Source of the DNA: Acrocarpospora phusangensis
GTDB lineage: Bacteria > Actinomycetota > Actinomycetes > Streptosporangiales > Streptosporangiaceae
Length of the DNA stretch: 64,000 bases
Assembly (NCBI RefSeq): GCF_016862995.1
Contig: NZ_BOOA01000008.1
Coordinates: 62,001 to 126,000, forward strand
Direction: 5' to 3'
Numbering within the stretch: position 1 is the first letter of the stretch; every line of letters begins with the position of its first letter. This document shows positions 1-64,000 of this stretch, in pieces. A program made the position numbers and the translations under genes. The notes beneath the pieces were generated by a model. That model searched no databases, was not told the origin of the DNA, and worked only from the letters and a program-made list of their open reading frames with translations.

Positions 1-1
1 A

Positions 2-820
<819 letters not shown>

Positions 821-1409
821 ATGCCCAATCCGCCGAAGGGCAGCCGGACCCGGCGGGACGCCCACTCCATCGCCGCCGCCATGGCGGCCATGAGCCGCAG
901 CCCTGCTTCCATCTCCGCCGTCAGGGTCGCCGGGACCAGCAGCCCCCGCGTCAGCGCCGTGTGGCATCTTCAACGCCACACGGCCCGGGACCAGCGCCTT
1001 TCGCGTCAGCGCCATGCGGCATCGGCTGCATCGCCGTGCCTGGTCCACCAGTCCCGCTGGCACCGTGCAGCACTCGTGGCCCCGCCACGGCCTGCGACCA
1101 GCACCCCCCGTGTCAGCGCCATGCGGCACCCGCTGCATGGCCACGCCCAGGACCAGCAGTCCCGCTGGCACCGTGCAGCACTCGTGGCCCCGCCACGGCC
1201 CGGGACTAACAGCCCCGCCGGGCGCCATGCTGCACCCGCAGGACCCCAGCACGTACCGACGCGGGATGGGATTCCAGGAGGGTGGCGGCGATCCGGTCCT
1301 CGGCGGTCTGCCCCCGGACCGTTGTGACGGGACACGCGACGTCGTGGCGGGCCAGACCGTCCTGGGCTCCGGCAGCACTCCTTGACGAGTGGCAGGCGGT
1401 GGGACGTGG
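821..1409. other. Gene-free stretch with degenerate repeats
   Basis: No convincing gene. The stretch between the monooxygenase and the ABC exporter is dominated by related repeat units (see repeat entry) and by short inverted repeats. Open frames here exist in several frames at once, as expected from GC-rich repeats, and none has a ribosome site or a recognisable domain. Confidence 0.5.
933..1253. repeat. Degenerate tandem repeat array, period about 107 bp
   Basis: Four related units start near 933, 987, 1093 and 1201. Each begins with a GGACCAGC-like block followed by GTCAGCGCCATGCGGCA or a variant. Units two and three are the longest (106 and 108 bp) and share an identical 44-nt block at 1049-1092 and 1157-1200. 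That block contains a CGTGGCCCCGCCACG inverted repeat. The first unit contains a perfect 10-bp stem (956-965 with 975-984). Confidence 0.6.
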
Positions 1410-3248
1410 CTACCGGGTTGGTATCGGGTCGGTGGTGGTGGGGACGAAGCCGGTGCCGGCGCGGTAGTTGGGGGATTGGTGGCGGAAGTAGGTGTTGTAG
1501 ACCTGGCAGTAGCGGCCGCCACGGGCCAGGAGCGTGGTGTGGTCGCCCTCTTCGACGATCTGGCCGTGGTCCAGGACGATGATGCGGTCGACGTGTTCGA
1601 TGGTCGACAGCCGGTGGGCGATGACGATCGAGGTACGGCCCGCCAGGACCAGGTCGAGGCCTTCCTGGATCTGGGCCTCGGTCAGGGGGTCGACGCTGGC
1701 CGTGGCTTCGTCGAGGACCACGATGGCGGGGTCCTGGATGAGGAGGCGGGCGAGGGCGACGAGCTGGCGCTGGCCCATGGAGAGGGCGCGGCCGTGTTCG
1801 CCGACGTCGGTGTCCAGGCCGTGCGGGAGGGCGTCGAGCCAGTCGCCCCCGCCGACCGCCGCCGCCGCGGCGAGCACCTCGTCGTCACCGGCTTCCGGTC
1901 TCGGGTAGCGGATGTTGTCGGCGACGGTGCCGCTGAACAGGAACGGGACCTGGGGGACGGCGCCGATCTGCTTGCGGTACCCGGCGAGTTCCAGGGTGCG
2001 GATGTCGCGGTCGTCGATGAGCAGCCGCCCTTCCTGGAACTCGTAGAAGCGGGTGATCAGCTTGCTGAGGGTGGACTTGCCCGCGCCGGTGTGGCCGACG
2101 AGCGCCACCGTCTCGCCGGCTTCGATGGTGAGGTTGAAGCCTTGGAGCACCGGGTTGGCGGGGTTGTAGCCGAAGGTGACGTCCTGGAATTCGATGCGGC
2201 CCGCCAGTTTGCCGGGGGGTTCCGCGGCCGTCTGCACCACGCGCGGCGGGGCGTCGATCAGGGCGAAGACGCGTTCCGAGGCGGACAGGCCCTGCTGGAA
2301 CTGGGACCAGAAGGCGGCGATGGACGTCAGCGGGAACCAGAAGAGGGCGACCACCTGGAGGAAGAGGTACCAGTCGCCGGCGGACAGGCCGTCCGACAGG
2401 ACCGCCGTGCCGCCCAGCTGGACGAGCGCGACCGTGCCCAGGCCGGCCACCATGAAGAGCACGGGGAAGATGGCGGAGAAGACGAAGCCCTGCCGGAGCG
2501 TCACCTGGTAGCTCTGCCGGTTGATGGGCCGGAACTCGTCGTAGACCTGCTGCTCCTGGCGGAAGTTCTTGGCGATCGCGATGCCGCCCATGGTCTCCTG
2601 CAGGTTGGCGTTGACGCGGCTCAGCGAACGCTGCGCCCGGCGGGTGCTGGTTCTGGCGAGGCGGCGGAAGAGCAGCGCGAGGCCGATCACGACCGGTACC
2701 ACCAGCAGGGTCAGCAGGGCGAGCTGGATGCTGCGCAGGAACAGCAGGACCGTGACGAAACCCACCATGAGCACCTGGCTGATCAGGTCCATCGTCAGGG
2801 TGGAGACGGTGGCGAAGTCGTCGGTGTCGGAGGTGACCCGGCTGACGATCCGGCCCGACGGCGTCTCGTCGTAGAAGGAGAGGTCGCGTTCCAGCACGGC
2901 GTCGAAGGCGTCTTCACGCAGCTGGAGCACCACATCGCCGGTGACCCTCGCGCTGTACGCCTGCCGCACGTAGTTGAACACCCATCCGAGCGCCCCGGCC
3001 GCCAGAAGCGCCGCGGTGAGCTGCCAGCCCACGGTCGCGATCGTGCCGCCCTCGATCGCGTCCACGCCCCAGCTGGCCACCAGCGGCATGGCCGCCTGGC
3101 TCGTCGAGGACAGCACGATCATGACGGCCACCAGCGACATCGCGCCCAGTTTGGGCCGGAAGTAGGACACGATCCGCCGGAGCAGGGCCCGGTCGCTGTA
3201 CGTCCGGTCGTAGTCCTCGGCGTCGAGGCCGTCCATAAGAAAGCCCAT
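1410..3248 (-). CDS. ABC exporter subunit (TMD-NBD), catalytic Walker B partner
   Basis: A 612-residue half-transporter with six predicted membrane helices (about 35-320) and a C-terminal ATPase domain. Walker A GHTGAGKST is at 385-393 and Walker B IVVLDE at 509-514 with the catalytic Glu present. The signature is LSMGQ (489-493) instead of LSGGQ. The start codon overlaps the stop of the upstream gene (TGATG), so the two subunits are translationally coupled. The pair fits a heterodimeric multidrug or lipid exporter of the BmrCD/TM287-288 type with one degenerate ATP site. Substrate unknown; the neighbouring monooxygenase may hint at drug handling but that is inference. Confidence 0.9.
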   Translation of the reverse strand: MGFLMDGLDAEDYDRTYSDRALLRRIVSYFRPKLGAMSLVAVMIVLSSTSQAAMPLVASWGVDAIEGGTIATVGWQLTAALLAAGALGWVFNYVRQAYSARVTGDVVLQLREDAFDAVLERDLSFYDETPSGRIVSRVTSDTDDFATVSTLTMDLISQVLMVGFVTVLLFLRSIQLALLTLLVVPVVIGLALLFRRLARTSTRRAQRSLSRVNANLQETMGGIAIAKNFRQEQQVYDEFRPINRQSYQVTLRQGFVFSAIFPVLFMVAGLGTVALVQLGGTAVLSDGLSAGDWYLFLQVVALFWFPLTSIAAFWSQFQQGLSASERVFALIDAPPRVVQTAAEPPGKLAGRIEFQDVTFGYNPANPVLQGFNLTIEAGETVALVGHTGAGKSTLSKLITRFYEFQEGRLLIDDRDIRTLELAGYRKQIGAVPQVPFLFSGTVADNIRYPRPEAGDDEVLAAAAAVGGGDWLDALPHGLDTDVGEHGRALSMGQRQLVALARLLIQDPAIVVLDEATASVDPLTEAQIQEGLDLVLAGRTSIVIAHRLSTIEHVDRIIVLDHGQIVEEGDHTTLLARGGRYCQVYNTYFRHQSPNYRAGTGFVPTTTDPIPTR

Positions 3249-5110
3249 CAGCGTGCCTCCCCCTGCTCAGCCGCCAAGACCTCGACCCCGGCAACCCTCG
3301 GACCTGTGACCTCGCCTGGGCTCGTGCCATCGACGCCCGTGACCTCGTCGTAGTGCGCGAAGATGCGCCGGTAGAGGCGGCTGCGCGCGAGCAGTTCGTC
3401 GTGGGTGCCGTAATCCACCAGTTCGCCCCGCCTGAGCAGCAGGACCTTGTCCGCCCAGCGGATCTGCGACAGTCGATGAGTGATCATCAGCGTGGTACGC
3501 CCCTCCAGCACCCGGCCGATCGCCTGCTGGATCAGGTCCTCGGTCGCGGAGTCGATGGCGCTGGTCGAGTCGTCGAGCACGAGGATGGCCGGATCGGTCA
3601 GCAGCGCCCGCGCGATGGCCAGGCGCTGCCGCTGGCCGCCGGAGAGGGTGACGCCGCGCTCGCCGATGACCGTGTCGTAGCCGTCCTCGAGTTCGGCGAT
3701 GAACTCGGCGGCCTGGGCGTCCTCCGCCGCCCTGGCCACGGCCTCGTGGTCGGCCCGCTGGCCCTGGCTGAAGGCGATGTTCTCGGCCACGGAGCGGGAG
3801 AAGAGCACGATGTCCTGCTCGATGGTGGAGATCTGGGAGCGCAGCGAGTCGAGGTCCCAGTCGCGTACGTCGACGCCGTCCACGAGGATGCGGCCCGAGG
3901 TGACGTCGTAGATCCGGGGGACCAGCTTGGTCAGCGTGCTCTTGCCCGAACCGGTTTCGCCGACGATCGCCACCGTCTCGCCGGAGCGCACGGTGAAGGA
4001 GAGTTTGCGCAGGACTGGGTCGCCCTCGTCGTGGCCGAACGTCACGTCCTCGAAGACGATCTCCCCGCTGATCGGGGCGGCGTGGCCGTCCGGCCGCTGC
4101 TCCAGTTCGGTCTCGGTGTTGACGATGCTCAGGATGCGGCCGGCGGACACGATGCCGATCTGGAGCAGCGAGAAGGTGAAGATCGAGATCTGGGTGGGGA
4201 AGCCCAGCATGCCCATCAGGCCCATGAAGGCGACCAGTTCGCCGACCGTGATGCCGCCCGCGCCGTACAGGTAGATGGCGTGCCAGAGGGCCGCGGCCAT
4301 GGCGAAGGCGAACAGGAGGGTCGGCAGGTAGCGGGCCTGGACGAGGCCGTTGCGGACGAACGAGTCGCGGTAGAGCCGGGCCTGGGACCGGAAGCGCAGC
4401 CGCTCCTGACCCTCCTGCGCGGTGACCTTGATGACCTCGATGCCGCGCACTGCCTGGCTGAGCCCCGCGTTCAGGTCGCCGAACTGCTCGCGCATCCGGG
4501 TCGCCACCGGGTTGAGCTGCCGCATGTAGTGCCAGAGCGCGACGGCGAACACCACCACGAAGACGCCGGGCACGAGCAGGAGCCGCGGGTCGATGGCGGC
4601 GATGAAGAAGATGGGCACCAGGCCGGTGAGGCCGGAGTCGACGATCAGGTCGGCGCCCGGCGTGACCATGATGGACAGCTGCCGGATGTCGTTGGCGGCG
4701 CGGGCCATGAGATCGCCGACCCGCTGCCGGTTGTGGAAGGTCTGGCTCTTGCCGAGCAGGCTCACGTAGAGCTCGTCGCGGGCGTCCCGCTCCAGCCGTT
4801 TGGCCAGGACCTCGCTCGACATCCTGGCGACGAGGTCGAACCCGCCGCGGACCGTCACGATCGCCAGCAGCGCCAGCGTGATCAGCCCCAGCGCCGCCGC
4901 CGCGCCGTCCTTCCCGCCCAGCACGGCGTCGAACGCCATCCCGGTGAGCTGCGGCACCGCCGCGTTGAGCACCGTCATGACCAGCGACCCGCCCAGGAAC
5001 CCGGCCACGTACAGCGGATGACGGCGCAGATGCGACCAGAGCCAGCGCACCGGCCCGCGCCGGTCATAGCGCGGACCGGACACGGTGAACTCCGAGTTAC
5101 TGCTGCTCAC
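3248..5110 (-). CDS. ABC exporter subunit (TMD-NBD) with degenerate Walker B
   Basis: Partner half-transporter of 620 residues: N-terminal six-helix domain, then an ATPase domain with Walker A GETGSGKST, a canonical LSGGQ signature and Walker B ILVLDD, where the usual catalytic Glu is Asp. Asp here plus LSMGQ in the other subunit places both defects in the same composite ATP site, as in known heterodimeric exporters. I chose the GTG at 5110 because the longer frame (to 5275) runs through a promoter-like element (5154-5182) and a translated stretch without family similarity. No strong Shine-Dalgarno precedes it, so the start is uncertain. Confidence 0.85.
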   Translation of the reverse strand: MSSSNSEFTVSGPRYDRRGPVRWLWSHLRRHPLYVAGFLGGSLVMTVLNAAVPQLTGMAFDAVLGGKDGAAAALGLITLALLAIVTVRGGFDLVARMSSEVLAKRLERDARDELYVSLLGKSQTFHNRQRVGDLMARAANDIRQLSIMVTPGADLIVDSGLTGLVPIFFIAAIDPRLLLVPGVFVVVFAVALWHYMRQLNPVATRMREQFGDLNAGLSQAVRGIEVIKVTAQEGQERLRFRSQARLYRDSFVRNGLVQARYLPTLLFAFAMAAALWHAIYLYGAGGITVGELVAFMGLMGMLGFPTQISIFTFSLLQIGIVSAGRILSIVNTETELEQRPDGHAAPISGEIVFEDVTFGHDEGDPVLRKLSFTVRSGETVAIVGETGSGKSTLTKLVPRIYDVTSGRILVDGVDVRDWDLDSLRSQISTIEQDIVLFSRSVAENIAFSQGQRADHEAVARAAEDAQAAEFIAELEDGYDTVIGERGVTLSGGQRQRLAIARALLTDPAILVLDDSTSAIDSATEDLIQQAIGRVLEGRTTLMITHRLSQIRWADKVLLLRRGELVDYGTHDELLARSRLYRRIFAHYDEVTGVDGTSPGEVTGPRVAGVEVLAAEQGEAR

Positions 5111-5153
5111 GGCAAGGCCCCCCGCCCGAGTAGGGCTTACGTCGAACCCGCTT

Positions 5154-5182
5154 TCTATCACCGGGGTCCGACAATCCGCCAA
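5154..5182 (-). promoter_or_regulatory. Candidate promoter of the ABC exporter operon
   Basis: On the minus strand TTGGCG (5177-5182) and GATAGA (5154-5159) are separated by 17 nt, placing a transcript start about 37 nt before the GTG at 5110. Weak match to the -10 consensus. Confidence 0.35.
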
Positions 5183-5227
5183 CGAAATTTCCACGCGCCG
5201 CGCCTCCCCGCGAGACGCGGGAGCTGA

Positions 5228-5359
5228 CGCCGGCACCGGACCCACCACGATCGATATGGCGCGACGGTGCTCCACGTCGCCTCGGACTACGAGCGCATCG
5301 CCGCGGTGACCGGCCGGCCGATGCGCAGGCTCGCGACGACCGGCCCGGGGCCATCCTGA
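5228..5359 (+). pseudogene. Remnant of a VapC-like PIN-domain toxin (C-terminal end)
   Basis: The plus-strand frame ending at the TGA of 5357-5359 translates to a short segment with RYGATVLHVASDYERIAAV followed by TGRP. This matches the usual C-terminal pattern of PIN/VapC ribonucleases (GATVLHyDaDyeRIAaVTGqP). An in-frame stop lies at 5225-5227 and no N-terminal part is present, so this looks like a decayed toxin end rather than a gene. Comparison is from memory of the family. It lies in the roughly 400-nt gap between the ABC operon and the I36-like gene; the rest of that gap shows nothing else convincing. Confidence 0.5.
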
Positions 5360-5512
5360 TCCAGGACGGCCCCGGCGGCTTGGGTGTGGCCGCGATTTGT
5401 TCGGAGATCCGGGACGAAATGTCCCGAACGGGAGGTGATCAGGGCCTCGTGACGCCAGGACACCCCCACGAGATCGTTGATCTCGTCACTGTCCCCGCAC
5501 CCATGGAAGATC

Positions 5513-5920
5513 ATGAGAAGATCACTTCGAGCATTGCTGGCCGTGACCACGGCAGCGGTCACGCTCACCTCTGTCGCCGTGTCACCCGCCCAGGCAGACC
5601 CGTACGGCTCCCTCACGCTGTACTTCCACACCAATTTCCGCGGCGACTACCCCATGCGCTACTACGACACCAGAGCCACGCTGTGGAGTGGCGAGTCGGA
5701 CGAGGCCAGCTCCGTCCGGAACTCCTCCGACTACGCCTTCGTCCTCTTCGACGACACCCGCTTCGGCGATCGCGCCTTCTGCATCAGGCCGGACCATGAG
5801 GAGGACTGGCTGGGCAACCCGGCGCTGGGGTTCAACGACAAGATCTCGTCCATCAAGCGCATGCCCAACCACTACTGCCATGGGTACCCGGAGATCGGGA
5901 TCAGATACCGCTGGCCCTGA
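5513..5920 (+). CDS. Secreted peptidase-inhibitor I36-like / beta-gamma-crystallin-like protein
   Basis: A 135-residue exported protein. The ATG at 5513 has a GGAAG ribosome site just upstream and begins with a basic, hydrophobic signal peptide cut after AQA (about residue 28). The mature part is about 107 residues rich in aromatic and acidic residues, with two Cys (in AFCIRP and HYCHG) and the WSG...SSVRN...F pattern of the I36 family (Streptomyces metalloproteinase inhibitor SMI fold). Likely an extracellular inhibitor or calcium-binding crystallin-type domain. It stands alone between divergent and convergent neighbours and shares a hairpin terminator with the kinase gene. Confidence 0.7.
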   Translation: MRRSLRALLAVTTAAVTLTSVAVSPAQADPYGSLTLYFHTNFRGDYPMRYYDTRATLWSGESDEASSVRNSSDYAFVLFDDTRFGDRAFCIRPDHEEDWLGNPALGFNDKISSIKRMPNHYCHGYPEIGIRYRWP

Positions 5921-5950
5921 CCGGATGGCGCCGGTCCCATCGGCTCGAGA

Positions 5951-5976
5951 ACGGCGCCCGCCGAGGCGGGCGCCGT
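5951..5976. terminator. Bidirectional hairpin between convergent genes
   Basis: Perfect 11-bp stem ACGGCGCCCGC / GCGGGCGCCGT with a 4-nt loop, lying between the stop of the I36-like gene and the stop of the kinase gene. No long U tract, as usual for actinobacteria. Confidence 0.7.
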
Positions 5977-5990
5977 GATCTCTGAGTAGA

Positions 5991-7856
5991 TCAGTGCCAG
6001 AGGGTGATACGCGTACCCTGGGGGACCTGGCCCACGGGGTTCTGGGAGATGACCCGGCGGCCGCCGACGACCTCGCGGACGCGGACCTGGAAGCCCGCTG
6101 CCTGGAGCTCCTTGCGGGCGTCGTTGATGTCCTTGAAGCGGACGTCGGGGACGGTCACGAAGTCGGGCTGGGCGATGGACGGGTCGCGCTCCCAGGGCCA
6201 GAACGGCTGGTCCGGGCCCTTCGAGACGGTCATGCAGATCTTGGTGGTGGGTTCCATCTCGGCGCCGCCCGGGGGCTCCTGGGCGATGACCGTGCCGGGG
6301 GCGGTGTCATCGGTGACCTCGTTGACGCAGTCGGTCGGGTAGCCCTTTTCGGCCAGGAACTGCTGGGCCTGGTCGCGCATCATCCCGGTCACGTCGGGCG
6401 TGAGCAGCCCCACGCTGATGACCAGCACGACCGAGGAGCCCTTGCGTACGCGCTTGCCGACGACCGGGTCGGTGCGCACCGCGAGGCCGCGGTCGATCTT
6501 GTCGCTGGCGGTCTTGCGGACCCGGGACACGGTCAGCCCGGCCTCGGTGACCTTGAGGCGGGCGTCGGCCTCGCTGAGGTTCTCGACCTTCGGCACGACG
6601 GCCATCTCCGGCCCGGCCGAGGCGATGATGGTCAGGACCGAGCCCTTCTCGACCTCCTGGCCCCGGGCCGGCTGGGTCTCCAGCACGATGTCCTTGCCGA
6701 CCTTGCCGTCGAACCTGGCCTCGCCGATCTTGACCTGGAAGCCGAGCTTGCGGGCCTGCTCCTCGGCCAGTTTCACGTTCTGCTTCACCAGGTCCGGCAC
6801 CTTCAGGTACCGCTCCTGCGAGAAGTACCACCCGCTGAACGCGATCCCGGCCACCATCACCAGCGCGAGCGCGGCGATGAACCAGACCGGCCTGAGGTTC
6901 CGCTTGGCGCGCGGCCCGGCGTCGAACGAGGACGGGTCGAAGGCGGGCTGCACGGTGGTGTGCTGGGCCGGCCCCGGCAGGACGGGGGAGGTGTGCGGGC
7001 CGGTGGCGCGGGCCAGGCCGCGGTGCGCCTCCACGGCCGCGACCAGCATGGCGGCCGCGTCGGCGGGGCGCTGGTCGGGGTCCTTGGAGGTGGCGGAAAG
7101 GACCAGGGCGTCCAGCGCGGCGGGCGTCTCGGGCGCGAGCAGTGACGGCGCCGGCACACTGTCGTGCACATGCCGGTACGCCACCGACATGGGCGACTCG
7201 CCCTCGTACGGCTGGCGCCCGGTCAGCAGCTCGTACAGCACGATGCCGGCCGCGTACACGTCGGCCCGCACGTCCGCGACACCCGCGGTGACCTGCTCGG
7301 GCGACATGTACGCGATGGTGCCGATCATGATGCCGGACTTGGTCTGGTTGCTCGCCTCGATCGCGCGGGCCAGCCCGAAGTCGACGACCTTGACCCGGCC
7401 GTCGTCGGTCAGCAGCACGTTCTCGGGCTTGACGTCGCGGTGGATCAGCCCGGCCTGGTGGGCCGCGCCGAGCGCGGCCAGCACCGGGATCATGATCTCC
7501 AGGGCTTCCCTGGCGGGCACCCGCCCGCGGTCCCTGAGCACGTCGCGCAGCGTCTTGCCCGGGAAGTACTCCATCGACAGGTAGACGTGGTCCCCGTCGG
7601 TGCCCTGGTCGAAGACCTGCACCACGTTCGGGTGCGACAGGGACGCCACCGACTTCGCCTCGCCGATGAAGCGCCGCACGAACTGCGGGTCCTCGGCCAG
7701 GGATCGGTGCATCACCTTTACGGCCACCATGCGGTCGAGCCGGACGTCCAGAGCCAGGTAAACGGAGGCCATCCCGCCCCGGGCGATCCGGGACTCGACG
7801 CGGTAACGCCCGTCGAGCGTCTGCCCGAGGAGCGGGTCGGTTAGCGTCGTGTCCAC
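5991..7856 (-). CDS. PASTA-domain Ser/Thr protein kinase (PknL/PknB class)
   Basis: A 621-residue membrane kinase. The cytoplasmic catalytic domain (about 15-275) has the GxGxxxxV loop, VAVK Lys47, HRDVKPEN at 139-146 and DFG at 159-161, so it should be active. One membrane helix (about 326-348) leads to four extracellular PASTA repeats (about 352-621) that would sense peptidoglycan fragments or lipid II. The GTG start has no ribosome site; a -10 element ends six bases upstream, pointing to a leaderless mRNA. The neighbours (an Rv2175c-like protein, idsA, metF) match the mycobacterial PknL locus as I recall it, so it is probably the PknL orthologue and the Rv2175c-like protein a likely substrate. 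Confidence 0.93.
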   Translation of the reverse strand: MDTTLTDPLLGQTLDGRYRVESRIARGGMASVYLALDVRLDRMVAVKVMHRSLAEDPQFVRRFIGEAKSVASLSHPNVVQVFDQGTDGDHVYLSMEYFPGKTLRDVLRDRGRVPAREALEIMIPVLAALGAAHQAGLIHRDVKPENVLLTDDGRVKVVDFGLARAIEASNQTKSGIMIGTIAYMSPEQVTAGVADVRADVYAAGIVLYELLTGRQPYEGESPMSVAYRHVHDSVPAPSLLAPETPAALDALVLSATSKDPDQRPADAAAMLVAAVEAHRGLARATGPHTSPVLPGPAQHTTVQPAFDPSSFDAGPRAKRNLRPVWFIAALALVMVAGIAFSGWYFSQERYLKVPDLVKQNVKLAEEQARKLGFQVKIGEARFDGKVGKDIVLETQPARGQEVEKGSVLTIIASAGPEMAVVPKVENLSEADARLKVTEAGLTVSRVRKTASDKIDRGLAVRTDPVVGKRVRKGSSVVLVISVGLLTPDVTGMMRDQAQQFLAEKGYPTDCVNEVTDDTAPGTVIAQEPPGGAEMEPTTKICMTVSKGPDQPFWPWERDPSIAQPDFVTVPDVRFKDINDARKELQAAGFQVRVREVVGGRRVISQNPVGQVPQGTRITLWH

Positions 7857-7862
7857 GGGCAG

Positions 7863-7868
7863 AGTTTA
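7863..7868 (-). promoter_or_regulatory. -10 element for leaderless kinase mRNA
   Basis: TAAACT on the minus strand lies six bases before the GTG at 7856, with no Shine-Dalgarno between them. Confidence 0.55.
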
Positions 7869-7936
7869 CGGGTGATTTGCCACCCACAGAGCGTGGGAAT
7901 CCCAAACCGAGATGCTTAAAAAGCTTTACTGAGTCT

Positions 7937-8921
<985 letters not shown>

Positions 8922-8929
8922 CTGTTCCC

Positions 8930-10054
8930 TCAATCGAATCGGGACGGATCGCACGCGGCCAGGAGCGGCGGGGCCGCCGAGCCGGTCAGCATCGCGGCGA
9001 TCGCGTCGGCCGTCACGGGCGACAGCAGCACGCCCGCCCGGTGGTGCCCGGTCGCCACGTACACGCCCGGCAGGCCGGTGGGGCCGATCAGGGGCAGGTT
9101 GTCGGGCGTGCCGGGGCGGAAGCCGGCCCTGGTCTCGGCGAGCTCCAGTTCGGCGATGCCGGGCACCAGCTCGCGGGCGTCCCTGAGCAGCTGGTAGACC
9201 CCGCCGGCCGTGACCCGCGGGTCGAAGCCCTGCTCCTCCATGGTCGCGCCGAGGGTGATCTCGCCGTTCTCACGCGGCACCAGGTAGACGGGCACGCCGT
9301 GCACCCAGCCGCGTACGCACGCCGACAGGAAGCCGCGCGGGCCGTGCAGGCGCAGGATCTGGCCCTTGACCGGCCGGACCGGCAGCCCGGGCAGCAGCGC
9401 CGCCGACCGGGCCCCCGAGGCGACCACGATCTGCTCGGCCGGTACGGCGCCCGCCGCGAGCCGTACCAGACCGGACTGGACCTTCACCGCCGGTTCGGAC
9501 ACGAACGTGGCGCGCGCCCGCGCGAGGGCCGCGCACAGGGCGGGGGCGAGCAGCCGCGGGTCCACCCAGGCGTCGTCGCGGGCCAGCAGGCCGCCGCGGA
9601 CCGAGGGCGACAGCATGGGCTCGCGCTGGCGGCACTCGCGGCCGGTCAGCCGCTCCACCCGCAGGCCCAGCGTCTCCTCGAACCCCGCCAGGTCCTCCAG
9701 CTGGGCCAGGTCGTCGGCGTCGAAGGCGAGCTCCAGCGTGCCGTCGGTGCGGTAGTCCAGCGTGCGCCCGCTGGCCTCCTCCAGCTCGGTACGGAAGGAC
9801 GGCCACCGGGCCAGCGAGGCCAGCCCCAGCCGGAGCAGCGGCTCCTCGGTGAAGGTGGTCTCGCTGACGGGGGCCAGCATGCCCGCGGAGGCGTACGTCG
9901 CGCCACGCCCGGGATCCGGGTCGACGACCGCGACCCGCAGCCCTCTCAGCGCGGCCCGCCACGCGATGGACAGGCCCACCACGCCGGCGCCCACGACGGC
10001 CACGTCGAAAACGGAATTCGGAGTCGGGCTTTCCGAAATTGCGGATTCAGGCAC
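8930..10054 (-). CDS. thiO: Glycine oxidase ThiO
   Basis: A 374-residue FAD-dependent amine oxidase of the DAO family that makes dehydroglycine for thiazole formation. The N-terminal dinucleotide motif VVGAGVVGLSIAWR and the C-terminal GPTGLPGVYVATGHHRAG flavin-binding segment are clear. The frame can be read to an ATG at 10093, but those 13 codons fall in the conserved 3' part of the TPP riboswitch. The GTG at 10054 directly follows the riboswitch with an AAGGGAG site, so it is the likely start. Confidence 0.92.
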   Translation of the reverse strand: MPESAISESPTPNSVFDVAVVGAGVVGLSIAWRAALRGLRVAVVDPDPGRGATYASAGMLAPVSETTFTEEPLLRLGLASLARWPSFRTELEEASGRTLDYRTDGTLELAFDADDLAQLEDLAGFEETLGLRVERLTGRECRQREPMLSPSVRGGLLARDDAWVDPRLLAPALCAALARARATFVSEPAVKVQSGLVRLAAGAVPAEQIVVASGARSAALLPGLPVRPVKGQILRLHGPRGFLSACVRGWVHGVPVYLVPRENGEITLGATMEEQGFDPRVTAGGVYQLLRDARELVPGIAELELAETRAGFRPGTPDNLPLIGPTGLPGVYVATGHHRAGVLLSPVTADAIAAMLTGSAAPPLLAACDPSRFD

Positions 10055-10150
10055 CGCGCTCCCTTCGCCGGCATTACCCGGATCAGGTGTCATAGCGGTC
10101 GAGAACCTGGAGAGTTCTCCTCTCAGCCCGGTCAGCCGGACTCCCGCGCG
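10055..10150 (-). promoter_or_regulatory. TPP riboswitch (THI element) upstream of thiO-thiS-thiG
   Basis: The minus strand carries the conserved GGGCTGAGAGG block and, 3' of it, ACCTGATCCGGGTAATGCCGG, whose core matches the TPP aptamer. A five-base P1 helix can form between CGCGC (10146-10150) and GCGCG (10055-10059). The 3' P1 strand lies between the GGGAG ribosome site and the GTG start, so ligand binding should block translation initiation. Confidence 0.93.
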
Positions 10151-10162
10151 TCTTACGCCACC

Positions 10163-10168
10163 AGCCTA
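10163..10168 (-). promoter_or_regulatory. Candidate -10 of the thi operon
   Basis: TAGGCT on the minus strand places transcription start a few bases upstream of the TPP aptamer. No clear -35. Confidence 0.3.
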
Positions 10169-10273
10169 GTCGTGTTCGGCGCCGCAACGCACAACACGCA
10201 ATTCACATACTGTGCGCGCTACTTACCCAATTTGTTACCCAATCTCCATTGGCGAGTGCCCCGCTCCGCAATC

Positions 10274-10279
10274 TAAGGT
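10274..10279 (+). promoter_or_regulatory. -10 element for leaderless oxidoreductase mRNA
   Basis: TAAGGT six bases before the GTG at 10286; a TTGGCG hexamer lies 19 bases upstream. No Shine-Dalgarno. Confidence 0.55.
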
Positions 10280-10285
10280 CAGGGC

Positions 10286-11455
10286 GTGGATCACGTCGTG
10301 GTGGTGGGAGCCGGTCTGGCCGGCATCAGGAGCATCGAGGCGTTGCGGGCCCACGGGTTCGCCGGCCGCATCACGCTCGTCGGGGAGGAGCCCCATCGGC
10401 CCTACGACCGTCCCCCGCTCTCCAAGGCGGTGCTGCTCGGGGCCGCCGACTCCTCGGTGGTCGACTCCGACCTGGACGCGCTGGACGTCACCCTGCGGCT
10501 CGGCACGGCCGCCAAGGGCCTGCGCGAGGGCGTGCTGGAGACGACCGACGGAGAGCTCCAGTTCGACGGTCTCGTGGTCGCGACCGGCGCCACGCCGATC
10601 CGGCTGCGCGGCGAGGGCCACCAGCACGTGCTGCGCACCATCGACGACGCCCTCGCCCTGCGCGCCAAGCTCCTCCCGGAGACCCGGGTGGTGGTCATCG
10701 GCGCGGGCTGGATCGGCGCCGAGGTGGCCACCGCCGCCGCCCGCGCGGGCTGCCAGGTGACCGTCGTCGAGGCCGCCGACGCGCCGCTGGCCGGCGCGCT
10801 CCCGGTCGGTGCCTACACGATCCCCTGGTACGCGGAGGCCGGCGTGGAGCTCCGGCTCGGCACCAAGGTCGGCACCGTCGATCCGGACGGCCTGACCCTG
10901 CTCACGGGCGAGCGCATCCCGGCCGACGTGGTCGTCACCGGCGTCGGCGTACGGCCCGCGGTGGCCTGGCTGGAGGGCTCCGACGTGGAGCTGGACAACG
11001 GCGTCCTGGTGGACGAGCACCTGCGCACCTTCGCCCCCAACGTGGTCGCCGTCGGCGACTGCGCCAACTGGTGGTCGCGCCGGTTCGGCCGCCGGATGCG
11101 GATCGAGCACTGGGACAACGCGCTCAACGGCCCCGACGTCGCCGCCGCCACCCTCATGGGCGAGCAGGCCGTCTTCGACCCGGTGCCGTACTTCTGGTCC
11201 GAGCAGTTCAACCACATGGTCCAGTACGCCGGGCACCACGCCGGGGCCCGCATGGTGCTGCGCGGCGACCCGGAGCGGGACGCCGGCTGGTCGGTCTGCT
11301 GGCTGACCGACGGGCATCGCCTCAGCGCCATCCTCACCGTCGACCGGCCCCGTGATTTACTTCAGGGCCGCAGGCTCGTCGAAAGCCGCCAGAGAGTCGA
11401 CGTGGCACGGCTCGCCGACCCCGGCGTGACCCTGCGTGACTGCACTGTTGCGTAA
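10286..11455 (+). CDS. Ferredoxin/rubredoxin reductase-type NAD(P)-FAD oxidoreductase
   Basis: A 389-residue pyridine nucleotide-disulfide oxidoreductase of the ferredoxin reductase type. FAD site VVVGAGLAGIRSIEALR at the N-terminus, the PYDRPPLSK segment typical of this family, a second Rossmann motif VVIGAGWIGAEVATAAAR (about 135-152) for NAD(P)H, and the AVGDCANW flavin motif, followed by a reductase C-terminal domain. It probably passes electrons to a ferredoxin or P450 partner not encoded nearby. Divergent from thiO, with its own leaderless promoter. Confidence 0.9.
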   Translation: MDHVVVVGAGLAGIRSIEALRAHGFAGRITLVGEEPHRPYDRPPLSKAVLLGAADSSVVDSDLDALDVTLRLGTAAKGLREGVLETTDGELQFDGLVVATGATPIRLRGEGHQHVLRTIDDALALRAKLLPETRVVVIGAGWIGAEVATAAARAGCQVTVVEAADAPLAGALPVGAYTIPWYAEAGVELRLGTKVGTVDPDGLTLLTGERIPADVVVTGVGVRPAVAWLEGSDVELDNGVLVDEHLRTFAPNVVAVGDCANWWSRRFGRRMRIEHWDNALNGPDVAAATLMGEQAVFDPVPYFWSEQFNHMVQYAGHHAGARMVLRGDPERDAGWSVCWLTDGHRLSAILTVDRPRDLLQGRRLVESRQRVDVARLADPGVTLRDCTVA

Positions 11456-11498
11456 TCGAGGTGTTTCATGGCCGGTGGCATGTGGTAATGCTGGTTTC

Positions 11499-11873
11499 GT
11501 GACGCTTACTGTTGCGCAGATCGACCGAGAGACCGACCAGCTGGTGGGGGAGTGGCTCCCGCTGTCCGCGGTCGCGGAGAAGCTGCACCTGAGCATCGGC
11601 CGGGCCAAGCAGCTCATCAAGGACAAGAAGCTCGTCGGAGTCCGCCGGGGCGGCGGCGAGCCCCAGATCCCGGCGGTGTTCCTCGCCGGTGACGATGTCA
11701 TCAAGGGGCTGCCCGGCACCCTGACGGTGCTGGCCGACGCCGGCTACGGCGAGGTGGAGTCGATCCGCTGGCTGTTCACCAGCGACGACTCGCTTCCCGG
11801 CGCGCCCATCGACGCGATCGTGGCGGGCCGCCACACGGAGGTCAAGAGGCGGGCCCAGGCACTCGGCTTCTGA
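11499..11873 (+). CDS. Rv2175c-family winged-helix DNA-binding protein
   Basis: A 124-residue protein from the GTG at 11499; the longer frame to 11436 adds residues without family resemblance. The N-terminal GEWLPLSAVAEKLHLSIGRAKQLIKDKKLVGVRR is a helix-turn-helix, and the C-terminal part (ADAGYGEVESIRWLFTSDDSL...VKRRAQALGF) matches the Rv2175c C-terminal domain. In mycobacteria this protein is phosphorylated by PknL; here the PASTA kinase is 3.6 kb away in the same neighbourhood, which supports a conserved kinase-regulator pair. Confidence 0.85.
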   Translation: MTLTVAQIDRETDQLVGEWLPLSAVAEKLHLSIGRAKQLIKDKKLVGVRRGGGEPQIPAVFLAGDDVIKGLPGTLTVLADAGYGEVESIRWLFTSDDSLPGAPIDAIVAGRHTEVKRRAQALGF

Positions 11874-11894
11874 GCGCATGGCATCGTTGGCCGG

Positions 11895-12584
11895 GTGACT
11901 GAAGAGAATGCCCGGCAGCGTCTTTCGCGCGCCCTGCTCTACCTGTGCACCGACTCCCGGCGGGACCGCGGCGACCTCGACGAGTTCCTGGACGCCGCGC
12001 TCGCGGGCGGGGTCGACATCCTCCAGCTCCGGGAGAAGGGGCTGGAGGCGCGGGAGGAGCTCGCGCTGCTCGAACGGTTCCGTGCGGCCTGCGACCGGCA
12101 CGGGGCGCTGCTGGCGGTCAACGACCGGGCCGACCTGGCGTACGCGGCCGGGCTGGCGGGGTTCGCCCCCGACGTGCTGCACCTGGGTCAGGACGACCTG
12201 CCCGTCGCGGCCGCGCGGGCGATCCTCGGCTCCGGCGTGCTGATCGGCAGGTCCACGCACGCCGACGCGGAGGCTTCGGCGGCGGACGTGGAACCCGGTG
12301 TGGACTACTTCTGCTGCGGTCCGATCTGGCCGACCCCGACCAAACCGGGCCGCCCCGCCCCGGGCCCCGGCCTGCTCCGCCACGCGGCGACCTTGAGCCG
12401 CCCGTGGTTCGGCATCGGTGGCATCGACCTCGCCAACCTCGACGAGGTCCTGTCGTACGGCGCCCGGCGCGTGGTCGTCGTGCGTGCGATCACGGAGGCG
12501 AGCGACCCGAAGGCCGCCGCCGCCGAGTTCAAGCGCCGGCTGAATCAGGCCGGGCCGCTCAGTCCTCCCCTCGGAGGGCTTTGA
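11895..12584 (+). CDS. thiE: Thiamine-phosphate synthase ThiE
   Basis: A 229-residue TIM-barrel enzyme joining HMP pyrophosphate and thiazole phosphate. Visible family motifs: LQLREKG (substrate phosphate), [22 protein letters not shown], and [15 protein letters not shown] in the C-terminal half, ending with GIGGI. GTG start. Its 3' end overlaps convergently with the last gene of the GTPase operon by 26 bp. It completes the thiazole branch started by thiOSG on the other strand. Confidence 0.93.
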
Positions 12585-14847
12585 GCACCTGGTCGGGTGC
12601 CAGCGCGAAGACGACCACGACGTCGCGTTCGTCCGGCTTCTTGGGCACGTGCAGCACGCAGGGGCAGTTCTTGACGGCTTTGAGTCCGTCCAGGGCCGTT
12701 TCCGCGTTGGCTTGGGTGAGCTGTCCCGTAGTGTCGCGGCAGTCGCCCGCGCCTGCGATCAGGCTGACGCAGGGCGGTGCCTCGGCTCCGTGGAGGGGTG
12801 CGGCGATGGCCGCGAGCGCCTGGGCCAGGATCACCGGTGACACGGTGGAGCACTTACTCGAGTCGTCTTCGCAGTTCTTAACGGAAGTGACGCTCGTTTC
12901 GAGAAGCCCGATCTGGTTCAGGTGGGATTCGTCGCCGGTCAGTCCGAGCTTGGCCCGGTACTCCTGATGCCACCATTTCTCGTCGGTCTCGCTGAGCGGG
13001 CACGTGTAGGGGTGGTACTGCCCGTATCCGCCGTAGCACGTGTTCGGGGTGCTCTCCACCAGGCGGTCGATCAGCTTTCTCAGGTGGCTGACCGGCTGTG
13101 GCAGGAACGGGTCGGCGTTTCCGGCCAGTGCCGTGATGTCGCCCGTCCGCCAGTTGACCGTCACCACGAGGCCGTCGGCGCCGCCGAGCGCTTGTTCGGC
13201 GGCGGTCTGCGTGGCCGGGTCGATGGTGAGCCGGTGCGGGACGGGCCGGCACCACCAGGTGACGGCCGGAATCCGGCAGTCGGCCGCTGACGGCCTGGCC
13301 TGGTCGAGGGTGGTGGCCAGGGGCTCGTTTCCGGCGCGGTCGAGTTCCGTTCCGTCGGCCGCGAGCAGGGCGCGCGGTGGGATCGGGGACGGGGGAGCCG
13401 TTCCGACGGCGATGGTGCCGGCCGCGATCGCGGGGACGAGGATCAGGACCGGGATGAGGGGCAGGCCACGCCGGGGGCGGTCCGCTCGGGCCGCGCCCAT
13501 GGCCAGGCCGAGGGCGGCGAAGACGGTGAGCAGGGCCACCGGTTGGGCGGTCGGCAGGAACGGGGTGACCGAGCGGGGGAGGGAGGGCAGCCAGAGCGCC
13601 GCCAGGCCGTACAGGCAGGAGGCGGTGAACGACCAGGCGATGCCGGCCGACCAGAGTCCGGCCAGGGAGGTGTTCATGGAGATGGTCCGGCCGATCACCG
13701 TGGCGGCGACCAGCGTGGACAGCGCCAGCACGAGCGCCACTCCGGCCAGGCCGAAGTCGAGTTCGAGCTGGGCGAGGACCCCGCCGGGACCGAAGTCACC
13801 CACCGGGGCGACGCCGGATCCAGGCCCCGAGCCGAAGTCGCCGCCGAGGCGGGTGGCCGTTTCCGCCGTGGTGGCCAGCCGGTCCAGGCCGAGGAAAGGT
13901 ACGGCGGTGAGGCCCCACAGTCCGGCCAGGGCCGTGACGAGGACCCCGAACGTGCTCAGGGCGAGCCAGACGGCCCGGCCGCGTCTGGCGGCGGCGTACA
14001 TCGGTACCGCGCCCGCCAGGGCGCTCACCGCCAGGCCCAGGTCCCGGGTGAAACCGGCCACGCACCAGACCGCCACCACGATCACGGCCGCTCCGAAGAC
14101 CGGTTCGCGGGCGGCTCCCGCGCCGAGCCAGCCGGCCAGCAGGCCCAGCAGGCCGGCCACCAGGAACAGTTCGGCTCCGGTGCTCCTGCCGTCGGGGATC
14201 CAGGAGGCGATCGCGGCCACCAGGACGGCGAAGGCCAGCGCGGCGGCGAAACCCGGTCGCCAGGTGAGGTGGCCGGCGGCGTCGGCGGCTCCCAGGAGCA
14301 GCAGGATCGCGCCCGCGTACACCAGGACGGCCAGGGCCACCGGGACGGGTGTGCGCGCCATCGTGGTGAGGTAGCCGAGCGCGGCCAGCACGGTCAGCGG
14401 CCCGGCGACGCCGAGCAGCGGCGCACGTCCCGGCTCGCGGTCCCGGCGGGCGACGGCCAGCAGCGCGGGCAGCACGAGCAGCGCGCCCGCCGCTCCGGCC
14501 AGCAGGGGACCGGGGGTCTCCACGTCCGGGCGGAAGCCTTCCACTGAGGCGACGTACCAGGCCAGGAGCGCGCCGGACAGCACCGCCCAGAGCAGCGCCG
14601 GGCCGACCCGCATGGCTGGGGCGGCCGAGGGCGGAGAGGGACGCCGGACCTGGATGGTGCGGTCCGGGTCGATCTCGGCTGTGGAGGCTGCGGAGCTCGT
14701 GGCCGCCATGGAGCCGGTAGAGCCGGTGGAGCCGGTGGAGCCGGTAGAGCCGGTGGGGGCCGTGGCGCGGGTGGCGGAGGTAGCGGGGACGGCGGAGGTG
14801 GAGGCCGTGGCGGGGTTGGCGGGGCGGCGCCGGGAGCGGCCGTTCAT
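12559..14847 (-). CDS. Large membrane protein resembling a SEDS glycosyltransferase fused to a degenerate PBP-like domain
   Basis: A 762-residue protein. A Thr/Ser/Gly repeat-rich N-terminus (about 1-65) is followed by roughly 13 hydrophobic segments (about 80-510) with a [18 protein letters not shown] stretch reminiscent of FtsW/RodA, then a soluble domain. That domain contains [17 protein letters not shown] and [16 protein letters not shown], which resembles the beginning of a class B penicillin-binding domain. The expected SxxK, SxN and KTG motifs are not seen, so it is probably non-catalytic. ATG overlaps the upstream stop (ATGA). It is the last gene of the seven-gene operon. The SEDS/PBP relation is inference from short motifs. 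Confidence 0.8.
14711..14755. repeat. Five-copy 9-bp tandem repeat in the SEDS-like gene
   Basis: GAGCCGGTR repeated five times without interruption. On the coding strand it adds TGS triplets to the N-terminal tail. Repeat number can change without frameshift. Confidence 0.85.
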
Positions 14848-16463
14848 CGCGCCGCTCCCAGCAGGACGGAGAGGACGATCAGCGCGCCCGCGCCCAGGCA
14901 CATGACCAGCGCGTAGCGTACGTGGCCGTACTCCTCGCGGAGGCGTTGCCGCAGGCCGGGCCTGGTGGCCGGTGGTGGCCGGTAGTCGATCGGGATGCCT
15001 TGCTCGGCGCACCACCGACGACCGAGCGCGCCCATGAAGTCGTCCCCGGCGATCTCCTGATTGAGCGTTCGCATCAGCTCCCGCACCCGGTCCAGCGGCG
15101 TGTCCGGGTCCGCGATCTCCGCGAGGCCCGCCTCCGGCGACGTCCGGCCCGCTTTGGCGACCCGCGGCGAGAGCTGCCGCACGGTCGGATCCGCCGGGTC
15201 AGACGGCCCGAGCGGCCCGAGCGGCCCGAGCGGCCCGAGCGGCCCGAGCGGCCCGAGCGGCCCGAGCGGACTGTGGGGACTGAGCGCGTTGGCCGAATCG
15301 CCAGAACTGGCCGAACCGGCGAATCCGGGGGAACCACCCGAACTGAGCAAACCGGCAGATCCGCCCGAGCCGGCCGGGCCGCCTGAACCGGCAGATCCGC
15401 CCGAACCGCCCGAGCCGCCTGAACCGCCTGAACCGGCCGAACCGCTCAAGACGGCCGAACCGCTCAAGCCGCCCGAACCGGCCGAGCCGGCCGAACCGCT
15501 CAAGCCGGCAGATCCGCCCGATCCGCCCGGGCCGCCCGAGCTGGCCGAACCGGCAGATCCGCTCAAGCCGCTCGAATCGGCGGAACCGGTGGAGTGGGCT
15601 GGATTGAGTGAATGGATTGGCCTGGGAGGGCGGGGCGATTGCCAGGCTTCGAGGAGTTTTCGTGCCGGCTGCGCGCCTTCCGCCTGGTAGCACTCCAGCA
15701 GTTCGTCCACGTCCACGGCACCGGGCGGCTCGTCCGGCTCGGCGGCGGTCAGATCCACCACGGTCCGGTCCCCGACCGGCCCATACGGCAGCCGCGGCAT
15801 GAACATCACATTCGGCAGCCGGATATTTCGCAATCCGCCCGGAAAACTCTCGTAAGTCGAGAACGTCCACCGCCAGTGCGGCTGCTCCCACTTCAGGATG
15901 TCGAGCATGCCCCACAGCAGCGGCAGGCAGTCCGCCACCCCCAGCCGATCCGACAGCACCATCAGCGGCGTGGCCGGACGCGCCAGCGCCGACCTGATCA
16001 ATGGACGCAGCCCGGCGGGCAGGTCCCGCGCCGCCCGGCTCAGGCGCTCACGGCCCACCGCGACCTGATCCCGCAGCCCTTCGGCCGGCACCGCCCACAA
16101 CTGCGGCCGTGGATCGGCCCCGGGCCCGATCCACGACCACCCGTGCAAGCTCAGCGCGAGCCGGGCGCTGACCTGCGACTCCGGACCCACCAGCACGTGC
16201 GTGACGTCCTCGCGCGAGTTCGTGTTCGGCCCCCTGGCCCGGTGCAGGATCGCCCCCCGCGACTCGAACACCAGGTAGGCCACACTGCTGTCCGGCCGGT
16301 CCCGCTCACCGTCGTCCTGCATCATCACGTACGGATCGAGCTGCCCGGTCCACCAGTCCAGCGGGTCACGCTGGGGCAGCGAGGTGGCCACCGGGCCGAC
16401 CCCGGCGTACCCGACCAGATCCCGGGAGCTGGTCGCGAACACGATCTGGTCCAGTACGTCCAT
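14844..16463 (-). CDS. GTPase-associated protein with low-complexity linker and C-terminal membrane anchor
   Basis: A 539-residue protein I do not firmly recognise. Residues 1-260 form a globular domain (DQIVFATSSRDLVGYAGVGPVATS at the start) that brings to mind the GTPase-associated GAP1-type proteins of NTPase-centred conflict operons, from memory only. Residues about 270-400 are a Gly/Ser-rich linker ending in seven LGP repeats. A helical segment (about 440-500) and one C-terminal membrane helix (about 515-535) follow. Start overlaps the GTPase stop as TGATG and its own stop overlaps the next start, so it is translated in step with the GTPase. Confidence 0.75.
   Translation of the reverse strand: MDVLDQIVFATSSRDLVGYAGVGPVATSLPQRDPLDWWTGQLDPYVMMQDDGERDRPDSSVAYLVFESRGAILHRARGPNTNSREDVTHVLVGPESQVSARLALSLHGWSWIGPGADPRPQLWAVPAEGLRDQVAVGRERLSRAARDLPAGLRPLIRSALARPATPLMVLSDRLGVADCLPLLWGMLDILKWEQPHWRWTFSTYESFPGGLRNIRLPNVMFMPRLPYGPVGDRTVVDLTAAEPDEPPGAVDVDELLECYQAEGAQPARKLLEAWQSPRPPRPIHSLNPAHSTGSADSSGLSGSAGSASSGGPGGSGGSAGLSGSAGSAGSGGLSGSAVLSGSAGSGGSGGSGGSGGSAGSGGPAGSGGSAGLLSSGGSPGFAGSASSGDSANALSPHSPLGPLGPLGPLGPLGPLGPLGPSDPADPTVRQLSPRVAKAGRTSPEAGLAEIADPDTPLDRVRELMRTLNQEIAGDDFMGALGRRWCAEQGIPIDYRPPPATRPGLRQRLREEYGHVRYALVMCLGAGALIVLSVLLGAAR
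15204..15266. repeat. Seven-copy perfect 9-bp tandem repeat
   Basis: CGGCCCGAG repeated seven times without interruption. On the coding strand it encodes Leu-Gly-Pro triplets inside the linker of the GTPase partner. A less regular Gly/Ser-coding repeat tract lies next to it at about 15290-15600. Confidence 0.9.
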
Positions 16464-17554
16464 CAGGATTCCCCCTGGTCGCCGCGCTCGAAGCCGGGCA
16501 GCAGCCCGGTCATGGCGAGGATGGACAGCAGCGGCAGGAGCACCCGCTGCGGGCTGGCTCCGCGGGGCAGCTGGTCGCCGCGCGGGTTGGTGCCGGTGGC
16601 CGACACGAAGTGCAGCGTGCTGTGCGCGGAGGCGTGGAAGGGGCCCAGCCAGGCTTCCGCGCCGTGCTGGTAGAGGAACGCGTACGCGTCCCGGCTCTCG
16701 GCCGCGATGGTCTCGGCCGAGAAGCGCTCAGGTGTGACCGGCGAGCGCCACCAGCGGTCCACCGGCGGCTGGAAGCGCAGCAGGTCGGCCTTGGCGATGG
16801 CGACCGTGGTCGGGATGGACAGCAGGTTGCGCTCGGAGCGCAGCTGGTCCAGGACCACGCCGAAGGCGTCGTCGCCCAGCTGGGCCGCCTGCCCGGCGGC
16901 GTCGCCGAAGGGGACCAGCGCGGGGGTGGCCCTGACCGGGTCCACCACGAAGATCAGCGCGTCCGCCGCCATCAGGAAGCGGGCGCCCTTCTCGGTCTTC
17001 TGCAGGTCCTCCCCGGCCACGTCGAAGAAGGCGACCGTACGGGTCCGCGCGTCGGCGGCGGAGGCCGAGCCGATCACGAACGCGTCCGCGAAGCCGACGA
17101 CCGCCGGGGGAGTCTGCGGCAGCACCTGCCCCTTCTCCAGCAGCCGGCGTACGCCCTCCAGGAACCGTTTGTGCAGCCCGATGTCGAGCGCGCTCACGTT
17201 CAGCCCGAACGGCTGCAGCCCGCCCCTGACCAGGGCGCCGACGATGGCCGCCAGCAGGTGCGTCTTGCCCGTCGCGTACGTGCCGACCAGCCCGATGATC
17301 AGCGGGTTGGGGTCGGTGCCGTACGTGGAGGCCATGTAGTGCGCGTCGGTGTCCCCCGACGGATTGGGGCACTTCTTGTACGCCGTGCGCAGCAGGTGGT
17401 TCCGTTTGACCCGGTCCCCGATCCTGCTCAGATCCAGCGGCTGGTACTGCCCGTTCACCATCTCGTACATGTCCTGCTCGTCCCAGACGAACTGGTCCAG
17501 GCAGATCGGGCAGCGGATCAGCCGCACCGTGACACTGCCGTTCTTCTTGGCCAC
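16463..17554 (-). CDS. TRAFAC-like P-loop GTPase with N-terminal zinc ribbon
   Basis: A 363-residue protein. The N-terminus has CPIC (15-18) and a further Cys at 62, probably a small zinc-binding element. Walker A is GTYATGKT (91-98), the switch II/Walker B region reads FFDVAGED (176-183), and AIAKADLL is the likely base-recognition motif. These are features of translation-factor-type GTPases used in bacterial signalling or conflict operons rather than ribosomal GTPases. GTG start with a GAGGAG site nine bases after the pseudokinase stop; its own stop overlaps the next start. Soluble, no membrane segment. Confidence 0.85.
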   Translation of the reverse strand: MAKKNGSVTVRLIRCPICLDQFVWDEQDMYEMVNGQYQPLDLSRIGDRVKRNHLLRTAYKKCPNPSGDTDAHYMASTYGTDPNPLIIGLVGTYATGKTHLLAAIVGALVRGGLQPFGLNVSALDIGLHKRFLEGVRRLLEKGQVLPQTPPAVVGFADAFVIGSASAADARTRTVAFFDVAGEDLQKTEKGARFLMAADALIFVVDPVRATPALVPFGDAAGQAAQLGDDAFGVVLDQLRSERNLLSIPTTVAIAKADLLRFQPPVDRWWRSPVTPERFSAETIAAESRDAYAFLYQHGAEAWLGPFHASAHSTLHFVSATGTNPRGDQLPRGASPQRVLLPLLSILAMTGLLPGFERGDQGES

Positions 17555-17563
17555 GACGGCTCC

Positions 17564-18601
17564 TCACAGCTCGGCGATCAGACCGGCGGCCACCAGGCCG
17601 CCGATGACGAGGACCAGCCCGATCAGCGCCCAGCGCAGCGGGAACCGCCTCGCGGGCGGCGGGGGCGGCTGCGGCGGACCGGTCCTGCGCGCGACCTCGG
17701 CGTCGTAGCGGCGCAGCCCTTCGGCGAACCGCTGGTCGGTGCCGTCCTGGGCGGCCAGCACCAGCGGCTCGGCCCGCAGCCGGGCCAGCATCGCCGCCGC
17801 GGTCGGCCGGGACCGCTCCTCGGGATCGAACGCCTGCTGGAGCAGGTTGCGCAGGGCGGGGCCGCCCACGTCCAGGTCGGGGCCGTGGTCCATGGCCTCC
17901 ACCCGCTTCCCCGTCGCGATCATGAACACCAGCAGGGCGGCCGACCAGATGTCGGAGCCCGGATGGGCCGGATGGCCGCTGCCCCGCCGCTCGGGCGCCC
18001 CCCACGGCGCCGGGAGCGGCGGGGCGGCCTCGCCGCGCAGGGTGGCCCGGCCGAAGCCGCCCATGCGGACGCGGTCCCCGTCCCAGGTCACGGCAGCCCC
18101 GTCGGCGTGGCCGTCAAGGCCGCCGATGCCGCCGATGCCGCCGTGCACCACGCCGGCCCGGTGCAGCGCGTCCAGGCCGCGGAACAGGCTCACCTGGAAG
18201 GCGCGCTGCTGGTCCAGCAGGAGCTGCCCGGCGAACGCGGCCGCGGGCTCGTCGGAGTAGGCGGGGAAGACCACGCACGGCTCCTCGCCGTCCGCGTCGT
18301 ACGCGACCAGCCTGGCCAGTTCGTCCGGGTACGTCTGCGCGCCCAGCCGCCTGGTCAGCCGGACCCCGATCCTGATCTCGTTCTCCAGCAGCGCGTACAG
18401 GCCCGGGTCGGACGCGCCGGCCGCGCGGGGCACGTAGCGCATGGTGAAGCGCTCGCCCGTGGTCCTCCGGACCAGGGTGCGCTCCGCGAACGGCCCGGTA
18501 CCGGGCTCCAGGGGCGGGGAGTCGAGCGCGGTCAGCGACAGCGGCTTGCCGTACGGGTCGAGGAGGAAGATGCGCTCGGTGGTGTGGTCGGTGGGCTTCA
18601 C
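17564..18601 (-). CDS. Membrane-anchored pseudokinase
   Basis: A 345-residue protein with a protein-kinase-like fold in its first 270 residues (LFRGLDALHRAGVVHGG, then APERR...GSDIWSAALLVFMIATGKR). The catalytic HRD is replaced by HGG and the DFG by GFG (VRMGGFGRATL), and no VAIK Lys is evident, so phosphotransfer is unlikely. A proline-rich segment (PPQPPPPPARR) leads to one C-terminal membrane helix, giving a tail-anchored topology with the domain in the cytoplasm. The GTG start overlaps the upstream stop (GTGA). In this operon it is probably a scaffold or sensor for the GTPase or tubulin-like protein. Confidence 0.85.
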   Translation of the reverse strand: MKPTDHTTERIFLLDPYGKPLSLTALDSPPLEPGTGPFAERTLVRRTTGERFTMRYVPRAAGASDPGLYALLENEIRIGVRLTRRLGAQTYPDELARLVAYDADGEEPCVVFPAYSDEPAAAFAGQLLLDQQRAFQVSLFRGLDALHRAGVVHGGIGGIGGLDGHADGAAVTWDGDRVRMGGFGRATLRGEAAPPLPAPWGAPERRGSGHPAHPGSDIWSAALLVFMIATGKRVEAMDHGPDLDVGGPALRNLLQQAFDPEERSRPTAAAMLARLRAEPLVLAAQDGTDQRFAEGLRRYDAEVARRTGPPQPPPPPARRFPLRWALIGLVLVIGGLVAAGLIAEL

Positions 18602-20817
18602 CGTTGGGTCTCCCTGTCGACGGGGGTGATCAGCCGGACCACGCCCGGCCGGAGGGGCACCAGGCGGAGCGTTCCCGCGGCGTGCGGCGAGCGGGTCCAG
18701 ACCAGGTCGCCGACGCCGTGCCCCAGGCCCTGGACGGCGCGCGGCGCGAACCGCACCACCTGGGCCAGTTCGGCGGAGACCTGGAGGAAGTGCAGGTCGG
18801 CGTCGGCGCAGAACTGGAGCATGAGCCCGCCGGCCGGAGCGTTCACGGCGGAGCGCACGTGCTCCGGCGTGCCCCAGACGTTGTGGATCAGCACTTCCCT
18901 GGCGGGGGAGCCGCTGCGCGCGAACGCCGGCGGCTGGTGCACGCCGGTCCGCCGGAGGTGGTCGTCGTAGTCCCTGAGGATCTCGGCCAGGCCGTGCGAG
19001 ACCGAGTCGCCCAGGCCCTGGAAGGTGCCGTCGCCGAGGCGCGACCAGGCCGGCTCCAGCGCCTTCTCCACCGCGTCGACCAGGTCGCCGGTGACCACGT
19101 CGGCCAGCCCGCCGCCGTGGCCCTGCACGCCCCGGGCGCCGCCGGACCTGCCGCGCAGCGGGCGCAGCCCGGCCGCGTGCTCGGTCAGCCTGGCCGCGCA
19201 CTGGTCGAGCACCCAGGAGACGGTCCTGGCGGCGTCCGAGGCGTACCTGCGGGCCTCGCGCATGGCCCACTCGTCGTAGGCGACCTGGGCGGCCAGCGCC
19301 AGCAGGGCGGCGGCGGCCCGTTCCGCGGCGCCGGTCTCGACCCGGCGGGCCCAATCCCTGGCGGCCTTGGCCCACCACAGGGCGGGGATGACCGTCAGGA
19401 GCAGCGCGGCCAGGCCGGCCGGGACGTACCAGAGCAGGGCGGGCAGTCCGGCGGCGAGGAACACGCCCGCGGCGGCTCCGGCGGCGCTCGCGGCCAGGTG
19501 GGCGAGGAGCCACGGGCCGGCCGCGCGGGCCAGGCCGGTACGCCCGCGGGGGACCGGCACGCGGGCCCGCAGCAACCAGACGGCCAGCAGCCACACCGCG
19601 GCCGCCGCGCCGCCGGCCACCGGGCCGAACGGGAAGGCGGTCAGCAGGGGGACGAGGAGGCCCGCGGTGAGCATGGCCGGCCAGAGCGGGCGGAGCGGGA
19701 AGGCGGCGGGCCGGGCGAGTTCGTCGAGCACCCGGTCCGGGCAGACCGCCTCGACCCTGGGCAGGAAGGTGGCGCTGCCCACCGGCACCGCCCGGTCGGC
19801 GAACTCGCGCAGCTGCTCGGCGATGGCGGGCAGCGACTGCCGCCGCTCCAGCGCCTCCGTGACCGCCGCCTCCAGCTGCCGGGACACCTGCGCGCGCTCG
19901 GCCTGGGCGCTGCCCGCCTCGACGCCGAGCCGCTCCAGCAGGCCCAGGTCGGGGCGGGCCAGCCGGGTGCCGTGCAGCGCGTCGAAGGCCGAGCGCAGGG
20001 TGGCGCGCAGCGTCGCCAGGGTCTGGCGCAGCTCGGCGAGGCGGCCGTGCAGGGTCCGTACGGCCAGGCCCCGGCGGCGGAACCCGGCCAGCTGCCGCAG
20101 CGCGGTGTCCGCCGCCGCCACCTGGGTGGCCGCCAGGTCGCTGAGCGTCCTGATCTGCCCGGTGGAGCGCAGCACCAGCTCCGGCCTGATCCGGGCGCCC
20201 GCCTCGGCCGTGTAGACGGACAGCGCCTCCGGGCGGGTGGTGGGCAGCGCGACGTCCGTGAGCTGGGCGATCACCTGGAGCCTGGTCTCGGTCAGCAGCT
20301 CCCCGCCGACGTCCCCGGTGACGGTGAGCAGGCCGGGGCTGGCGACGCCGTCGGGGACGCGCCGGGCCAGCTCCTGCACCCGCGCGTACACCTCGGGCAC
20401 GCAGAGCACGTCGATCAGGCCGTTCAGGTCCAGGCCGTCCTGGCGGAACGCCTCGGCCCCGCCGATGCCGTCCATCCGCCAGCCCACCCCGGACGGGTCG
20501 CCCGCCCACAGGATGGCCAGGCTCGCGGAGGCGGGCGCCACGCTGTCCAGGGCGTGGCGCCGGTCGCCGGTGGGGGACGGGCCCACGGCCAGGCACATCA
20601 TCTGGTCGAACCAGGTGGAGCCGCTGATCCTGGCGTACACGGCCTGGCGTTCCGGCAGCCGGACCGTGTCGTCGATCACCAGGGCGGAGGCCCGGCCCGC
20701 GCCCTGCGCGCGGAAGCGCTCCACCCGCGCGGCCACCAGGCCCTCCACCTTCGCCTCCTCGGCGCCGCGCAGGTCCAGCACCAGGATCGTGCCGGCGTCC
20801 GGGTTCCCCGTCCTCAT
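18598..20817 (-). CDS. Unknown membrane protein of the tubulin/GTPase operon
   Basis: A 739-residue protein with no family that I recognise. The N-terminal 250 residues look globular; about 250-345 is predicted coiled coil (heptads rich in Leu, Ala, Arg, e.g. GRLAELRQTLATLRATLR). Four hydrophobic segments lie at about 365-480. The C-terminal 230 residues are soluble, beginning with a long helical, Ala-rich part. Start overlaps the tubulin stop (ATGA) and stop overlaps the pseudokinase start (GTGA). It could link the cytoplasmic NTPases to the membrane. Start site is well fixed by the overlap. Confidence 0.8.
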   Translation of the reverse strand: MRTGNPDAGTILVLDLRGAEEAKVEGLVAARVERFRAQGAGRASALVIDDTVRLPERQAVYARISGSTWFDQMMCLAVGPSPTGDRRHALDSVAPASASLAILWAGDPSGVGWRMDGIGGAEAFRQDGLDLNGLIDVLCVPEVYARVQELARRVPDGVASPGLLTVTGDVGGELLTETRLQVIAQLTDVALPTTRPEALSVYTAEAGARIRPELVLRSTGQIRTLSDLAATQVAAADTALRQLAGFRRRGLAVRTLHGRLAELRQTLATLRATLRSAFDALHGTRLARPDLGLLERLGVEAGSAQAERAQVSRQLEAAVTEALERRQSLPAIAEQLREFADRAVPVGSATFLPRVEAVCPDRVLDELARPAAFPLRPLWPAMLTAGLLVPLLTAFPFGPVAGGAAAAVWLLAVWLLRARVPVPRGRTGLARAAGPWLLAHLAASAAGAAAGVFLAAGLPALLWYVPAGLAALLLTVIPALWWAKAARDWARRVETGAAERAAAALLALAAQVAYDEWAMREARRYASDAARTVSWVLDQCAARLTEHAAGLRPLRGRSGGARGVQGHGGGLADVVTGDLVDAVEKALEPAWSRLGDGTFQGLGDSVSHGLAEILRDYDDHLRRTGVHQPPAFARSGSPAREVLIHNVWGTPEHVRSAVNAPAGGLMLQFCADADLHFLQVSAELAQVVRFAPRAVQGLGHGVGDLVWTRSPHAAGTLRLVPLRPGVVRLITPVDRETQR

Positions 20818-23800
20818 CGGCGCCACTCCTCCAGCGTGAGCAGGTCGGGCCTGATCGCCTGGTGCAGCGACGGGAACGGCGTGCGCAGCGCGGCCGGGAG
20901 GGTGTCCCGCCACAGCTGCAGCAGGTGGTCGGCCCAGCCGCGGCCGGACTCGGGCAGCTTCGGGATCATCTCGGTGAGCAGCTTGATCTCCTCCCGGGCC
21001 ATGCCCACGAACTGGTGGTAGAGCTCGTCCGGCGCCTTCGGCTCCGAGGTCGCGCCGATCGGGGTGCTCTTCATGAGCTCCTCGCAGAACTGGCGGCGGG
21101 TGGGCTGGTCGTCGCGTACGGTCCACAGCTCGTACGCGCGCAGGATGTTGCCCCACGAGGAGGCCCGCTCGTAGCGGGACAGCGGCAGGGTCATCGTGGT
21201 GGCGTTGTCGGCGGGCAGCCTGATCCGGATCTTGGAGGGCGAGTTGGCCGGCCCCTCGACCACGCTGACCTGGCCGTTCCACAGCGCGCAGAGCAGGTGG
21301 TGGAGCACCCGCACCCGGTCGTCCGGGGTGCTGGTGAGGTAGCCGTAGTCGTAGCCGAGGCGCTGCCGCCAGCGCAGGAAGTCCTGCGGCTCCTCGCGTT
21401 CGGTGGCGTCCGCCCAGTGTTTGAGCACCTGCCGTACCTCCGGCACCTCGGTGACGCTCATGGAGGTGCGGAACAGCACGACCGCGATCGACTCGGTGTT
21501 GGTGGCGGTGAACTCCGGCTCCAGGCCCTGCCCCTTCGGCAGGTGCAGCTTCTCCTTCAGGAACCGCTCCAGGTCCGGGTTGGGGGCCGGCGCCGGATAG
21601 GAGATGAGGATCTTCAGCCGTCCGTTGCCCTCCGGGGAGAACCCGCCGGGCAGCAGGGCGGCCAGCTTCTGCTGGAACTGGACCAGGTCGGCGTCGGAGA
21701 CCTTGGGGCCGTCCTTGCGGGCGGCCCTGGCCAGCAGCCCCGACAGCGGCGGCAGCAGCGGGTGCTCCGCGTGCTCGTCCTGGATCAGGTCCTTGACCTC
21801 GGTCTTCACCAGGGTCAGCAGCTCCTGCACGGAACGTTCCGCGTCGGCGGACTTGCCCTTCACGTACGCGTCGCGCCAGCCCTTGTCGATCCGGGTCACC
21901 GCGTACACGATCTCGGCCTCGTCGGCGGTGTTGCGCAGCTGCTCCCGGTAGCGGGGGCTGGTCACGAACAGCACCCGGACGTTCTCGTAGAACACGGCCA
22001 GGTCCTTGCCGTGCGGCGGCAGCAGGTAGCTGACGGCGGTGCGCGGCTTGTACAGGTCGCCCACCCGCCGCTCGAACCGCTCGGGCTCGTCCCTGGCGTG
22101 CCGGAGGAACGCGCCGGTCTGCTCCTCCAGCTGGCGTTTGACCCGGTTGAGCGGATCGCTCCAGACCTGGCGCTTGATCCCCCAGTGGGAGTGCCAGATC
22201 ACCCGGGTACGCCACTCGTACCACCGATCCTGGAGCTCCAGCTGTGCCTGTACGGCGGGATCGCTCCACGACGCCCGCCGGAACGGCCCGGCCTGCGGGC
22301 GTCTGGGCTGCGGCGGGGCCATCGTGACGCCGGGCGGCGGGGGCGGCTCGGCGCTGAGCCGGTCCAGCATCCCGCTGACGCCCTGCTGGCTGAGCACGCT
22401 CTGGAGCAGCGGGTGCCCGTTGACGACCCGGCTCAGCCGGAACGGGTCGACCTCGCCGAGCAGCTCCTCCACCGCGCGCGCCGGGTCGAACGCCCGCGCC
22501 ATCTCGTGGCTGCCCGCGCTCAGCTGCTGGTCCAGGGAGCGCAGGTTGGCGTCCATGTACTTGAGCCGCTCCTGGAGGGCGACGAAGACGGCCTCGGCGC
22601 CCTTGGGCGGCTCGGGCGGCGGGTTGACCACCCTGGGGGCGCGGCGCAGCACCTGGGAGATGTGCGCGGCCTCGAAGAAACGTTCCACCAGCTTGTCGTT
22701 GCTCTCGCCGCCGCCCGGCGGGGGCGACATGAGGGTGTTCACGGCGTTGGCGACGATCCGGGAGCTGACGATGTCGGCCAGGTCGTCCCGCGGCACGGTC
22801 ATCGAGGCGACCAGGCCGGTGGACACGCCACGGCTGCCGATCCCGGTCGGGGCGGGCACCTCCCGCTCCACGCCCAGGTTGATGAAGCTGTCGGCGAAGG
22901 ACTGGGCCAGCGTGTCGCTGACCCTGGCCCGCTCCTGCTGGACCTGGCCGTCGGTGCCGATGAGCGACAGGATCAGGGAGACCGCCGAGCGGTGCAGGTC
23001 CTCCCGGTCCATGCCGGGCGTACGGCTGAACAGGAACGCGGTCTGGATGGTGGAGGCGCGCAGCCGTACGTCCCCGAGCTCGGGGTAGCGGATGGAGAGC
23101 ACGCCGTCGGCGGGCGCGGCGTCCGGGTCGGTCTGCGCGCCCTGCCCGTTCTGGTCGTCCACCAGGCGGAACAGGTCGAGCAGGCCGCGGCCGGAGTTGA
23201 GGATGGCCCGCCGCCCGCCGCCGAGGCCCTCCGGGAACGCCGACGGCATGATGACCAGCGGGAAGATCCTGGCCGTGTGCCGGGAGCCCTTGATCACATG
23301 GCCGAGCAGGTGGAGGAAGTCGTAGAAGATGCCGGAGCCGGTGCCGCCCGCCATGGAGAACGCCACGTAGACGTCGACCGAGTCGGTCTGCCGGCCGCCG
23401 AGCCGCTGGAGCTCGCCGCCGGACTGGCTGATCCGGTCCAGCGCCCGGCTGATCGGCCCCTCGACCGAGCCGGGGCTGTTCCTGACGGTCTCGAACAGGG
23501 CCGCCCTGGCCGCCGTCGGGAGCTGGCCCGCGCCCCGGTGGAGCGGGGCCACGAGCGGTTCGTGGCGCGGTGGCGGCAGCCAGCCCTCGACGTACTGGGG
23601 GATGCTGGTGCGCAGGCTGCGGGCCACCTCCGGATAGGTGTCCAGCTGGGGCACCAGGTCGGTGACCAGGTGCATGGTCCGGCGGGCCGCCAGCGCGTGC
23701 GCGTCCGACGGGACCACCGCGCCCTCCAGGCGGCGCAGCTCGGCGTCGTTGAGGTCGGCGTAGACGAACTGCACGCAGGCGGGCAGCTGGAACGGCAGGT

Positions 23801-23942
23801 ACTCCTGGTTGGCGAGGTCGTCGCGGAGCTTGGTGCCGTTGGGACCGCAGAGCTCCTCGCGGAGCCGCCGCTCGAGCGACGCGCCGATGGCGCAGCCGGT
23901 CCCTCCGAGCCCGACGAACAGCATGGGTTGATAGATGTTCAT
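20814..23942 (-). CDS. Divergent tubulin/FtsZ-like protein (Tubulin_2 type)
   Basis: A 1042-residue cytoplasmic protein. The N-terminus has the glycine-rich GLGGTG (11-16), and AGGTGSG at 198-204 is the tubulin/FtsZ signature loop that binds the nucleotide phosphates. This spacing fits the large tubulin-like family found in actinobacterial and cyanobacterial gene clusters, far longer than FtsZ (about 400). The remaining 700 residues are of unknown fold, with proline-rich linkers near 545-575. ATG start 32 bases after the VWA stop, with a GAGAGGA site somewhat far upstream. Whether it polymerises cannot be judged from sequence. Confidence 0.88.
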   Translation of the reverse strand: MNIYQPMLFVGLGGTGCAIGASLERRLREELCGPNGTKLRDDLANQEYLPFQLPACVQFVYADLNDAELRRLEGAVVPSDAHALAARRTMHLVTDLVPQLDTYPEVARSLRTSIPQYVEGWLPPPRHEPLVAPLHRGAGQLPTAARAALFETVRNSPGSVEGPISRALDRISQSGGELQRLGGRQTDSVDVYVAFSMAGGTGSGIFYDFLHLLGHVIKGSRHTARIFPLVIMPSAFPEGLGGGRRAILNSGRGLLDLFRLVDDQNGQGAQTDPDAAPADGVLSIRYPELGDVRLRASTIQTAFLFSRTPGMDREDLHRSAVSLILSLIGTDGQVQQERARVSDTLAQSFADSFINLGVEREVPAPTGIGSRGVSTGLVASMTVPRDDLADIVSSRIVANAVNTLMSPPPGGGESNDKLVERFFEAAHISQVLRRAPRVVNPPPEPPKGAEAVFVALQERLKYMDANLRSLDQQLSAGSHEMARAFDPARAVEELLGEVDPFRLSRVVNGHPLLQSVLSQQGVSGMLDRLSAEPPPPPGVTMAPPQPRRPQAGPFRRASWSDPAVQAQLELQDRWYEWRTRVIWHSHWGIKRQVWSDPLNRVKRQLEEQTGAFLRHARDEPERFERRVGDLYKPRTAVSYLLPPHGKDLAVFYENVRVLFVTSPRYREQLRNTADEAEIVYAVTRIDKGWRDAYVKGKSADAERSVQELLTLVKTEVKDLIQDEHAEHPLLPPLSGLLARAARKDGPKVSDADLVQFQQKLAALLPGGFSPEGNGRLKILISYPAPAPNPDLERFLKEKLHLPKGQGLEPEFTATNTESIAVVLFRTSMSVTEVPEVRQVLKHWADATEREEPQDFLRWRQRLGYDYGYLTSTPDDRVRVLHHLLCALWNGQVSVVEGPANSPSKIRIRLPADNATTMTLPLSRYERASSWGNILRAYELWTVRDDQPTRRQFCEELMKSTPIGATSEPKAPDELYHQFVGMAREEIKLLTEMIPKLPESGRGWADHLLQLWRDTLPAALRTPFPSLHQAIRPDLLTLEEWRR

Positions 23943-23974
23943 ACCCGGTTGGGGTCCTCTCAGCGGATCTGCGG

Positions 23975-26215
23975 TCAGTACAGAAGGTCGTCCCAGGGGT
24001 CGGCCGGGCGCGGCGGATCGGGGTCGGGCCCGGAATAGGGCCCGGAGTACGGCACCGTCTGCGGCTGCGGGGAGCGTCCGCGGGCGTCGCGGAACTCCAG
24101 GGCCAGGTCGCCCTGGATGATCCCGGGCTCATTGAGGCCGAGCCTGAGCACGTCGCCCATGGGCGTGCGCAGCACGATCCGGCCGCGCTCGCCCCGGCGC
24201 GCGACATAGGTGTCCGCCGGCCCGGTCGGCGTGTCCAGCCGGGCCGCGCCGTCGGTCCGCACCGCGAACCGGAACTCGTCGGAGCCCTTCCTGCCGTTCA
24301 GCTCGAAGACCGCCGTCTCGCCCTGGAGCAGGACCGCGGTCAGCCCGCCCACGTCCCGGTCGGCGGCCCGGCGGCGGGCCAGCAGGAGCAGGAGCGCCCC
24401 GAGCGCGGCCAGCGCCACGGCGAGGCCGGTCCACAGCCACCACAGGCGGGCCAGCAGGCTGGGCGGCTCGGTCACGGTGAGCGGGAAACCGCCCTCGAAG
24501 TGCACCACCTCGTCCTGGCCCTCGCCCTGCACCAGCTTGATCCGCCCGGCCCAGGAGCCCAGCTCGGAGCCCTCCCCGACCACGATCTCGAACTCGGTAC
24601 GGCTCCGCCCCGCCGCGGGCACCGCCACGACCGGCGGCCGTACCGACACCGCCGCCCCGGACGGCAGGCCGGACACGGTGAGCCGGAGCGAGAGCGGCGT
24701 GGTCAGCGTGTTCTCCACCTCGACGGCGCCCTTGACCGCCCCGCCGGGGGAGACGGGGGCGGGATCCACGGTCAGCTGCGTCTTCACGGGCTTCCCGCCG
24801 GTGGAGACGTTCATCGGGAACGGCACGCTGTCCCCGACCAGGCCGGGCCCGCCGACCTCGCCGACCAGGGTGATGGTGCCCGTGGCGGCCTCTGGCACCT
24901 GGAAGGTCCCGGAGAACAGCCCGTCCCCGCCCGCGGCGTCGGGCGCCTGGCCGGAGTCGTTGAGCGGCACCTTCATGTCCTTGAGGCCGGGTCCGCTCGC
25001 CGCCGCGCTGAACGAGATGCCTTCGACCTCGGCGAGGTCCTCGGGGGCGAGCTCGTCGCGGGTGACCAGTTTGAGCTGGACGGTCACACTCTGGCCGGGC
25101 TCGGGCGCGGCGTCGCTCACCGAGATCTCGGAGTCCAGCTGGCCCTGCCAGGTCACCCGGGCGCTCACGTTCTGGCTCCCGCCGCCCGCGGGGGCGGTCA
25201 GGTGCACCGTCCATTCGCCCGGTTTGGGGTTGTTGACGCGCAGCGACTCGACCGCGGCGTTCTGCCCGCTGAGCACGAACGTGGAGCCGTCCATCGGCAC
25301 GGCCGGGTTGACCAGCCGCCCGTCGGGGTCGGTGTAGGAGACCTGGATCCGGGGGTCGCGCTTGATGACCTCGATCGAACCCGCGCTGGCGATCTTGGGG
25401 ATGGTGACCTGGAGCTCGTCCCGGCCGCCCGGGTCCAGCACCGTGTCGTCGGTGTCGGTGATGACCGAGCACTGGGCGGCGGCGATGGCCTCGCTCACGG
25501 CGTTGTCCATCTCGGCGGCGGTGGCCCGCACGATCGCCTTCGGCGTGGGGGCGTCGGCGTTGCAGCGGCCCTGCGCGCCGCCCACGGCGTAGCTCCTCAG
25601 CGCGTCCGGGTCCACCTCGCCGAAGCCGAGCGGCCAGACCTGGATGCCGCGCGCCTCCAGGTCCGGCAGCACGCGCTCGGTCAGCCGGGCGGCGGCCACG
25701 GCGTCGCGGTCGCCGTCGCCGAAGGAGGGGTCGTCGCCCACGTGGAGCTTCCCGTCGGTGAGCAGGAAGATGATCCTGGCCGTACGGTCCCCCGAGTCGC
25801 TGAACGCCGAGCCGGCCGTGCTCAGGGCGTTCACGAAGTCGGTGTGGTAGCCCTCCTCGGCGGTGCGGAGCTTGAGCCCGCCGACGCACTGGGTGAGGTC
25901 CTGGCGGCCGGTCTCGTTCAACTCGGTCATCGGGCAGACCTTGGCCACGCGGCCCCGGGAGCCCTGGCTGCCGAAGCCGAAGATCGCCACCTTGGCGTCC
26001 TCGGCCAGCACGGCCAGCGGGATGCGGGCGGCGGCCTGCCGCTCCTGGGCGACGCCCTCCGCGCTCAGGCTGCCCGACTCGTCCACTAGGACGACGATCT
26101 CCACGCGGCGGGGTTCCGCCTGCTCAGCGGTGGGTCCTGGGCTGGGCTGAGGGGAGGGCGGCGCCGGGGACGCGGCCAGCAGCAGCGCCGTGATCAGCGA
26201 AACGATCTGTGACAC
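23975..26215 (-). CDS. Secreted, membrane-anchored VWA-domain protein
   Basis: A 746-residue protein and the first gene of the operon. Signal peptide (1-16, hydrophobic), Pro-rich spacer, then a von Willebrand A domain with an intact MIDAS start DESGS (45-49) and the IIFLLTDGKL segment that supplies further metal contacts. Beta-rich domains follow to about 590. One membrane helix (about 595-618) and an Arg-rich stop-transfer lead to a cytoplasmic tail of about 125 residues, of beta type. It may sense an extracellular ligand and signal to the cytoplasmic NTPases. GTG start with an AGGTGAG site. Confidence 0.87.
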   Translation of the reverse strand: MSQIVSLITALLLAASPAPPSPQPSPGPTAEQAEPRRVEIVVLVDESGSLSAEGVAQERQAAARIPLAVLAEDAKVAIFGFGSQGSRGRVAKVCPMTELNETGRQDLTQCVGGLKLRTAEEGYHTDFVNALSTAGSAFSDSGDRTARIIFLLTDGKLHVGDDPSFGDGDRDAVAAARLTERVLPDLEARGIQVWPLGFGEVDPDALRSYAVGGAQGRCNADAPTPKAIVRATAAEMDNAVSEAIAAAQCSVITDTDDTVLDPGGRDELQVTIPKIASAGSIEVIKRDPRIQVSYTDPDGRLVNPAVPMDGSTFVLSGQNAAVESLRVNNPKPGEWTVHLTAPAGGGSQNVSARVTWQGQLDSEISVSDAAPEPGQSVTVQLKLVTRDELAPEDLAEVEGISFSAAASGPGLKDMKVPLNDSGQAPDAAGGDGLFSGTFQVPEAATGTITLVGEVGGPGLVGDSVPFPMNVSTGGKPVKTQLTVDPAPVSPGGAVKGAVEVENTLTTPLSLRLTVSGLPSGAAVSVRPPVVAVPAAGRSRTEFEIVVGEGSELGSWAGRIKLVQGEGQDEVVHFEGGFPLTVTEPPSLLARLWWLWTGLAVALAALGALLLLLARRRAADRDVGGLTAVLLQGETAVFELNGRKGSDEFRFAVRTDGAARLDTPTGPADTYVARRGERGRIVLRTPMGDVLRLGLNEPGIIQGDLALEFRDARGRSPQPQTVPYSGPYSGPDPDPPRPADPWDDLLY

Positions 26216-26301
26216 GCGAGCTCACCTGACATCCGGCCGAAGGGGCAGTACCCCCGAAGATGGACGGAGTCAGGCGCTCAAACATCCTAAAAAGATGGGA
26301 T

Positions 26302-27369
26302 TTAGGTACGTCGTGCGGTCGCCGCGACGGCCAGCGCCGCCAGGGACTCCCGAGCCGCGGCCGTGATCCCCGCCGTCTCCAGCGACGCCAGCGCGTCGTC
26401 CAGGTAGCGCCGGATCATGTCCTCGCAGTAGGCCAGCGCCCCGGTCTCCTCGATCACCCCGCGCAGCCGGGCCACCCCTTCGGCGTCCAGCTTCGGATCG
26501 CCCAGCAGGTTCCGCACCTCCTGCGCCTGCGCCCGGGACGCCGCCGCGAGCGTACGCGCGATCAGCATGGTGCGCTTGCCCTCGCGCAGGTCGTCCCCGG
26601 CCGGTTTGCCGGTCTCCACCGGGTCGCCGAAGACGCCCAGCACGTCGTCGCGGAGCTGGAAGGCGATGCCCACCTTCTGGCCGTACTCGGCGCAGAAGCG
26701 GTCGATCCACGGCTCGCGCGACCGGGCGGCCAGCACCATGCCGAGGCGCAACGGCTGCTCGACCGAGTATTTGCCGCTCTTGTAGAGGGCCACCCGCAGC
26801 GCGCTGTCGAAGGTGCTCTCGCCGTGCGCCTGCTCCAGCAGGTCCAGGTACTGCCCGCTCATCAGCTCGGTCAGCATGTGGTCGAAGACCGGCTGGGCGG
26901 CGGTCAGCGACTCGGCCGGCAGGCCGCTGGTGCGCCACATCTCGCCGCACCAGATCAGCATCAGGTTGCCGAGCAGGATGGCCGCGCCCTCGCCGAACTG
27001 CAGGGCCGAGCCGCGCCACTCCGCGTCCAGGTGCAGCTTCTCGAACCGGCGGTGCGCCGACGGCATGCCCCGGCGCATGTCGCTGGAGTCCATCACGTCG
27101 TCGTGCACGAGCGCGCTGGCCTGGAGCAGCTCCAGCGAGGCCGCCGCGGTGTAGACGCCGGGGTCGGCGCCGCCGCCCGCCGCCCGCCAGCCCCAGTAGC
27201 AGAAGGCCGGGCGCAGCCGCTTGCCCCCCGCGAGGAAGTCCTCGGCCGCCGACAGCACCGCGATCAGGTCGGGGTCGTCGAACGCGGGACGCTGGCGGTC
27301 GAGGAAGCGCAGCAGGGCGCGGTCCACTTCCGGCCGGATGAGCTCCAGCGGGCCCGGGGCATTTGTCAT
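26302..27369 (-). CDS. Polyprenyl diphosphate synthase (IdsA/GGPP-synthase type)
   Basis: A 355-residue trans-isoprenyl synthase. First aspartate-rich motif DDVMDSSDMRRG, second motif QLRDDVLGVFGD, and the basic GGKRLRPAF segment that binds IPP are all present, so it should be active. Product length cannot be read safely; short-chain (GGPP) synthases of actinobacteria look like this. It is divergent from metF with only about 120 bases between, a pairing also found in other actinobacteria. The ATG has no ribosome site and a -10 element seven bases upstream. Confidence 0.9.
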   Translation of the reverse strand: MTNAPGPLELIRPEVDRALLRFLDRQRPAFDDPDLIAVLSAAEDFLAGGKRLRPAFCYWGWRAAGGGADPGVYTAAASLELLQASALVHDDVMDSSDMRRGMPSAHRRFEKLHLDAEWRGSALQFGEGAAILLGNLMLIWCGEMWRTSGLPAESLTAAQPVFDHMLTELMSGQYLDLLEQAHGESTFDSALRVALYKSGKYSVEQPLRLGMVLAARSREPWIDRFCAEYGQKVGIAFQLRDDVLGVFGDPVETGKPAGDDLREGKRTMLIARTLAAASRAQAQEVRNLLGDPKLDAEGVARLRGVIEETGALAYCEDMIRRYLDDALASLETAGITAAARESLAALAVAATARRT

Positions 27370-27376
27370 AAATGAG

Positions 27377-27382
27377 AGGGTA
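27377..27382 (-). promoter_or_regulatory. -10 element for leaderless polyprenyl synthase mRNA
   Basis: TACCCT on the minus strand seven bases before the ATG at 27369. Confidence 0.5.
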
Positions 27383-27477
27383 TCTTCCGTTGATCCTTAT
27401 CCCCTTCACGCGGGGTGGATGAGGCTAATGATCATGAATGGGGATTTGCGATCTCCAGCGGGCCGGGAAGCTACCTG

Positions 27478-27483
27478 TAACCT
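27478..27483 (+). promoter_or_regulatory. -10 element for leaderless metF mRNA
   Basis: TAACCT seven bases before the ATG at 27491; no Shine-Dalgarno and no clear -35. Confidence 0.5.
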
Positions 27484-27490
27484 GTGGGGT

Positions 27491-28408
27491 ATGTCTCTGG
27501 GACTTCCGTCGCGTTTTCCTGACCGTGCCCCGACGGTCAAGGACCTGCTGGCCGCCGGCGAGCGATCCTTCTCCTTCGAGTTCTTCCCGCCGAAGAGCGA
27601 CGAGGGGGAACGGCAGCTGTGGCGGGCCATCCGGGAACTGGAGGCCCTGCGCCCGACCTTCGTCTCCGTCACGTACGGCGCGGGCGGCGGAACCCGGGAC
27701 CGCACGGTCGACATCGTCGAACGCATCGCCCACGGCACCACGCTCACGCCGGTGGCGCACTTCACGGCGGTCAACCACTCCATCAGGGAGCTGCGGCACC
27801 TGGTGGGCCGGTTCGCCGACGCCGGGGTCCGCAACATCCTGGCCGTGCGGGGCGACCCGCCGGGGGATCCGATGGGCGCCTGGGTGAAGCACCCGGAGGG
27901 CGTGGAGTTCGCGGAGGACCTCGTCCGGCTGATCCGGCAGTCGGGGGAGTTCTGCGTGGGGGTGGCGGCTTTTCCGTACAAGCACCCCAGGTCGGCGACG
28001 ATCGAGTCGGACACCGAGCAGTTCGTGCGCAAATGCCGGGCGGGCGCGGACTACGCGATCACCCAGATGTTCTTCAAGGCCGACGACTACCTGCGGCTGC
28101 GGGACCGGGTGGCCGCCAGGGGCTGTGACACGCCGATCATCCCCGGCATCATGCCGGTCACCCAGCTGAGCACGATCGCCCGCTCCGAGCAGCTGTCCGG
28201 CGCGCCGTTCCCGCCCGAGGTGGCGGCCCGGTTCGAGGCCGTGGCCCACGACCCCGAGGCCGTGCGGCAGCTGGGCATCGAGCACGCCGCCGAGCTCTGC
28301 CAGACCCTGCTGGACGAGGGCGCGCCCGGCATCCACTTCATCACCTTCAACCGGTCCAGCGCGACCAGGGAAGTGTTCCAGGCGCTGGTCCCGGCGGCGG
28401 TCGTCTAG
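27491..28408 (+). CDS. metF: Methylenetetrahydrofolate reductase MetF
   Basis: A 305-residue flavoprotein that makes 5-methyl-THF for methionine synthesis. N-terminal SFEFFPPKSDEGERQL carries the catalytic Glu. VTYGAGGGTRDRT, NILAVRGDPP and the QMFFKADDY segment are family landmarks. Length fits bacterial MetF. The start at 27491 is set by the family N-terminus and a -10 element just upstream; longer frames are not used. The stop overlaps the stop of the convergent GNAT gene by four bases (CTAG). Confidence 0.95.
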   Translation: MSLGLPSRFPDRAPTVKDLLAAGERSFSFEFFPPKSDEGERQLWRAIRELEALRPTFVSVTYGAGGGTRDRTVDIVERIAHGTTLTPVAHFTAVNHSIRELRHLVGRFADAGVRNILAVRGDPPGDPMGAWVKHPEGVEFAEDLVRLIRQSGEFCVGVAAFPYKHPRSATIESDTEQFVRKCRAGADYAITQMFFKADDYLRLRDRVAARGCDTPIIPGIMPVTQLSTIARSEQLSGAPFPPEVAARFEAVAHDPEAVRQLGIEHAAELCQTLLDEGAPGIHFITFNRSSATREVFQALVPAAVV

Positions 28409-28953
28409 GGCGTCTGGGGGAGCGGGAGTCTGGCCCCGGCGATCGCGTACGACTCGTAGCCGCCGGGGAAGACGAACTCGGTCATCAGGTCCAGGAAGCC
28501 GATGCTGCGGTAGAGGTGCCGGGCGGCCGTGGGCGCGTCGTGCGTGGAGAGGACGGCGGTCCGCTCGGTCCGGCCCTCGCAGATGGCTCTGATCATGCCG
28601 CGTCCGACGCCCTTGCCCTGGTAGTCGGGGCGCACGTGGATCTCGGCGAGTTCCAGCGCGTGGCCGAACCAGTCGTCCGCGATCACCGGTCCGGCCCGCT
28701 CGAACAGGGCCCGGCGGACCACGTCGTGCCACCACTGGCCCTGCGCGCCGCGGAAGCCGTACGCGAATCCGACGATCTCCGGATTGCCGGCGAACACGCA
28801 GACGAATTCCGGATATGTCGCGTGATTTCGCATGATGGCCATGCGGCCGGAGAGCTGGTCGGGCGGCGGCCGCATCGCGGCCGTGTAAATGTCGAGTACG
28901 GTCTCAAGCGAGCCGACGAACGTCTCCGCTCCACCCCGCCGCAATTCGATCAC
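28405..28953 (-). CDS. GNAT-family N-acetyltransferase
   Basis: A 182-residue acetyltransferase. LAEIHVRPDYQGKGVGRGMI (about 110-130) is the acetyl-CoA-binding motif A with the Q/RxxGxG/A loop, and a C-terminal ARHLYRSIGF completes motif B. Target unknown. A GTG at 28962 falls inside a TAGTGT -10 element, so the GTG at 28953, seven bases downstream of that element, is the better start (leaderless). Convergent with metF with overlapping stops. Confidence 0.85.
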   Translation of the reverse strand: MIELRRGGAETFVGSLETVLDIYTAAMRPPPDQLSGRMAIMRNHATYPEFVCVFAGNPEIVGFAYGFRGAQGQWWHDVVRRALFERAGPVIADDWFGHALELAEIHVRPDYQGKGVGRGMIRAICEGRTERTAVLSTHDAPTAARHLYRSIGFLDLMTEFVFPGGYESYAIAGARLPLPQTP

Positions 28954-28960
28954 GCGTTGC

Positions 28961-28966
28961 ACACTA
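28961..28966 (-). promoter_or_regulatory. -10 element for leaderless GNAT mRNA
   Basis: TAGTGT on the minus strand, seven bases before the GTG at 28953. It contains the first possible GTG, which excludes that codon as start. Confidence 0.5.
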
Positions 28967-29072
28967 GCAAATGCGCCCGCCCGAAGCCCGTTCGGTTGTC
29001 AGGAAAGCACCTCTCGTGAAACTTCTGTAGGCGTCTGCCCTTTTTGTGCCCTGTTCCGCCTGGGCATGGCGG

Positions 29073-29549
29073 CTATTCGACGTCGGCCGGGGTGCCGTCG
29101 GTGAGCTTCAGCAGCTCCTCGAACGTGGTCGGGAAGATCGTGTACGGATGACCCGCGGCGGCCCAGACCACCGGATGCCGGGCGAGCCAGGTGTCGACCA
29201 GCGTGCGCACCGGCGCCGGGTGGCCGATGGGGGCGACGCCGCCGATGGGCTGACCGGTGTGGGCGCGGACGAACTCCGCGGTGGCCCGGCGCACCCGGCT
29301 CGCGCCGACCAGGCCGGCGACCAGGCCGGTGTCCACGCGGTGCGCGCCGCTGGTGAGGACCAGGAGCGGCGCGCCGTCCGCGTCGAAGATCAGGCTGTTG
29401 GCGATCGCCCCGACGTCGCAGCCCAGCCGCGCGGCGGCCGCCGCCGCGGTCGGCATCGACTCGTCGAAGACGACGATTTCGCCGGTTACACCCCGTTCGT
29501 TCAAGATTGAGGCGACATGAGCGACATTGGGATGCAACTTTTCCGGCAC
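29073..29549 (-). CDS. YbaK/ProX-type aminoacyl-tRNA deacylase
   Basis: A 158-residue editing-domain protein. The conserved Lys of the family is replaced or shifted, but the GAIANSLIFDADGAPLLVLTSG and RRATAEFVRAHTGQPIGGVAPIGH segments (the last with the GxxPxG loop) are typical. It probably hydrolyses mischarged tRNA such as Cys- or Ala-tRNAPro. GTG start with a TAGAGT -10 element six bases upstream and no ribosome site, so leaderless. Confidence 0.88.
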   Translation of the reverse strand: MPEKLHPNVAHVASILNERGVTGEIVVFDESMPTAAAAAARLGCDVGAIANSLIFDADGAPLLVLTSGAHRVDTGLVAGLVGASRVRRATAEFVRAHTGQPIGGVAPIGHPAPVRTLVDTWLARHPVVWAAAGHPYTIFPTTFEELLKLTDGTPADVE

Positions 29550-29555
29550 GCGCCA

Positions 29556-29561
29556 ACTCTA
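29556..29561 (-). promoter_or_regulatory. -10 element for leaderless deacylase mRNA
   Basis: TAGAGT on the minus strand six bases before the GTG at 29549. Confidence 0.55.
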
Positions 29562-29678
29562 ACCAGAACAGGAGGGTACGAGATTCGATAACGACCTCAT
29601 TGCCCCCACAAGGGACCGAGCACACCGTGCGCTAGGTTCCTTGGTCTACGCATGGTGTATTTGAGGGGGTTGATGTAG

Positions 29679-30512
29679 ATGAGGGCTCGACGCCGTCATC
29701 TCGCCGCCGCGGCGCTGTTATCGGCGGTGGCCGTGGCGCTGTCCGGTTGCGCTGTGACGGGTGCTGAGCAGGCACGTCCGGCCGCGGCGGGCACCGCGGC
29801 GGTGACTGAGGCCGGTTCGGACCTTGGAGCGGTCCGATTGGTGTCGGCCTGGGAGCCGGCGCCGTTCACGGCACCGGGCAAGACGCTCAAACTGGGTGCC
29901 AAGGGGGCGGCGGTCAAGGCGCTCCAGACGCGGCTCAAGGAACTCCGGTACCTGCCGGGGAAGATCGACGGCAAGTACGGCGGCGCCACCCAGTCCGCCG
30001 TCTGGGCCTTCCAGAAGGTCCAGGGCCTCAAGCCGTCCAGCACGATCGCGGCCAGGACGTGGCGGGCGCTGGAGCAGCCGGCGCAGCCCCGGGTCCTGGT
30101 GCCGAACGGCAAGCCGGACCGGGCCGAGGTCAACCTGACCAAGCAGGTCATGGTCCTCTACCGGGGCGGGCAGATCCGCCTGATCACCCACATCTCGTCC
30201 GGCAGCGGCATCCCGTACGTCGAGTACGCGGTGTGGAACGGCAAGCGCACGAAGTTCACCGGCGACGCGCGCACGCCCACCGGGAACTACAAGACGACCT
30301 GGCGGCGCGACGGCTGGCACAAGTCCTACCTGGGCCAGCTGTACAACCCGATCTTCTTCAACGGCGGCATCGCCTTCCACGGCGCGCTGTCGGTGCCGCT
30401 CTACCCGGCCTCCCACGGCTGCGTACGGCTCCCGATGCACGTCGCCGAGATCCTCCCCGGCCAGCTGGGCACGGGCGTTCCCGTGCACGTAAGGGGCAAG
30501 TTCGCCCGCTGA
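29679..30512 (+). CDS. Lipoprotein L,D-transpeptidase (YkuD) with peptidoglycan-binding domain
   Basis: A 277-residue exported enzyme. The N-terminus has a lipoprotein signal with lipobox LSGC (Cys about 24). Residues 68-125 form a PG_binding_1 domain (GAAVKALQTRLKELRYLPG). The C-terminal YkuD domain (about 145-275) has the catalytic motif HG...SHGCVRLP with Cys and His intact. It should form 3-3 cross-links or attach proteins to peptidoglycan on the outer face of the membrane. A weak GC hairpin (30518-30543) and a strong terminator (30605-30639) follow. Confidence 0.92.
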   Translation: MRARRRHLAAAALLSAVAVALSGCAVTGAEQARPAAAGTAAVTEAGSDLGAVRLVSAWEPAPFTAPGKTLKLGAKGAAVKALQTRLKELRYLPGKIDGKYGGATQSAVWAFQKVQGLKPSSTIAARTWRALEQPAQPRVLVPNGKPDRAEVNLTKQVMVLYRGGQIRLITHISSGSGIPYVEYAVWNGKRTKFTGDARTPTGNYKTTWRRDGWHKSYLGQLYNPIFFNGGIAFHGALSVPLYPASHGCVRLPMHVAEILPGQLGTGVPVHVRGKFAR

Positions 30513-30604
30513 CCAAAGCCGGGCCAGGCCCTATCGGCCCGGCCATGTTCGGCAAGGCCCAGGCCGTATCGGATTCGATCGGGTCTGTCGGCTGGGCCGC
30601 TTGA

Positions 30605-30639
30605 ACGGTCCCGCGCCCTCCCAGGCGTGGGGCCGTTTT
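30605..30639 (+). terminator. Rho-independent terminator
   Basis: A 13-bp stem (30605-30617 with 30624-30636, two G-T wobbles), 6-nt loop, followed by TTTTCG. It ends the L,D-transpeptidase transcript and isolates the LexA-type promoter downstream. Confidence 0.8.
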
Positions 30640-30671
30640 CGTGTGCGGAGAGTGCCGGAGAGCGTCATTGA

Positions 30672-30687
30672 TCGAACCCTTGTTCGG
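30672..30687. promoter_or_regulatory. LexA-type (SOS) box 1
   Basis: TCGAACCCTTGTTCGG matches the actinobacterial LexA palindrome TCGAAC-N4-GTTCGA in 11 of 12 fixed positions. It lies upstream of the -35 hexamer. Confidence 0.7.
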
Positions 30688-30695
30688 CGAATCGC

Positions 30696-30724
30696 TTGAC
30701 TTTGACCTTGGTCGAATCTATGTT
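30696..30724 (+). promoter_or_regulatory. Promoter between and within the SOS boxes
   Basis: TTGACT (30696-30701), 17-nt spacer, TATGTT (30719-30724). The -10 lies inside the second LexA-type box, so LexA binding would exclude RNA polymerase. A GTG begins six bases downstream. Confidence 0.7.
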
Positions 30725-30727
30725 CGA
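30712..30727. promoter_or_regulatory. LexA-type (SOS) box 2
   Basis: TCGAATCTATGTTCGA matches the LexA palindrome in 11 of 12 fixed positions and overlaps the -10. Its start is 40 bp from the start of box 1. Confidence 0.7.
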
Positions 30728-30730
30728 GGT

Positions 30731-30940
30731 GTGAGAGTGGGACTCGCGGCCTGCTCTCACTCCCAAGAGGGGCCTGCGCTCCCCGTCGTCGGCGGCGTCG
30801 AGCGGGAGCGCGGCCCCGGAACTTGGGCCGGACGGGGAGAGGGGAAGCTCCTCGTCCGGCCACGCAGGCACCGGACCGACAGCACGCGAAGCGGAAGGCG
30901 GAACCACAGGCGGAATTGTCGGTGGCGTCTGCGAGTGTGA
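30731..30940 (+). CDS. Possible leaderless small ORF under SOS-type promoter
   Basis: GTG at 30731 is exactly six bases after the -10 element and opens a 69-codon frame. The product would be basic (Arg-rich C-terminal half) with Cys at 8 and near the end, and resembles nothing that I know. GC bias of the third codon positions is only moderately supportive. It may be a short regulatory or toxic peptide, a leader, or not a gene; the downstream HEPN gene, about 50 bases further on, could be the real target of the promoter. Confidence 0.3.
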   Translation: MRVGLAACSHSQEGPALPVVGGVERERGPGTWAGRGEGKLLVRPRRHRTDSTRSGRRNHRRNCRWRLRV

Positions 30941-30988
30941 TTCCACCGGCGGAGACCGCCGGAGGCCACCAAGCCCTAGGAGGCTGGC

Positions 30989-31423
30989 ATGACCGGACCG
31001 CAGAACGGGCCCGCCGGGCCCAAAGTGTCGCGGACCGTTCTCGCACACCTGACCGACGCCCGCACCTGCCTCGCGGACGCCACCATCGCCACGTCCCCGG
31101 CCGAGCGCTACATCAACGCCCACCTCGCGGCCCTGCGCGCGGCCGCGGCGATCCTGGCCGCCCGCCCCCAGCCCATCGACGGCCGCCGCCGGCGGCTGCG
31201 CAGCGCCTGGGAGCTCCTGCCCGAGGCCCAGCCCGAACTCTCCCAGTGGGCCGCCTACTTCGCGGTCAGCGCCAAGAAGCGCGCCGCCGCCGAGGCCGGC
31301 CTGGTGCACCTGGTCAGCGCCCACGACGCCGACGAACTCATCGCCGAGGCCGAGGGCTTCGTCACCATCATCGAGTCCACCCTGGGCGTCGTCACCCAGC
31401 GCACCCTCCCCATGGCCGGTTGA
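30989..31423 (+). CDS. SAV_6107-family HEPN protein
   Basis: A 144-residue all-helical protein of the actinobacterial SAV_6107 HEPN family (RYINAHLAALRAAAAILAAR, then RSAWELLPEAQPEL and a helical C-terminus). HEPN domains are often RNases or nucleotide-binding partners; the usual RxxxxH motif is not evident, so nuclease activity is doubtful. ATG with a good AGGAGG site. It lies about 260 bp downstream of the SOS-type promoter and could be DNA-damage inducible. Confidence 0.82.
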   Translation: MTGPQNGPAGPKVSRTVLAHLTDARTCLADATIATSPAERYINAHLAALRAAAAILAARPQPIDGRRRRLRSAWELLPEAQPELSQWAAYFAVSAKKRAAAEAGLVHLVSAHDADELIAEAEGFVTIIESTLGVVTQRTLPMAG

Positions 31424-31464
31424 AGAGAACCCCGGCAGGCCGGCTGAACGAATCCCCGCCCCCG

Positions 31465-31664
31465 CCCGCCCGGTTCCGCTGCGCGAATCGCGCCTCCGGG
31501 ACAACCCGTCCCGTTCCGCCGTGCGAATGTTGTCTCTGGAGCAACCCGTCCGGTTCCGCTGCGTGAATGGTGTCTTCGCGGCAACCCGCCCGGTTCCGCT
31601 GTGCGAATCGCGACTGCGGGACAGCCCGCGCGGTCCCGCTGTGCGCATACCGCCTGGATAGTGT
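31465..31664. repeat. Five direct 40-bp tandem repeats
   Basis: Units start at 31465, 31505, 31545, 31585 and 31625 with an exact 40-bp period. The conserved core is CCCGYCCGGTTCCGCTGYG followed by GAAT; the rest of each unit varies. They fill the gap between the HEPN gene and the convergent arginine deiminase gene. No spacers, so not CRISPR. No frame is convincingly coding. Confidence 0.88.
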
Positions 31665-31691
31665 CGCCTGGTTTCCCTTAGATCCTGCCGT

Positions 31692-32924
31692 TTAGATCCC
31701 GCCGCGTTCGAGTGGGCAGCTCATGCAGCGCGGGCCGCCCCGCCCCCGGCCCAGTTCGCTGCCCCGGATGGTGATGACCTCGATGCCGTGGGAGCGCAGG
31801 AAGTTGTTGGTCGTGGTGTTGCGCTCGTAGGCGACCACCACCCCCGGCTCCACGGCCAGCACGTTGCAGCCGTCGTCCCACTGCTCCCGCTCCGCCGCGT
31901 GCACGTCCTGGACCGCGGTGAGCACCGTGATGTCGTCCACGTCCAGCGCCCGCGCGATGGCCCGGTGCATGTCCTCGGCCGGATGGTCGGTGACCTTCAG
32001 CTCCTTGTCGGTGTCCCCGGGCTCGATCGTGTACGACGGCAGCATGCCCAGCCCGGCGTACTTGGTGAACACCCCCACGTCCACGTTGGTCATCACCGTG
32101 TCCAGGTGCATGAACGCCCGCGTCTTCGGCAGGCTCAGCGCGACGATGCGCTGGGCCGAGCCGGCCCGGAAGAGCTTCTGGGCGAGCATCTCGACGGCCT
32201 GCGGCTGGGTGCGCTCGCTCATCCCGACCAGCACCGCGCCCCGCCCGATGACCAGCACGTCGCCGCCCTCGATGGTGGCGGGGGCCATCGGGGTGCCCTC
32301 GTTCCAGAGGTGGAAGTCGATGCCGTACCCGCCCGCGAACTTGGGGTGGTACTTGTAGATCGCCTCCATGTTGACGGTCTCGCGGCGGCGGGCCTTCTTG
32401 CGCATCGCGTTGATGGAGACGCCGTCGTAGACCCAGCACGAGGTGTCCCGGGTGAACAGGTGGTTGGGCAGCGGCGGCAGCACGAAGTCGTCCGGGCCGA
32501 GCGTGTGGAAGGCAAGGGACTTGGGGTCGCAGCCCAGCTCCATGATCTCGCGTTTGGTGATCCCGCCGGTCAGGTACGGCGCGAGCTCGGCGGAGTCCAG
32601 CGCGTCGAGGGCGTTGCGCACGGCGTCGGTGGCCAGCGGCCCGAACCAGCGCTCGTCGATGCTGCGGTCCAGGATGTGCTTCCTGGCCTCGGGCAGTTCG
32701 ACCGTCTCCCGGAGCAGATCGATCAGCATGGTCACCTTGATGCCGCGGTCCCGCAGCACCTGCTGGAACTCCTGGTGCTCCTCCATGGCCCGGTGCACCC
32801 AGAGCACGTCGTCGAAGAGCAGGTCCCCCATGTTGGTGGGGGTCAGCCGCTTGAGCGCGAGGTCCGGCATGTGCAGCAGCACCTGCCGCAGCGGCCCCAC
32901 TTCGGAATCGACGTGGAAAGCCAT
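31692..32924 (-). CDS. arcA: Arginine deiminase ArcA
   Basis: A 410-residue amidinotransferase-fold enzyme converting arginine to citrulline and ammonia. [11 protein letters not shown], the [11 protein letters not shown] segment with its His and Asp, and the C-terminal catalytic Cys in [10 protein letters not shown] are present. The ATG at 32924 has a GGGGGGA site; an upstream GTG adds 16 residues without support. No arcB, arcC or arginine/ornithine antiporter is adjacent, so the rest of the pathway is elsewhere or absent. Confidence 0.93.
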
Positions 32925-33010
32925 GATCCCCCCGTGCTCGGCGCGTGCGACAAACGGTGACGTGCCCGGCACCTGGGGTGGTGAACCGCAGTTTTAAAAG
33001 GTGATTTTTT

Positions 33011-33226
33011 CTACTTTGGGGTGCTGATGGCGTAGAGGAACGCGCAGCCGGCGAGCAGCACGGCGAGGGTGATCAGGGGCCAGGCCTGCGGCCGGGACGG
33101 CAGCATCTCGGCGTGGACGGCGCCGGTGCCGTGCGCGGACAGGCGGTCGGCGAGCGCCGGGTCCTCGGCGCGCGTCCGGCGCGCGATGTCGTCGAGCGTG
33201 CGGCGTTCACGCGTGGATAGGCCCAT
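33011..33226 (-). CDS. DUF3040-family small membrane protein
   Basis: A 71-residue protein starting MGLSTRERRTLDDIARRTRAEDPALADRL, the typical DUF3040 opening, followed by one membrane helix (about 48-66). ATG with GGGAGGAAG upstream. Function unknown. It lies between arcA and bldD with about 85 and 150 non-coding bases on each side. Confidence 0.85.
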   Translation of the reverse strand: MGLSTRERRTLDDIARRTRAEDPALADRLSAHGTGAVHAEMLPSRPQAWPLITLAVLLAGCAFLYAISTPK

Positions 33227-33375
33227 TGTCTACTTCCTCCCGCTAAATCTCCTGGAAGGAAGTTTTATCGCCCTTTGCCCTGTTTTTCCAAGGTGGCGCG
33301 GGTAGATCTTCGCGCTCCCCCTCAGGCGGGAGGGGGAGCCGCGATCATGCCGGATTCAGCGAAGGGCCAAGAGAA

Positions 33376-33870
33376 TCAGAAGGATTCGACCGCCCGGCGG
33401 GCCTCAGCGTCCAGCACACCCCAGCTGATGAACTCCTCCGTCAGCTCGGACGGCGACTTGTCGTAGATCACGGCAAGCGAGCGCAGGTCCTCCTGGCGGA
33501 TGCTCAGCACCTTGCCGTTGTAGTCGCCGCGCTGCGACTGGATGGTCGCGGCGTAGCGGGCCAGCGGACCGGCCTTGTCCTTCGGCAACTGGGAGAGCCG
33601 CTCCAGGTCGATGACCAGCTTGGGTGTCGGCAGCAGCGGAGAGGGCGCGGCCCCGCCCGGCAACAGTTCCGAGACGGGCACCCCGTAGAAGTCCGCCAGC
33701 TCGGCCAGCTTCTGCACCGTGACCGCACGATCCCCACGCTCGTACGACCCGACGACGACGGCCTTCCACCGGCCCCGGGACTTCTCTTCGACCCCATGCA
33801 AGGACAGTCCCTGTTGGGTGCGGATGGCGCGCAGGCGCGCGCCAAGGGACTTCGCGTAGTCAGACGGCAT
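33376..33870 (-). CDS. bldD: Developmental regulator BldD
   Basis: A 164-residue transcription factor, near-identical in pattern to Streptomyces BldD. An XRE helix-turn-helix N-terminal domain (YAKSLGARLRAIRTQQGLSL, VVVGSYERGDRAVTVQKLAEL) dimerises on DNA. The C-terminal domain has the c-di-GMP signature RGD-X8-RxxD (RGDYNGKVLSIRQED). BldD bound to tetrameric c-di-GMP represses sporulation genes in growing hyphae. Intact motifs predict c-di-GMP control here. It is divergent from pyrR, the order I recall in Streptomyces. Confidence 0.95.
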   Translation of the reverse strand: MPSDYAKSLGARLRAIRTQQGLSLHGVEEKSRGRWKAVVVGSYERGDRAVTVQKLAELADFYGVPVSELLPGGAAPSPLLPTPKLVIDLERLSQLPKDKAGPLARYAATIQSQRGDYNGKVLSIRQEDLRSLAVIYDKSPSELTEEFISWGVLDAEARRAVESF

Positions 33871-34016
33871 CGTATGGCCCCCGGCTTTCTATGTCTGTTC
33901 TTAGGTTGATTGTGCGTCCTTGTACCGAATGCACTAACCACCGGGGCTGTACCTGGGGGCAGGCACCTTCGGTGACCACTGCGTCGGGTTTTACCCAGGA
34001 AGGTCGCGAGTTGTGG

Positions 34017-34029
34017 TTACGGACAGTGA
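34017..34029. promoter_or_regulatory. Possible BldD box
   Basis: TTACGGACAGTGA keeps the outer arms of the BldD consensus TnACnC(A/T)GnGTnA with two internal mismatches. Placed about 150 bp upstream of bldD, it could serve autoregulation. Weak evidence. Confidence 0.25.
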
Positions 34030-34211
34030 CGGTAAAGCCGTGACAGGCAAAGGTCAAGTCGATTGGGAAAAGATGGCCAAACAGTGCTCTCCCCGACAAC
34101 CGAGCCATCCTCTGGTTTCGGGCGGGGCCGGTTCGATGCCTGCTGGGAGGTATCGTCCCTGGCCAACGGCGGGGGCCTGGTAGTGTTCTATGGCCTGACA
34201 CCCTTTTAAGA

Positions 34212-35760
<1,549 letters not shown>

Positions 35761-35764
<4 letters not shown>

Positions 35765-37047
35765 TCATCAGGAACGCCCGCATCCTCGGCGGGGACCCCG
35801 TCGACCTCAGGATCGACAACGGCCTGATCGCCGAGATCGGCCCGGGGCTCGGCGGCGAGACCGTGTTCGACGCCGACGGGCTGCTCGCCCTGCCCGGCCT
35901 GGTGGACCTCCACACCCACCTGCGCGAGCCCGGCCGGGAGGACGCCGAGACCGTCGAGACCGGCACCCAGGCCGCCGCCCGGGGCGGCTACACCGCCGTG
36001 CACGCGATGGCCAACACCTCACCGGTGGCCGACACCGCCGGCGTGGTCGAGCAGGTCTGGCGGCTCGGCCAGGAGTACGGCCACTGCGACGTGCAGCCGG
36101 TCGGCGCGGTCACCAGCGGCCTGGAGGGCAGGCAGCTGGCCGAGCTGGGCGCGATGGCCGACTCCGCGGCCCGGGTCCGGGTCTTCTCCGACGACGGCAA
36201 GTGCGTCTCCGACGCGGTGCTGATGCGCCGGGCGCTGGAGTACGTGAAGGCGTTCGACGGCGTCGTCGCCCAGCACGCCCAGGAGCCCCGCCTCACCGAG
36301 GGCGCCCAGCTGAACGAGGGCGAGGTCTCCGGGCGGCTCGGCCTGGCCGGCTGGCCCGCCGTGGCGGAGGAGGCGATCATCGCGCGGGACTGCCTGCTGG
36401 CCGCGCACGTCGGCTCCCGGCTGCACGTCTGCCACGTCTCCACGGCCGGCTCCGTGGAGATCATCCGCTGGGCCAAGTCCAAGGGCTGGGACGTCACCGC
36501 CGAGGTCACCCCGCACCACCTGCTGCTCACCGACGCGTGCGCGGAGAGCTCGCCGGTCGGGCCGTACAACCCGATCTACAAGGTGAACCCGCCGCTGCGC
36601 ACCGCGGAGGACGTGCGGGCGCTGCGCGAGGCCCTGGCCGACGGCACGATCGACTGCGTCGCCACCGACCACGCGCCCCACCCGGTCGAGGACAAGGAGA
36701 CCGAGTGGGCGGCCGCCGCGATGGGCATGATCGGCCTGGAGACGGCGCTGAGCGCGGTGCAGGAGGCCATGGTGGAGACCGGCCTGCTCGACTGGGCGGC
36801 GGTGGCGGACCGGATGTCCTGCCGGCCCGCGCGGATCGGCCGGCTGTCCGGGCACGGGCAGCCGCTGCGGGTCGGCTCGGCCGCCAACGTCACGCTCTAC
36901 GACCCGTCCGTCCGCGCCCCGGTGGACCCCGGCGCGATGGTCTCCAAGAGCAGAAACACCCCGTACGAGGGGATGACCCTGCCCGGCCGGGTGGTGGCGA
37001 CCTTCCTGCGGGGCAGGCCGACCGTTCTGGAAGGAAAAGTCGTATGA
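35761..37047 (+). CDS. pyrC: Dihydroorotase PyrC
   Basis: A 428-residue amidohydrolase closing dihydroorotate. Zinc ligands in [20 protein letters not shown] and ATDHAPH are present. The C-terminal [11 protein letters not shown] and [10 protein letters not shown] segments match type I dihydroorotases. ATG start overlaps pyrB; stop overlaps carA (ATGA). Confidence 0.95.
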
Positions 37048-38139
37048 GTGCGCTCCTGGTCCTCGAAGACGGCCGCGTCTTCGAGGGCGTCCCCTACGGA
37101 GCCGTGGGCGAGACGTTCGGCGAGATGGTCTTCAACACCGGCATGACCGGCTACCAGGAGACCCTCACCGACCCCTCCTACCACCGGCAGATCGTGGCGA
37201 TGACCGCGCCGCACATCGGCAACACCGGCGTCAACGAGGAGGACCCCGAGTCCGGCCGCGTCTGGGTGGCCGGCTACGTGGTCCGCGAGCCCGCCCGGGT
37301 CACCAGCAACTGGCGCGCCACCAAGTCCCTGGACGAGTACCTGCGGGAGCAGGGCGTGGTCGGGATCGCCGTGCGCGGCACCCGCGCGCTCACCCGCCAT
37401 CTGCGCGAACGCGGCGCGATGCGGGCCGGGGTGTTCTCCGGCGCGGCGCTCGCCCCCGTCGCGGAACTGGTCGATCGGGTCCGGCGCTCACCGGGCATGC
37501 TCGGCGCCGACCTGGCCGCCGAGGTCTCCACCAGGGAGCCCTACGTCGTCCCCGCGGTCGGCGAGCGGCGCTTCACCGTCGCCGCCGTGGACCTGGGCAT
37601 CAAGGCGATGACCCCGCAGCGGCTGGCCCAGCGCGGCTGCGAGGTGCGGGTGCTGCCCGCCACCGTGACCGCCGCCGAGATCCTCGCCCTCGACCCCGAC
37701 GGCGTGTTCTTCTCCAACGGCCCCGGCGACCCGGCCACCGCCGACGGCGCGGTGGCCGCGCTGCGCGGCGTGCTCGACGCGGGCAAGCCGTTCTTCGGCA
37801 TCTGCTTCGGCAACCAGATCCTCGGGCGGGCGCTCGGGCTCGGCACGTACAAGCTCAGGTACGGCCACCGCGGCGTCAACCAGCCCGTCCAGGACCGCCG
37901 CACCGGCAAGGTGGAGATCTCCGCCCACAACCACGGCTTCGCCGTACGGGCGCCGCTGGACGGGCCCTTCGACACGCCGTACGGGCGGGCCGAGGTGAGC
38001 CACGTGAACCTCAACGACGGCTGCGTGGAGGGCCTGCGGCTGCTCGACCGGCCGGCGTTCAGCGTGCAGTACCACCCCGAGGCGGCCGCGGGTCCCCACG
38101 ACGCCGCCTATCTCTTCGACGAGTTCTGTGAGGTCATGG

Positions 38140-38147
<8 letters not shown>
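37044..38147 (+). CDS. carA: Carbamoyl-phosphate synthase small subunit CarA
   Basis: A 367-residue glutaminase subunit that feeds ammonia to CarB. The class I amidotransferase domain has [14 protein letters not shown] with the catalytic Cys, and HNHGFAV and [10 protein letters not shown] with the His and Glu of the triad. The ATG at 37044 overlaps the pyrC stop; the longer open frame upstream is a shadow of pyrC. Confidence 0.96.
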
Positions 38148-41418
<3,271 letters not shown>

Positions 41419-41434
41419 TCCGAGGAGTTAACGA

Positions 41435-42319
41435 GTGGCCGGGACGCCGGTGCAGGTGACGGGGACGGTGCTGACGACGCGCCGGGTCGACGCGTACCAC
41501 GCGCTGACCGTGGTCGCGCCGGGCATCGCCGACCGGTTCCGCCCCGGCCACTTCGTCACCGTGGCCGTCGGCGGCCCGCACACCTCCATGCTGACCCGGC
41601 GGGCCTTCGCCGTCCACGACGTCAAGTCCGACTACGGCGGCACGGTGGAGTTCGTCTTCGCCGTGCGCGGCCCCGGCACGGCCTGGCTGGCCGACCGCAA
41701 GGCGCGCGACGCGCTCGACATGGTCGGCCCGCTCGGCCGCCCCTTCCCGCTCCCGCGCGACCCCGCCACCTGCCTCCTGGTCGGCGGCGAGTACGGCTCC
41801 GCCCCGCTGTTCGCCCTGGCCGACGCGCTGCACCAGCGCAACTGCCGGGTCGACTTCGTGCTCGGCGCGGCCAGCTCCGACCGGGTGTTCGGCGCGCTCC
41901 GGGCCCGCCGCATGGGCGAGACCACCACGCTGACCACCCAGGACGGCTCGCTCGGCATGCGCGGCTCGGTCGTGGACGTGCTGCCCGAGGTGATCGCCGA
42001 CACGCGGGCCGACGTGGTCTACGCGTGCGGGCCGATGCCGATGCTGCGCGGGGTGACCGCGGTCTGCGTGCAGTTCGACATCCCCGTGCAGGTGTCGGTC
42101 GAGGAGGCCATGGCCTGCGGGACCGGCGTCTGCATGACCTGCGTGGTGCCGGTGATCGGCGACGACGGCGCGACCAGGATGGTCAGGGTCTGCGTCGAGG
42201 GGCCGGTGTTCCGGGGCGAGCGGGTGCGCTTCGACGACGTGGGCACGATCCCGTTCGACGCGCTGGGCGCGCCGGGGGGAGATCGGGGCGGCGATCGGGG
42301 CGGCGATCGTGGCCGTTGA
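41435..42319 (+). CDS. pyrK: Dihydroorotate dehydrogenase electron-transfer subunit PyrK
   Basis: A 294-residue FAD/[2Fe-2S] protein passing electrons from PyrD to NAD. Ferredoxin-NADP reductase-like core; the iron-sulfur ligands are in CGTGVCMTCVVP with a further Cys in VRVCVEG. It pairs with a class 1B PyrD. The C-terminus is a short GGDRGGDRGGDRGR tail produced by a 12-bp repeat (about 42280-42312). GTG start with a GAGGAG site. Confidence 0.92.
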   Translation: MAGTPVQVTGTVLTTRRVDAYHALTVVAPGIADRFRPGHFVTVAVGGPHTSMLTRRAFAVHDVKSDYGGTVEFVFAVRGPGTAWLADRKARDALDMVGPLGRPFPLPRDPATCLLVGGEYGSAPLFALADALHQRNCRVDFVLGAASSDRVFGALRARRMGETTTLTTQDGSLGMRGSVVDVLPEVIADTRADVVYACGPMPMLRGVTAVCVQFDIPVQVSVEEAMACGTGVCMTCVVPVIGDDGATRMVRVCVEGPVFRGERVRFDDVGTIPFDALGAPGGDRGGDRGGDRGR

Positions 42320-43268
42320 CATGCGCGCGTACCTGGCGCACGTCGAGCTGCCCAACCCCATCCTGGCGGCGGCCGGCTGCGCCGGGACCGGGCGGGAGCT
42401 GGCGCCGTTCGCCGACGTGACCCGCCTCGGCGCGCTCACCACCCGCTCCATCACGATGGCCCCCCGGGCGGGCCGCCCGACCCCCAGGATGGCCGAGACG
42501 CCCTCCGGCATGCTCAACGCCGTCGGGCTCCAGGGACCCGGCGTGGACGCGTTCCTGGCCCGCGAACTGCCCTGGCTGGCCGAGCGCGGCACCCGCACGG
42601 TGGTCTCCATCGGCGGCGGCAGCGTGGCCGAGTACACGGCGCTGGCCCGGCGGCTGGCCGACGCGCCCGGGGTCACCGCCGTCGAGATCAACCTGTCCTG
42701 CCCCAACGTGGAGGACCGCGGCCGGGTCTTCGCCCGCGACGCCGCCACCGCCGCCGAGGTCGTCGCCTCGGTGCGCGCCGCGATGCGCTACGACGTGCCC
42801 GTGGTGGCCAAGCTCGCCCCCGACGTGGCCGACGTGGTCGCCATCGCCCGCGCCTGCGTGGACAGCGGCGCCGACGCGCTCTCCATGATCAACACGCCGA
42901 TCGGGATGAGCATCGACGTGGACAGCATGCGCCCGGCCCTCGCCGCCGGCGCGGGCGGCCTCTCCGGGCCCGCCATCCGGCCGCTGGCGGTCCGCTGCGT
43001 CTGGCAGGTGCACGCGGCCCTGCCCGGGGTGCCGCTGATCGGCATGGGCGGCGTCACGTCCGGCCGGGACGCCCTTGAGCTCGTCCTGGCGGGCGCCTGC
43101 GCGGTCGCCGTGGGCACCACCCTGTTCCATGACCCGTACGCCTGCCCGCGCATCCTGCGGGAGCTGGAGGAGCTCCTGCACGAGCGCGGCTTCGACCGGC
43201 TGGCCGACGCCGTCGGCCTGGCCCACCGCCCCGCCCATAGAAACGATCTTGAGGAGAGCTCGCTGTGA
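42309..43268 (+). CDS. pyrD: Dihydroorotate dehydrogenase catalytic subunit PyrD (class 1B)
   Basis: A 319-residue FMN TIM barrel. VEINLSCPNVEDRG carries the catalytic Cys of class 1 enzymes, and the GMGGVTSGRDALE segment binds the FMN phosphate. Class 1B and the adjacent pyrK differ from the membrane-bound class 2 enzyme of mycobacteria. GTG start overlaps the pyrK stop by 11 bases; the ATG at 42321 is an alternative. Confidence 0.94.
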   Translation: MAVDMRAYLAHVELPNPILAAAGCAGTGRELAPFADVTRLGALTTRSITMAPRAGRPTPRMAETPSGMLNAVGLQGPGVDAFLARELPWLAERGTRTVVSIGGGSVAEYTALARRLADAPGVTAVEINLSCPNVEDRGRVFARDAATAAEVVASVRAAMRYDVPVVAKLAPDVADVVAIARACVDSGADALSMINTPIGMSIDVDSMRPALAAGAGGLSGPAIRPLAVRCVWQVHAALPGVPLIGMGGVTSGRDALELVLAGACAVAVGTTLFHDPYACPRILRELEELLHERGFDRLADAVGLAHRPAHRNDLEESSL

Positions 43269-43969
43269 CGCCCGCACCCATCGCCGTCGCCCTGGACGCA
43301 CCCAACCTGGAGACGGCGGCCCGCTGGGCGAGCCTGGTCACCCCGCACGTCTCGACCGTCAAGGTCGGCCTCGAGCTCTACCTGCGCTACGGCCCCGACG
43401 TGCTCGCCACGGTTCGCGGAGCCAGCGGCGTCCGGATCTTCCTGGACCTCAAGCTGCACGACATCCCGAACACCGTGGCCGGCGCCGCCCGCGCGGTGGC
43501 CCGGCTCAAGCCCGCCATCCTGACCGTGCACGCCACCGGCGGTCCCGACATGATCAAGGCCGCGGTGGAGTCCGCGCCGCAGACCCAGATCGCCGCCGTC
43601 ACGCTGCTCACCTCGCTGTCGGAGGCCGACCTGGCCGCGGTCGGCATCCAGGGCCCGGCCGGGGACGCGGTGCGGCGGCTGGCCGCGCTGGCCGTCGGCG
43701 CGGGCGCCCAGGCCCTCGTCTGCTCGCCCCGCGAGGTCGCCGCGGTGCGCGCCGAGGTCGGTCCCGGCGTGACGTTGATCACCCCGGGCGTACGGCCGGC
43801 CGGAGCCGACACCCAGGACCAGGCAAGGGTAGCGACTCCGGAGGCCGCCATCGCCGACGGGGCCGATCTTCTCGTCATCGGGCGCCCGATCACCGGCTCG
43901 CCGGACCCCGGCGCGGCGGCCGCCGGCATCGCCGCCGCACTGCGCAGGACGGCGCTTTCCCGGCCCTGA
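43265..43969 (+). CDS. pyrF: Orotidine 5'-phosphate decarboxylase PyrF
   Basis: A 234-residue enzyme of the standard (not long mycobacterial) type. The catalytic Asp-Lys-Asp signature is in FLDLKLHDIPNT, with LVCSPREV and VIGRPITGSPDP at the phosphate site. GTG start overlaps the pyrD stop (GTGA). Last gene of the pyr operon; the orotate phosphoribosyltransferase gene pyrE is not in this window. Confidence 0.95.
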   Translation: MTPAPIAVALDAPNLETAARWASLVTPHVSTVKVGLELYLRYGPDVLATVRGASGVRIFLDLKLHDIPNTVAGAARAVARLKPAILTVHATGGPDMIKAAVESAPQTQIAAVTLLTSLSEADLAAVGIQGPAGDAVRRLAALAVGAGAQALVCSPREVAAVRAEVGPGVTLITPGVRPAGADTQDQARVATPEAAIADGADLLVIGRPITGSPDPGAAAAGIAAALRRTALSRP

Positions 43970-44166
43970 CGGCTTCTCCGGGCCGGTCCGGCTTCCGTGG
44001 CTGATAGGGCCGTTTTCGTAGACGTTCCGTTAGATCGCGATTACCCAGAGTAGTTTATTTGACTTTGTGAGGACAGAAATAGGTCTTGACGTTGCCTGAT
44101 GGGGCAAAGACCAGCTACTTTCCCATCCCGTCCGAGTACATCGACAGAAATTCGAGGTGACCCGGC

Positions 44167-44490
44167 GTGGCTCTTCCTCCCCTGACCCCCGAGCAGCGCG
44201 CCGCAGCACTTGAGAAGGCTGCCAAGGCCCGCAAGGAGCGTGCTGAGGTCAAGAACCGGCTCAAGCATGGCGCGGTTTCTCTGGCCGAGGTGCTGAAGGA
44301 TGGGCAGACCGACGACGTCATCGGCAAGATGAAGGTCTCGGCTCTGCTGGAGTCGCTCCCTGGCGTGGGCAAGGTCCGCGCCAAGCAGCTGATGGAACGT
44401 CTTGGTATCGCCGAATCCCGCCGCGTGCGGGGCCTCGGCGCCAACCAGCGCGCCTCCCTGGAGCGCGAGTTCGGCGGCGCCGAAGGCTAG
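44167..44490 (+). CDS. mihF: Actinobacterial integration host factor (mIHF/sIHF)
   Basis: A 107-residue nucleoid protein with the helix-two-turns-helix signature LLESLPGVGKVRAKQLMERLGIAESRRVRGLG and a helical N-terminus. Unrelated to E. coli IHF but needed for chromosome compaction and, in Streptomyces, sporulation. GTG start with a GAGGTGA site. Placed between pyrF and gmk, as in other actinobacteria. Confidence 0.95.
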   Translation: MALPPLTPEQRAAALEKAAKARKERAEVKNRLKHGAVSLAEVLKDGQTDDVIGKMKVSALLESLPGVGKVRAKQLMERLGIAESRRVRGLGANQRASLEREFGGAEG

Positions 44491-44632
44491 GCGTACGCTG
44501 TCGGTCATCCTGCGGGCATGATCCTCAGGGTGACCGAACTTGCGACACGGGGGGCATTGAGTGACCGGCTCGTCCTGGCCTGAAGGCAGTCAGGCCCACA
44601 AGGCCGCCACATCCGGCGGGTCCGGGACACGT

Positions 44633-44638
44633 TACGGT
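44633..44638 (+). promoter_or_regulatory. -10 element for leaderless gmk mRNA
   Basis: TACGGT six bases before the ATG at 44645; no ribosome site. Confidence 0.55.
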
Positions 44639-44644
44639 GACTCC

Positions 44645-45205
44645 ATGCCTCAAACCCGCCTGACGGTCCTGTCGGGACCGTCCGGTGTGGGCAAGTCCAC
44701 GGTCGTCGCCGAGCTCCGGCGGGCACACCCCGAGGTGTGGCTGTCGGTCTCGGTGACCACCAGGAAGCCCCGCCCCGGCGAGACCCACGGCGTCGAGTAC
44801 TTCTTCGCCGACGACGCCGAGTTCGACCGCCTGATCGAGTCGGGCGAACTCCTGGAGTGGGCCGAGTTCGCGGGCAACCGGTACGGCACGCCGCGCGCCG
44901 CCGTCCTGGACCGCCTCGCCGCCGGCACCCCCACCCTGCTGGAGATCGACCTCCAGGGCGCCCGCCAGGTCCGGGCCAGCATGGCCGAGGCCCTGCTCGT
45001 CTTCCTCGCCCCGCCCTCCTGGGAGGAACTCGAACGCCGCCTGCGCGGCCGGGGCACCGAACCCCCGGACGTCATCGCCCGCCGCCTCGAGGCCGGGCTG
45101 ATCGAGATGGCCGCCGAGAAGGAGTTCGACCTCACCCTGGTCAACACATCGGTCCAGGACGTGTGCCAGGCACTGATAGCCTTGATGGCTGAAGCTGACA
45201 ACTAG
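44645..45205 (+). CDS. gmk: Guanylate kinase
   Basis: A 186-residue enzyme phosphorylating GMP. P-loop [10 protein letters not shown], the GMP-binding [20 protein letters not shown] and the lid region are present. Frames starting upstream lack similarity. Leaderless start as judged by the -10 element. It precedes rpoZ and coaBC, the common actinobacterial order. Confidence 0.95.
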
Positions 45206-45221
45206 CCAGGGGAATCACGAC

Positions 45222-45485
45222 GTGACCACCAGCGCGGCCTACTCCGAAGGCATCACCAACCCGTCCATCGACGCGCTCCTCGACGTGGTCGACAGCAAGT
45301 ACAGCCTCGTCATCATGGGCGCCAAGCGGGCCCGCCAGATCAACGCGTACTACTCCCAGCTGGGCGAGGGCCTGCTGGAGTACGTCGGGCCGCTCGTCGA
45401 GACCCACGCCCAGGAGAAGCCCCTCTCCATCGCCCTCCGCGAGGTCAGCGAGGGCCTGCTCACCTCCGAGCCGATCGAGGGCTGA
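45222..45485 (+). CDS. rpoZ: RNA polymerase omega subunit
   Basis: An 87-residue subunit. [31 protein letters not shown] is the conserved core that wraps the beta-prime C-terminus. GTG start with a GGGGAA site, 16 bases after gmk, so probably co-transcribed. Confidence 0.95.
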
Positions 45486-45532
45486 CCAAGGGCGATCCAC
45501 GGCCGATCGAGGGCCGATCGAGGGCCGGACGC

Positions 45533-45573
45533 GCCTCTCCCGATGTCGCTGTCGCGCACGCGGGGGAGGCTTT
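45533..45573 (+). terminator. Hairpin terminator after rpoZ
   Basis: GCCTCTCCC (45533-45541) pairs with GGGGGAGGC (45562-45570), 20-nt loop, followed by TTT. The rest of the 258-bp gap to coaBC contains imperfect GGCCGATCGAG repeats. Confidence 0.6.
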
Positions 45574-45743
45574 CGTCATGCCTGGGCCGATCCCGCGCCG
45601 CTCCGGTGCCGGCCGGCTCCGGGACCGTGGTGGCGTCTCCGCGTCATGAGGTCCGGTCGTCCGGCCGGGGACGGGATTGCCGGGGTGAGTGAGTCGTGTG
45701 AGAGCGTTCGGTCTATGACGAAGTCTCTCGGCGGGCGGGCGGA

Positions 45744-46955
45744 ATGAAACCGCGGGTTGTTCTCGGGGTCGGCGGGGGGATCGCCGCGTACAAGGCGTGC
45801 GAGCTGTTGCGGCTGTTCACCGAGTCGGGCCACGACGTCCGGGTGGTGCCGACCCGGGAGGCGCTGAAGTTCGTGGGGGAGCCGACCTGGGCAGCGCTGT
45901 CCGGGAAGCCGGTGAGCGCCGAGGTCTGGGACGCGGTCGAAGAGGTCCCGCACGTCCGCATCGGGAAGCAGGCCGATCTCGTGGTCGTGGCGCCCGCCAC
46001 GGCGGACCTCCTCGCCAGGGCCGCGCACGGCCTGGCCAACGACCTGCTGACGAACACCCTGCTGACGGCCCGCTGCCCGGTGGTGTTCGCGCCGGCCATG
46101 CACACCGAGATGTGGGAGCACCCGGCCACCCAGGCCAACGTGGCCACCCTGCGGGAACGCGGGACGATCGTGATCGAGCCCGCCGAGGGCCGCCTGACCG
46201 GGGCCGACACCGGCAAGGGACGGCTGCCCGACCCCGCCGACATCTTCAGGACCTGCCAGGACGTCCTCCGGGGCGCGAAGGGCGATCTCGCCGGGCGACG
46301 GGTGGTGATCTCGGCCGGTGGGACGCGCGAGGCCATCGACCCGGTCCGCTTCATCGGGAACCGCTCGTCCGGCTTGCAGGGGTACGCGCTGGCCCGTACC
46401 GCGCTGGCGCGCGGCGCGGAGGTCACGCTGGTGGCCGCCAACGTCGGGCTGCCCGACCCCGCCGGGGCGCGCGTGGTCCGGGTCGAGTCCGCGGTCCAGC
46501 TGCGGGACGCGGTGCTGGCGGCGGCCGGGGAGGCGGACGTCGTGGTGATGGCCGCGGCGGTGGCGGACTTCCGCCCGGTCAGCCGGGCCACCACGAAGAT
46601 CAAGAAGACGTCGGACGACCCCGACCCCATCTATCTCACGAAAAATCCGGACATTCTTGCGGAACTGGGGGAGGTCCGCAGGGAGCGGCGGCAGGACGGC
46701 AAGCCGTACGCGGAGGTGCTCGTCGGGTTCGCGGCGGAGACCGACGACGTGCTCGCCAACGGGCGGGCGAAGCTCGCCCGCAAGGGCTGTGACCTGCTGG
46801 TCGTCAACCAGGTCGGAGAGAATCTGGCGTTCGGCCGCCCCGACAACGCCGCGACCGTTCTGATCGCGGACGGTGACCCGGTCGAGATCCCGCGTGGGCC
46901 AAAAGAGGATCTGGCGGGCATAGTGTGGGATCTGGTAGCGGCGCGCCTGGTGTAA
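45744..46955 (+). CDS. coaBC: Bifunctional CoaBC (phosphopantothenoylcysteine synthetase/decarboxylase)
   Basis: A 403-residue two-domain enzyme of CoA synthesis. The N-terminal flavin decarboxylase has HVRIG with the catalytic His and the PAMHTEMW active-site motif. The C-terminal synthetase begins ISAGGTREAIDPVRFIGNRSSG and includes the Lys-rich KIKKT segment. Full length. Confidence 0.95.
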   Translation: MKPRVVLGVGGGIAAYKACELLRLFTESGHDVRVVPTREALKFVGEPTWAALSGKPVSAEVWDAVEEVPHVRIGKQADLVVVAPATADLLARAAHGLANDLLTNTLLTARCPVVFAPAMHTEMWEHPATQANVATLRERGTIVIEPAEGRLTGADTGKGRLPDPADIFRTCQDVLRGAKGDLAGRRVVISAGGTREAIDPVRFIGNRSSGLQGYALARTALARGAEVTLVAANVGLPDPAGARVVRVESAVQLRDAVLAAAGEADVVVMAAAVADFRPVSRATTKIKKTSDDPDPIYLTKNPDILAELGEVRRERRQDGKPYAEVLVGFAAETDDVLANGRAKLARKGCDLLVVNQVGENLAFGRPDNAATVLIADGDPVEIPRGPKEDLAGIVWDLVAARLV

Positions 46956-47113
46956 CGGCGGCCTCGCCGGGACAAACAGGGATTAGGCCCCCGGTTCGGA
47001 CGCACCGGCCGCTCCGGACGGGCCACGTGCACCGCTGGATTCCCCCCGCCGGGTGATTCCAGGCCGACCCCGGGCAAGCGAACCGCAGAGGGCACGCGAA
47101 GGAGCAGACGACC

Positions 47114-47482
47114 ATGCCGGTGACCGCAGCGGTCCGAGCGCGCTGCCGGGCTTTGCTGCCGATCGGCGAGGACCTCCGTTACGTCTTCCCGGCCCAGTCG
47201 GTGAGCGCCCCGGGCGTGGCCGGATTCATGATCGTCATCACGGACCGGTCCATCACCGTGCTGGCCACCAAGATGTTCGACCGCTCCGAGCCCGCGTCGG
47301 TGTGGGCGGTCCACCCGCGCCGTACGCGCCTGGGCCCGGTCGAGTTCTCGGGCGGCCCCACGATCGAGTTCGGCGGCATGGTCTTCGAAGTGGACGAGGA
47401 GTACGTCGCGGTCGTCGGCGCGGCCGACGCGGAGGCGTTCGCGCCCGGTGATCTGCCGCGCGACCCCCTCCCCGACTTGTAG
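47114..47482 (+). CDS. Hypothetical protein upstream of metK
   Basis: A 122-residue soluble protein that I do not recognise. ATG with a GAAGGAG site. Predicted mainly beta ([19 protein letters not shown], then [21 protein letters not shown]), which is compatible with a small PH-like fold. It lies 92 bases ahead of metK on the same strand and may be co-transcribed. Confidence 0.75.
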
Positions 47483-47574
47483 ATTTGAGTCAGTTTCGCG
47501 ACGCCAAGCCCGGTAGGGCTACACTCGGCGAAGCCAATTTCAGACGCCAGCAGCCGCTGCATAGGAGCCACGAG

Positions 47575-48765
47575 TTGTCCCGTCGCCTGTTCACCTCCGA
47601 GTCGGTGACCGAGGGTCACCCCGACAAGATCGCCGACCAGATCAGTGACGCGATCCTCGACGCAATGCTCAAGGACGATCCCAAGAGCCGTGTCGCCGTC
47701 GAGACGATGATCACCACCGGTCAGGTCCACGTCGCGGGTGAGGTGACGACCGAGACCTATGTCGACATCCCCGGCGTCATCCGCGAGAAGATCCTCGAGA
47801 TCGGCTACGACGCCTCGCACAAGGGCTTCGACGGCGCCTCCTGCGGCGTCTCGGTGTCCATCGGCGCGCAGTCGCCCGACATCGCCCAGGGCGTCGACGA
47901 CGCGTACGAGGCGCGCGAGGGCGAGACGGCCGACGAGCTCGACCGTCAGGGCGCGGGCGACCAGGGCCTCATGTTCGGCTACGCCTGCCGCGAGACCCCC
48001 GAGCTGATGCCGCTGCCGATCACGCTCGCGCACAAGATGGCCAAGCGCCTGTCCGAGGTCCGCAAGAACGGCACCGTGCCCTACCTGCGCCCCGACGGCA
48101 AGACCCAGGTCACCATCGAGTACGACGGGGACCGCCCGGTCCGCCTCGACACGGTCGTGGTCTCCACCCAGCACGCCCCGGAGATCGACCTCAAGGAGAT
48201 GCTGACCCCGGACATCCGCGAGCACGTGGTCGAGCCGGTCCTGGCCGACCTGGAGCTGGACGTCACGGGCTACCGCCTGCTGGTCAACCCGACCGGCCGG
48301 TTCGAGATCGGCGGCCCGATGGGCGACGCCGGCCTCACCGGACGGAAGATCATCGTCGACACCTACGGCGGCATGGCCCGCCACGGCGGCGGCGCCTTCT
48401 CCGGCAAGGACCCGTCCAAGGTGGACCGCTCCGCGGCCTACGCGATGCGCTGGGTGGCCAAGAACATCGTCGCCGCCGGCCTGGCCGACCGCGCCGAGGT
48501 CCAGGTGGCGTACGCGATCGGCAAGGCTCAGCCGGTCGGCGTCTTCGTGGAGACCTTCGGCACCGAGAAGGCCGCCGTGGACAAGATCCAGGAAGCCGTG
48601 CTCCAGGTCTTCGACCTCCGCCCGGCCGCGATCATCCGCGACCTGGACCTGCTCCGCCCGATCTACTCCGAGACCGCCGCGTACGGCCACTTCGGCCGCG
48701 AGGGCGTCTCCTGGGAGTCGACCGACCGCGCCGACGCCCTGCGCCAGGCCGCCGGCCTGTCCTGA
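47575..48765 (+). CDS. metK: S-adenosylmethionine synthetase
   Basis: A 396-residue enzyme making SAM from methionine and [24 protein letters not shown] at the N-terminus with the catalytic His, [12 protein letters not shown] and [16 protein letters not shown] (P-loop-like) are intact. The start is a TTG with an AGGAG site, because the family N-terminus begins there; upstream in-frame codons carry no similarity. A TACACT -10 candidate is at 47520-47525. I saw no SAM riboswitch. Confidence 0.95.
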
Positions 48766-48788
48766 CCGGACATCCGGGATCCATGAGC

Positions 48789-48820
48789 GGACGGCGTCCC
48801 GCGCGAGTTGGGCGCCGTCC
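48789..48820 (+). terminator. Hairpin between metK and priA
   Basis: GGACGGCG (48789-48796) pairs perfectly with CGCCGTCC (48813-48820), 16-nt loop. No U tract. Confidence 0.5.
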
Positions 48821-48843
48821 CCGTGATCTGGTAGGACGGGGGC

Positions 48844-50922
48844 GTGACTGAGCCCCGGGGGGCCTCGCAGGAGGCGCTGATCGCGCTGCCCGAGAAGCGC
48901 AGGAGTCCCGCGAAGGGCGCCCCCGAACAGGCGGGCGACCGGCCGGTCGCCCGGATCCTGGTGGATTCCCCGCTGCCGCACCTGGACCGCCCGTTCGACT
49001 ACCTGGTCCCGGCGTCGATGCACGAGGACGCGGTGGCCGGGTGCCGGGTGCGGGTGCGCTTCGCCGGGAAGCTCACCGACGGGTTCCTGCTGGAGCGGGC
49101 CGCCGCGAGCGAGCACGAGGGCACGCTGCTCTTCCTGGACCGGGTGGTCTCGCCGGAGCCCGTGCTGACCCCGGAGATCGCCGCCCTCGCCCGCGCGGTC
49201 GCCGACCGGTACGCGGGAACCATGTCCGACGTGCTCCGCCTGGCCGTGCCGCCGCGCCACGCCAAGGCCGAGGCGGAACCGCCCGCGGAGCGTGTACCCG
49301 GGCTTGAGACGCCCCCGGCGGGGCACGCGTGGGCCGGCTACCCGATCGGCGAATCCTTCCTCACCGCGCTGCGCGAGGGCCGTTCTCCCCGCGCCGTCTG
49401 GTGCGCGCTGCCCGGCACCGGCGAGGACGGCCCGTCCTGGCCCGCCGCCGTCGCCGAGGCCGTCCGGGCCGCCCTGGCGGGCGGCAGGGGCGCGCTGGTG
49501 GTGCTGCCCGACGGCAAGGACGTGGCGCTGCTCGACCGCGCGCTCACCGGCGTCGAGAGCGCGGGCGTCAGGAAGCGCGGCACCTCCGACGGCACGGCGG
49601 GCGAGCATGTGGCGCTCACCGCCGACCTGGGCCCGGCGGAGCGGTACCGGCGCTGGCTCCGGGTGCTGCGCGGCGAGGTCCGCGCGGTGATCGGCACCCG
49701 GGCGGTGGCGTTCGCGCCGCTGCGGGACCTGGGCCTGGCCGTGCTCTGGGACGACGGGGACGATCTGCACGCCGAGCGGCTCGCGCCGTACCCGCACGCG
49801 AGGGAGATCCTGGCGCTGCGCGCGCACCACGCCGAGGCGGGCCTGCTGATCGGCGGGTACGCGATGACCGCCGAGGCCGCGCAGCTCATCGCGAGCGGCT
49901 GGGCCAAACCCCTCATCGCCGGCCGGGACACCGTCCGCGCCCGCGCCCCCCGGGTGCGCCCCGCGGGCGAGGACGCGGAACTCGCCAGGGACGAGGCCGC
50001 GCGCGCCGCCCGGCTCCCCAGCCTGGCCTGGCGGGCGCTCAAGCAGGGCCTGGCGCACGGGCCCGTGCTCGTCCAGGTGCCGCGCCGGGGCTACCTCCCG
50101 GCGCTCGCCTGCCAGCACTGCCGCGCCGCCGCCCGGTGCGCCGCGGCGACGCCGCCGGGGCCGTGCTCGGGGCCGCTGGCGCTGCGCGGGGGGCACGCGA
50201 TGCCGTACTGCCGGTGGTGCGGCCGGATCGCGGGGGAGTGGCGCTGCCCGGCCTGCGGCGGCGTCCGGGTCCGGGCCAGCGTGGTCGGCTCCCGCCGTAC
50301 GGCCGAGGAACTGGGGCGCGCCTTCGCCTCGGTCCGCGTCACCACCTCGGGCCGGGACGGCGTGCAGGCCACGGTCGGCTCCGCCCCCGCCCTGGTGGTG
50401 GCCACGCCCGGCGCGGAGCCGGTGCCGGACGGCGGCTACGCGGCGGCCGTGCTGCTGGACGGCTGGGCCCTGCTCGGCCGCCCCGACCTGCGCGCCGCCG
50501 AGGAGACCCTGCGCCGCTGGCTGAACGCCGCCGCCCTGGTCCGGCCGGGCGCCGAGGTGGTGGTGCTGGCCGACGGCGGCCTGCCGGTCGTCCAGGCGCT
50601 GCTGCGCTGGGACCCGGTCACCCACGCCGAACGCGAGCTGGGCGACCGCGCCGAGCTCGGCTTCCCCCCGGCCACCCGGATGGCCACCCTCACCGGGTCG
50701 CCCGCGGCCGTCCGCGAGATGCTCGGCACCCTGGTCCTGCCGGCCCAGGCGGGCGTGCTCGGCCCGGTCCCGGTGGAGGGCGAGCAGGAACGTGCCATGA
50801 TCCGCGTCCCGCGCGCGGGCGGCGCGGAACTGGCCCGGCTGCTCAAGGGCGCCGAGGGCGTGCGCTCGGCCCGCAAGGCCGACCTGGTGCGGGTGCAGGT
50901 GGACCCGCTGGAGCTGATCTGA
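48844..50922 (+). CDS. priA: PriA-like primosomal protein N' lacking helicase motifs
   Basis: A 692-residue member of the actinobacterial PriA group. The N-terminal DNA-binding domain (PLPHLDRPFDYLVP...GCRVRVRFAGK) is clear. The ATPase region has lost the P-loop (VVLPDGKDVALLD) and the DEAH box (VLWDDGDDLH). Four zinc-binding Cys pairs survive (CQHC, RCAA, CRWC, CPAC). The family is known to lack helicase motifs, so it probably acts in primosome assembly only. GTG start. Confidence 0.9.
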   Translation: MTEPRGASQEALIALPEKRRSPAKGAPEQAGDRPVARILVDSPLPHLDRPFDYLVPASMHEDAVAGCRVRVRFAGKLTDGFLLERAAASEHEGTLLFLDRVVSPEPVLTPEIAALARAVADRYAGTMSDVLRLAVPPRHAKAEAEPPAERVPGLETPPAGHAWAGYPIGESFLTALREGRSPRAVWCALPGTGEDGPSWPAAVAEAVRAALAGGRGALVVLPDGKDVALLDRALTGVESAGVRKRGTSDGTAGEHVALTADLGPAERYRRWLRVLRGEVRAVIGTRAVAFAPLRDLGLAVLWDDGDDLHAERLAPYPHAREILALRAHHAEAGLLIGGYAMTAEAAQLIASGWAKPLIAGRDTVRARAPRVRPAGEDAELARDEAARAARLPSLAWRALKQGLAHGPVLVQVPRRGYLPALACQHCRAAARCAAATPPGPCSGPLALRGGHAMPYCRWCGRIAGEWRCPACGGVRVRASVVGSRRTAEELGRAFASVRVTTSGRDGVQATVGSAPALVVATPGAEPVPDGGYAAAVLLDGWALLGRPDLRAAEETLRRWLNAAALVRPGAEVVVLADGGLPVVQALLRWDPVTHAERELGDRAELGFPPATRMATLTGSPAAVREMLGTLVLPAQAGVLGPVPVEGEQERAMIRVPRAGGAELARLLKGAEGVRSARKADLVRVQVDPLELI

Positions 50923-50995
50923 GGGACCAGCAGGCCCATCGGTCACACGCCGCGCAGGAGGTTCGCGCCGATTCGCGATGCGGTCAGTAACCCGT

Positions 50996-51001
50996 TAGCG
51001 T
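50996..51001 (+). promoter_or_regulatory. -10 element for leaderless unknown gene
   Basis: TAGCGT six bases before the GTG at 51008. Confidence 0.5.
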
Positions 51002-51007
51002 CTCCCT

Positions 51008-52696
51008 GTGTCGATCGAATGGGTGAACCGGGCCATCGACGGTCTCCGCGCGTGGGGCAGTGCGAACAGCGTCGACGTCGACGTCGACGAGGTGCGGTTG
51101 CTGTGCGACTACGCCAGCGACTACCTGGAGGTCAACGAGCTCGGCGACTTCAGGCCGGGCACGTTCGAGGAACTCCTGCTGGAGATCTACCCGCGCAAGG
51201 TGATCGCCCCGCCGGAGACCGCCCCCGAGACCGTGGCCGCCGCCAGGACCCTGGTCGAGTTCCTGGTCGGGACCGGCGAGATCGCCACCAAGGTGGCCGC
51301 CCGGATGCGCGCCACCATCGACCGCATCGGCCCCGAGATGCCCGCCGCCCTCGCCGACACCAGCAAGTACGGCATGGCCAAGAGCATCTTCAGCGCCATC
51401 GGCGCCGACTCCCTGGAGCTGGGCCACCCGCTCCCGGTGCAGGGCGCCACCGCCGAGACGGTCAGGGACACGGCCACCCTCGACGAGGAGTGCGACTGCC
51501 CCGGCTGCGCCCCCCTCCCGGCCGTGCGCCTGGCCCCGGTCGCCGAGGTCGTGGCCGCCGCCCGCGAGGTGCCGCTGCTCCGCGACGCGCACACGGTCAC
51601 CGCCTGGCTGGCCGACCACGGCGGCACCACCACGGTCCGCAAGGCGCTGCGGGTCAAGGACGCCCGCCGGATCACGCAGGAGCTGGGCGTCGCCAGGCCC
51701 GCGCTGGCCTGGCGGCTGGCCCTGGAGCTCGGCCTGGCCGACCTGGCCGGCACCGCCGTCGTCAAGGAGGAGGCCTTCCGGGTCCTGGCCGACCGGGCCC
51801 CCGAAGAGGTGCTCGACCTGTGGATCGGCACCGTCGAGTTCCTCGGCGAGGAGGCCCGCGAGGTCACCGGCGAGGCCGCCGTGGACAACTCCATCTACTC
51901 CATCCACGACCTGCTCTACCGGGTCCGGGAGCCGGTCCCGCTCGACCAGGTGGCCGACTACCTGCGCGAGGTGGCCGACGGCGGCCTGGTGGAGGACCTG
52001 CCGGCCGCGCTGGCCGCCCTGTCCTACGCGGGCACCGTCCGGCTCACCCCCGGCGGCCTGGCCCTCACCGAGCACGGCCAGTGGGGCCTGCGCGAGATGT
52101 ACGACGAACTCGGCCTGGACGCCCCCGTCGCCGCCGACCTGGCCGCCGGGGACGCCGGCGCGCTGATCGCCGGGCTGCTCCAGGAGGGGCTCGCCGACGA
52201 GGCCGCCGAGCGGGACGTGGACCGCTGGCTGGACGCGCGCAGCCCCGCCGACGCGGCCGGGGAGCTGCTGTCCGCCGTCGCCGGCGCGCCCGCCCAGGTG
52301 CGCGGCGTCGCGGTGACCATCGTGGACCGGCTCGGCCGGGACGCGGAGTCGTCCGTGCGCGGCCGGCTCGGCGATCCGGAGCTGCGCCCGCACGCCATCC
52401 ACTGGCTCTCCTCGCGCGGCCTGGAGGCGCCGCCGCTGACCGAGGCCGAGATGTTGTGGGTGACCGTGGACATGCTCGCCCTGGCCATCCCGGCGGCCGA
52501 GGCCGACCCGGAGCGCTTCGCCGAGAACATGGGCGCGTCCGGGCCCGCGCCCGAGGTGATCGAGGACCTGTGGCGGGTGGAGCACCCCGATCTGGTCGAG
52601 GTGCTGGAGCTGCTCGGGCAGACCCTGCCGGACGAGACGGCCGCGAAAGCGGCGAGGAAGGCCGCCTTCAAGGCACGTTCGCGGGGCATCAGGTAA
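51008..52696 (+). CDS. Unknown helical protein, paralogue A
   Basis: A 562-residue soluble protein with no family that I recognise. The N-terminal 100 residues (GLRAWGSANSVDVDVDEVRL, DYLEVNELGDFRPGTFEELLL) are unique to it. CDCPGC at about 160 could bind a metal. From about 180 it matches the next gene: VPLLRDAHTVTAWL, winged-helix-like stretches, a helical repeat region and a C-terminus ending in AAKAARKAAFKARSRG. The Lys/Arg-rich tail suggests nucleic-acid contact. GTG start, leaderless. Confidence 0.8.
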   Translation: MSIEWVNRAIDGLRAWGSANSVDVDVDEVRLLCDYASDYLEVNELGDFRPGTFEELLLEIYPRKVIAPPETAPETVAAARTLVEFLVGTGEIATKVAARMRATIDRIGPEMPAALADTSKYGMAKSIFSAIGADSLELGHPLPVQGATAETVRDTATLDEECDCPGCAPLPAVRLAPVAEVVAAAREVPLLRDAHTVTAWLADHGGTTTVRKALRVKDARRITQELGVARPALAWRLALELGLADLAGTAVVKEEAFRVLADRAPEEVLDLWIGTVEFLGEEAREVTGEAAVDNSIYSIHDLLYRVREPVPLDQVADYLREVADGGLVEDLPAALAALSYAGTVRLTPGGLALTEHGQWGLREMYDELGLDAPVAADLAAGDAGALIAGLLQEGLADEAAERDVDRWLDARSPADAAGELLSAVAGAPAQVRGVAVTIVDRLGRDAESSVRGRLGDPELRPHAIHWLSSRGLEAPPLTEAEMLWVTVDMLALAIPAAEADPERFAENMGASGPAPEVIEDLWRVEHPDLVEVLELLGQTLPDETAAKAARKAAFKARSRGIR

Positions 52697-52719
52697 CTCC
52701 TGTGGAGTAAGTTGCAGAG

Positions 52720-53952
52720 ATGCCTGGTTCTGGGATCCTCGACAACGACGTGCTCACATTCCCGCCGGTCGAGCTGGCGCTCGACGACGAGCTTGCGGCC
52801 ATCGTGCTCGCGGTGCCCCTGGTGCGCGACGCGCACCGGCTGGCGGCCTGGACCGGAACCCGCGAGGTGACCGAGGCGTCGATGCTCACCGAGGCCGACG
52901 CCGCCGCGGCGGCCGGAGCGCTCGGTCTGACCCCGGCCCGGCTGGGCCTGCTCTGGGTGGTCGCCGTGAACGGCCGCCTGATCGAGATCACCAAGGCGGG
53001 CGCGCGGCCCGGCCCCGGCTGCGCCGACCCGATGGAGTTCTGGGACGGCGTCGTCATGGACGTGCTGGACCGCACCGACACCCCCGACGGGCTGACCGGC
53101 TCCGCCGTGATCGACGAGCACCTGACCGAGATCCTGGCCACCATGTACTCGGTCCGGGACGGCATGGCCTTCACCGCGCTGGCCTCCGGCATCCTCCAGG
53201 CGCACGAGGTCGGTTGCGAGGCCCGCCCGGCCGAGCTGCGCCGGCTGCGCGTGTCCCTGCCGGCCGAACTGGCCGAGGCGATGGACCTGCTCCGCTACTG
53301 CGGCCTCATCGAGGTCGTGGGCGACCTGGTCAGGCTCACCCCGCCGGGCGTCTGGGCGGTCCGCCGCGACCTGCTCCGCGAGGGCCACGACGCGCCCTCG
53401 CTCAGCGAGGTGGCAGGGCTGGCCGAGCTGAGCGCGGGCGAGCTCGTGGACGCCATGCTGGCGGGCCGCGCCTCCGCCAGCGCGGCCACGCTCTGGCTGG
53501 AGCGGCGCGTCCCCGAGGAGGCCGCCCGCGACCTCATCAAGATCGCCGCGTCCGGCAACGCCGCCCAGCGCGGCACGGCGGGGACCATCCTGGAGGAGCT
53601 GGGCCCGGAGGCCGCGCCCGCCGTACGGGAGGCCCTGGACGAGCCCATGATGTGGAGGTACGCGGCGGCCTGGCTGGGCGTCCGGGACCTGGAGGCGCCC
53701 GCGCTCGGCGGCGGGGACGGCGCCTGGGTGGCCGTGGACACGCTGGCCGCGCTGCTCTACCTGAACACCCGCGTGGACTCGCCCGCCAAGCTGGACATCC
53801 TCGGCGAGGACTTACTGAGCCTGGTCCCCGAGATGGGCGCCGCCGACCACCCGGACACGCTGGCCGTGCTGGAGCTGCTCGGCAAGCACCACCCGGACGT
53901 GGTGGTGGCCAAGGCGGCCCGCAAGACCGCGATGAAGGCCCGCTCCCGGTGA
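52720..53952 (+). CDS. Unknown helical protein, paralogue B
   Basis: A 410-residue relative of the gene before it, lacking the N-terminal 160 residues. Shared landmarks: VPLVRDAHRLAAW, LTPPGVWAVRRDL against LTPGGLALTEHGQ, HPDTLAVLELLG against HPDLVEVLELLG, and the basic AAKAARKTAMKARSR end. No enzyme motif seen. ATG start with no strong ribosome site, 23 bases after paralogue A. Conserved between priA and def, function unknown. Confidence 0.8.
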   Translation: MPGSGILDNDVLTFPPVELALDDELAAIVLAVPLVRDAHRLAAWTGTREVTEASMLTEADAAAAAGALGLTPARLGLLWVVAVNGRLIEITKAGARPGPGCADPMEFWDGVVMDVLDRTDTPDGLTGSAVIDEHLTEILATMYSVRDGMAFTALASGILQAHEVGCEARPAELRRLRVSLPAELAEAMDLLRYCGLIEVVGDLVRLTPPGVWAVRRDLLREGHDAPSLSEVAGLAELSAGELVDAMLAGRASASAATLWLERRVPEEAARDLIKIAASGNAAQRGTAGTILEELGPEAAPAVREALDEPMMWRYAAAWLGVRDLEAPALGGGDGAWVAVDTLAALLYLNTRVDSPAKLDILGEDLLSLVPEMGAADHPDTLAVLELLGKHHPDVVVAKAARKTAMKARSR

Positions 53953-53977
53953 GGCGGGGGGGCCTCCCGAGGACCCG

Positions 53978-53983
53978 TAAACT
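53978..53983 (+). promoter_or_regulatory. -10 element of the def-fmt-rsmB operon
   Basis: TAAACT about 31 bases before the def GTG at 54015, giving a short leader that includes an AGAGGAG ribosome site. Confidence 0.5.
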
Positions 53984-54014
53984 GGGGTGATCCCTAGGTA
54001 AGAGGAGCCCGCTG

Positions 54015-54563
54015 GTGGCCATTCAGCCGATCCGCCTGTTCGGCGACCCCGTCCTGCGCACGCCCGCGGAGCCGGTGGTGGACTTCGACAAGGAGCTGCG
54101 CAAGCTCGTCAAGGACCTCACCGACACGATGATGGACGCGCCGGGGGCCGGTCTGGCGGCGCCCCAGATCGGGGTCGGCCTGCGGGTGTTCACCTACCAC
54201 ATCGACGATCAGCTGGGCCACCTGATCAACCCGGACCTGGACCTCTCCGCCGAGCTGGACGAGGAGGGGGAGGAGGGCTGCCTGTCCTTCCCCGGCCTGT
54301 CCTTCCCGACCCCGCGCGCCATCCGCGCGGTGGCCAAGGGCTTCAACATGTACGGTGACCCTGTCACGCTCGAGGGCACCGACCTGATGGCGCGCTGCTT
54401 CCAGCACGAGACCGACCACCTCAACGGGGTGCTGTTCATCGACCGCATGGACGTCAAGCAGCGCAAGCTGGCCATGAAGGCGATCCGCGAGGCGGAGTGG
54501 AGCGGCATGTCGGCGCCGGTCGTCAAGCTGTCGCCGCACGCCACTCAGGGCCGCGCCGTCTAG
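54015..54563 (+). CDS. def: Peptide deformylase
   Basis: A 182-residue metalloenzyme removing formyl from new proteins. All three motifs are present: GAGLAAPQIG, EEGCLSFPG with the metal Cys, and QHETDHLNG with HExxH. GTG start with a good ribosome site. It is followed by fmt after 36 bases. Confidence 0.96.
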   Translation: MAIQPIRLFGDPVLRTPAEPVVDFDKELRKLVKDLTDTMMDAPGAGLAAPQIGVGLRVFTYHIDDQLGHLINPDLDLSAELDEEGEEGCLSFPGLSFPTPRAIRAVAKGFNMYGDPVTLEGTDLMARCFQHETDHLNGVLFIDRMDVKQRKLAMKAIREAEWSGMSAPVVKLSPHATQGRAV

Positions 54564-54599
54564 CCGGGTCCCGGCACCGAAATCTCCGAAAGGACAGAC

Positions 54600-55538
54600 T
54601 TGAGGCTGGTCTTCGCGGGCACACCCGAGACCGCGCTGCCGTCGCTCCGCGCCCTGCTGGCGTCCCGGCACGAGATCGCCGCCGTGGTCACCCGGCCGGA
54701 CGCCGAGGCGGGCCGCGGGCGCAAGGTGCGGCCCAGCCCGGTCGCCGAACTCGCCGCCGAGTCGGGCATCGAGGTGCTCCGGCCGGAGAAGGCGGGCGAC
54801 CCCGCGTTCCTGGACCGGCTGCGCGAGATCGCCCCGGACTGCTGCCCGGTCGTCGCGTACGGCGCGCTGCTGCCGCAGGAGGCGCTGGACATCCCCGCCC
54901 ACGGCTGGATCAACCTGCACTTCTCGCTGCTGCCCGCCTGGCGCGGCGCGGCCCCCGTGCAGCACGCCATCCTGCACGGCGACGAGATCACCGGCGCGGC
55001 CACCTTCCGCATCGTCAGGGAGCTGGACGCCGGGCCGGTGTTCGGCGTGGTCACCGAGGAGATCCGGCCCGCCGACACCAGCGGCGACCTGCTGGCCCGG
55101 CTCGCCGAGTCGGGCGCCGGGCTGCTGGCCGCCACCCTGGACGGCGTCGAGGACGGCACGCTGGAGGCCCGCCCGCAGCCGGGAGACGGCGTCAGCCTGG
55201 CCCCCAAGATCACCGTGGAGGCCGCGCGGGTGGACTGGCGGGCCCCCGCCATGCGGGTGGACCGGCTCATCCGGGCCTGCGCGCCCGCCCCCGGCGCGTG
55301 GACCGAGTTCCGCGGCGAGCGCATCAAGCTCGGCCCCGTGCGGACCGCGCCGGACGCGGAGAAAGACGCGGAGAAGCTGGGCCCCGGGGAACTCCGGGTG
55401 AACAAGAACACCGTCCTCGCCGGCACGGGCGGTCACCCGGTCGAGCTCGGCGAGGTACGGCCACAGGGCAAGCGGCAGATGCCGGCGGGAGACTGGGCGC
55501 GCGGCGTCCGCATCACAGAGCAGGATCGGCTGAACTAG
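54600..55538 (+). CDS. fmt: Methionyl-tRNA formyltransferase
   Basis: A 312-residue enzyme. N-terminal formyltransferase domain with the formyl-THF site [24 protein letters not shown] and catalytic Asn-His-Asp, and a C-terminal OB-fold domain. The start is a TTG with an AAAGGA site. Its stop overlaps the rsmB GTG (TAGTG). Confidence 0.95.
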
Positions 55539-56944
55539 TGACGGGAAACCGGGCCGGGATGAGGCAGGGGTCGGACAGGCGGGGCGGCAGGCGGCCGGGC
55601 GGCGGCCCCAAGGGCCCCAAGCCGGTCAGGGACGAGGCGCGCAACGCCGCCTACGACCTGATGCGCGCGGTGGACGAGCGGGACGCGTACGCGAACCTGC
55701 TGATGCCGGTCATGCTCCGGCAGCGCGGCATCACCGGCCGGGACGCCGCGCTGGCGACCGAGCTGGCCTACGGCACGCTGCGCGGGCTCGGCACCTACGA
55801 CGAGATCGTGGCCGCGTGCAGCGACCGCGCCCCCGAGCACGTCGACCCGCCGCTGCTGGACGCGATCCGGCTGGGCGCGCACCAGCTGCTCAAGACCCGC
55901 ATCCCGGCGCACGCCGCCGTCAGCGCCACCATCGACCTGGTCCGGCTCCGCGTCGGCGAGGGCCCGTCCAAGTACGCCAACGCCGTGCTCCGCAAGGTGG
56001 CCGGGCGTTCGCTGGCGGAGTGGCTGGCGATCGTCGCCCCGCCGGCGGACCAGGACCCGGTCGGCCACCTGTCGGTCGTGCACAGCCACCCGGCCTGGAT
56101 CGTCTCGGCGCTGCGGGACGCGGTCGGCGGCGACTTCGCCGAGACGGCCGCGCTGCTGGAGGCCGACAACGAACGCCCCCGGGTGGCCCTGGTGGCCCGT
56201 CCCGGCCGGGCGACCGTGGACGAGCTGGTCGCGGCGGGCGCGGAACCCGCCGCGTTCTCGCCGTACGGGGCCTATCTGACCGAGGGGGATCCGGGATCGC
56301 TGGCCGCGGTCGGGGAGGCTCGCGCGGCGGTGCAGGACGAGGCCAGCCAGCTGGTGGCGCTCGCGCTGACCCGGGTGCCGCTGGACCGGGACGGCCGCTG
56401 GCTGGACATGTGCGCGGGCCCCGGCGGCAAGGCCGGGCTGCTGGACGCGGTGGCCGCGCAGACCGGCGCCCGGGTGCTCGCCGCCGACCTGCAGGAGCAC
56501 CGGGCCCGGCTGGTGTGGCGGACCACCAAGGAGGCGAAGGTCGTCGTCGCGGACGGCGTCGAGCCGGCCTGGCGTCCCGGCGCGTTCGACCGGGTGCTGC
56601 TGGACGCGCCGTGCAGCGGCCTGGGCGCGCTGCGCCGCCGCCCGGAGGCGCGCTGGCGGCGCGACCCGAGCGGCATGCCCGAGCTGGCCGGCCTCCAGCG
56701 CCGCCTGCTCGGCTCCGCCCTGGACGCGGTACGGCCCGGCGGCGTCGTCGCCTACGTCACCTGCTCGCCCCATCTGGCCGAGACCAGGGCCGTGGTGGCG
56801 GACTTCGCCGGCCGGGCCGAGACGCTGGACGCCCGCGAGTACCTGCCGGAGGTCCCGGACCTCGGCGACGGCCCGTACGCCCAGTTCTGGCCGCACCGGC
56901 ACGGCACGGACGCCATGTTCCTGGCCCTGCTCAGGAAGGGGTAG
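55538..56944 (+). CDS. rsmB: 16S rRNA m5C methyltransferase RsmB
   Basis: A 468-residue fusion of a NusB-like RNA-binding domain (about 25-160) and a SAM-dependent methyltransferase. DMCAGPGGKAGLL is the SAM loop, LLDAPCSGLGALRRRPEARW the PCS catalytic motif, and YVTCSPH the TCS motif with the nucleophilic Cys. Methylates C967 in 16S rRNA. GTG at 55538 or ATG at 55559 could be the start. Confidence 0.93.
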   Translation: MTGNRAGMRQGSDRRGGRRPGGGPKGPKPVRDEARNAAYDLMRAVDERDAYANLLMPVMLRQRGITGRDAALATELAYGTLRGLGTYDEIVAACSDRAPEHVDPPLLDAIRLGAHQLLKTRIPAHAAVSATIDLVRLRVGEGPSKYANAVLRKVAGRSLAEWLAIVAPPADQDPVGHLSVVHSHPAWIVSALRDAVGGDFAETAALLEADNERPRVALVARPGRATVDELVAAGAEPAAFSPYGAYLTEGDPGSLAAVGEARAAVQDEASQLVALALTRVPLDRDGRWLDMCAGPGGKAGLLDAVAAQTGARVLAADLQEHRARLVWRTTKEAKVVVADGVEPAWRPGAFDRVLLDAPCSGLGALRRRPEARWRRDPSGMPELAGLQRRLLGSALDAVRPGGVVAYVTCSPHLAETRAVVADFAGRAETLDAREYLPEVPDLGDGPYAQFWPHRHGTDAMFLALLRKG

Positions 56945-56957
56945 GACGCCGGGCCTC

Positions 56958-56963
56958 TAGAAT
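56958..56963 (+). promoter_or_regulatory. -10 element of rpe
   Basis: TAGAAT eight bases before the ATG at 56972; leader of zero to two bases expected. Confidence 0.5.
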
Positions 56964-56971
56964 TGCCGGTC

Positions 56972-57631
56972 ATGGCCGTACAGATCTCGCCCAGCATCCT
57001 GTCCGCCGACTTCGCCCGTCTCGCCGAGGAGGCGGCGCGGGTGGAGGGGGTGGCCGACTGGCTGCACGTGGACGTCATGGACAACCACTTCGTGCCGAAC
57101 CTCACGCTGGGGCTGCCGGTGGTGGAGGCACTGCTGCGGGCCACGCCGATCCCGATCGACTGCCACCTCATGATCGAGGACCCGGACCGGTGGGCGCCGG
57201 GTTACGCGGAGGCCGGCGCCGGGAGCGTGACCATCCACGCGGAGGCGTCCAAGGCGCCGGTGCGCACGCTGCGGGCGATCCGGCAGGCGGGGGCCAGGTC
57301 GGGCTTCGCGCTCAACCCGGCCACCTCGGTGGAGGTGTACGAGGACCTGCTGCCGGAGATCGACATGCTGCTGCTGATGACCGTGGAGCCCGGATTCGGG
57401 GGGCAGCGGTTCCTGGACGTGGTGCTGCCGAAGGTGACCAGGGCGCGGGCGCTGATCGAGAAGCACGGCGGGGAGATCTGGCTCCAGGTGGACGGGGGCG
57501 TGTCGGCGGAGACGATCGAGCGGTGCGCCGCCGCGGGGGCGGACGTGTTCGTGGCGGGCAACGCGGTCTACGCGGCCGACGACCCGGCCCAGGCCGTACG
57601 GGATCTGCGGGCGCTGGCCCGTCTTGCTTGA
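56972..57631 (+). CDS. rpe: Ribulose-phosphate 3-epimerase
   Basis: A 219-residue TIM barrel. [29 protein letters not shown] (metal His and Asp), CHLMIEDPD and [10 protein letters not shown] (catalytic Asp, phosphate) are conserved. Pentose phosphate pathway; also supplies ribulose 5-phosphate for the rib operon downstream. ATG start, leaderless by its -10 spacing. Confidence 0.95.
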
Positions 57632-57660
57632 CACCTCCGGCAGGGGGTAAGCACACACTT

Positions 57661-58470
57661 ATGGGGGACTGCGGGATTTTCGGGCCCGGTTCGGTGACCT
57701 GGCGGGTCATGGGGGAGCCGATCCTGCTGGTGGGCGGGTTCCGCGCGCTGCTCATGCAGGGGCTGCACCCGCGTGCCATGCGCGGCGTGCAGCAGAACTC
57801 CGACTTCCTGGACCCCGCCGAGGCCTGGTCCCGCTTCGTCCGCACCACCGAGTTCGTCCGCGTCCGCACGTACGGCACCCGCGCCGAAGTGGCCAAGGCC
57901 GCCAGGCGGGTGCGCCGCATCCACGCCAGCCTGACCGCCTTCGACCCCGACACGGGGGAGCGCTACCGCCTGGACGACCCGGACGCGCTCCGCTGGGTGC
58001 ACGTGGGCGAGGTGGACTCCTACCTGTCGGTGGCGCGGCGGGCGGGCGTGCCGCTCAGCGACGAGGACGCCGACCGTTTCGTCGCGGAGTGGCGGCGCGC
58101 CGCCCAGCTCGTCGGCCTGCGCCGCGGGGACGTGCCCGGCAGCGTCGCCGAGCTGCGCGACTACATCGAAGCCCAGCGCCCCGGCCTCTACCTGGTCCCG
58201 GAGGCCGTCCACCCCCTCCGGCTGTCCCTCAACGCGCCCCTGCCCCTCAAGCTCACCCCGCTCAAGCCCGCCTTCCCGCTGATCATGGTCCTCGCCTTCG
58301 CCACCCTGCCCCGCTGGGCCCGCCGCCTGTACCACCTGCCCGCCACCCCCGTCGGCGACCTGTGGGCCACGATGACCCTGAAGACCCTCCACCAGGGCCT
58401 GCGCTTCCTCCCCGACCAGCTCCGCTACAGCCCGGACGCCCGCCGCGCCCGCGCCATGACGGCCGCCTGA
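57661..58470 (+). CDS. MpaB/DUF2236-family oxygenase-like protein
   Basis: A 269-residue member of the latex-clearing-protein/MpaB oxygenase superfamily. SVTWRVMGEPILLVGGFRALLMQGLHPRAMRGV at the N-terminus and TTEFVRVRTYGTRAEV with RIHASLTAFDP (helical heme or metal-binding core) fit. Substrate unknown. ATG 29 bases after rpe, so possibly in the same transcript. Confidence 0.85.
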   Translation: MGDCGIFGPGSVTWRVMGEPILLVGGFRALLMQGLHPRAMRGVQQNSDFLDPAEAWSRFVRTTEFVRVRTYGTRAEVAKAARRVRRIHASLTAFDPDTGERYRLDDPDALRWVHVGEVDSYLSVARRAGVPLSDEDADRFVAEWRRAAQLVGLRRGDVPGSVAELRDYIEAQRPGLYLVPEAVHPLRLSLNAPLPLKLTPLKPAFPLIMVLAFATLPRWARRLYHLPATPVGDLWATMTLKTLHQGLRFLPDQLRYSPDARRARAMTAA

Positions 58471-58492
58471 GCGGGCCGTTCCCGCATGTGAC

Positions 58493-58506
58493 CAAGCGCT
58501 CGCTTG
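58493..58506. promoter_or_regulatory. Palindromic operator-like site
   Basis: CAAGCGCTCGCTTG is a perfect 14-bp palindrome of the form common for TetR-family operators (AAGCGnnCGCTT). It lies between the MpaB-like gene and the FMN riboswitch. No regulator gene is next to it. Confidence 0.4.
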
Positions 58507-58569
58507 TCCCACCAGGTGGAGCGGGTCGCGGCGTTTTGCGGTGGCATGGCACACTGGAAGACGAGCAAA

Positions 58570-58696
58570 GCGTGCTCCGGGGTCGGTGTAATTCCGAACC
58601 GGCGGTTACAGTCCGCGACCCGGCCGAAGCCATCGGCCGGTTGACCTGGTGAAACTCCAGGACCGACGGTGAAAGTCCGGATGGGAGGCAGCGCGC
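58570..58696 (+). promoter_or_regulatory. FMN riboswitch (RFN element) of the rib operon
   Basis: Contains the conserved blocks GGTGTAATTCCGAACCGGCGG, CAGTCCGCGACC and GACGGTGAAAGTCCGGATGGGAG (quoted in parts), closed by a 7-bp P1 between GCGTGCT (58570-58576) and AGCGCGC (58690-58696). About 125 bases separate it from the ribD start. Confidence 0.95.
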
Positions 58697-58822
58697 TGGC
58701 GGGCGATTGGCCGTTACCCGGTTTACGGGGAGGGGCCGGCGTCCGCTGACGGAGTGCACCTGGCGTGCACCCGTCGCCACCCCCGGGGCCCGCCTGGTGA
58801 CACAGGTGAGGAGAGGACCGGG

Positions 58823-59917
58823 GTGGCCGATCAGACGGATATCACTCACATGCGGCGTGCCGTCGCGCTCGCCGCGCTTGGCCTCGGCACGACCAGCCCC
58901 AATCCCGTCGTCGGCTGCGTGATCGTGGACGCGGCGGGCGAACCGGCGGGCGAGGGCTTCCACGAGTACGCGGGCGGCCCGCACGCCGAGGTCAACGCCC
59001 TGCGCGCGGCCGGGGACCGGGCCAGGGGCGGCACCGCGTACGTCACGCTGGAGCCCTGCGACCACACCGGGCGGACCGGGCCGTGCAGCCAGGCCCTCAT
59101 CGAGGCGGGCGTCGCCCGGGTGGTCCTCGCCGTCGCCGACCCCAACCCCGTCGCCTCCGGCGGCGCCGACCGGCTCCGGCGGCACGGCGTCCGGGTGGAG
59201 ACCGGCGTGCTGGCCGAGGAGGCCGGGGACGGCAACGCGGCCTGGCTGACCTGGACGCGCCTGGGCCGGCCGTACGTGACGTGGAAGTTCGCGGCGACGC
59301 TGGACGGGCGGTCGGCGGCCGAGGACGGCACCAGCAAGTGGATCACATCGCCGGAGGCGCGGGCGGACGTGCACCGGCTGCGTGCCGAGCACGACGCCAT
59401 CCTGGCCGGGATCGGCACCGTGCTCGCCGACGACCCCCAGCTGACCGTGCGCCCGCCGCGGGGGAGGCCGCCGCTCCGGGTGGTGCTCGACAGCGACGGG
59501 CGGACCCCGCCGCACGCCCGCGTCCTGGACTCGGCCGCGCCCACCCTGATCGCGGTGGCGGAGGGCACCGAGATCTCCCACCCCGACGTGGTACGGCTGC
59601 CGCGCGCGGACGGCGGGCTCGACCTCACCGCCCTGCTGGCCGAGCTGAGCCGCCGCCAGGTGGTGAGCCTGCTGATCGAGGGCGGCCCCGTGGTGGCCGG
59701 GTCGTTCCTGCGGGCCGGGCTGGTGGACCGGGTGGTCGGCTACCTGGCCCCGGCGCTCCTGGGTTCCGGCCCCGCGGCGCTCGGCCCGGCCGGAGTCCCC
59801 ACCATCACCGAAACCCATCGACTGACATTTGACGAAATTTCCCCTATTGGGCCGGACCTGCGTCTCGTCGCCCGGCCGGCACCCCCGAAGGAGACACGTG
59901 TTCACGGGAATCGTTGA
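58823..59917 (+). CDS. ribD: Bifunctional riboflavin deaminase/reductase RibD
   Basis: A 364-residue enzyme. The deaminase part has HAEVNAL and PCDHTGRTGPC (zinc ligands). The reductase part starts near 150 with VTWKFAATLDGRSA and includes IEGGPVVAGSFL. GTG at 58823 with a GAGGAGAGG site is favoured over the longer frame, which reads into the riboswitch 3' flank. Confidence 0.93.
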   Translation: MADQTDITHMRRAVALAALGLGTTSPNPVVGCVIVDAAGEPAGEGFHEYAGGPHAEVNALRAAGDRARGGTAYVTLEPCDHTGRTGPCSQALIEAGVARVVLAVADPNPVASGGADRLRRHGVRVETGVLAEEAGDGNAAWLTWTRLGRPYVTWKFAATLDGRSAAEDGTSKWITSPEARADVHRLRAEHDAILAGIGTVLADDPQLTVRPPRGRPPLRVVLDSDGRTPPHARVLDSAAPTLIAVAEGTEISHPDVVRLPRADGGLDLTALLAELSRRQVVSLLIEGGPVVAGSFLRAGLVDRVVGYLAPALLGSGPAALGPAGVPTITETHRLTFDEISPIGPDLRLVARPAPPKETRVHGNR

Positions 59918-60488
59918 GGAACTCGGCGAAGTCGTACAGATCGAGCAGCTGGGCGACTCCGCCCGCCTGGCCGTACGCGGAAAGACCGTCACGCCCGGCG
60001 CGCGGCACGGCGAGTCGATCGCGGTCAACGGCGTCTGCCTGACCGTCGTCGACGCCAACGGCGAGGTGTTCACCGCCGACGTGATGAAGGAGACCCTGAC
60101 CCGGTCCTGCCTGGGCGTGCTCATGCCGGGCTCGCGGGTCAACCTGGAGCGCGCGGTCCGCGCCGACCAGCGGCTGGGCGGCCACATCGTGCAGGGCCAC
60201 GTGGACGGCACCGGAGTCATCCTGACCCGGGAGCCCGCCGAGCACTGGGAGATCGTCCGGCTGTCGCTGCCCGCCGAGCTCAACCGCTACGTGGTCGAGA
60301 AGGGCTCGATCACCGTGGACGGGGTCAGTCTCACCGTCTTCGCCGTCGACGAGCAGAGCTTCGCCGTCAGCCTCATCCCCACCACGCTCGGCCTCACCAC
60401 GCTCGGCTTCAAGCAGCCGGGCGACCCGGTCAACCTCGAGGTCGACATCATCGCGAAGTACGTCGAGAAGCTGGTGACCCGCTCATGA
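59898..60488 (+). CDS. ribE: Riboflavin synthase RibE (alpha chain)
   Basis: A 196-residue enzyme made of two lumazine-binding repeats (starting [11 protein letters not shown] and [12 protein letters not shown]). Converts two dimethylribityl-lumazines to riboflavin. GTG with a GAAGGAG site overlaps the ribD end by 20 bases. Confidence 0.94.
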
Positions 60489-62213
<1,725 letters not shown>

Positions 62214-62233
62214 CCACCACCCCCGTGCAGTAC

Positions 62234-62276
62234 GGTTGCGAGGTCCCGCCCCGACTCACCTGGTGACCTCACAACC
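62234..62276 (+). promoter_or_regulatory. Inverted repeat just before the PH-domain gene
   Basis: GGTTGCGAGGT (62234-62244) and ACCTCACAACC (62266-62276) can pair over 11 bases with one wobble and end directly at the GTG start. Could affect translation or be a bound operator. Confidence 0.35.
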
Positions 62277-62723
62277 GTGCCCGAAGCCCTGCCCGCCCTC
62301 CCCCTGACCTGGCGCCCCCGCCGTTCCCGCTTCGTCGCGTACGGCCTCGCGGCGCTCATGCTCGTGGGCTCCCTGATCCTGGCGATCATCCTCCCCGAGC
62401 AGTTCAAGGCCCCCGACCGCATCGGCATGGTCGCCTTCTTCGGCGCGATCGCCTGGGTGCTGCACCTGCTCGGCCGCATCCGGGTGGTCGCCGAGGAGAA
62501 CGGCCTCACCGTCGTCAACGTCCTGCGCACCCACCACTACGAATGGCCCGAGGTCCTCGACGTCACCCTCGCCGACGCCGACCCCTGGCCCCGCCTCGAC
62601 CTCGCCGACGGCACCGTCATCGGCGCGATGGGCATCCAGGGTTCGGAAAAGATCCGCGCCGCGAAGGCGGTGGCGGAACTCCGCATCCTCGTCAAGGCGA
62701 AAGGCGAGGCTCCCGAAGCCTGA
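62277..62723 (+). CDS. PH-domain membrane protein (bPH type)
   Basis: A 148-residue protein with two membrane helices (about 20-38 and 50-66) followed by a small bacterial PH domain (GRIRVVAEENGLTVVNVLRTHHYEWPEVLDV). This architecture is frequently seen directly after ribH in actinobacteria. Function unknown. GTG start without clear ribosome site. Confidence 0.85.
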   Translation: MPEALPALPLTWRPRRSRFVAYGLAALMLVGSLILAIILPEQFKAPDRIGMVAFFGAIAWVLHLLGRIRVVAEENGLTVVNVLRTHHYEWPEVLDVTLADADPWPRLDLADGTVIGAMGIQGSEKIRAAKAVAELRILVKAKGEAPEA

Positions 62724-62788
62724 GACCGCTGGTCCGGGCAGTTCGCGAGGGTGTAGGGTCGGCGGGTAAAACCGAAAAGGATAACAGG

Positions 62789-62807
62789 CCGGACCCTCAA
62801 AGTCCGG
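62789..62807 (+). promoter_or_regulatory. Small hairpin in the leader of the first FxSxx peptide gene
   Basis: CCGGAC / GTCCGG with a 7-nt loop, about 50 bases before the peptide start. A TAGGGT -10 candidate is at 62754-62759. Confidence 0.35.
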
Positions 62808-62855
62808 AATGGAAAAGCAGGTCTTCCCCGCCCTTCCGCTATGAGGTGGTCAGCT

Positions 62856-62972
62856 GTGTCCGTCTGTTCGTCCAGCATTCCCGATCTGTCGGAGATCTCC
62901 TTCGCCGAGATCGCCAATCTGATGGAAGAGTCACGGCCGGAGTCGCGGCCGTCCTTCAATTCTTCTATCTAG
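62856..62972 (+). CDS. fxsA: FxSxx-COOH precursor peptide 1
   Basis: A 38-residue peptide from GTG 62856, with GAGGTGG eight bases upstream; an ATG at 62841 would add five residues. It ends PSFNSSI, the FxSxx-COOH signature with Phe, x, Ser, x, x and the free carboxyl end. The middle, SEISFAEIANLMEES, is the leader recognised by the family. In known clusters the radical-SAM enzyme FxsB makes a cyclophane on this tail. It matches peptide 2 in 16 or so positions, including an identical last seven residues. Confidence 0.85.
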   Translation: MSVCSSSIPDLSEISFAEIANLMEESRPESRPSFNSSI

Positions 62973-62987
62973 GTGTAGGGCGCGGCG

Positions 62988-63031
62988 TACGCGCGCGGAA
63001 AAGTTGTGACCCCAGGGTTTGCGCGCGCGTA
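62988..63031 (+). terminator. Possible hairpin after peptide 1
   Basis: TACGCGCGC (62988-62996) pairs with GCGCGCGTA (63023-63031), 26-nt loop. It may end or stabilise the peptide 1 transcript. Confidence 0.35.
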
Positions 63032-63139
63032 ACGCTTTGCTCCGGCCCGGCATTTGGTGCAATTATGGCCAAATTGAGCGGACGTCAACGGATTTGCGCC
63101 GCGCCCCCTGGGCGCGCCCGCCGAAGGCCGCCCAGTCGC

Positions 63140-63168
63140 ATGACCGTTCCGGCCTGAGGCTATAGAGT
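63140..63168 (+). promoter_or_regulatory. Promoter of the second FxSxx peptide
   Basis: ATGACC (63140-63145), 17-nt spacer, TAGAGT (63163-63168). Transcription would begin near 63175, just before the palindrome. Confidence 0.5.
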
Positions 63169-63183
63169 TAGCTCATCGTGTCC

Positions 63184-63205
63184 GGGCACTTACCGGTAAG
63201 TGCCC
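63184..63205 (+). promoter_or_regulatory. Perfect 22-nt palindrome in the leader of peptide 2
   Basis: GGGCACTTACC immediately followed by its complement GGTAAGTGCCC. Perfect over 22 bases with no spacer, about 10 bases after the expected transcript start. Operator or leader hairpin. Confidence 0.7.
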
Positions 63206-63233
63206 ATTTCGTCGTTCGGAAAGGTCATCTCTC

Positions 63234-63356
63234 GTGTCTAGTAAAGTTATCATTCAGTCTTCTCTTGTCAACTCGGCGGAGATCTCGCTCGCCGAGCTCG
63301 CCGACATGGTCAACGAATCGAATCAGACATCGCCCAGCTTCAATTCCTCTATTTGA
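63234..63356 (+). CDS. fxsA: FxSxx-COOH precursor peptide 2
   Basis: A 40-residue peptide (GTG start, GGAAAGG upstream) with the leader segment SAEISLAELADMVNES and the terminal PSFNSSI. It is a paralogue of peptide 1 with its own promoter. The conserved FNSSI end is the expected site of modification. Confidence 0.87.
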   Translation: MSSKVIIQSSLVNSAEISLAELADMVNESNQTSPSFNSSI

Positions 63357-63384
63357 GGCCAGCCGATTCGACATACCTGAGATC

Positions 63385-63476
63385 ATGGTTCCGTTCCGCG
63401 GGGTGCCCGCGAGGCGAGCTGCCGATCTGATCTCGCGTGCGATCATCGTGTTTATGGATTCGCCGATCGGTCCTGG
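63385..63476 (+). pseudogene. Probable remnant of fxsB (radical SAM/SPASM maturase), N-terminal catalytic part
   Basis: MVPFR is encoded at 63385-63399, and in a frame shifted by one base SCRSDLACDHRVYGFADRSW at 63417-63476. FxsB proteins, as I remember them, read VPFRQFVLKVHSRCDLACDHCYVYEHADQSW here. The space between R and CDH is 38 bases, one less than the 39 expected, which explains the frame change. Two of three CxxxCxxC cysteines are lost (Ser, Arg). Downstream the frame ends without further homology. Likely a decayed copy; a working fxsB may lie beyond the window. Confidence 0.6.
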
Positions 63477-63633
63477 TCGGCGAACCTAAACCCCAACTTC
63501 AGGAAAGCGTGAGCCAGGGGTGGCTGGTTCTCCCCGTGGGGCACGAGTGGTGTGGCGCCGACTATTGCTGACTACAAAACGCGCCACCGGCAAGTGGGCC
63601 GTACGCGCTTCACACAAATCGCATTTTTCCGCT

Positions 63634-63639
63634 TAACCT
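63634..63639 (+). promoter_or_regulatory. Candidate -10 of fxsC
   Basis: TAACCT about 44 bases before the fxsC GTG; TTCACA lies 19 bases further upstream. Confidence 0.35.
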
Positions 63640-63682
63640 TGCACCCACAGGACCGTGACCGAGGCGTCTACGGGAGGTGCGG

Positions 63683-64000
63683 GTGGCCGGATCACACACG
63701 TCACACACGCACCCCCCATATTTCTTTCTGAGCTACGCGCACACGCCGCCCAGCCGGGACAACGGGGTAAATCCCGACCGTGACGTGGCCACGTTCTTCG
63801 AAGACCTGTGCCAGGAAATCCTGCACCACACCGAATTCCCCGCGGGAATTCCGGTCGGGTTCATGGACACCGGGCTGCGGAACGGGGACGCCTGGCAGGA
63901 GCGCCTGGCGATGCAACTGGCGATCTGCCGGGTCTTCGTGCCGCTCTACTCCCGGCGCTACTTCAGCAGCGAATACTGCGGCAAGGAATGGGCCGCGTTC
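63683..64000 (+). CDS. fxsC: TIR-like protein FxsC (3' end outside window)
   Basis: The first 106 residues of a TIR-like protein. PYFFLSYAHTPP at the start, then VATFFEDLCQEI, the GFMDTGLRNGDAWQERLAMQL segment and ICRVFVPLYSRRYFSSEYCGKEW match the box 1, BB loop and box 2 pattern of TIR domains in FxsC proteins, which are found next to FxSxx peptides. GTG with a GGGAGG site. Whether it has NADase activity cannot be judged from the fragment; function in the family is unknown. Confidence 0.85.
   Translation, partial: MAGSHTSHTHPPYFFLSYAHTPPSRDNGVNPDRDVATFFEDLCQEILHHTEFPAGIPVGFMDTGLRNGDAWQERLAMQLAICRVFVPLYSRRYFSSEYCGKEWAAF

Follow-up and report, generated by a model that had tools for sequence, protein, structure and literature searches.

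The operon in the window

The window analysed here, a stretch of 64,000 nucleotides from Acrocarpospora phusangensis, carries on its complementary strand an operon of six genes in an order that recurs among actinobacteria, in which a vWA-domain protein is followed by a tubulin-like GTPase, a coiled-coil membrane protein, a pseudokinase, a DO-GTPase and a divergent GAP1-like protein. The vWA-domain membrane protein (positions 23975–26215; Pfam VWA, E 7.8e-7) has an intact DxSxS motif of the MIDAS, and the tubulin-like protein (20814–23942), with an intact GGTGSG loop, matches Tubulin_2 (PF13809) with an E value of 1.8e-60. Next comes a conserved membrane protein (18598–20814, start codon not fixed), to which a coiled-coil was assigned in the original prediction, and then the gene of primary interest (17564–18601), which starts with GTG and encodes a pseudokinase of 345 amino acids. 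Downstream lies the DO-GTPase (16463–17554), recognised by DO-GTPase2 (PF19993) above the cut-off (E 2.4e-10) and carrying intact P-loop, DxxG and KxD motifs. The two neighbours of the pseudokinase are therefore those first described. The stop codon of the coiled-coil gene overlaps the pseudokinase start as GTGA and a gap of 9 nt separates the pseudokinase stop codon from the GTG of the GTPase gene, and these junctions suggest that the pseudokinase and both neighbours are probably co-translated.

The last gene (14844–16463) encodes a 539-residue protein consisting of a distantly GAP1-N2-like N-terminal region, a Ser/Gly-rich middle and a C-terminal hydrophobic helix. It gave no Pfam match, and a GAP1 match was absent from all 12 different downstream proteins scanned with Pfam. 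When its family was compared with GAP1-N2 proteins by hhalign, a probability of 85.9 was obtained (E 5.3e-6 over 202 columns), the best of four controls reaching 15.3 (E 0.0017). Since the protein lies beyond the reach of Pfam yet resembles GAP1-N2 proteins in profile comparison, the system is, on this evidence, best called divergent GAP1-N2-like. The low-complexity middle (about residues 290–450) generates matches to collagen-like adhesins that fall below cut-offs. The gene is overlapped by an 818-residue open reading frame on the same strand (12559–15015, start codon not fixed) which has many hydrophobic segments and a weak match to penicillin-binding protein 2 (E 0.0019), and was not found in the other loci compared. 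A separate GAP1-N2 protein that Pfam does recognise is encoded elsewhere in the genome (L131, G000:C30:20152-20544).

Across the loci compared, the P-loop, KxD and DxxG motifs of the GTPase are intact in 58 of 58 proteins (KxD and DxxG being read from alignment columns), the GGTGxG loop of the tubulin in 63 of 63 and the DxSxS motif of the vWA protein in 22 of 22, both also from alignment columns. These columns replaced overly strict pattern searches, which had recovered 12/63 tubulin, 13/22 vWA and 34/58 KxD motifs. Among the operon proteins with tested motifs, namely the GTPase, tubulin, vWA protein and kinase, the kinase alone is predicted to be dead.

Kinase fold and catalytic residues

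The kinase domain of the window protein extends over about residues 10–300, and is followed by a Pro-rich linker and a C-terminal membrane helix. Direct reading and alignment bear out the original observation that HRD is replaced by HGG (residues 153–155, positions 18137–18145, complementary strand) and DFG by GFG (residues 182–184, positions 18050–18058, complementary strand). In the alignment, Arg55 occupies the position of the beta-3 Lys, the catalytic-loop Asn is missing and the catalytic loop is split by a 10-residue insert that is unique among 23 aligned orthologues. The single C-terminal membrane helix ascribed to the protein was recovered by hydropathy (about residues 324–343, positions 17573–17632, complementary strand) and is the only one present, with a maximum Kyte-Doolittle mean over 19 residues of 2.67.

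Judged from sequence profiles, the protein is a kinase homologue, an assignment that is weak for the single sequence and secure at the family level. Alone, it matched Pfam Pkinase with an E value of 0.012, below the family cut-off; in alignment A1 all eight pseudokinase members matched, the best with an E value of 1.4e-9. A search of the PDB with the pseudokinase family profile gave a best E value of 3.8e-13 and the best 60 matches listed were kinases. Comparison of the family with active kinases of the same genomes by hhalign yielded a probability of 99.8 (E 3.9e-28), as against less than 1 for four neighbour families used as controls. The kinase fold first proposed is thus upheld by profile similarity to the protein kinase superfamily. 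AlphaFold2 models were of low confidence (mean pLDDT 47.6 for the window protein with five orthologues and 52.5 for an Acrocarpospora orthologue) because the alignments held few sequences, and neither a pocket nor an interface is readable from them, so they were excluded from claims about either. With the latter model, the better of the two, Foldseek returned no match at E ≤ 0.001; the matches listed were to kinases, weak, with TM scores of about 0.2–0.3, and were excluded as proof of the fold.

The family comparison covered 59 pseudokinases, including the window protein. A set of 100 related genomes supplied seven orthologues, the others were taken from loci around Tubulin_2 genes, and duplicate records were left out before counting (L062, L063, L064 and L066, identical to L058, L059, L037 and L039, respectively). 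Two of the 59, the frameshifted L034 and the broken L067, were included in the motif table and excluded from trees. A Tubulin_2 locus was present in 28 of the 394 genomes surveyed for the class and in 43 of the 295 of genus g76. The class survey yielded 29 Tubulin_2 places, 26 of which were fetched; of the other three, the window's own (G000) was part of the comparison and two of G372 were left out; in the g76 survey 40 of 46 places were fetched and, among the other six, G120 corresponds to L033 and G241 to L032.

None of the 59 pseudokinases carries all four of the beta-3 Lys, HRD Asp, catalytic-loop Asn and DFG Asp, whereas 22 of 22 active controls do. Singly, the Lys is kept in 11, the HRD Asp in 5, the Asn in 5 and the DFG Asp in 16. 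The scaffold residues are largely kept, with the alpha-C Glu found in 53, the HRD Arg in 55, the APE Glu in 54 and the RP Arg in 57. Conservation across the family also marks positions such as those of Glu107-Pro108 and Trp173 in the window protein, which may be considered candidates for an interface. An orthologue with both the HRD and DFG aspartates, the counter-example named in the original prediction, was sought among the 59 and none was found. Erasure of both motifs describes the window protein and does not extend to the family, in which one aspartate or the other may survive and never both. Inactivity, as predicted from these residues, is the rule of the family, and the route of loss differs between lineages. 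The GFG of the window protein probably arose late, given that the sequences closest to it in the trees (L057–L059 and L065) retain the DFG Asp. L009, L018 and L020 were excluded from the active controls because the motifs are absent from these too; they represent another kinase-like family found in relatives, where HRD reads HRA and DFG reads GFD, and this family is also predicted to be dead and falls outside the clade described below.

In the tree, all 29 pseudokinase rows form one clade with 100/100 support against 33 other kinase rows, and in an earlier tree 21 of 21 pseudokinases grouped together (100/99). The clade stands apart from active kinases and from MurJ-adjacent kinase-like genes. 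This single clade, together with the lack of the complete residue set in every member, sustains the view of a dead kinase and places the loss as ancestral to the whole clade. The seven orthologues from related genomes share 27–35% identity with the window protein. Values of dN/dS for the pseudokinase lie between 0.10 and 0.45 in nine informative pairs, broadly as for the GTPase and tubulin, and the value for L058/L059, from the window's own genus, is 0.15 and not near 1; by this measure the gene is under purifying selection. A further orthologue, from Nonomuraea gerenzanensis and outside the 59, was inspected by eye and shows HRR, TDL and a tail helix, followed by the GTPase. The same organism provided the sole match in a plasmid search, to a record of chromosome size.

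By hydropathy, the C-terminal membrane helix is found in 7 of the 59 pseudokinases, and the tail is variable and absent from fused members. The term tail-anchored therefore suits the window protein and is not a trait of the family.

Association with the DO-GTPase and proposed role

Among these loci, which were found via Tubulin_2 or the pseudokinase itself, so that pseudokinase-free GTPases of this type are under-sampled, the DO-GTPase adjoins or is fused to the pseudokinase in 58 of 59 cases. The exception is L067 from Frankia canadensis (9110–10782), a second pseudokinase copy broken across two frames, where the GTPase was undetected in the fetched stretch. Pseudokinase and GTPase share one open frame in 31 of the 59, the profile-defined domains lying 8 to 84 residues apart, and 28 pseudokinases are unfused. 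In g76, 36 of the 40 fetched loci have both and 29 have them in one open frame; L031 and L033 are the other two fused forms. Locus L034 is closely related to the fused form L033, and a change of frame, either real or a sequencing error, occurs just ahead of its GTPase (7028–7987 and 5694–7355).

All 15 of the close-type Tubulin_2 loci with sufficient contig carry the pseudokinase, two of them in a single frame with the GTPase, and three further contigs end too early. Two loci (L060 and L061) have pseudokinase and GTPase with no detected tubulin and three (L081, L092 and L102) have the tubulin with neither, which suggests that the pseudokinase follows the GTPase and not the tubulin. The coiled-coil neighbour was also undetected in the downstream stretch of the latter three, and the genomes of L081 and L102 hold a full operon as well. 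Eight more distant Tubulin_2 loci lack a kinase-like open reading frame and four of these encode a DO-GTPase, implying that there the GTPase can work without the pseudokinase.

With half of the family combining the dead domain and an intact GTPase in one protein, regulation or docking of the GTPase is the simplest reading, and the kinase fold most likely acts as a domain that regulates or docks the GTPase without catalysis. On balance, we favour the proposal that the protein belongs, as pseudokinase subunit, to a tubulin-type DO-GTPase system of the divergent GAP1-N2-like kind, acting as a non-phosphorylating interaction or regulatory module that binds the DO-GTPase. It would perform no phosphorylation, the kinase fold being retained as a module for protein interaction and regulation which would bind the DO-GTPase, whether in cis or in trans, and it may control the nucleotide state of the GTPase or present this protein to the coiled-coil membrane protein and to the tubulin-like polymer. 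The window lineage has a separate pseudokinase, whose tail helix would tether the GTPase to the membrane; elsewhere the module is covalently linked to the GTPase or free. What we infer from sequence and gene context is the physical contact, the way in which regulation runs, the recruitment to the membrane and the part played by the system as a whole, whether as a conflict or a membrane-remodelling machinery, and the adjacency could come from a larger complex rather than from direct contact between pseudokinase and GTPase. The scaffold or allosteric switch suggested originally fits both adjacency and fusion and is retained as a putative role. Tentatively, and with rather less confidence, one may go further and consider the dead kinase to be of ancient origin and integral to a bacterial DO-GTPase as its regulatory domain, forming with it a module of one or two polypeptides that might control how a tubulin-like polymer assembles at the membrane of actinobacteria.

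The protein could instead be a phospho-scaffold resembling MviN, in which an active Ser/Thr kinase modifies the linker or tail and an FHA-type partner is recruited, the GTPase being merely a neighbour. A possible partner is present in the window, in the form of an intact Ser/Thr kinase (5994–7865, complementary strand) with a long C-terminal extension resembling PASTA repeats. There is also a published actinobacterial precedent: in Mycobacterium tuberculosis, PknB phosphorylates the tail of the MviN pseudokinase, which recruits FhaA (PMC12599244). We consider this unlikely for the window protein, however, given that the MurJ-adjacent, MviN-like proteins of its relatives fall outside its clade, that the tail is variable and missing in fused members and that the GTPase fusion would be left unexplained. 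Equally unlikely is a role as decoy or sensor within a conflict system, where the dead kinase would bait an invader's kinase or kinase inhibitor and the resulting change would release the GTPase/tubulin assembly. Such a function would accord with the fast divergence of the family, evident in the low identities among the seven orthologues, with the placing of DO-GTPase/GAP1-N2/tubulin operons among predicted conflict systems and with the mostly inactive kinase domains that are components of sister vWA-MoxR systems (Kaur 2020, PMC7159879). Against it, the tubulin had no match among phage records and, of the six operon proteins, PADLOC matched only the pseudokinase (MkoA, 5.3e-8; PD-T4-6, 3.3e-4), perhaps through mere likeness to kinases.

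Another enzymatic activity on the kinase fold, such as AMPylation or glutamylation in the manner of SelO or SidJ, seems very unlikely: the beta-3 Lys and DFG Asp, the residues reused by SidJ (PMC12599244), are indeed present in relatives L057–L059 of the window protein, but each is kept in only a minority of the family and the window protein lacks both. The weak Pfam score of the single sequence, and the broken (L067) and frameshifted (L034) loci, might be taken as signs of a decaying pseudogene or a chance open reading frame, but the low dN/dS values, similar to those of the neighbours, the conservation over several families and the 31 in-frame fusions with an intact GTPase among the 59 loci make this scarcely credible.

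The proposed regulatory module of the DO-GTPase would, if correct, represent a counterpart in prokaryotes, free of catalysis, to kinase-GTPase switches, of which LRRK2 is an example. The pseudokinase clade is tied by synteny and gene fusion to a partner whose GTP hydrolysis is easily followed, in actinomycetes that include named strains from culture collections, and the question of what a dead kinase does becomes reducible to a simple GTPase assay. It also provides a likely candidate for a regulatory subunit of the DO-GTPase/tubulin systems, for which the roles found in the published passages are predictions.

Relationship to known systems

Bacterial pseudokinases are experimentally largely unexplored, and the passages of a review devoted to them that were available make no mention of tubulin (PMC12599244). 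Like MviN/ActPs3 of that review, the window protein is an actinobacterial dead kinase, and a C-terminal membrane helix is frequent in MviN/ActPs3; in contrast to MviN/ActPs3, the window family has no link to MurJ, and membership was rejected on the basis of separate clades (100/100 and 98/98), the comparison being with MurJ-adjacent open reading frames of relatives and not with MviN itself. ActPs2 proteins are characterised by a change of HRD to HRN, a deletion in the DFG region and a 250-residue insert in the activation loop (PMC12599244). They share with the window member the dead kinase and the replacement of the beta-3 Lys by Arg, and C-terminal membrane segments are common among them; membership was likewise rejected, as HRN occurs in 1 of 59 (L037) and the 250-residue insert is absent. 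ActPs1 proteins show a relationship to Act1, frequent loss of the G helix and a PQQ domain (PMC12599244), and Pfam scans of the eight A1 pseudokinases detected no PQQ domain.

A literature search revealed, among the entries listed, no system closer than those compared here. The operons of FtsZl1 bring together genes for a tubulin-like protein, a vWA protein, a diverged GTPase and a protein kinase (Makarova and Koonin 2010, PMC2875224), all of which they share with the window operon, and the passages of that paper on the FtsZl1 operon kinases do not mention inactivity or fusion to the GTPase.

The surrounding DO-GTPase/tubulin system is already in print, GAP1-N2/DO-GTPase operons with tubulin having been described in actinobacteria (Kaur 2020, PMC7159879). 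There, active kinases belong to another, third theme, and in the passages compared no pseudokinase was found adjoining the tubulin-theme DO-GTPase or joined to it; one may appear in figures or supplements. The published tubulin theme also includes proteins with FNIII repeats, one fused to HRDC and one to vWA; our Pfam scan gave no match to FNIII or HRDC, while the vWA protein is present. The GAP1-like protein differs in being too divergent for the Pfam model. In its DO-GTPase, its tubulin-domain protein extended by a long C-terminal part, its membrane vWA protein, its GAP1-like protein and its actinobacterial spread, the window system resembles the one described by Kaur 2020.

Follow-up and report, generated by a model that had tools for sequence, protein, structure and literature searches.

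A conserved structured RNA behind a putative LexA-controlled promoter persists with and without its HEPN_SAV_6107 neighbor in Streptosporangiaceae

LexA-controlled RNA regulators are known mainly from enterobacteria. IstR-2 of E. coli resembles the element described here in being a noncoding RNA apparently under LexA repression and produced upon DNA damage (cited in PMC2527527); there it belongs to the tisB toxin locus, whereas our RNA is followed by a HEPN gene and persists without it, and no sequence or structural relation between the two RNAs is shown. Mycobacterial recA has two damage promoters, one controlled by LexA and the other of the PafBC form tTGTCRgtg-N8-TAnnnT (PMC5656591). The protein family concerned, HEPN-M (SAV_6107), was surveyed by Anantharaman et al. 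2013 (PMC3710099), with no conserved RNase motif and no conserved context listed. The 6C RNA and other actinobacterial RNAs in Rfam share with the present one the presence of hairpins with conserved loops.

The locus lies in a genome of Acrocarpospora (G000), family Streptosporangiaceae (hereafter the family), within a stretch of 64,000 nucleotides (G000:C8:62001-126000), the window, in whose coordinates positions are given. Its features are as follows.

Ends at 30512: L,D-transpeptidase gene, 5′ of the locus
About 30603-30639, + strand: terminator-like hairpin, 15 pairs followed by TTTT, closing the L,D-transpeptidase unit (fold; scan hit)
30672-30687, + strand: LexA box 1, TCGAACCCTTGTTCGG, one mismatch to TCGAACN4GTTCGA
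30696-30724, + strand: promoter match P1, TTGACT (30696-30701)-N17-TATGTT (30719-30724), start predicted near 30731
30712-30727, + strand: LexA box 2, TCGAATCTATGTTCGA, one mismatch to TCGAACN4GTTCGA
30731-30760, + strand: RNA hairpin H1, 11-pair stem, loop ACUCGCGG, predicted 5′ end of the RNA (fold, covariation)
30762-30825, + strand: stem-loop H2, variable; the stem recurs in folds, and its length and sequence differ among loci
30826-30861, + strand: RNA hairpin H3, the element with the strongest conservation; 14-pair stem, loop AGGGGAAG (covariation)
30916-30938, + strand: HEPN-proximal candidate promoter P2, PafBC/RecA-NDp-like, TTGTCGGTG-N8-GAGTGT (motif match, PMC5656591)
30731-30940, + strand: 69-codon GTG frame, judged not to be a gene because it is unconserved within the genus
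30978-30983, + strand: AGGAGG, ribosome-binding site for HEPN (sequence)
30989-31423, + strand: HEPN_SAV_6107-family gene, 144 aa (Pfam E 3.9e-35; HEPN fold model)

A previous sequence-only reading had described two LexA boxes bracketing a promoter that is insulated upstream by a strong terminator, and each of these elements was recovered. In a motif scan, the two boxes, 40 bp apart and each matching 11 of 12 positions, were the only LexA sites with at most one mismatch in the window; because only 53 such sites occur in the 9.1 Mb of the genome, a pair at this distance is far from chance. The TTGACT-N17-TATGTT match between the boxes, with its -10 element inside box 2, is the sole sigma-70-type match in 2 kb (0.0 in shuffles), and folding places the terminator hairpin and its T run after the L,D-transpeptidase gene. 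The genome also encodes LexA itself (C85:1424). Two one-mismatch boxes lie upstream of lexA, and those of the HEPN locus match the operator equally well; a perfect box adjoins a dnaE2-like gene (read by eye) in the same genome.

The boxes are conserved in relatives, as the earlier reading had required. In 78 of 88 family loci the 570 nt upstream of HEPN contain a box with no more than one mismatch, as they do in 24 of 51 loci outside the family (0.06-0.1% in shuffles). With few exceptions the pair, with a second box of the TCGAA type, recurs upstream of HEPN in the first 45 family loci. Spacing is 38-41 bp in 63 of the 65 family loci examined, box 2 is near-invariant, TCGAA(T/A)(C/T)TATGTTCGA, and the P1 match is kept in the family alignment. 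As a prediction from genome sequence, DNA-damage control of the locus is well supported.

The DNA that follows P1 has the conservation pattern of a structured RNA. In the window the leader folds with z = -4.3 relative to shuffles; the first 30 nt from the expected transcription start form H1, and H3 follows about 65 nt further on. Across loci the H3 loop has the general form (A/U)GGGGAAG, being exactly AGGGGAAG in 62 hairpins and ACTCGCGG in 44, and the H1 loop lies 26-34 nt past the start of box 2 in nearly all loci. When hairpins were collected on the loop alone, unfiltered for pairing, at most one of the 12 positions was unpaired in 86 of 94 H3 stems, and at most one of the 9 in 61 of 70 H1 stems. 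Covariation was computed on gap-free hairpins (alignments A1/A2), in which 94.2% (H3) and 93.6% (H1) of positions are paired, percentages that are somewhat inflated because both alignments were filtered for pairing. The covariation score is 0.528 for H3 (0.199 shuffled) and 0.701 for H1 (0.303 shuffled), values reached by no shuffle, and changes on both sides occur in 11 of 12 and 9 of 9 pairs, respectively. Judged by these compensatory helix changes in the aligned genomes, the element is a conserved structured RNA.

The H3 covariance model (R1) has a single strong match in the Acrocarpospora genome, the one match at E <=0.1. The H1 model (R2) matches 30733-30758, and its next best match elsewhere in the genome, which no LexA box accompanies, reaches 26 rather than 37 bits; the idea that H1 or H3 belongs to a set of such hairpins in this genome was accordingly rejected. 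An Rfam search returned no match above any gathering threshold, and no family like 6C appeared among the weak matches, so that a known Rfam family was dismissed. We found no description of this RNA in the open-access literature; it appears to be previously undescribed and strongly conserved, and would constitute a new RNA family. Several further ideas about its structure and origin were discarded. A pseudoknot pairing the H1 loop with a GCGAGU further downstream is seen in the window and is unconserved. Kissing of C-rich loops with the H3 GGGG is not general, since such loops occur in only 12 of 96 HEPN-positive family RNAs and 6 of 16 HEPN-less ones. A phage origin was rejected on finding the H3 motif absent from viral contigs, where there are only two partial HEPN relatives.

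The sequence-only reading had instead assigned this DNA to protein, proposing that a GTG six bases after the -10 element opens an Arg-rich frame for a damage-induced small protein with HEPN as its partner. The 69-codon frame does exist and follows the -10 element, but even species of the genus do not share it: in five Acrocarpospora genomes it shifts, with lengths of 69, 112, 121, 121, and 44 codons, and its sequence diverges beyond the first hairpin, while the DNA beneath keeps the RNA hairpins through compensatory changes. A start 6 nt after the -10 element leaves no space for a ribosome-binding site, so that translation would have to be leaderless, and no Pfam match was found for a translation of this stretch, the frame read being a neighboring one. 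On the comparison within the genus we rejected the small protein, to which we give next to no credence.

The RNA and the HEPN gene do not always occur together. The H3 covariance model matched 107 of 121 family genomes, nearly always in single copy, and a protein search found HEPN in 94 of the same 121. Among the 27 genomes that this search classes as HEPN-less, a set that consists partly of drafts and was confirmed with the Pfam model in some cases only, 16 retain H3 and 11 lack both. Each of the 16 has a LexA box (at most one mismatch) 58-137 nt upstream of the H3 loop, and in each the RNA is flanked, as in the window, by metF/GNAT (or polyprenyl synthase) on one side and bldD-pyrR on the other; in several, another long and perfect hairpin between H3 and bldD may serve to terminate the transcript. 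The HEPN-less genomes yielded no H1 of the ACUCGCGG form and retain only H3 together with different hairpins, some of them rich in C. One genus includes a genome with both RNA and HEPN (G113) and two with the RNA only (G043 and G089), and the RNA aligns through all three. Thus, in the genomes compared, the RNA persists without HEPN, and since it is kept while HEPN varies within one genus and across the family, it appears to be under selection independently of that gene. A minority of HEPN loci (G023, G035, G057) gave no H3 match.

These distributions bear directly on whether the structured segment is simply a cis-acting 5′ leader of an SOS-induced HEPN mRNA, protecting the message or controlling its translation, and left as a relic in HEPN-less genomes. 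Its position agrees with such a role: wherever a HEPN-positive locus carries the RNA, it precedes HEPN on the same strand, many other families show box, hairpin, DUF6504, and HEPN in a row, and in some loci (L094, L163) the gap between box and gene is as short as about 100-180 nt and holds one hairpin. In the core genera no clear terminator separates the RNA from HEPN, which follows on the same strand no more than 130 nt away, and the RNA may for that reason also serve as a leader there. However, a relic would decay, yet intact H3, LexA box, and synteny are kept by the 16 HEPN-less genomes, among which the H3 model scores as well as anywhere (52.8 bits in G059). The distance from H3 to HEPN varies widely, and no conserved complement of the H1 loop was found between H1 and the HEPN start. 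We therefore consider a purely cis-acting leader rather unlikely.

The inverted repeats, which are perfect or nearly so and lie near the promoter, could alternatively act as DNA, either as binding sites of a second regulator or as cruciforms at the HEPN promoter. Against this, the stems vary with pairing kept and the loops are invariant, a pattern of RNA rather than of a protein-bound palindrome, and H3 is found some 100 nt past the start; a role as DNA seems very improbable to us. The locus is best read as encoding an SOS-controlled RNA in its own right, something beyond a leader. The fuller account, in which a LexA-repressed unit specifies a structured RNA of about 130 nt (H1-H2-H3) that has an independent function and is followed by the HEPN_SAV_6107 gene, we regard as probable. 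The safest statement is that the locus appears to encode a LexA-controlled structured RNA that outlives its HEPN neighbor.

According to the account of a LexA-repressed RNA unit, LexA dimers on both boxes would block P1, box 2 covering its -10 element, and removal of LexA on DNA damage would allow P1 to transcribe the RNA. The RNA would fold at once, with H1 as its 5′ end, and would present the invariant (A/U)GGGGAAG loop on a rigid GC stem to a partner in trans, whether a protein or an RNA target rich in C. HEPN would be made both by read-through from P1, as opposed to termination, and from the PafBC-type P2. That the RNA has a job of its own is suggested by the HEPN-less genomes that keep it under a LexA box, and it most likely acts in trans through the GGGGAAG loop.

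The HEPN partner had been called correctly. The gene, whose ATG at 30989 lies about 48 bases past the end of the 69-codon frame, belongs to Pfam HEPN_SAV_6107 (PF18726; 120.8 bits relative to a gathering cut-off of 27.2) and hence to the HEPN-M (SAV_6107) family. The predicted structure (pLDDT 85) has the HEPN proteins 2hsb, 1wol, and 3o10 as its top PDB matches, with weak Foldseek E-values at a probability of 0.98-1.00, and the sequence profile also touches 2hsb. A near-invariant RYxxAH stands in the second helix of the family, not clearly at the catalytic place of Rx4-6H. No MNT nucleotidyltransferase is found beside the gene, its neighbors being those for L,D-transpeptidase and arginine deiminase, so that this is not a HEPN-MNT pair. 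A 40-bp tandem repeat of 4.5 copies (31465-31645) lies immediately 3′ of the gene. Partial HEPN relatives are encoded on IMG/VR contigs L258 and L259.

The P2 motif, about 50 nt before HEPN in the window, clusters at -80 to -100 from the profile start in many family loci; a supposed conserved hairpin H4 near HEPN is better read as this motif. TTGTCGGTG matches tTGTCRgtg fully. Sites of the form TTGTCRGTG-N8-nAnnnT number 33 in the Acrocarpospora genome and 2 for the reversed control pattern, an enrichment which suggests that a PafBC regulon exists in Acrocarpospora. The candidate P2 would thus form with P1 a pair of LexA-type and PafBC-like promoters resembling that of mycobacterial recA; unlike at recA, an RNA lies between the two promoters, and the -10 element of P2 is GAGTGT instead of TAnnnT. 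Overall, the HEPN gene looks like part of the DNA-damage response.

The claim that no known SOS gene stands behind the boxes needs care. A search finds a HEPN_SAV_6107 family member in C. glutamicum, and this, together with what we take to be the metF neighborhood of cg2381 in that species, makes cg2381 probably the HEPN_SAV_6107 gene there, by inferred orthology. It belongs to the LexA regulon and is ciprofloxacin-induced (PMC5055667); the available part of that article reports no structured RNA at cg2381, whereas the Acrocarpospora locus has one. The main text of a LexA study of S. venezuelae (PMC9380542) does not name the HEPN gene, and we found no paper in the open-access literature that links HEPN_SAV_6107 to an SOS-controlled RNA.

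LexA boxes accompany HEPN_SAV_6107 genes in many other actinobacterial families; often such a box has no mismatch, and a PafBC-type promoter motif sometimes stands before it. Hairpins after the box have loops such as CUCGACCC there, and UGGGGAAG loops also occur. In Streptomyces-like loci both the RNA and a good LexA box are missing, and a TTGTCAGTG motif occurs instead. DUF6504 (PF20114) is found between box and HEPN in many of these families (L080, L104, L179, L095, L182, and others), an arrangement that suggests an SOS operon DUF6504-HEPN.

More tentatively, the RNA could represent an RNA arm of the actinobacterial SOS response: controlled by LexA, marked by the invariant (A/U)GGGGAAG octaloop, and acting in trans in DNA damage, with HEPN (and DUF6504) often as functional partners, possibly RNA binders, and with an octaloop hairpin between nrdR and nrdJ as a target or a shared protein site. 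If the element is what we propose, it is a new, deeply conserved RNA family, LexA-controlled, nearly always single-copy, and syntenic near bldD; it would offer a testable entry into DNA-damage handling by these antibiotic producers and assign two uncharacterized families, HEPN_SAV_6107 and DUF6504, to the damage response.

The nrdR-nrdJ hairpin, with a UGGGGAAG octaloop, is seen between nrdR and an nrdJ-type ribonucleotide reductase gene (both identified by eye) in at least nine Nocardioides-like genomes of f26 (L202, L203, L205, L207-L209, L212, L214, and L215; near position 1513 after orientation); no LexA box with at most one mismatch was found within 1.5 kb of these hairpins. L213 and four other small actinobacterial genomes of f5 carry a terminator-like hairpin with a AGGGGAAG loop and a T run, without a LexA box, perhaps by coincidence.
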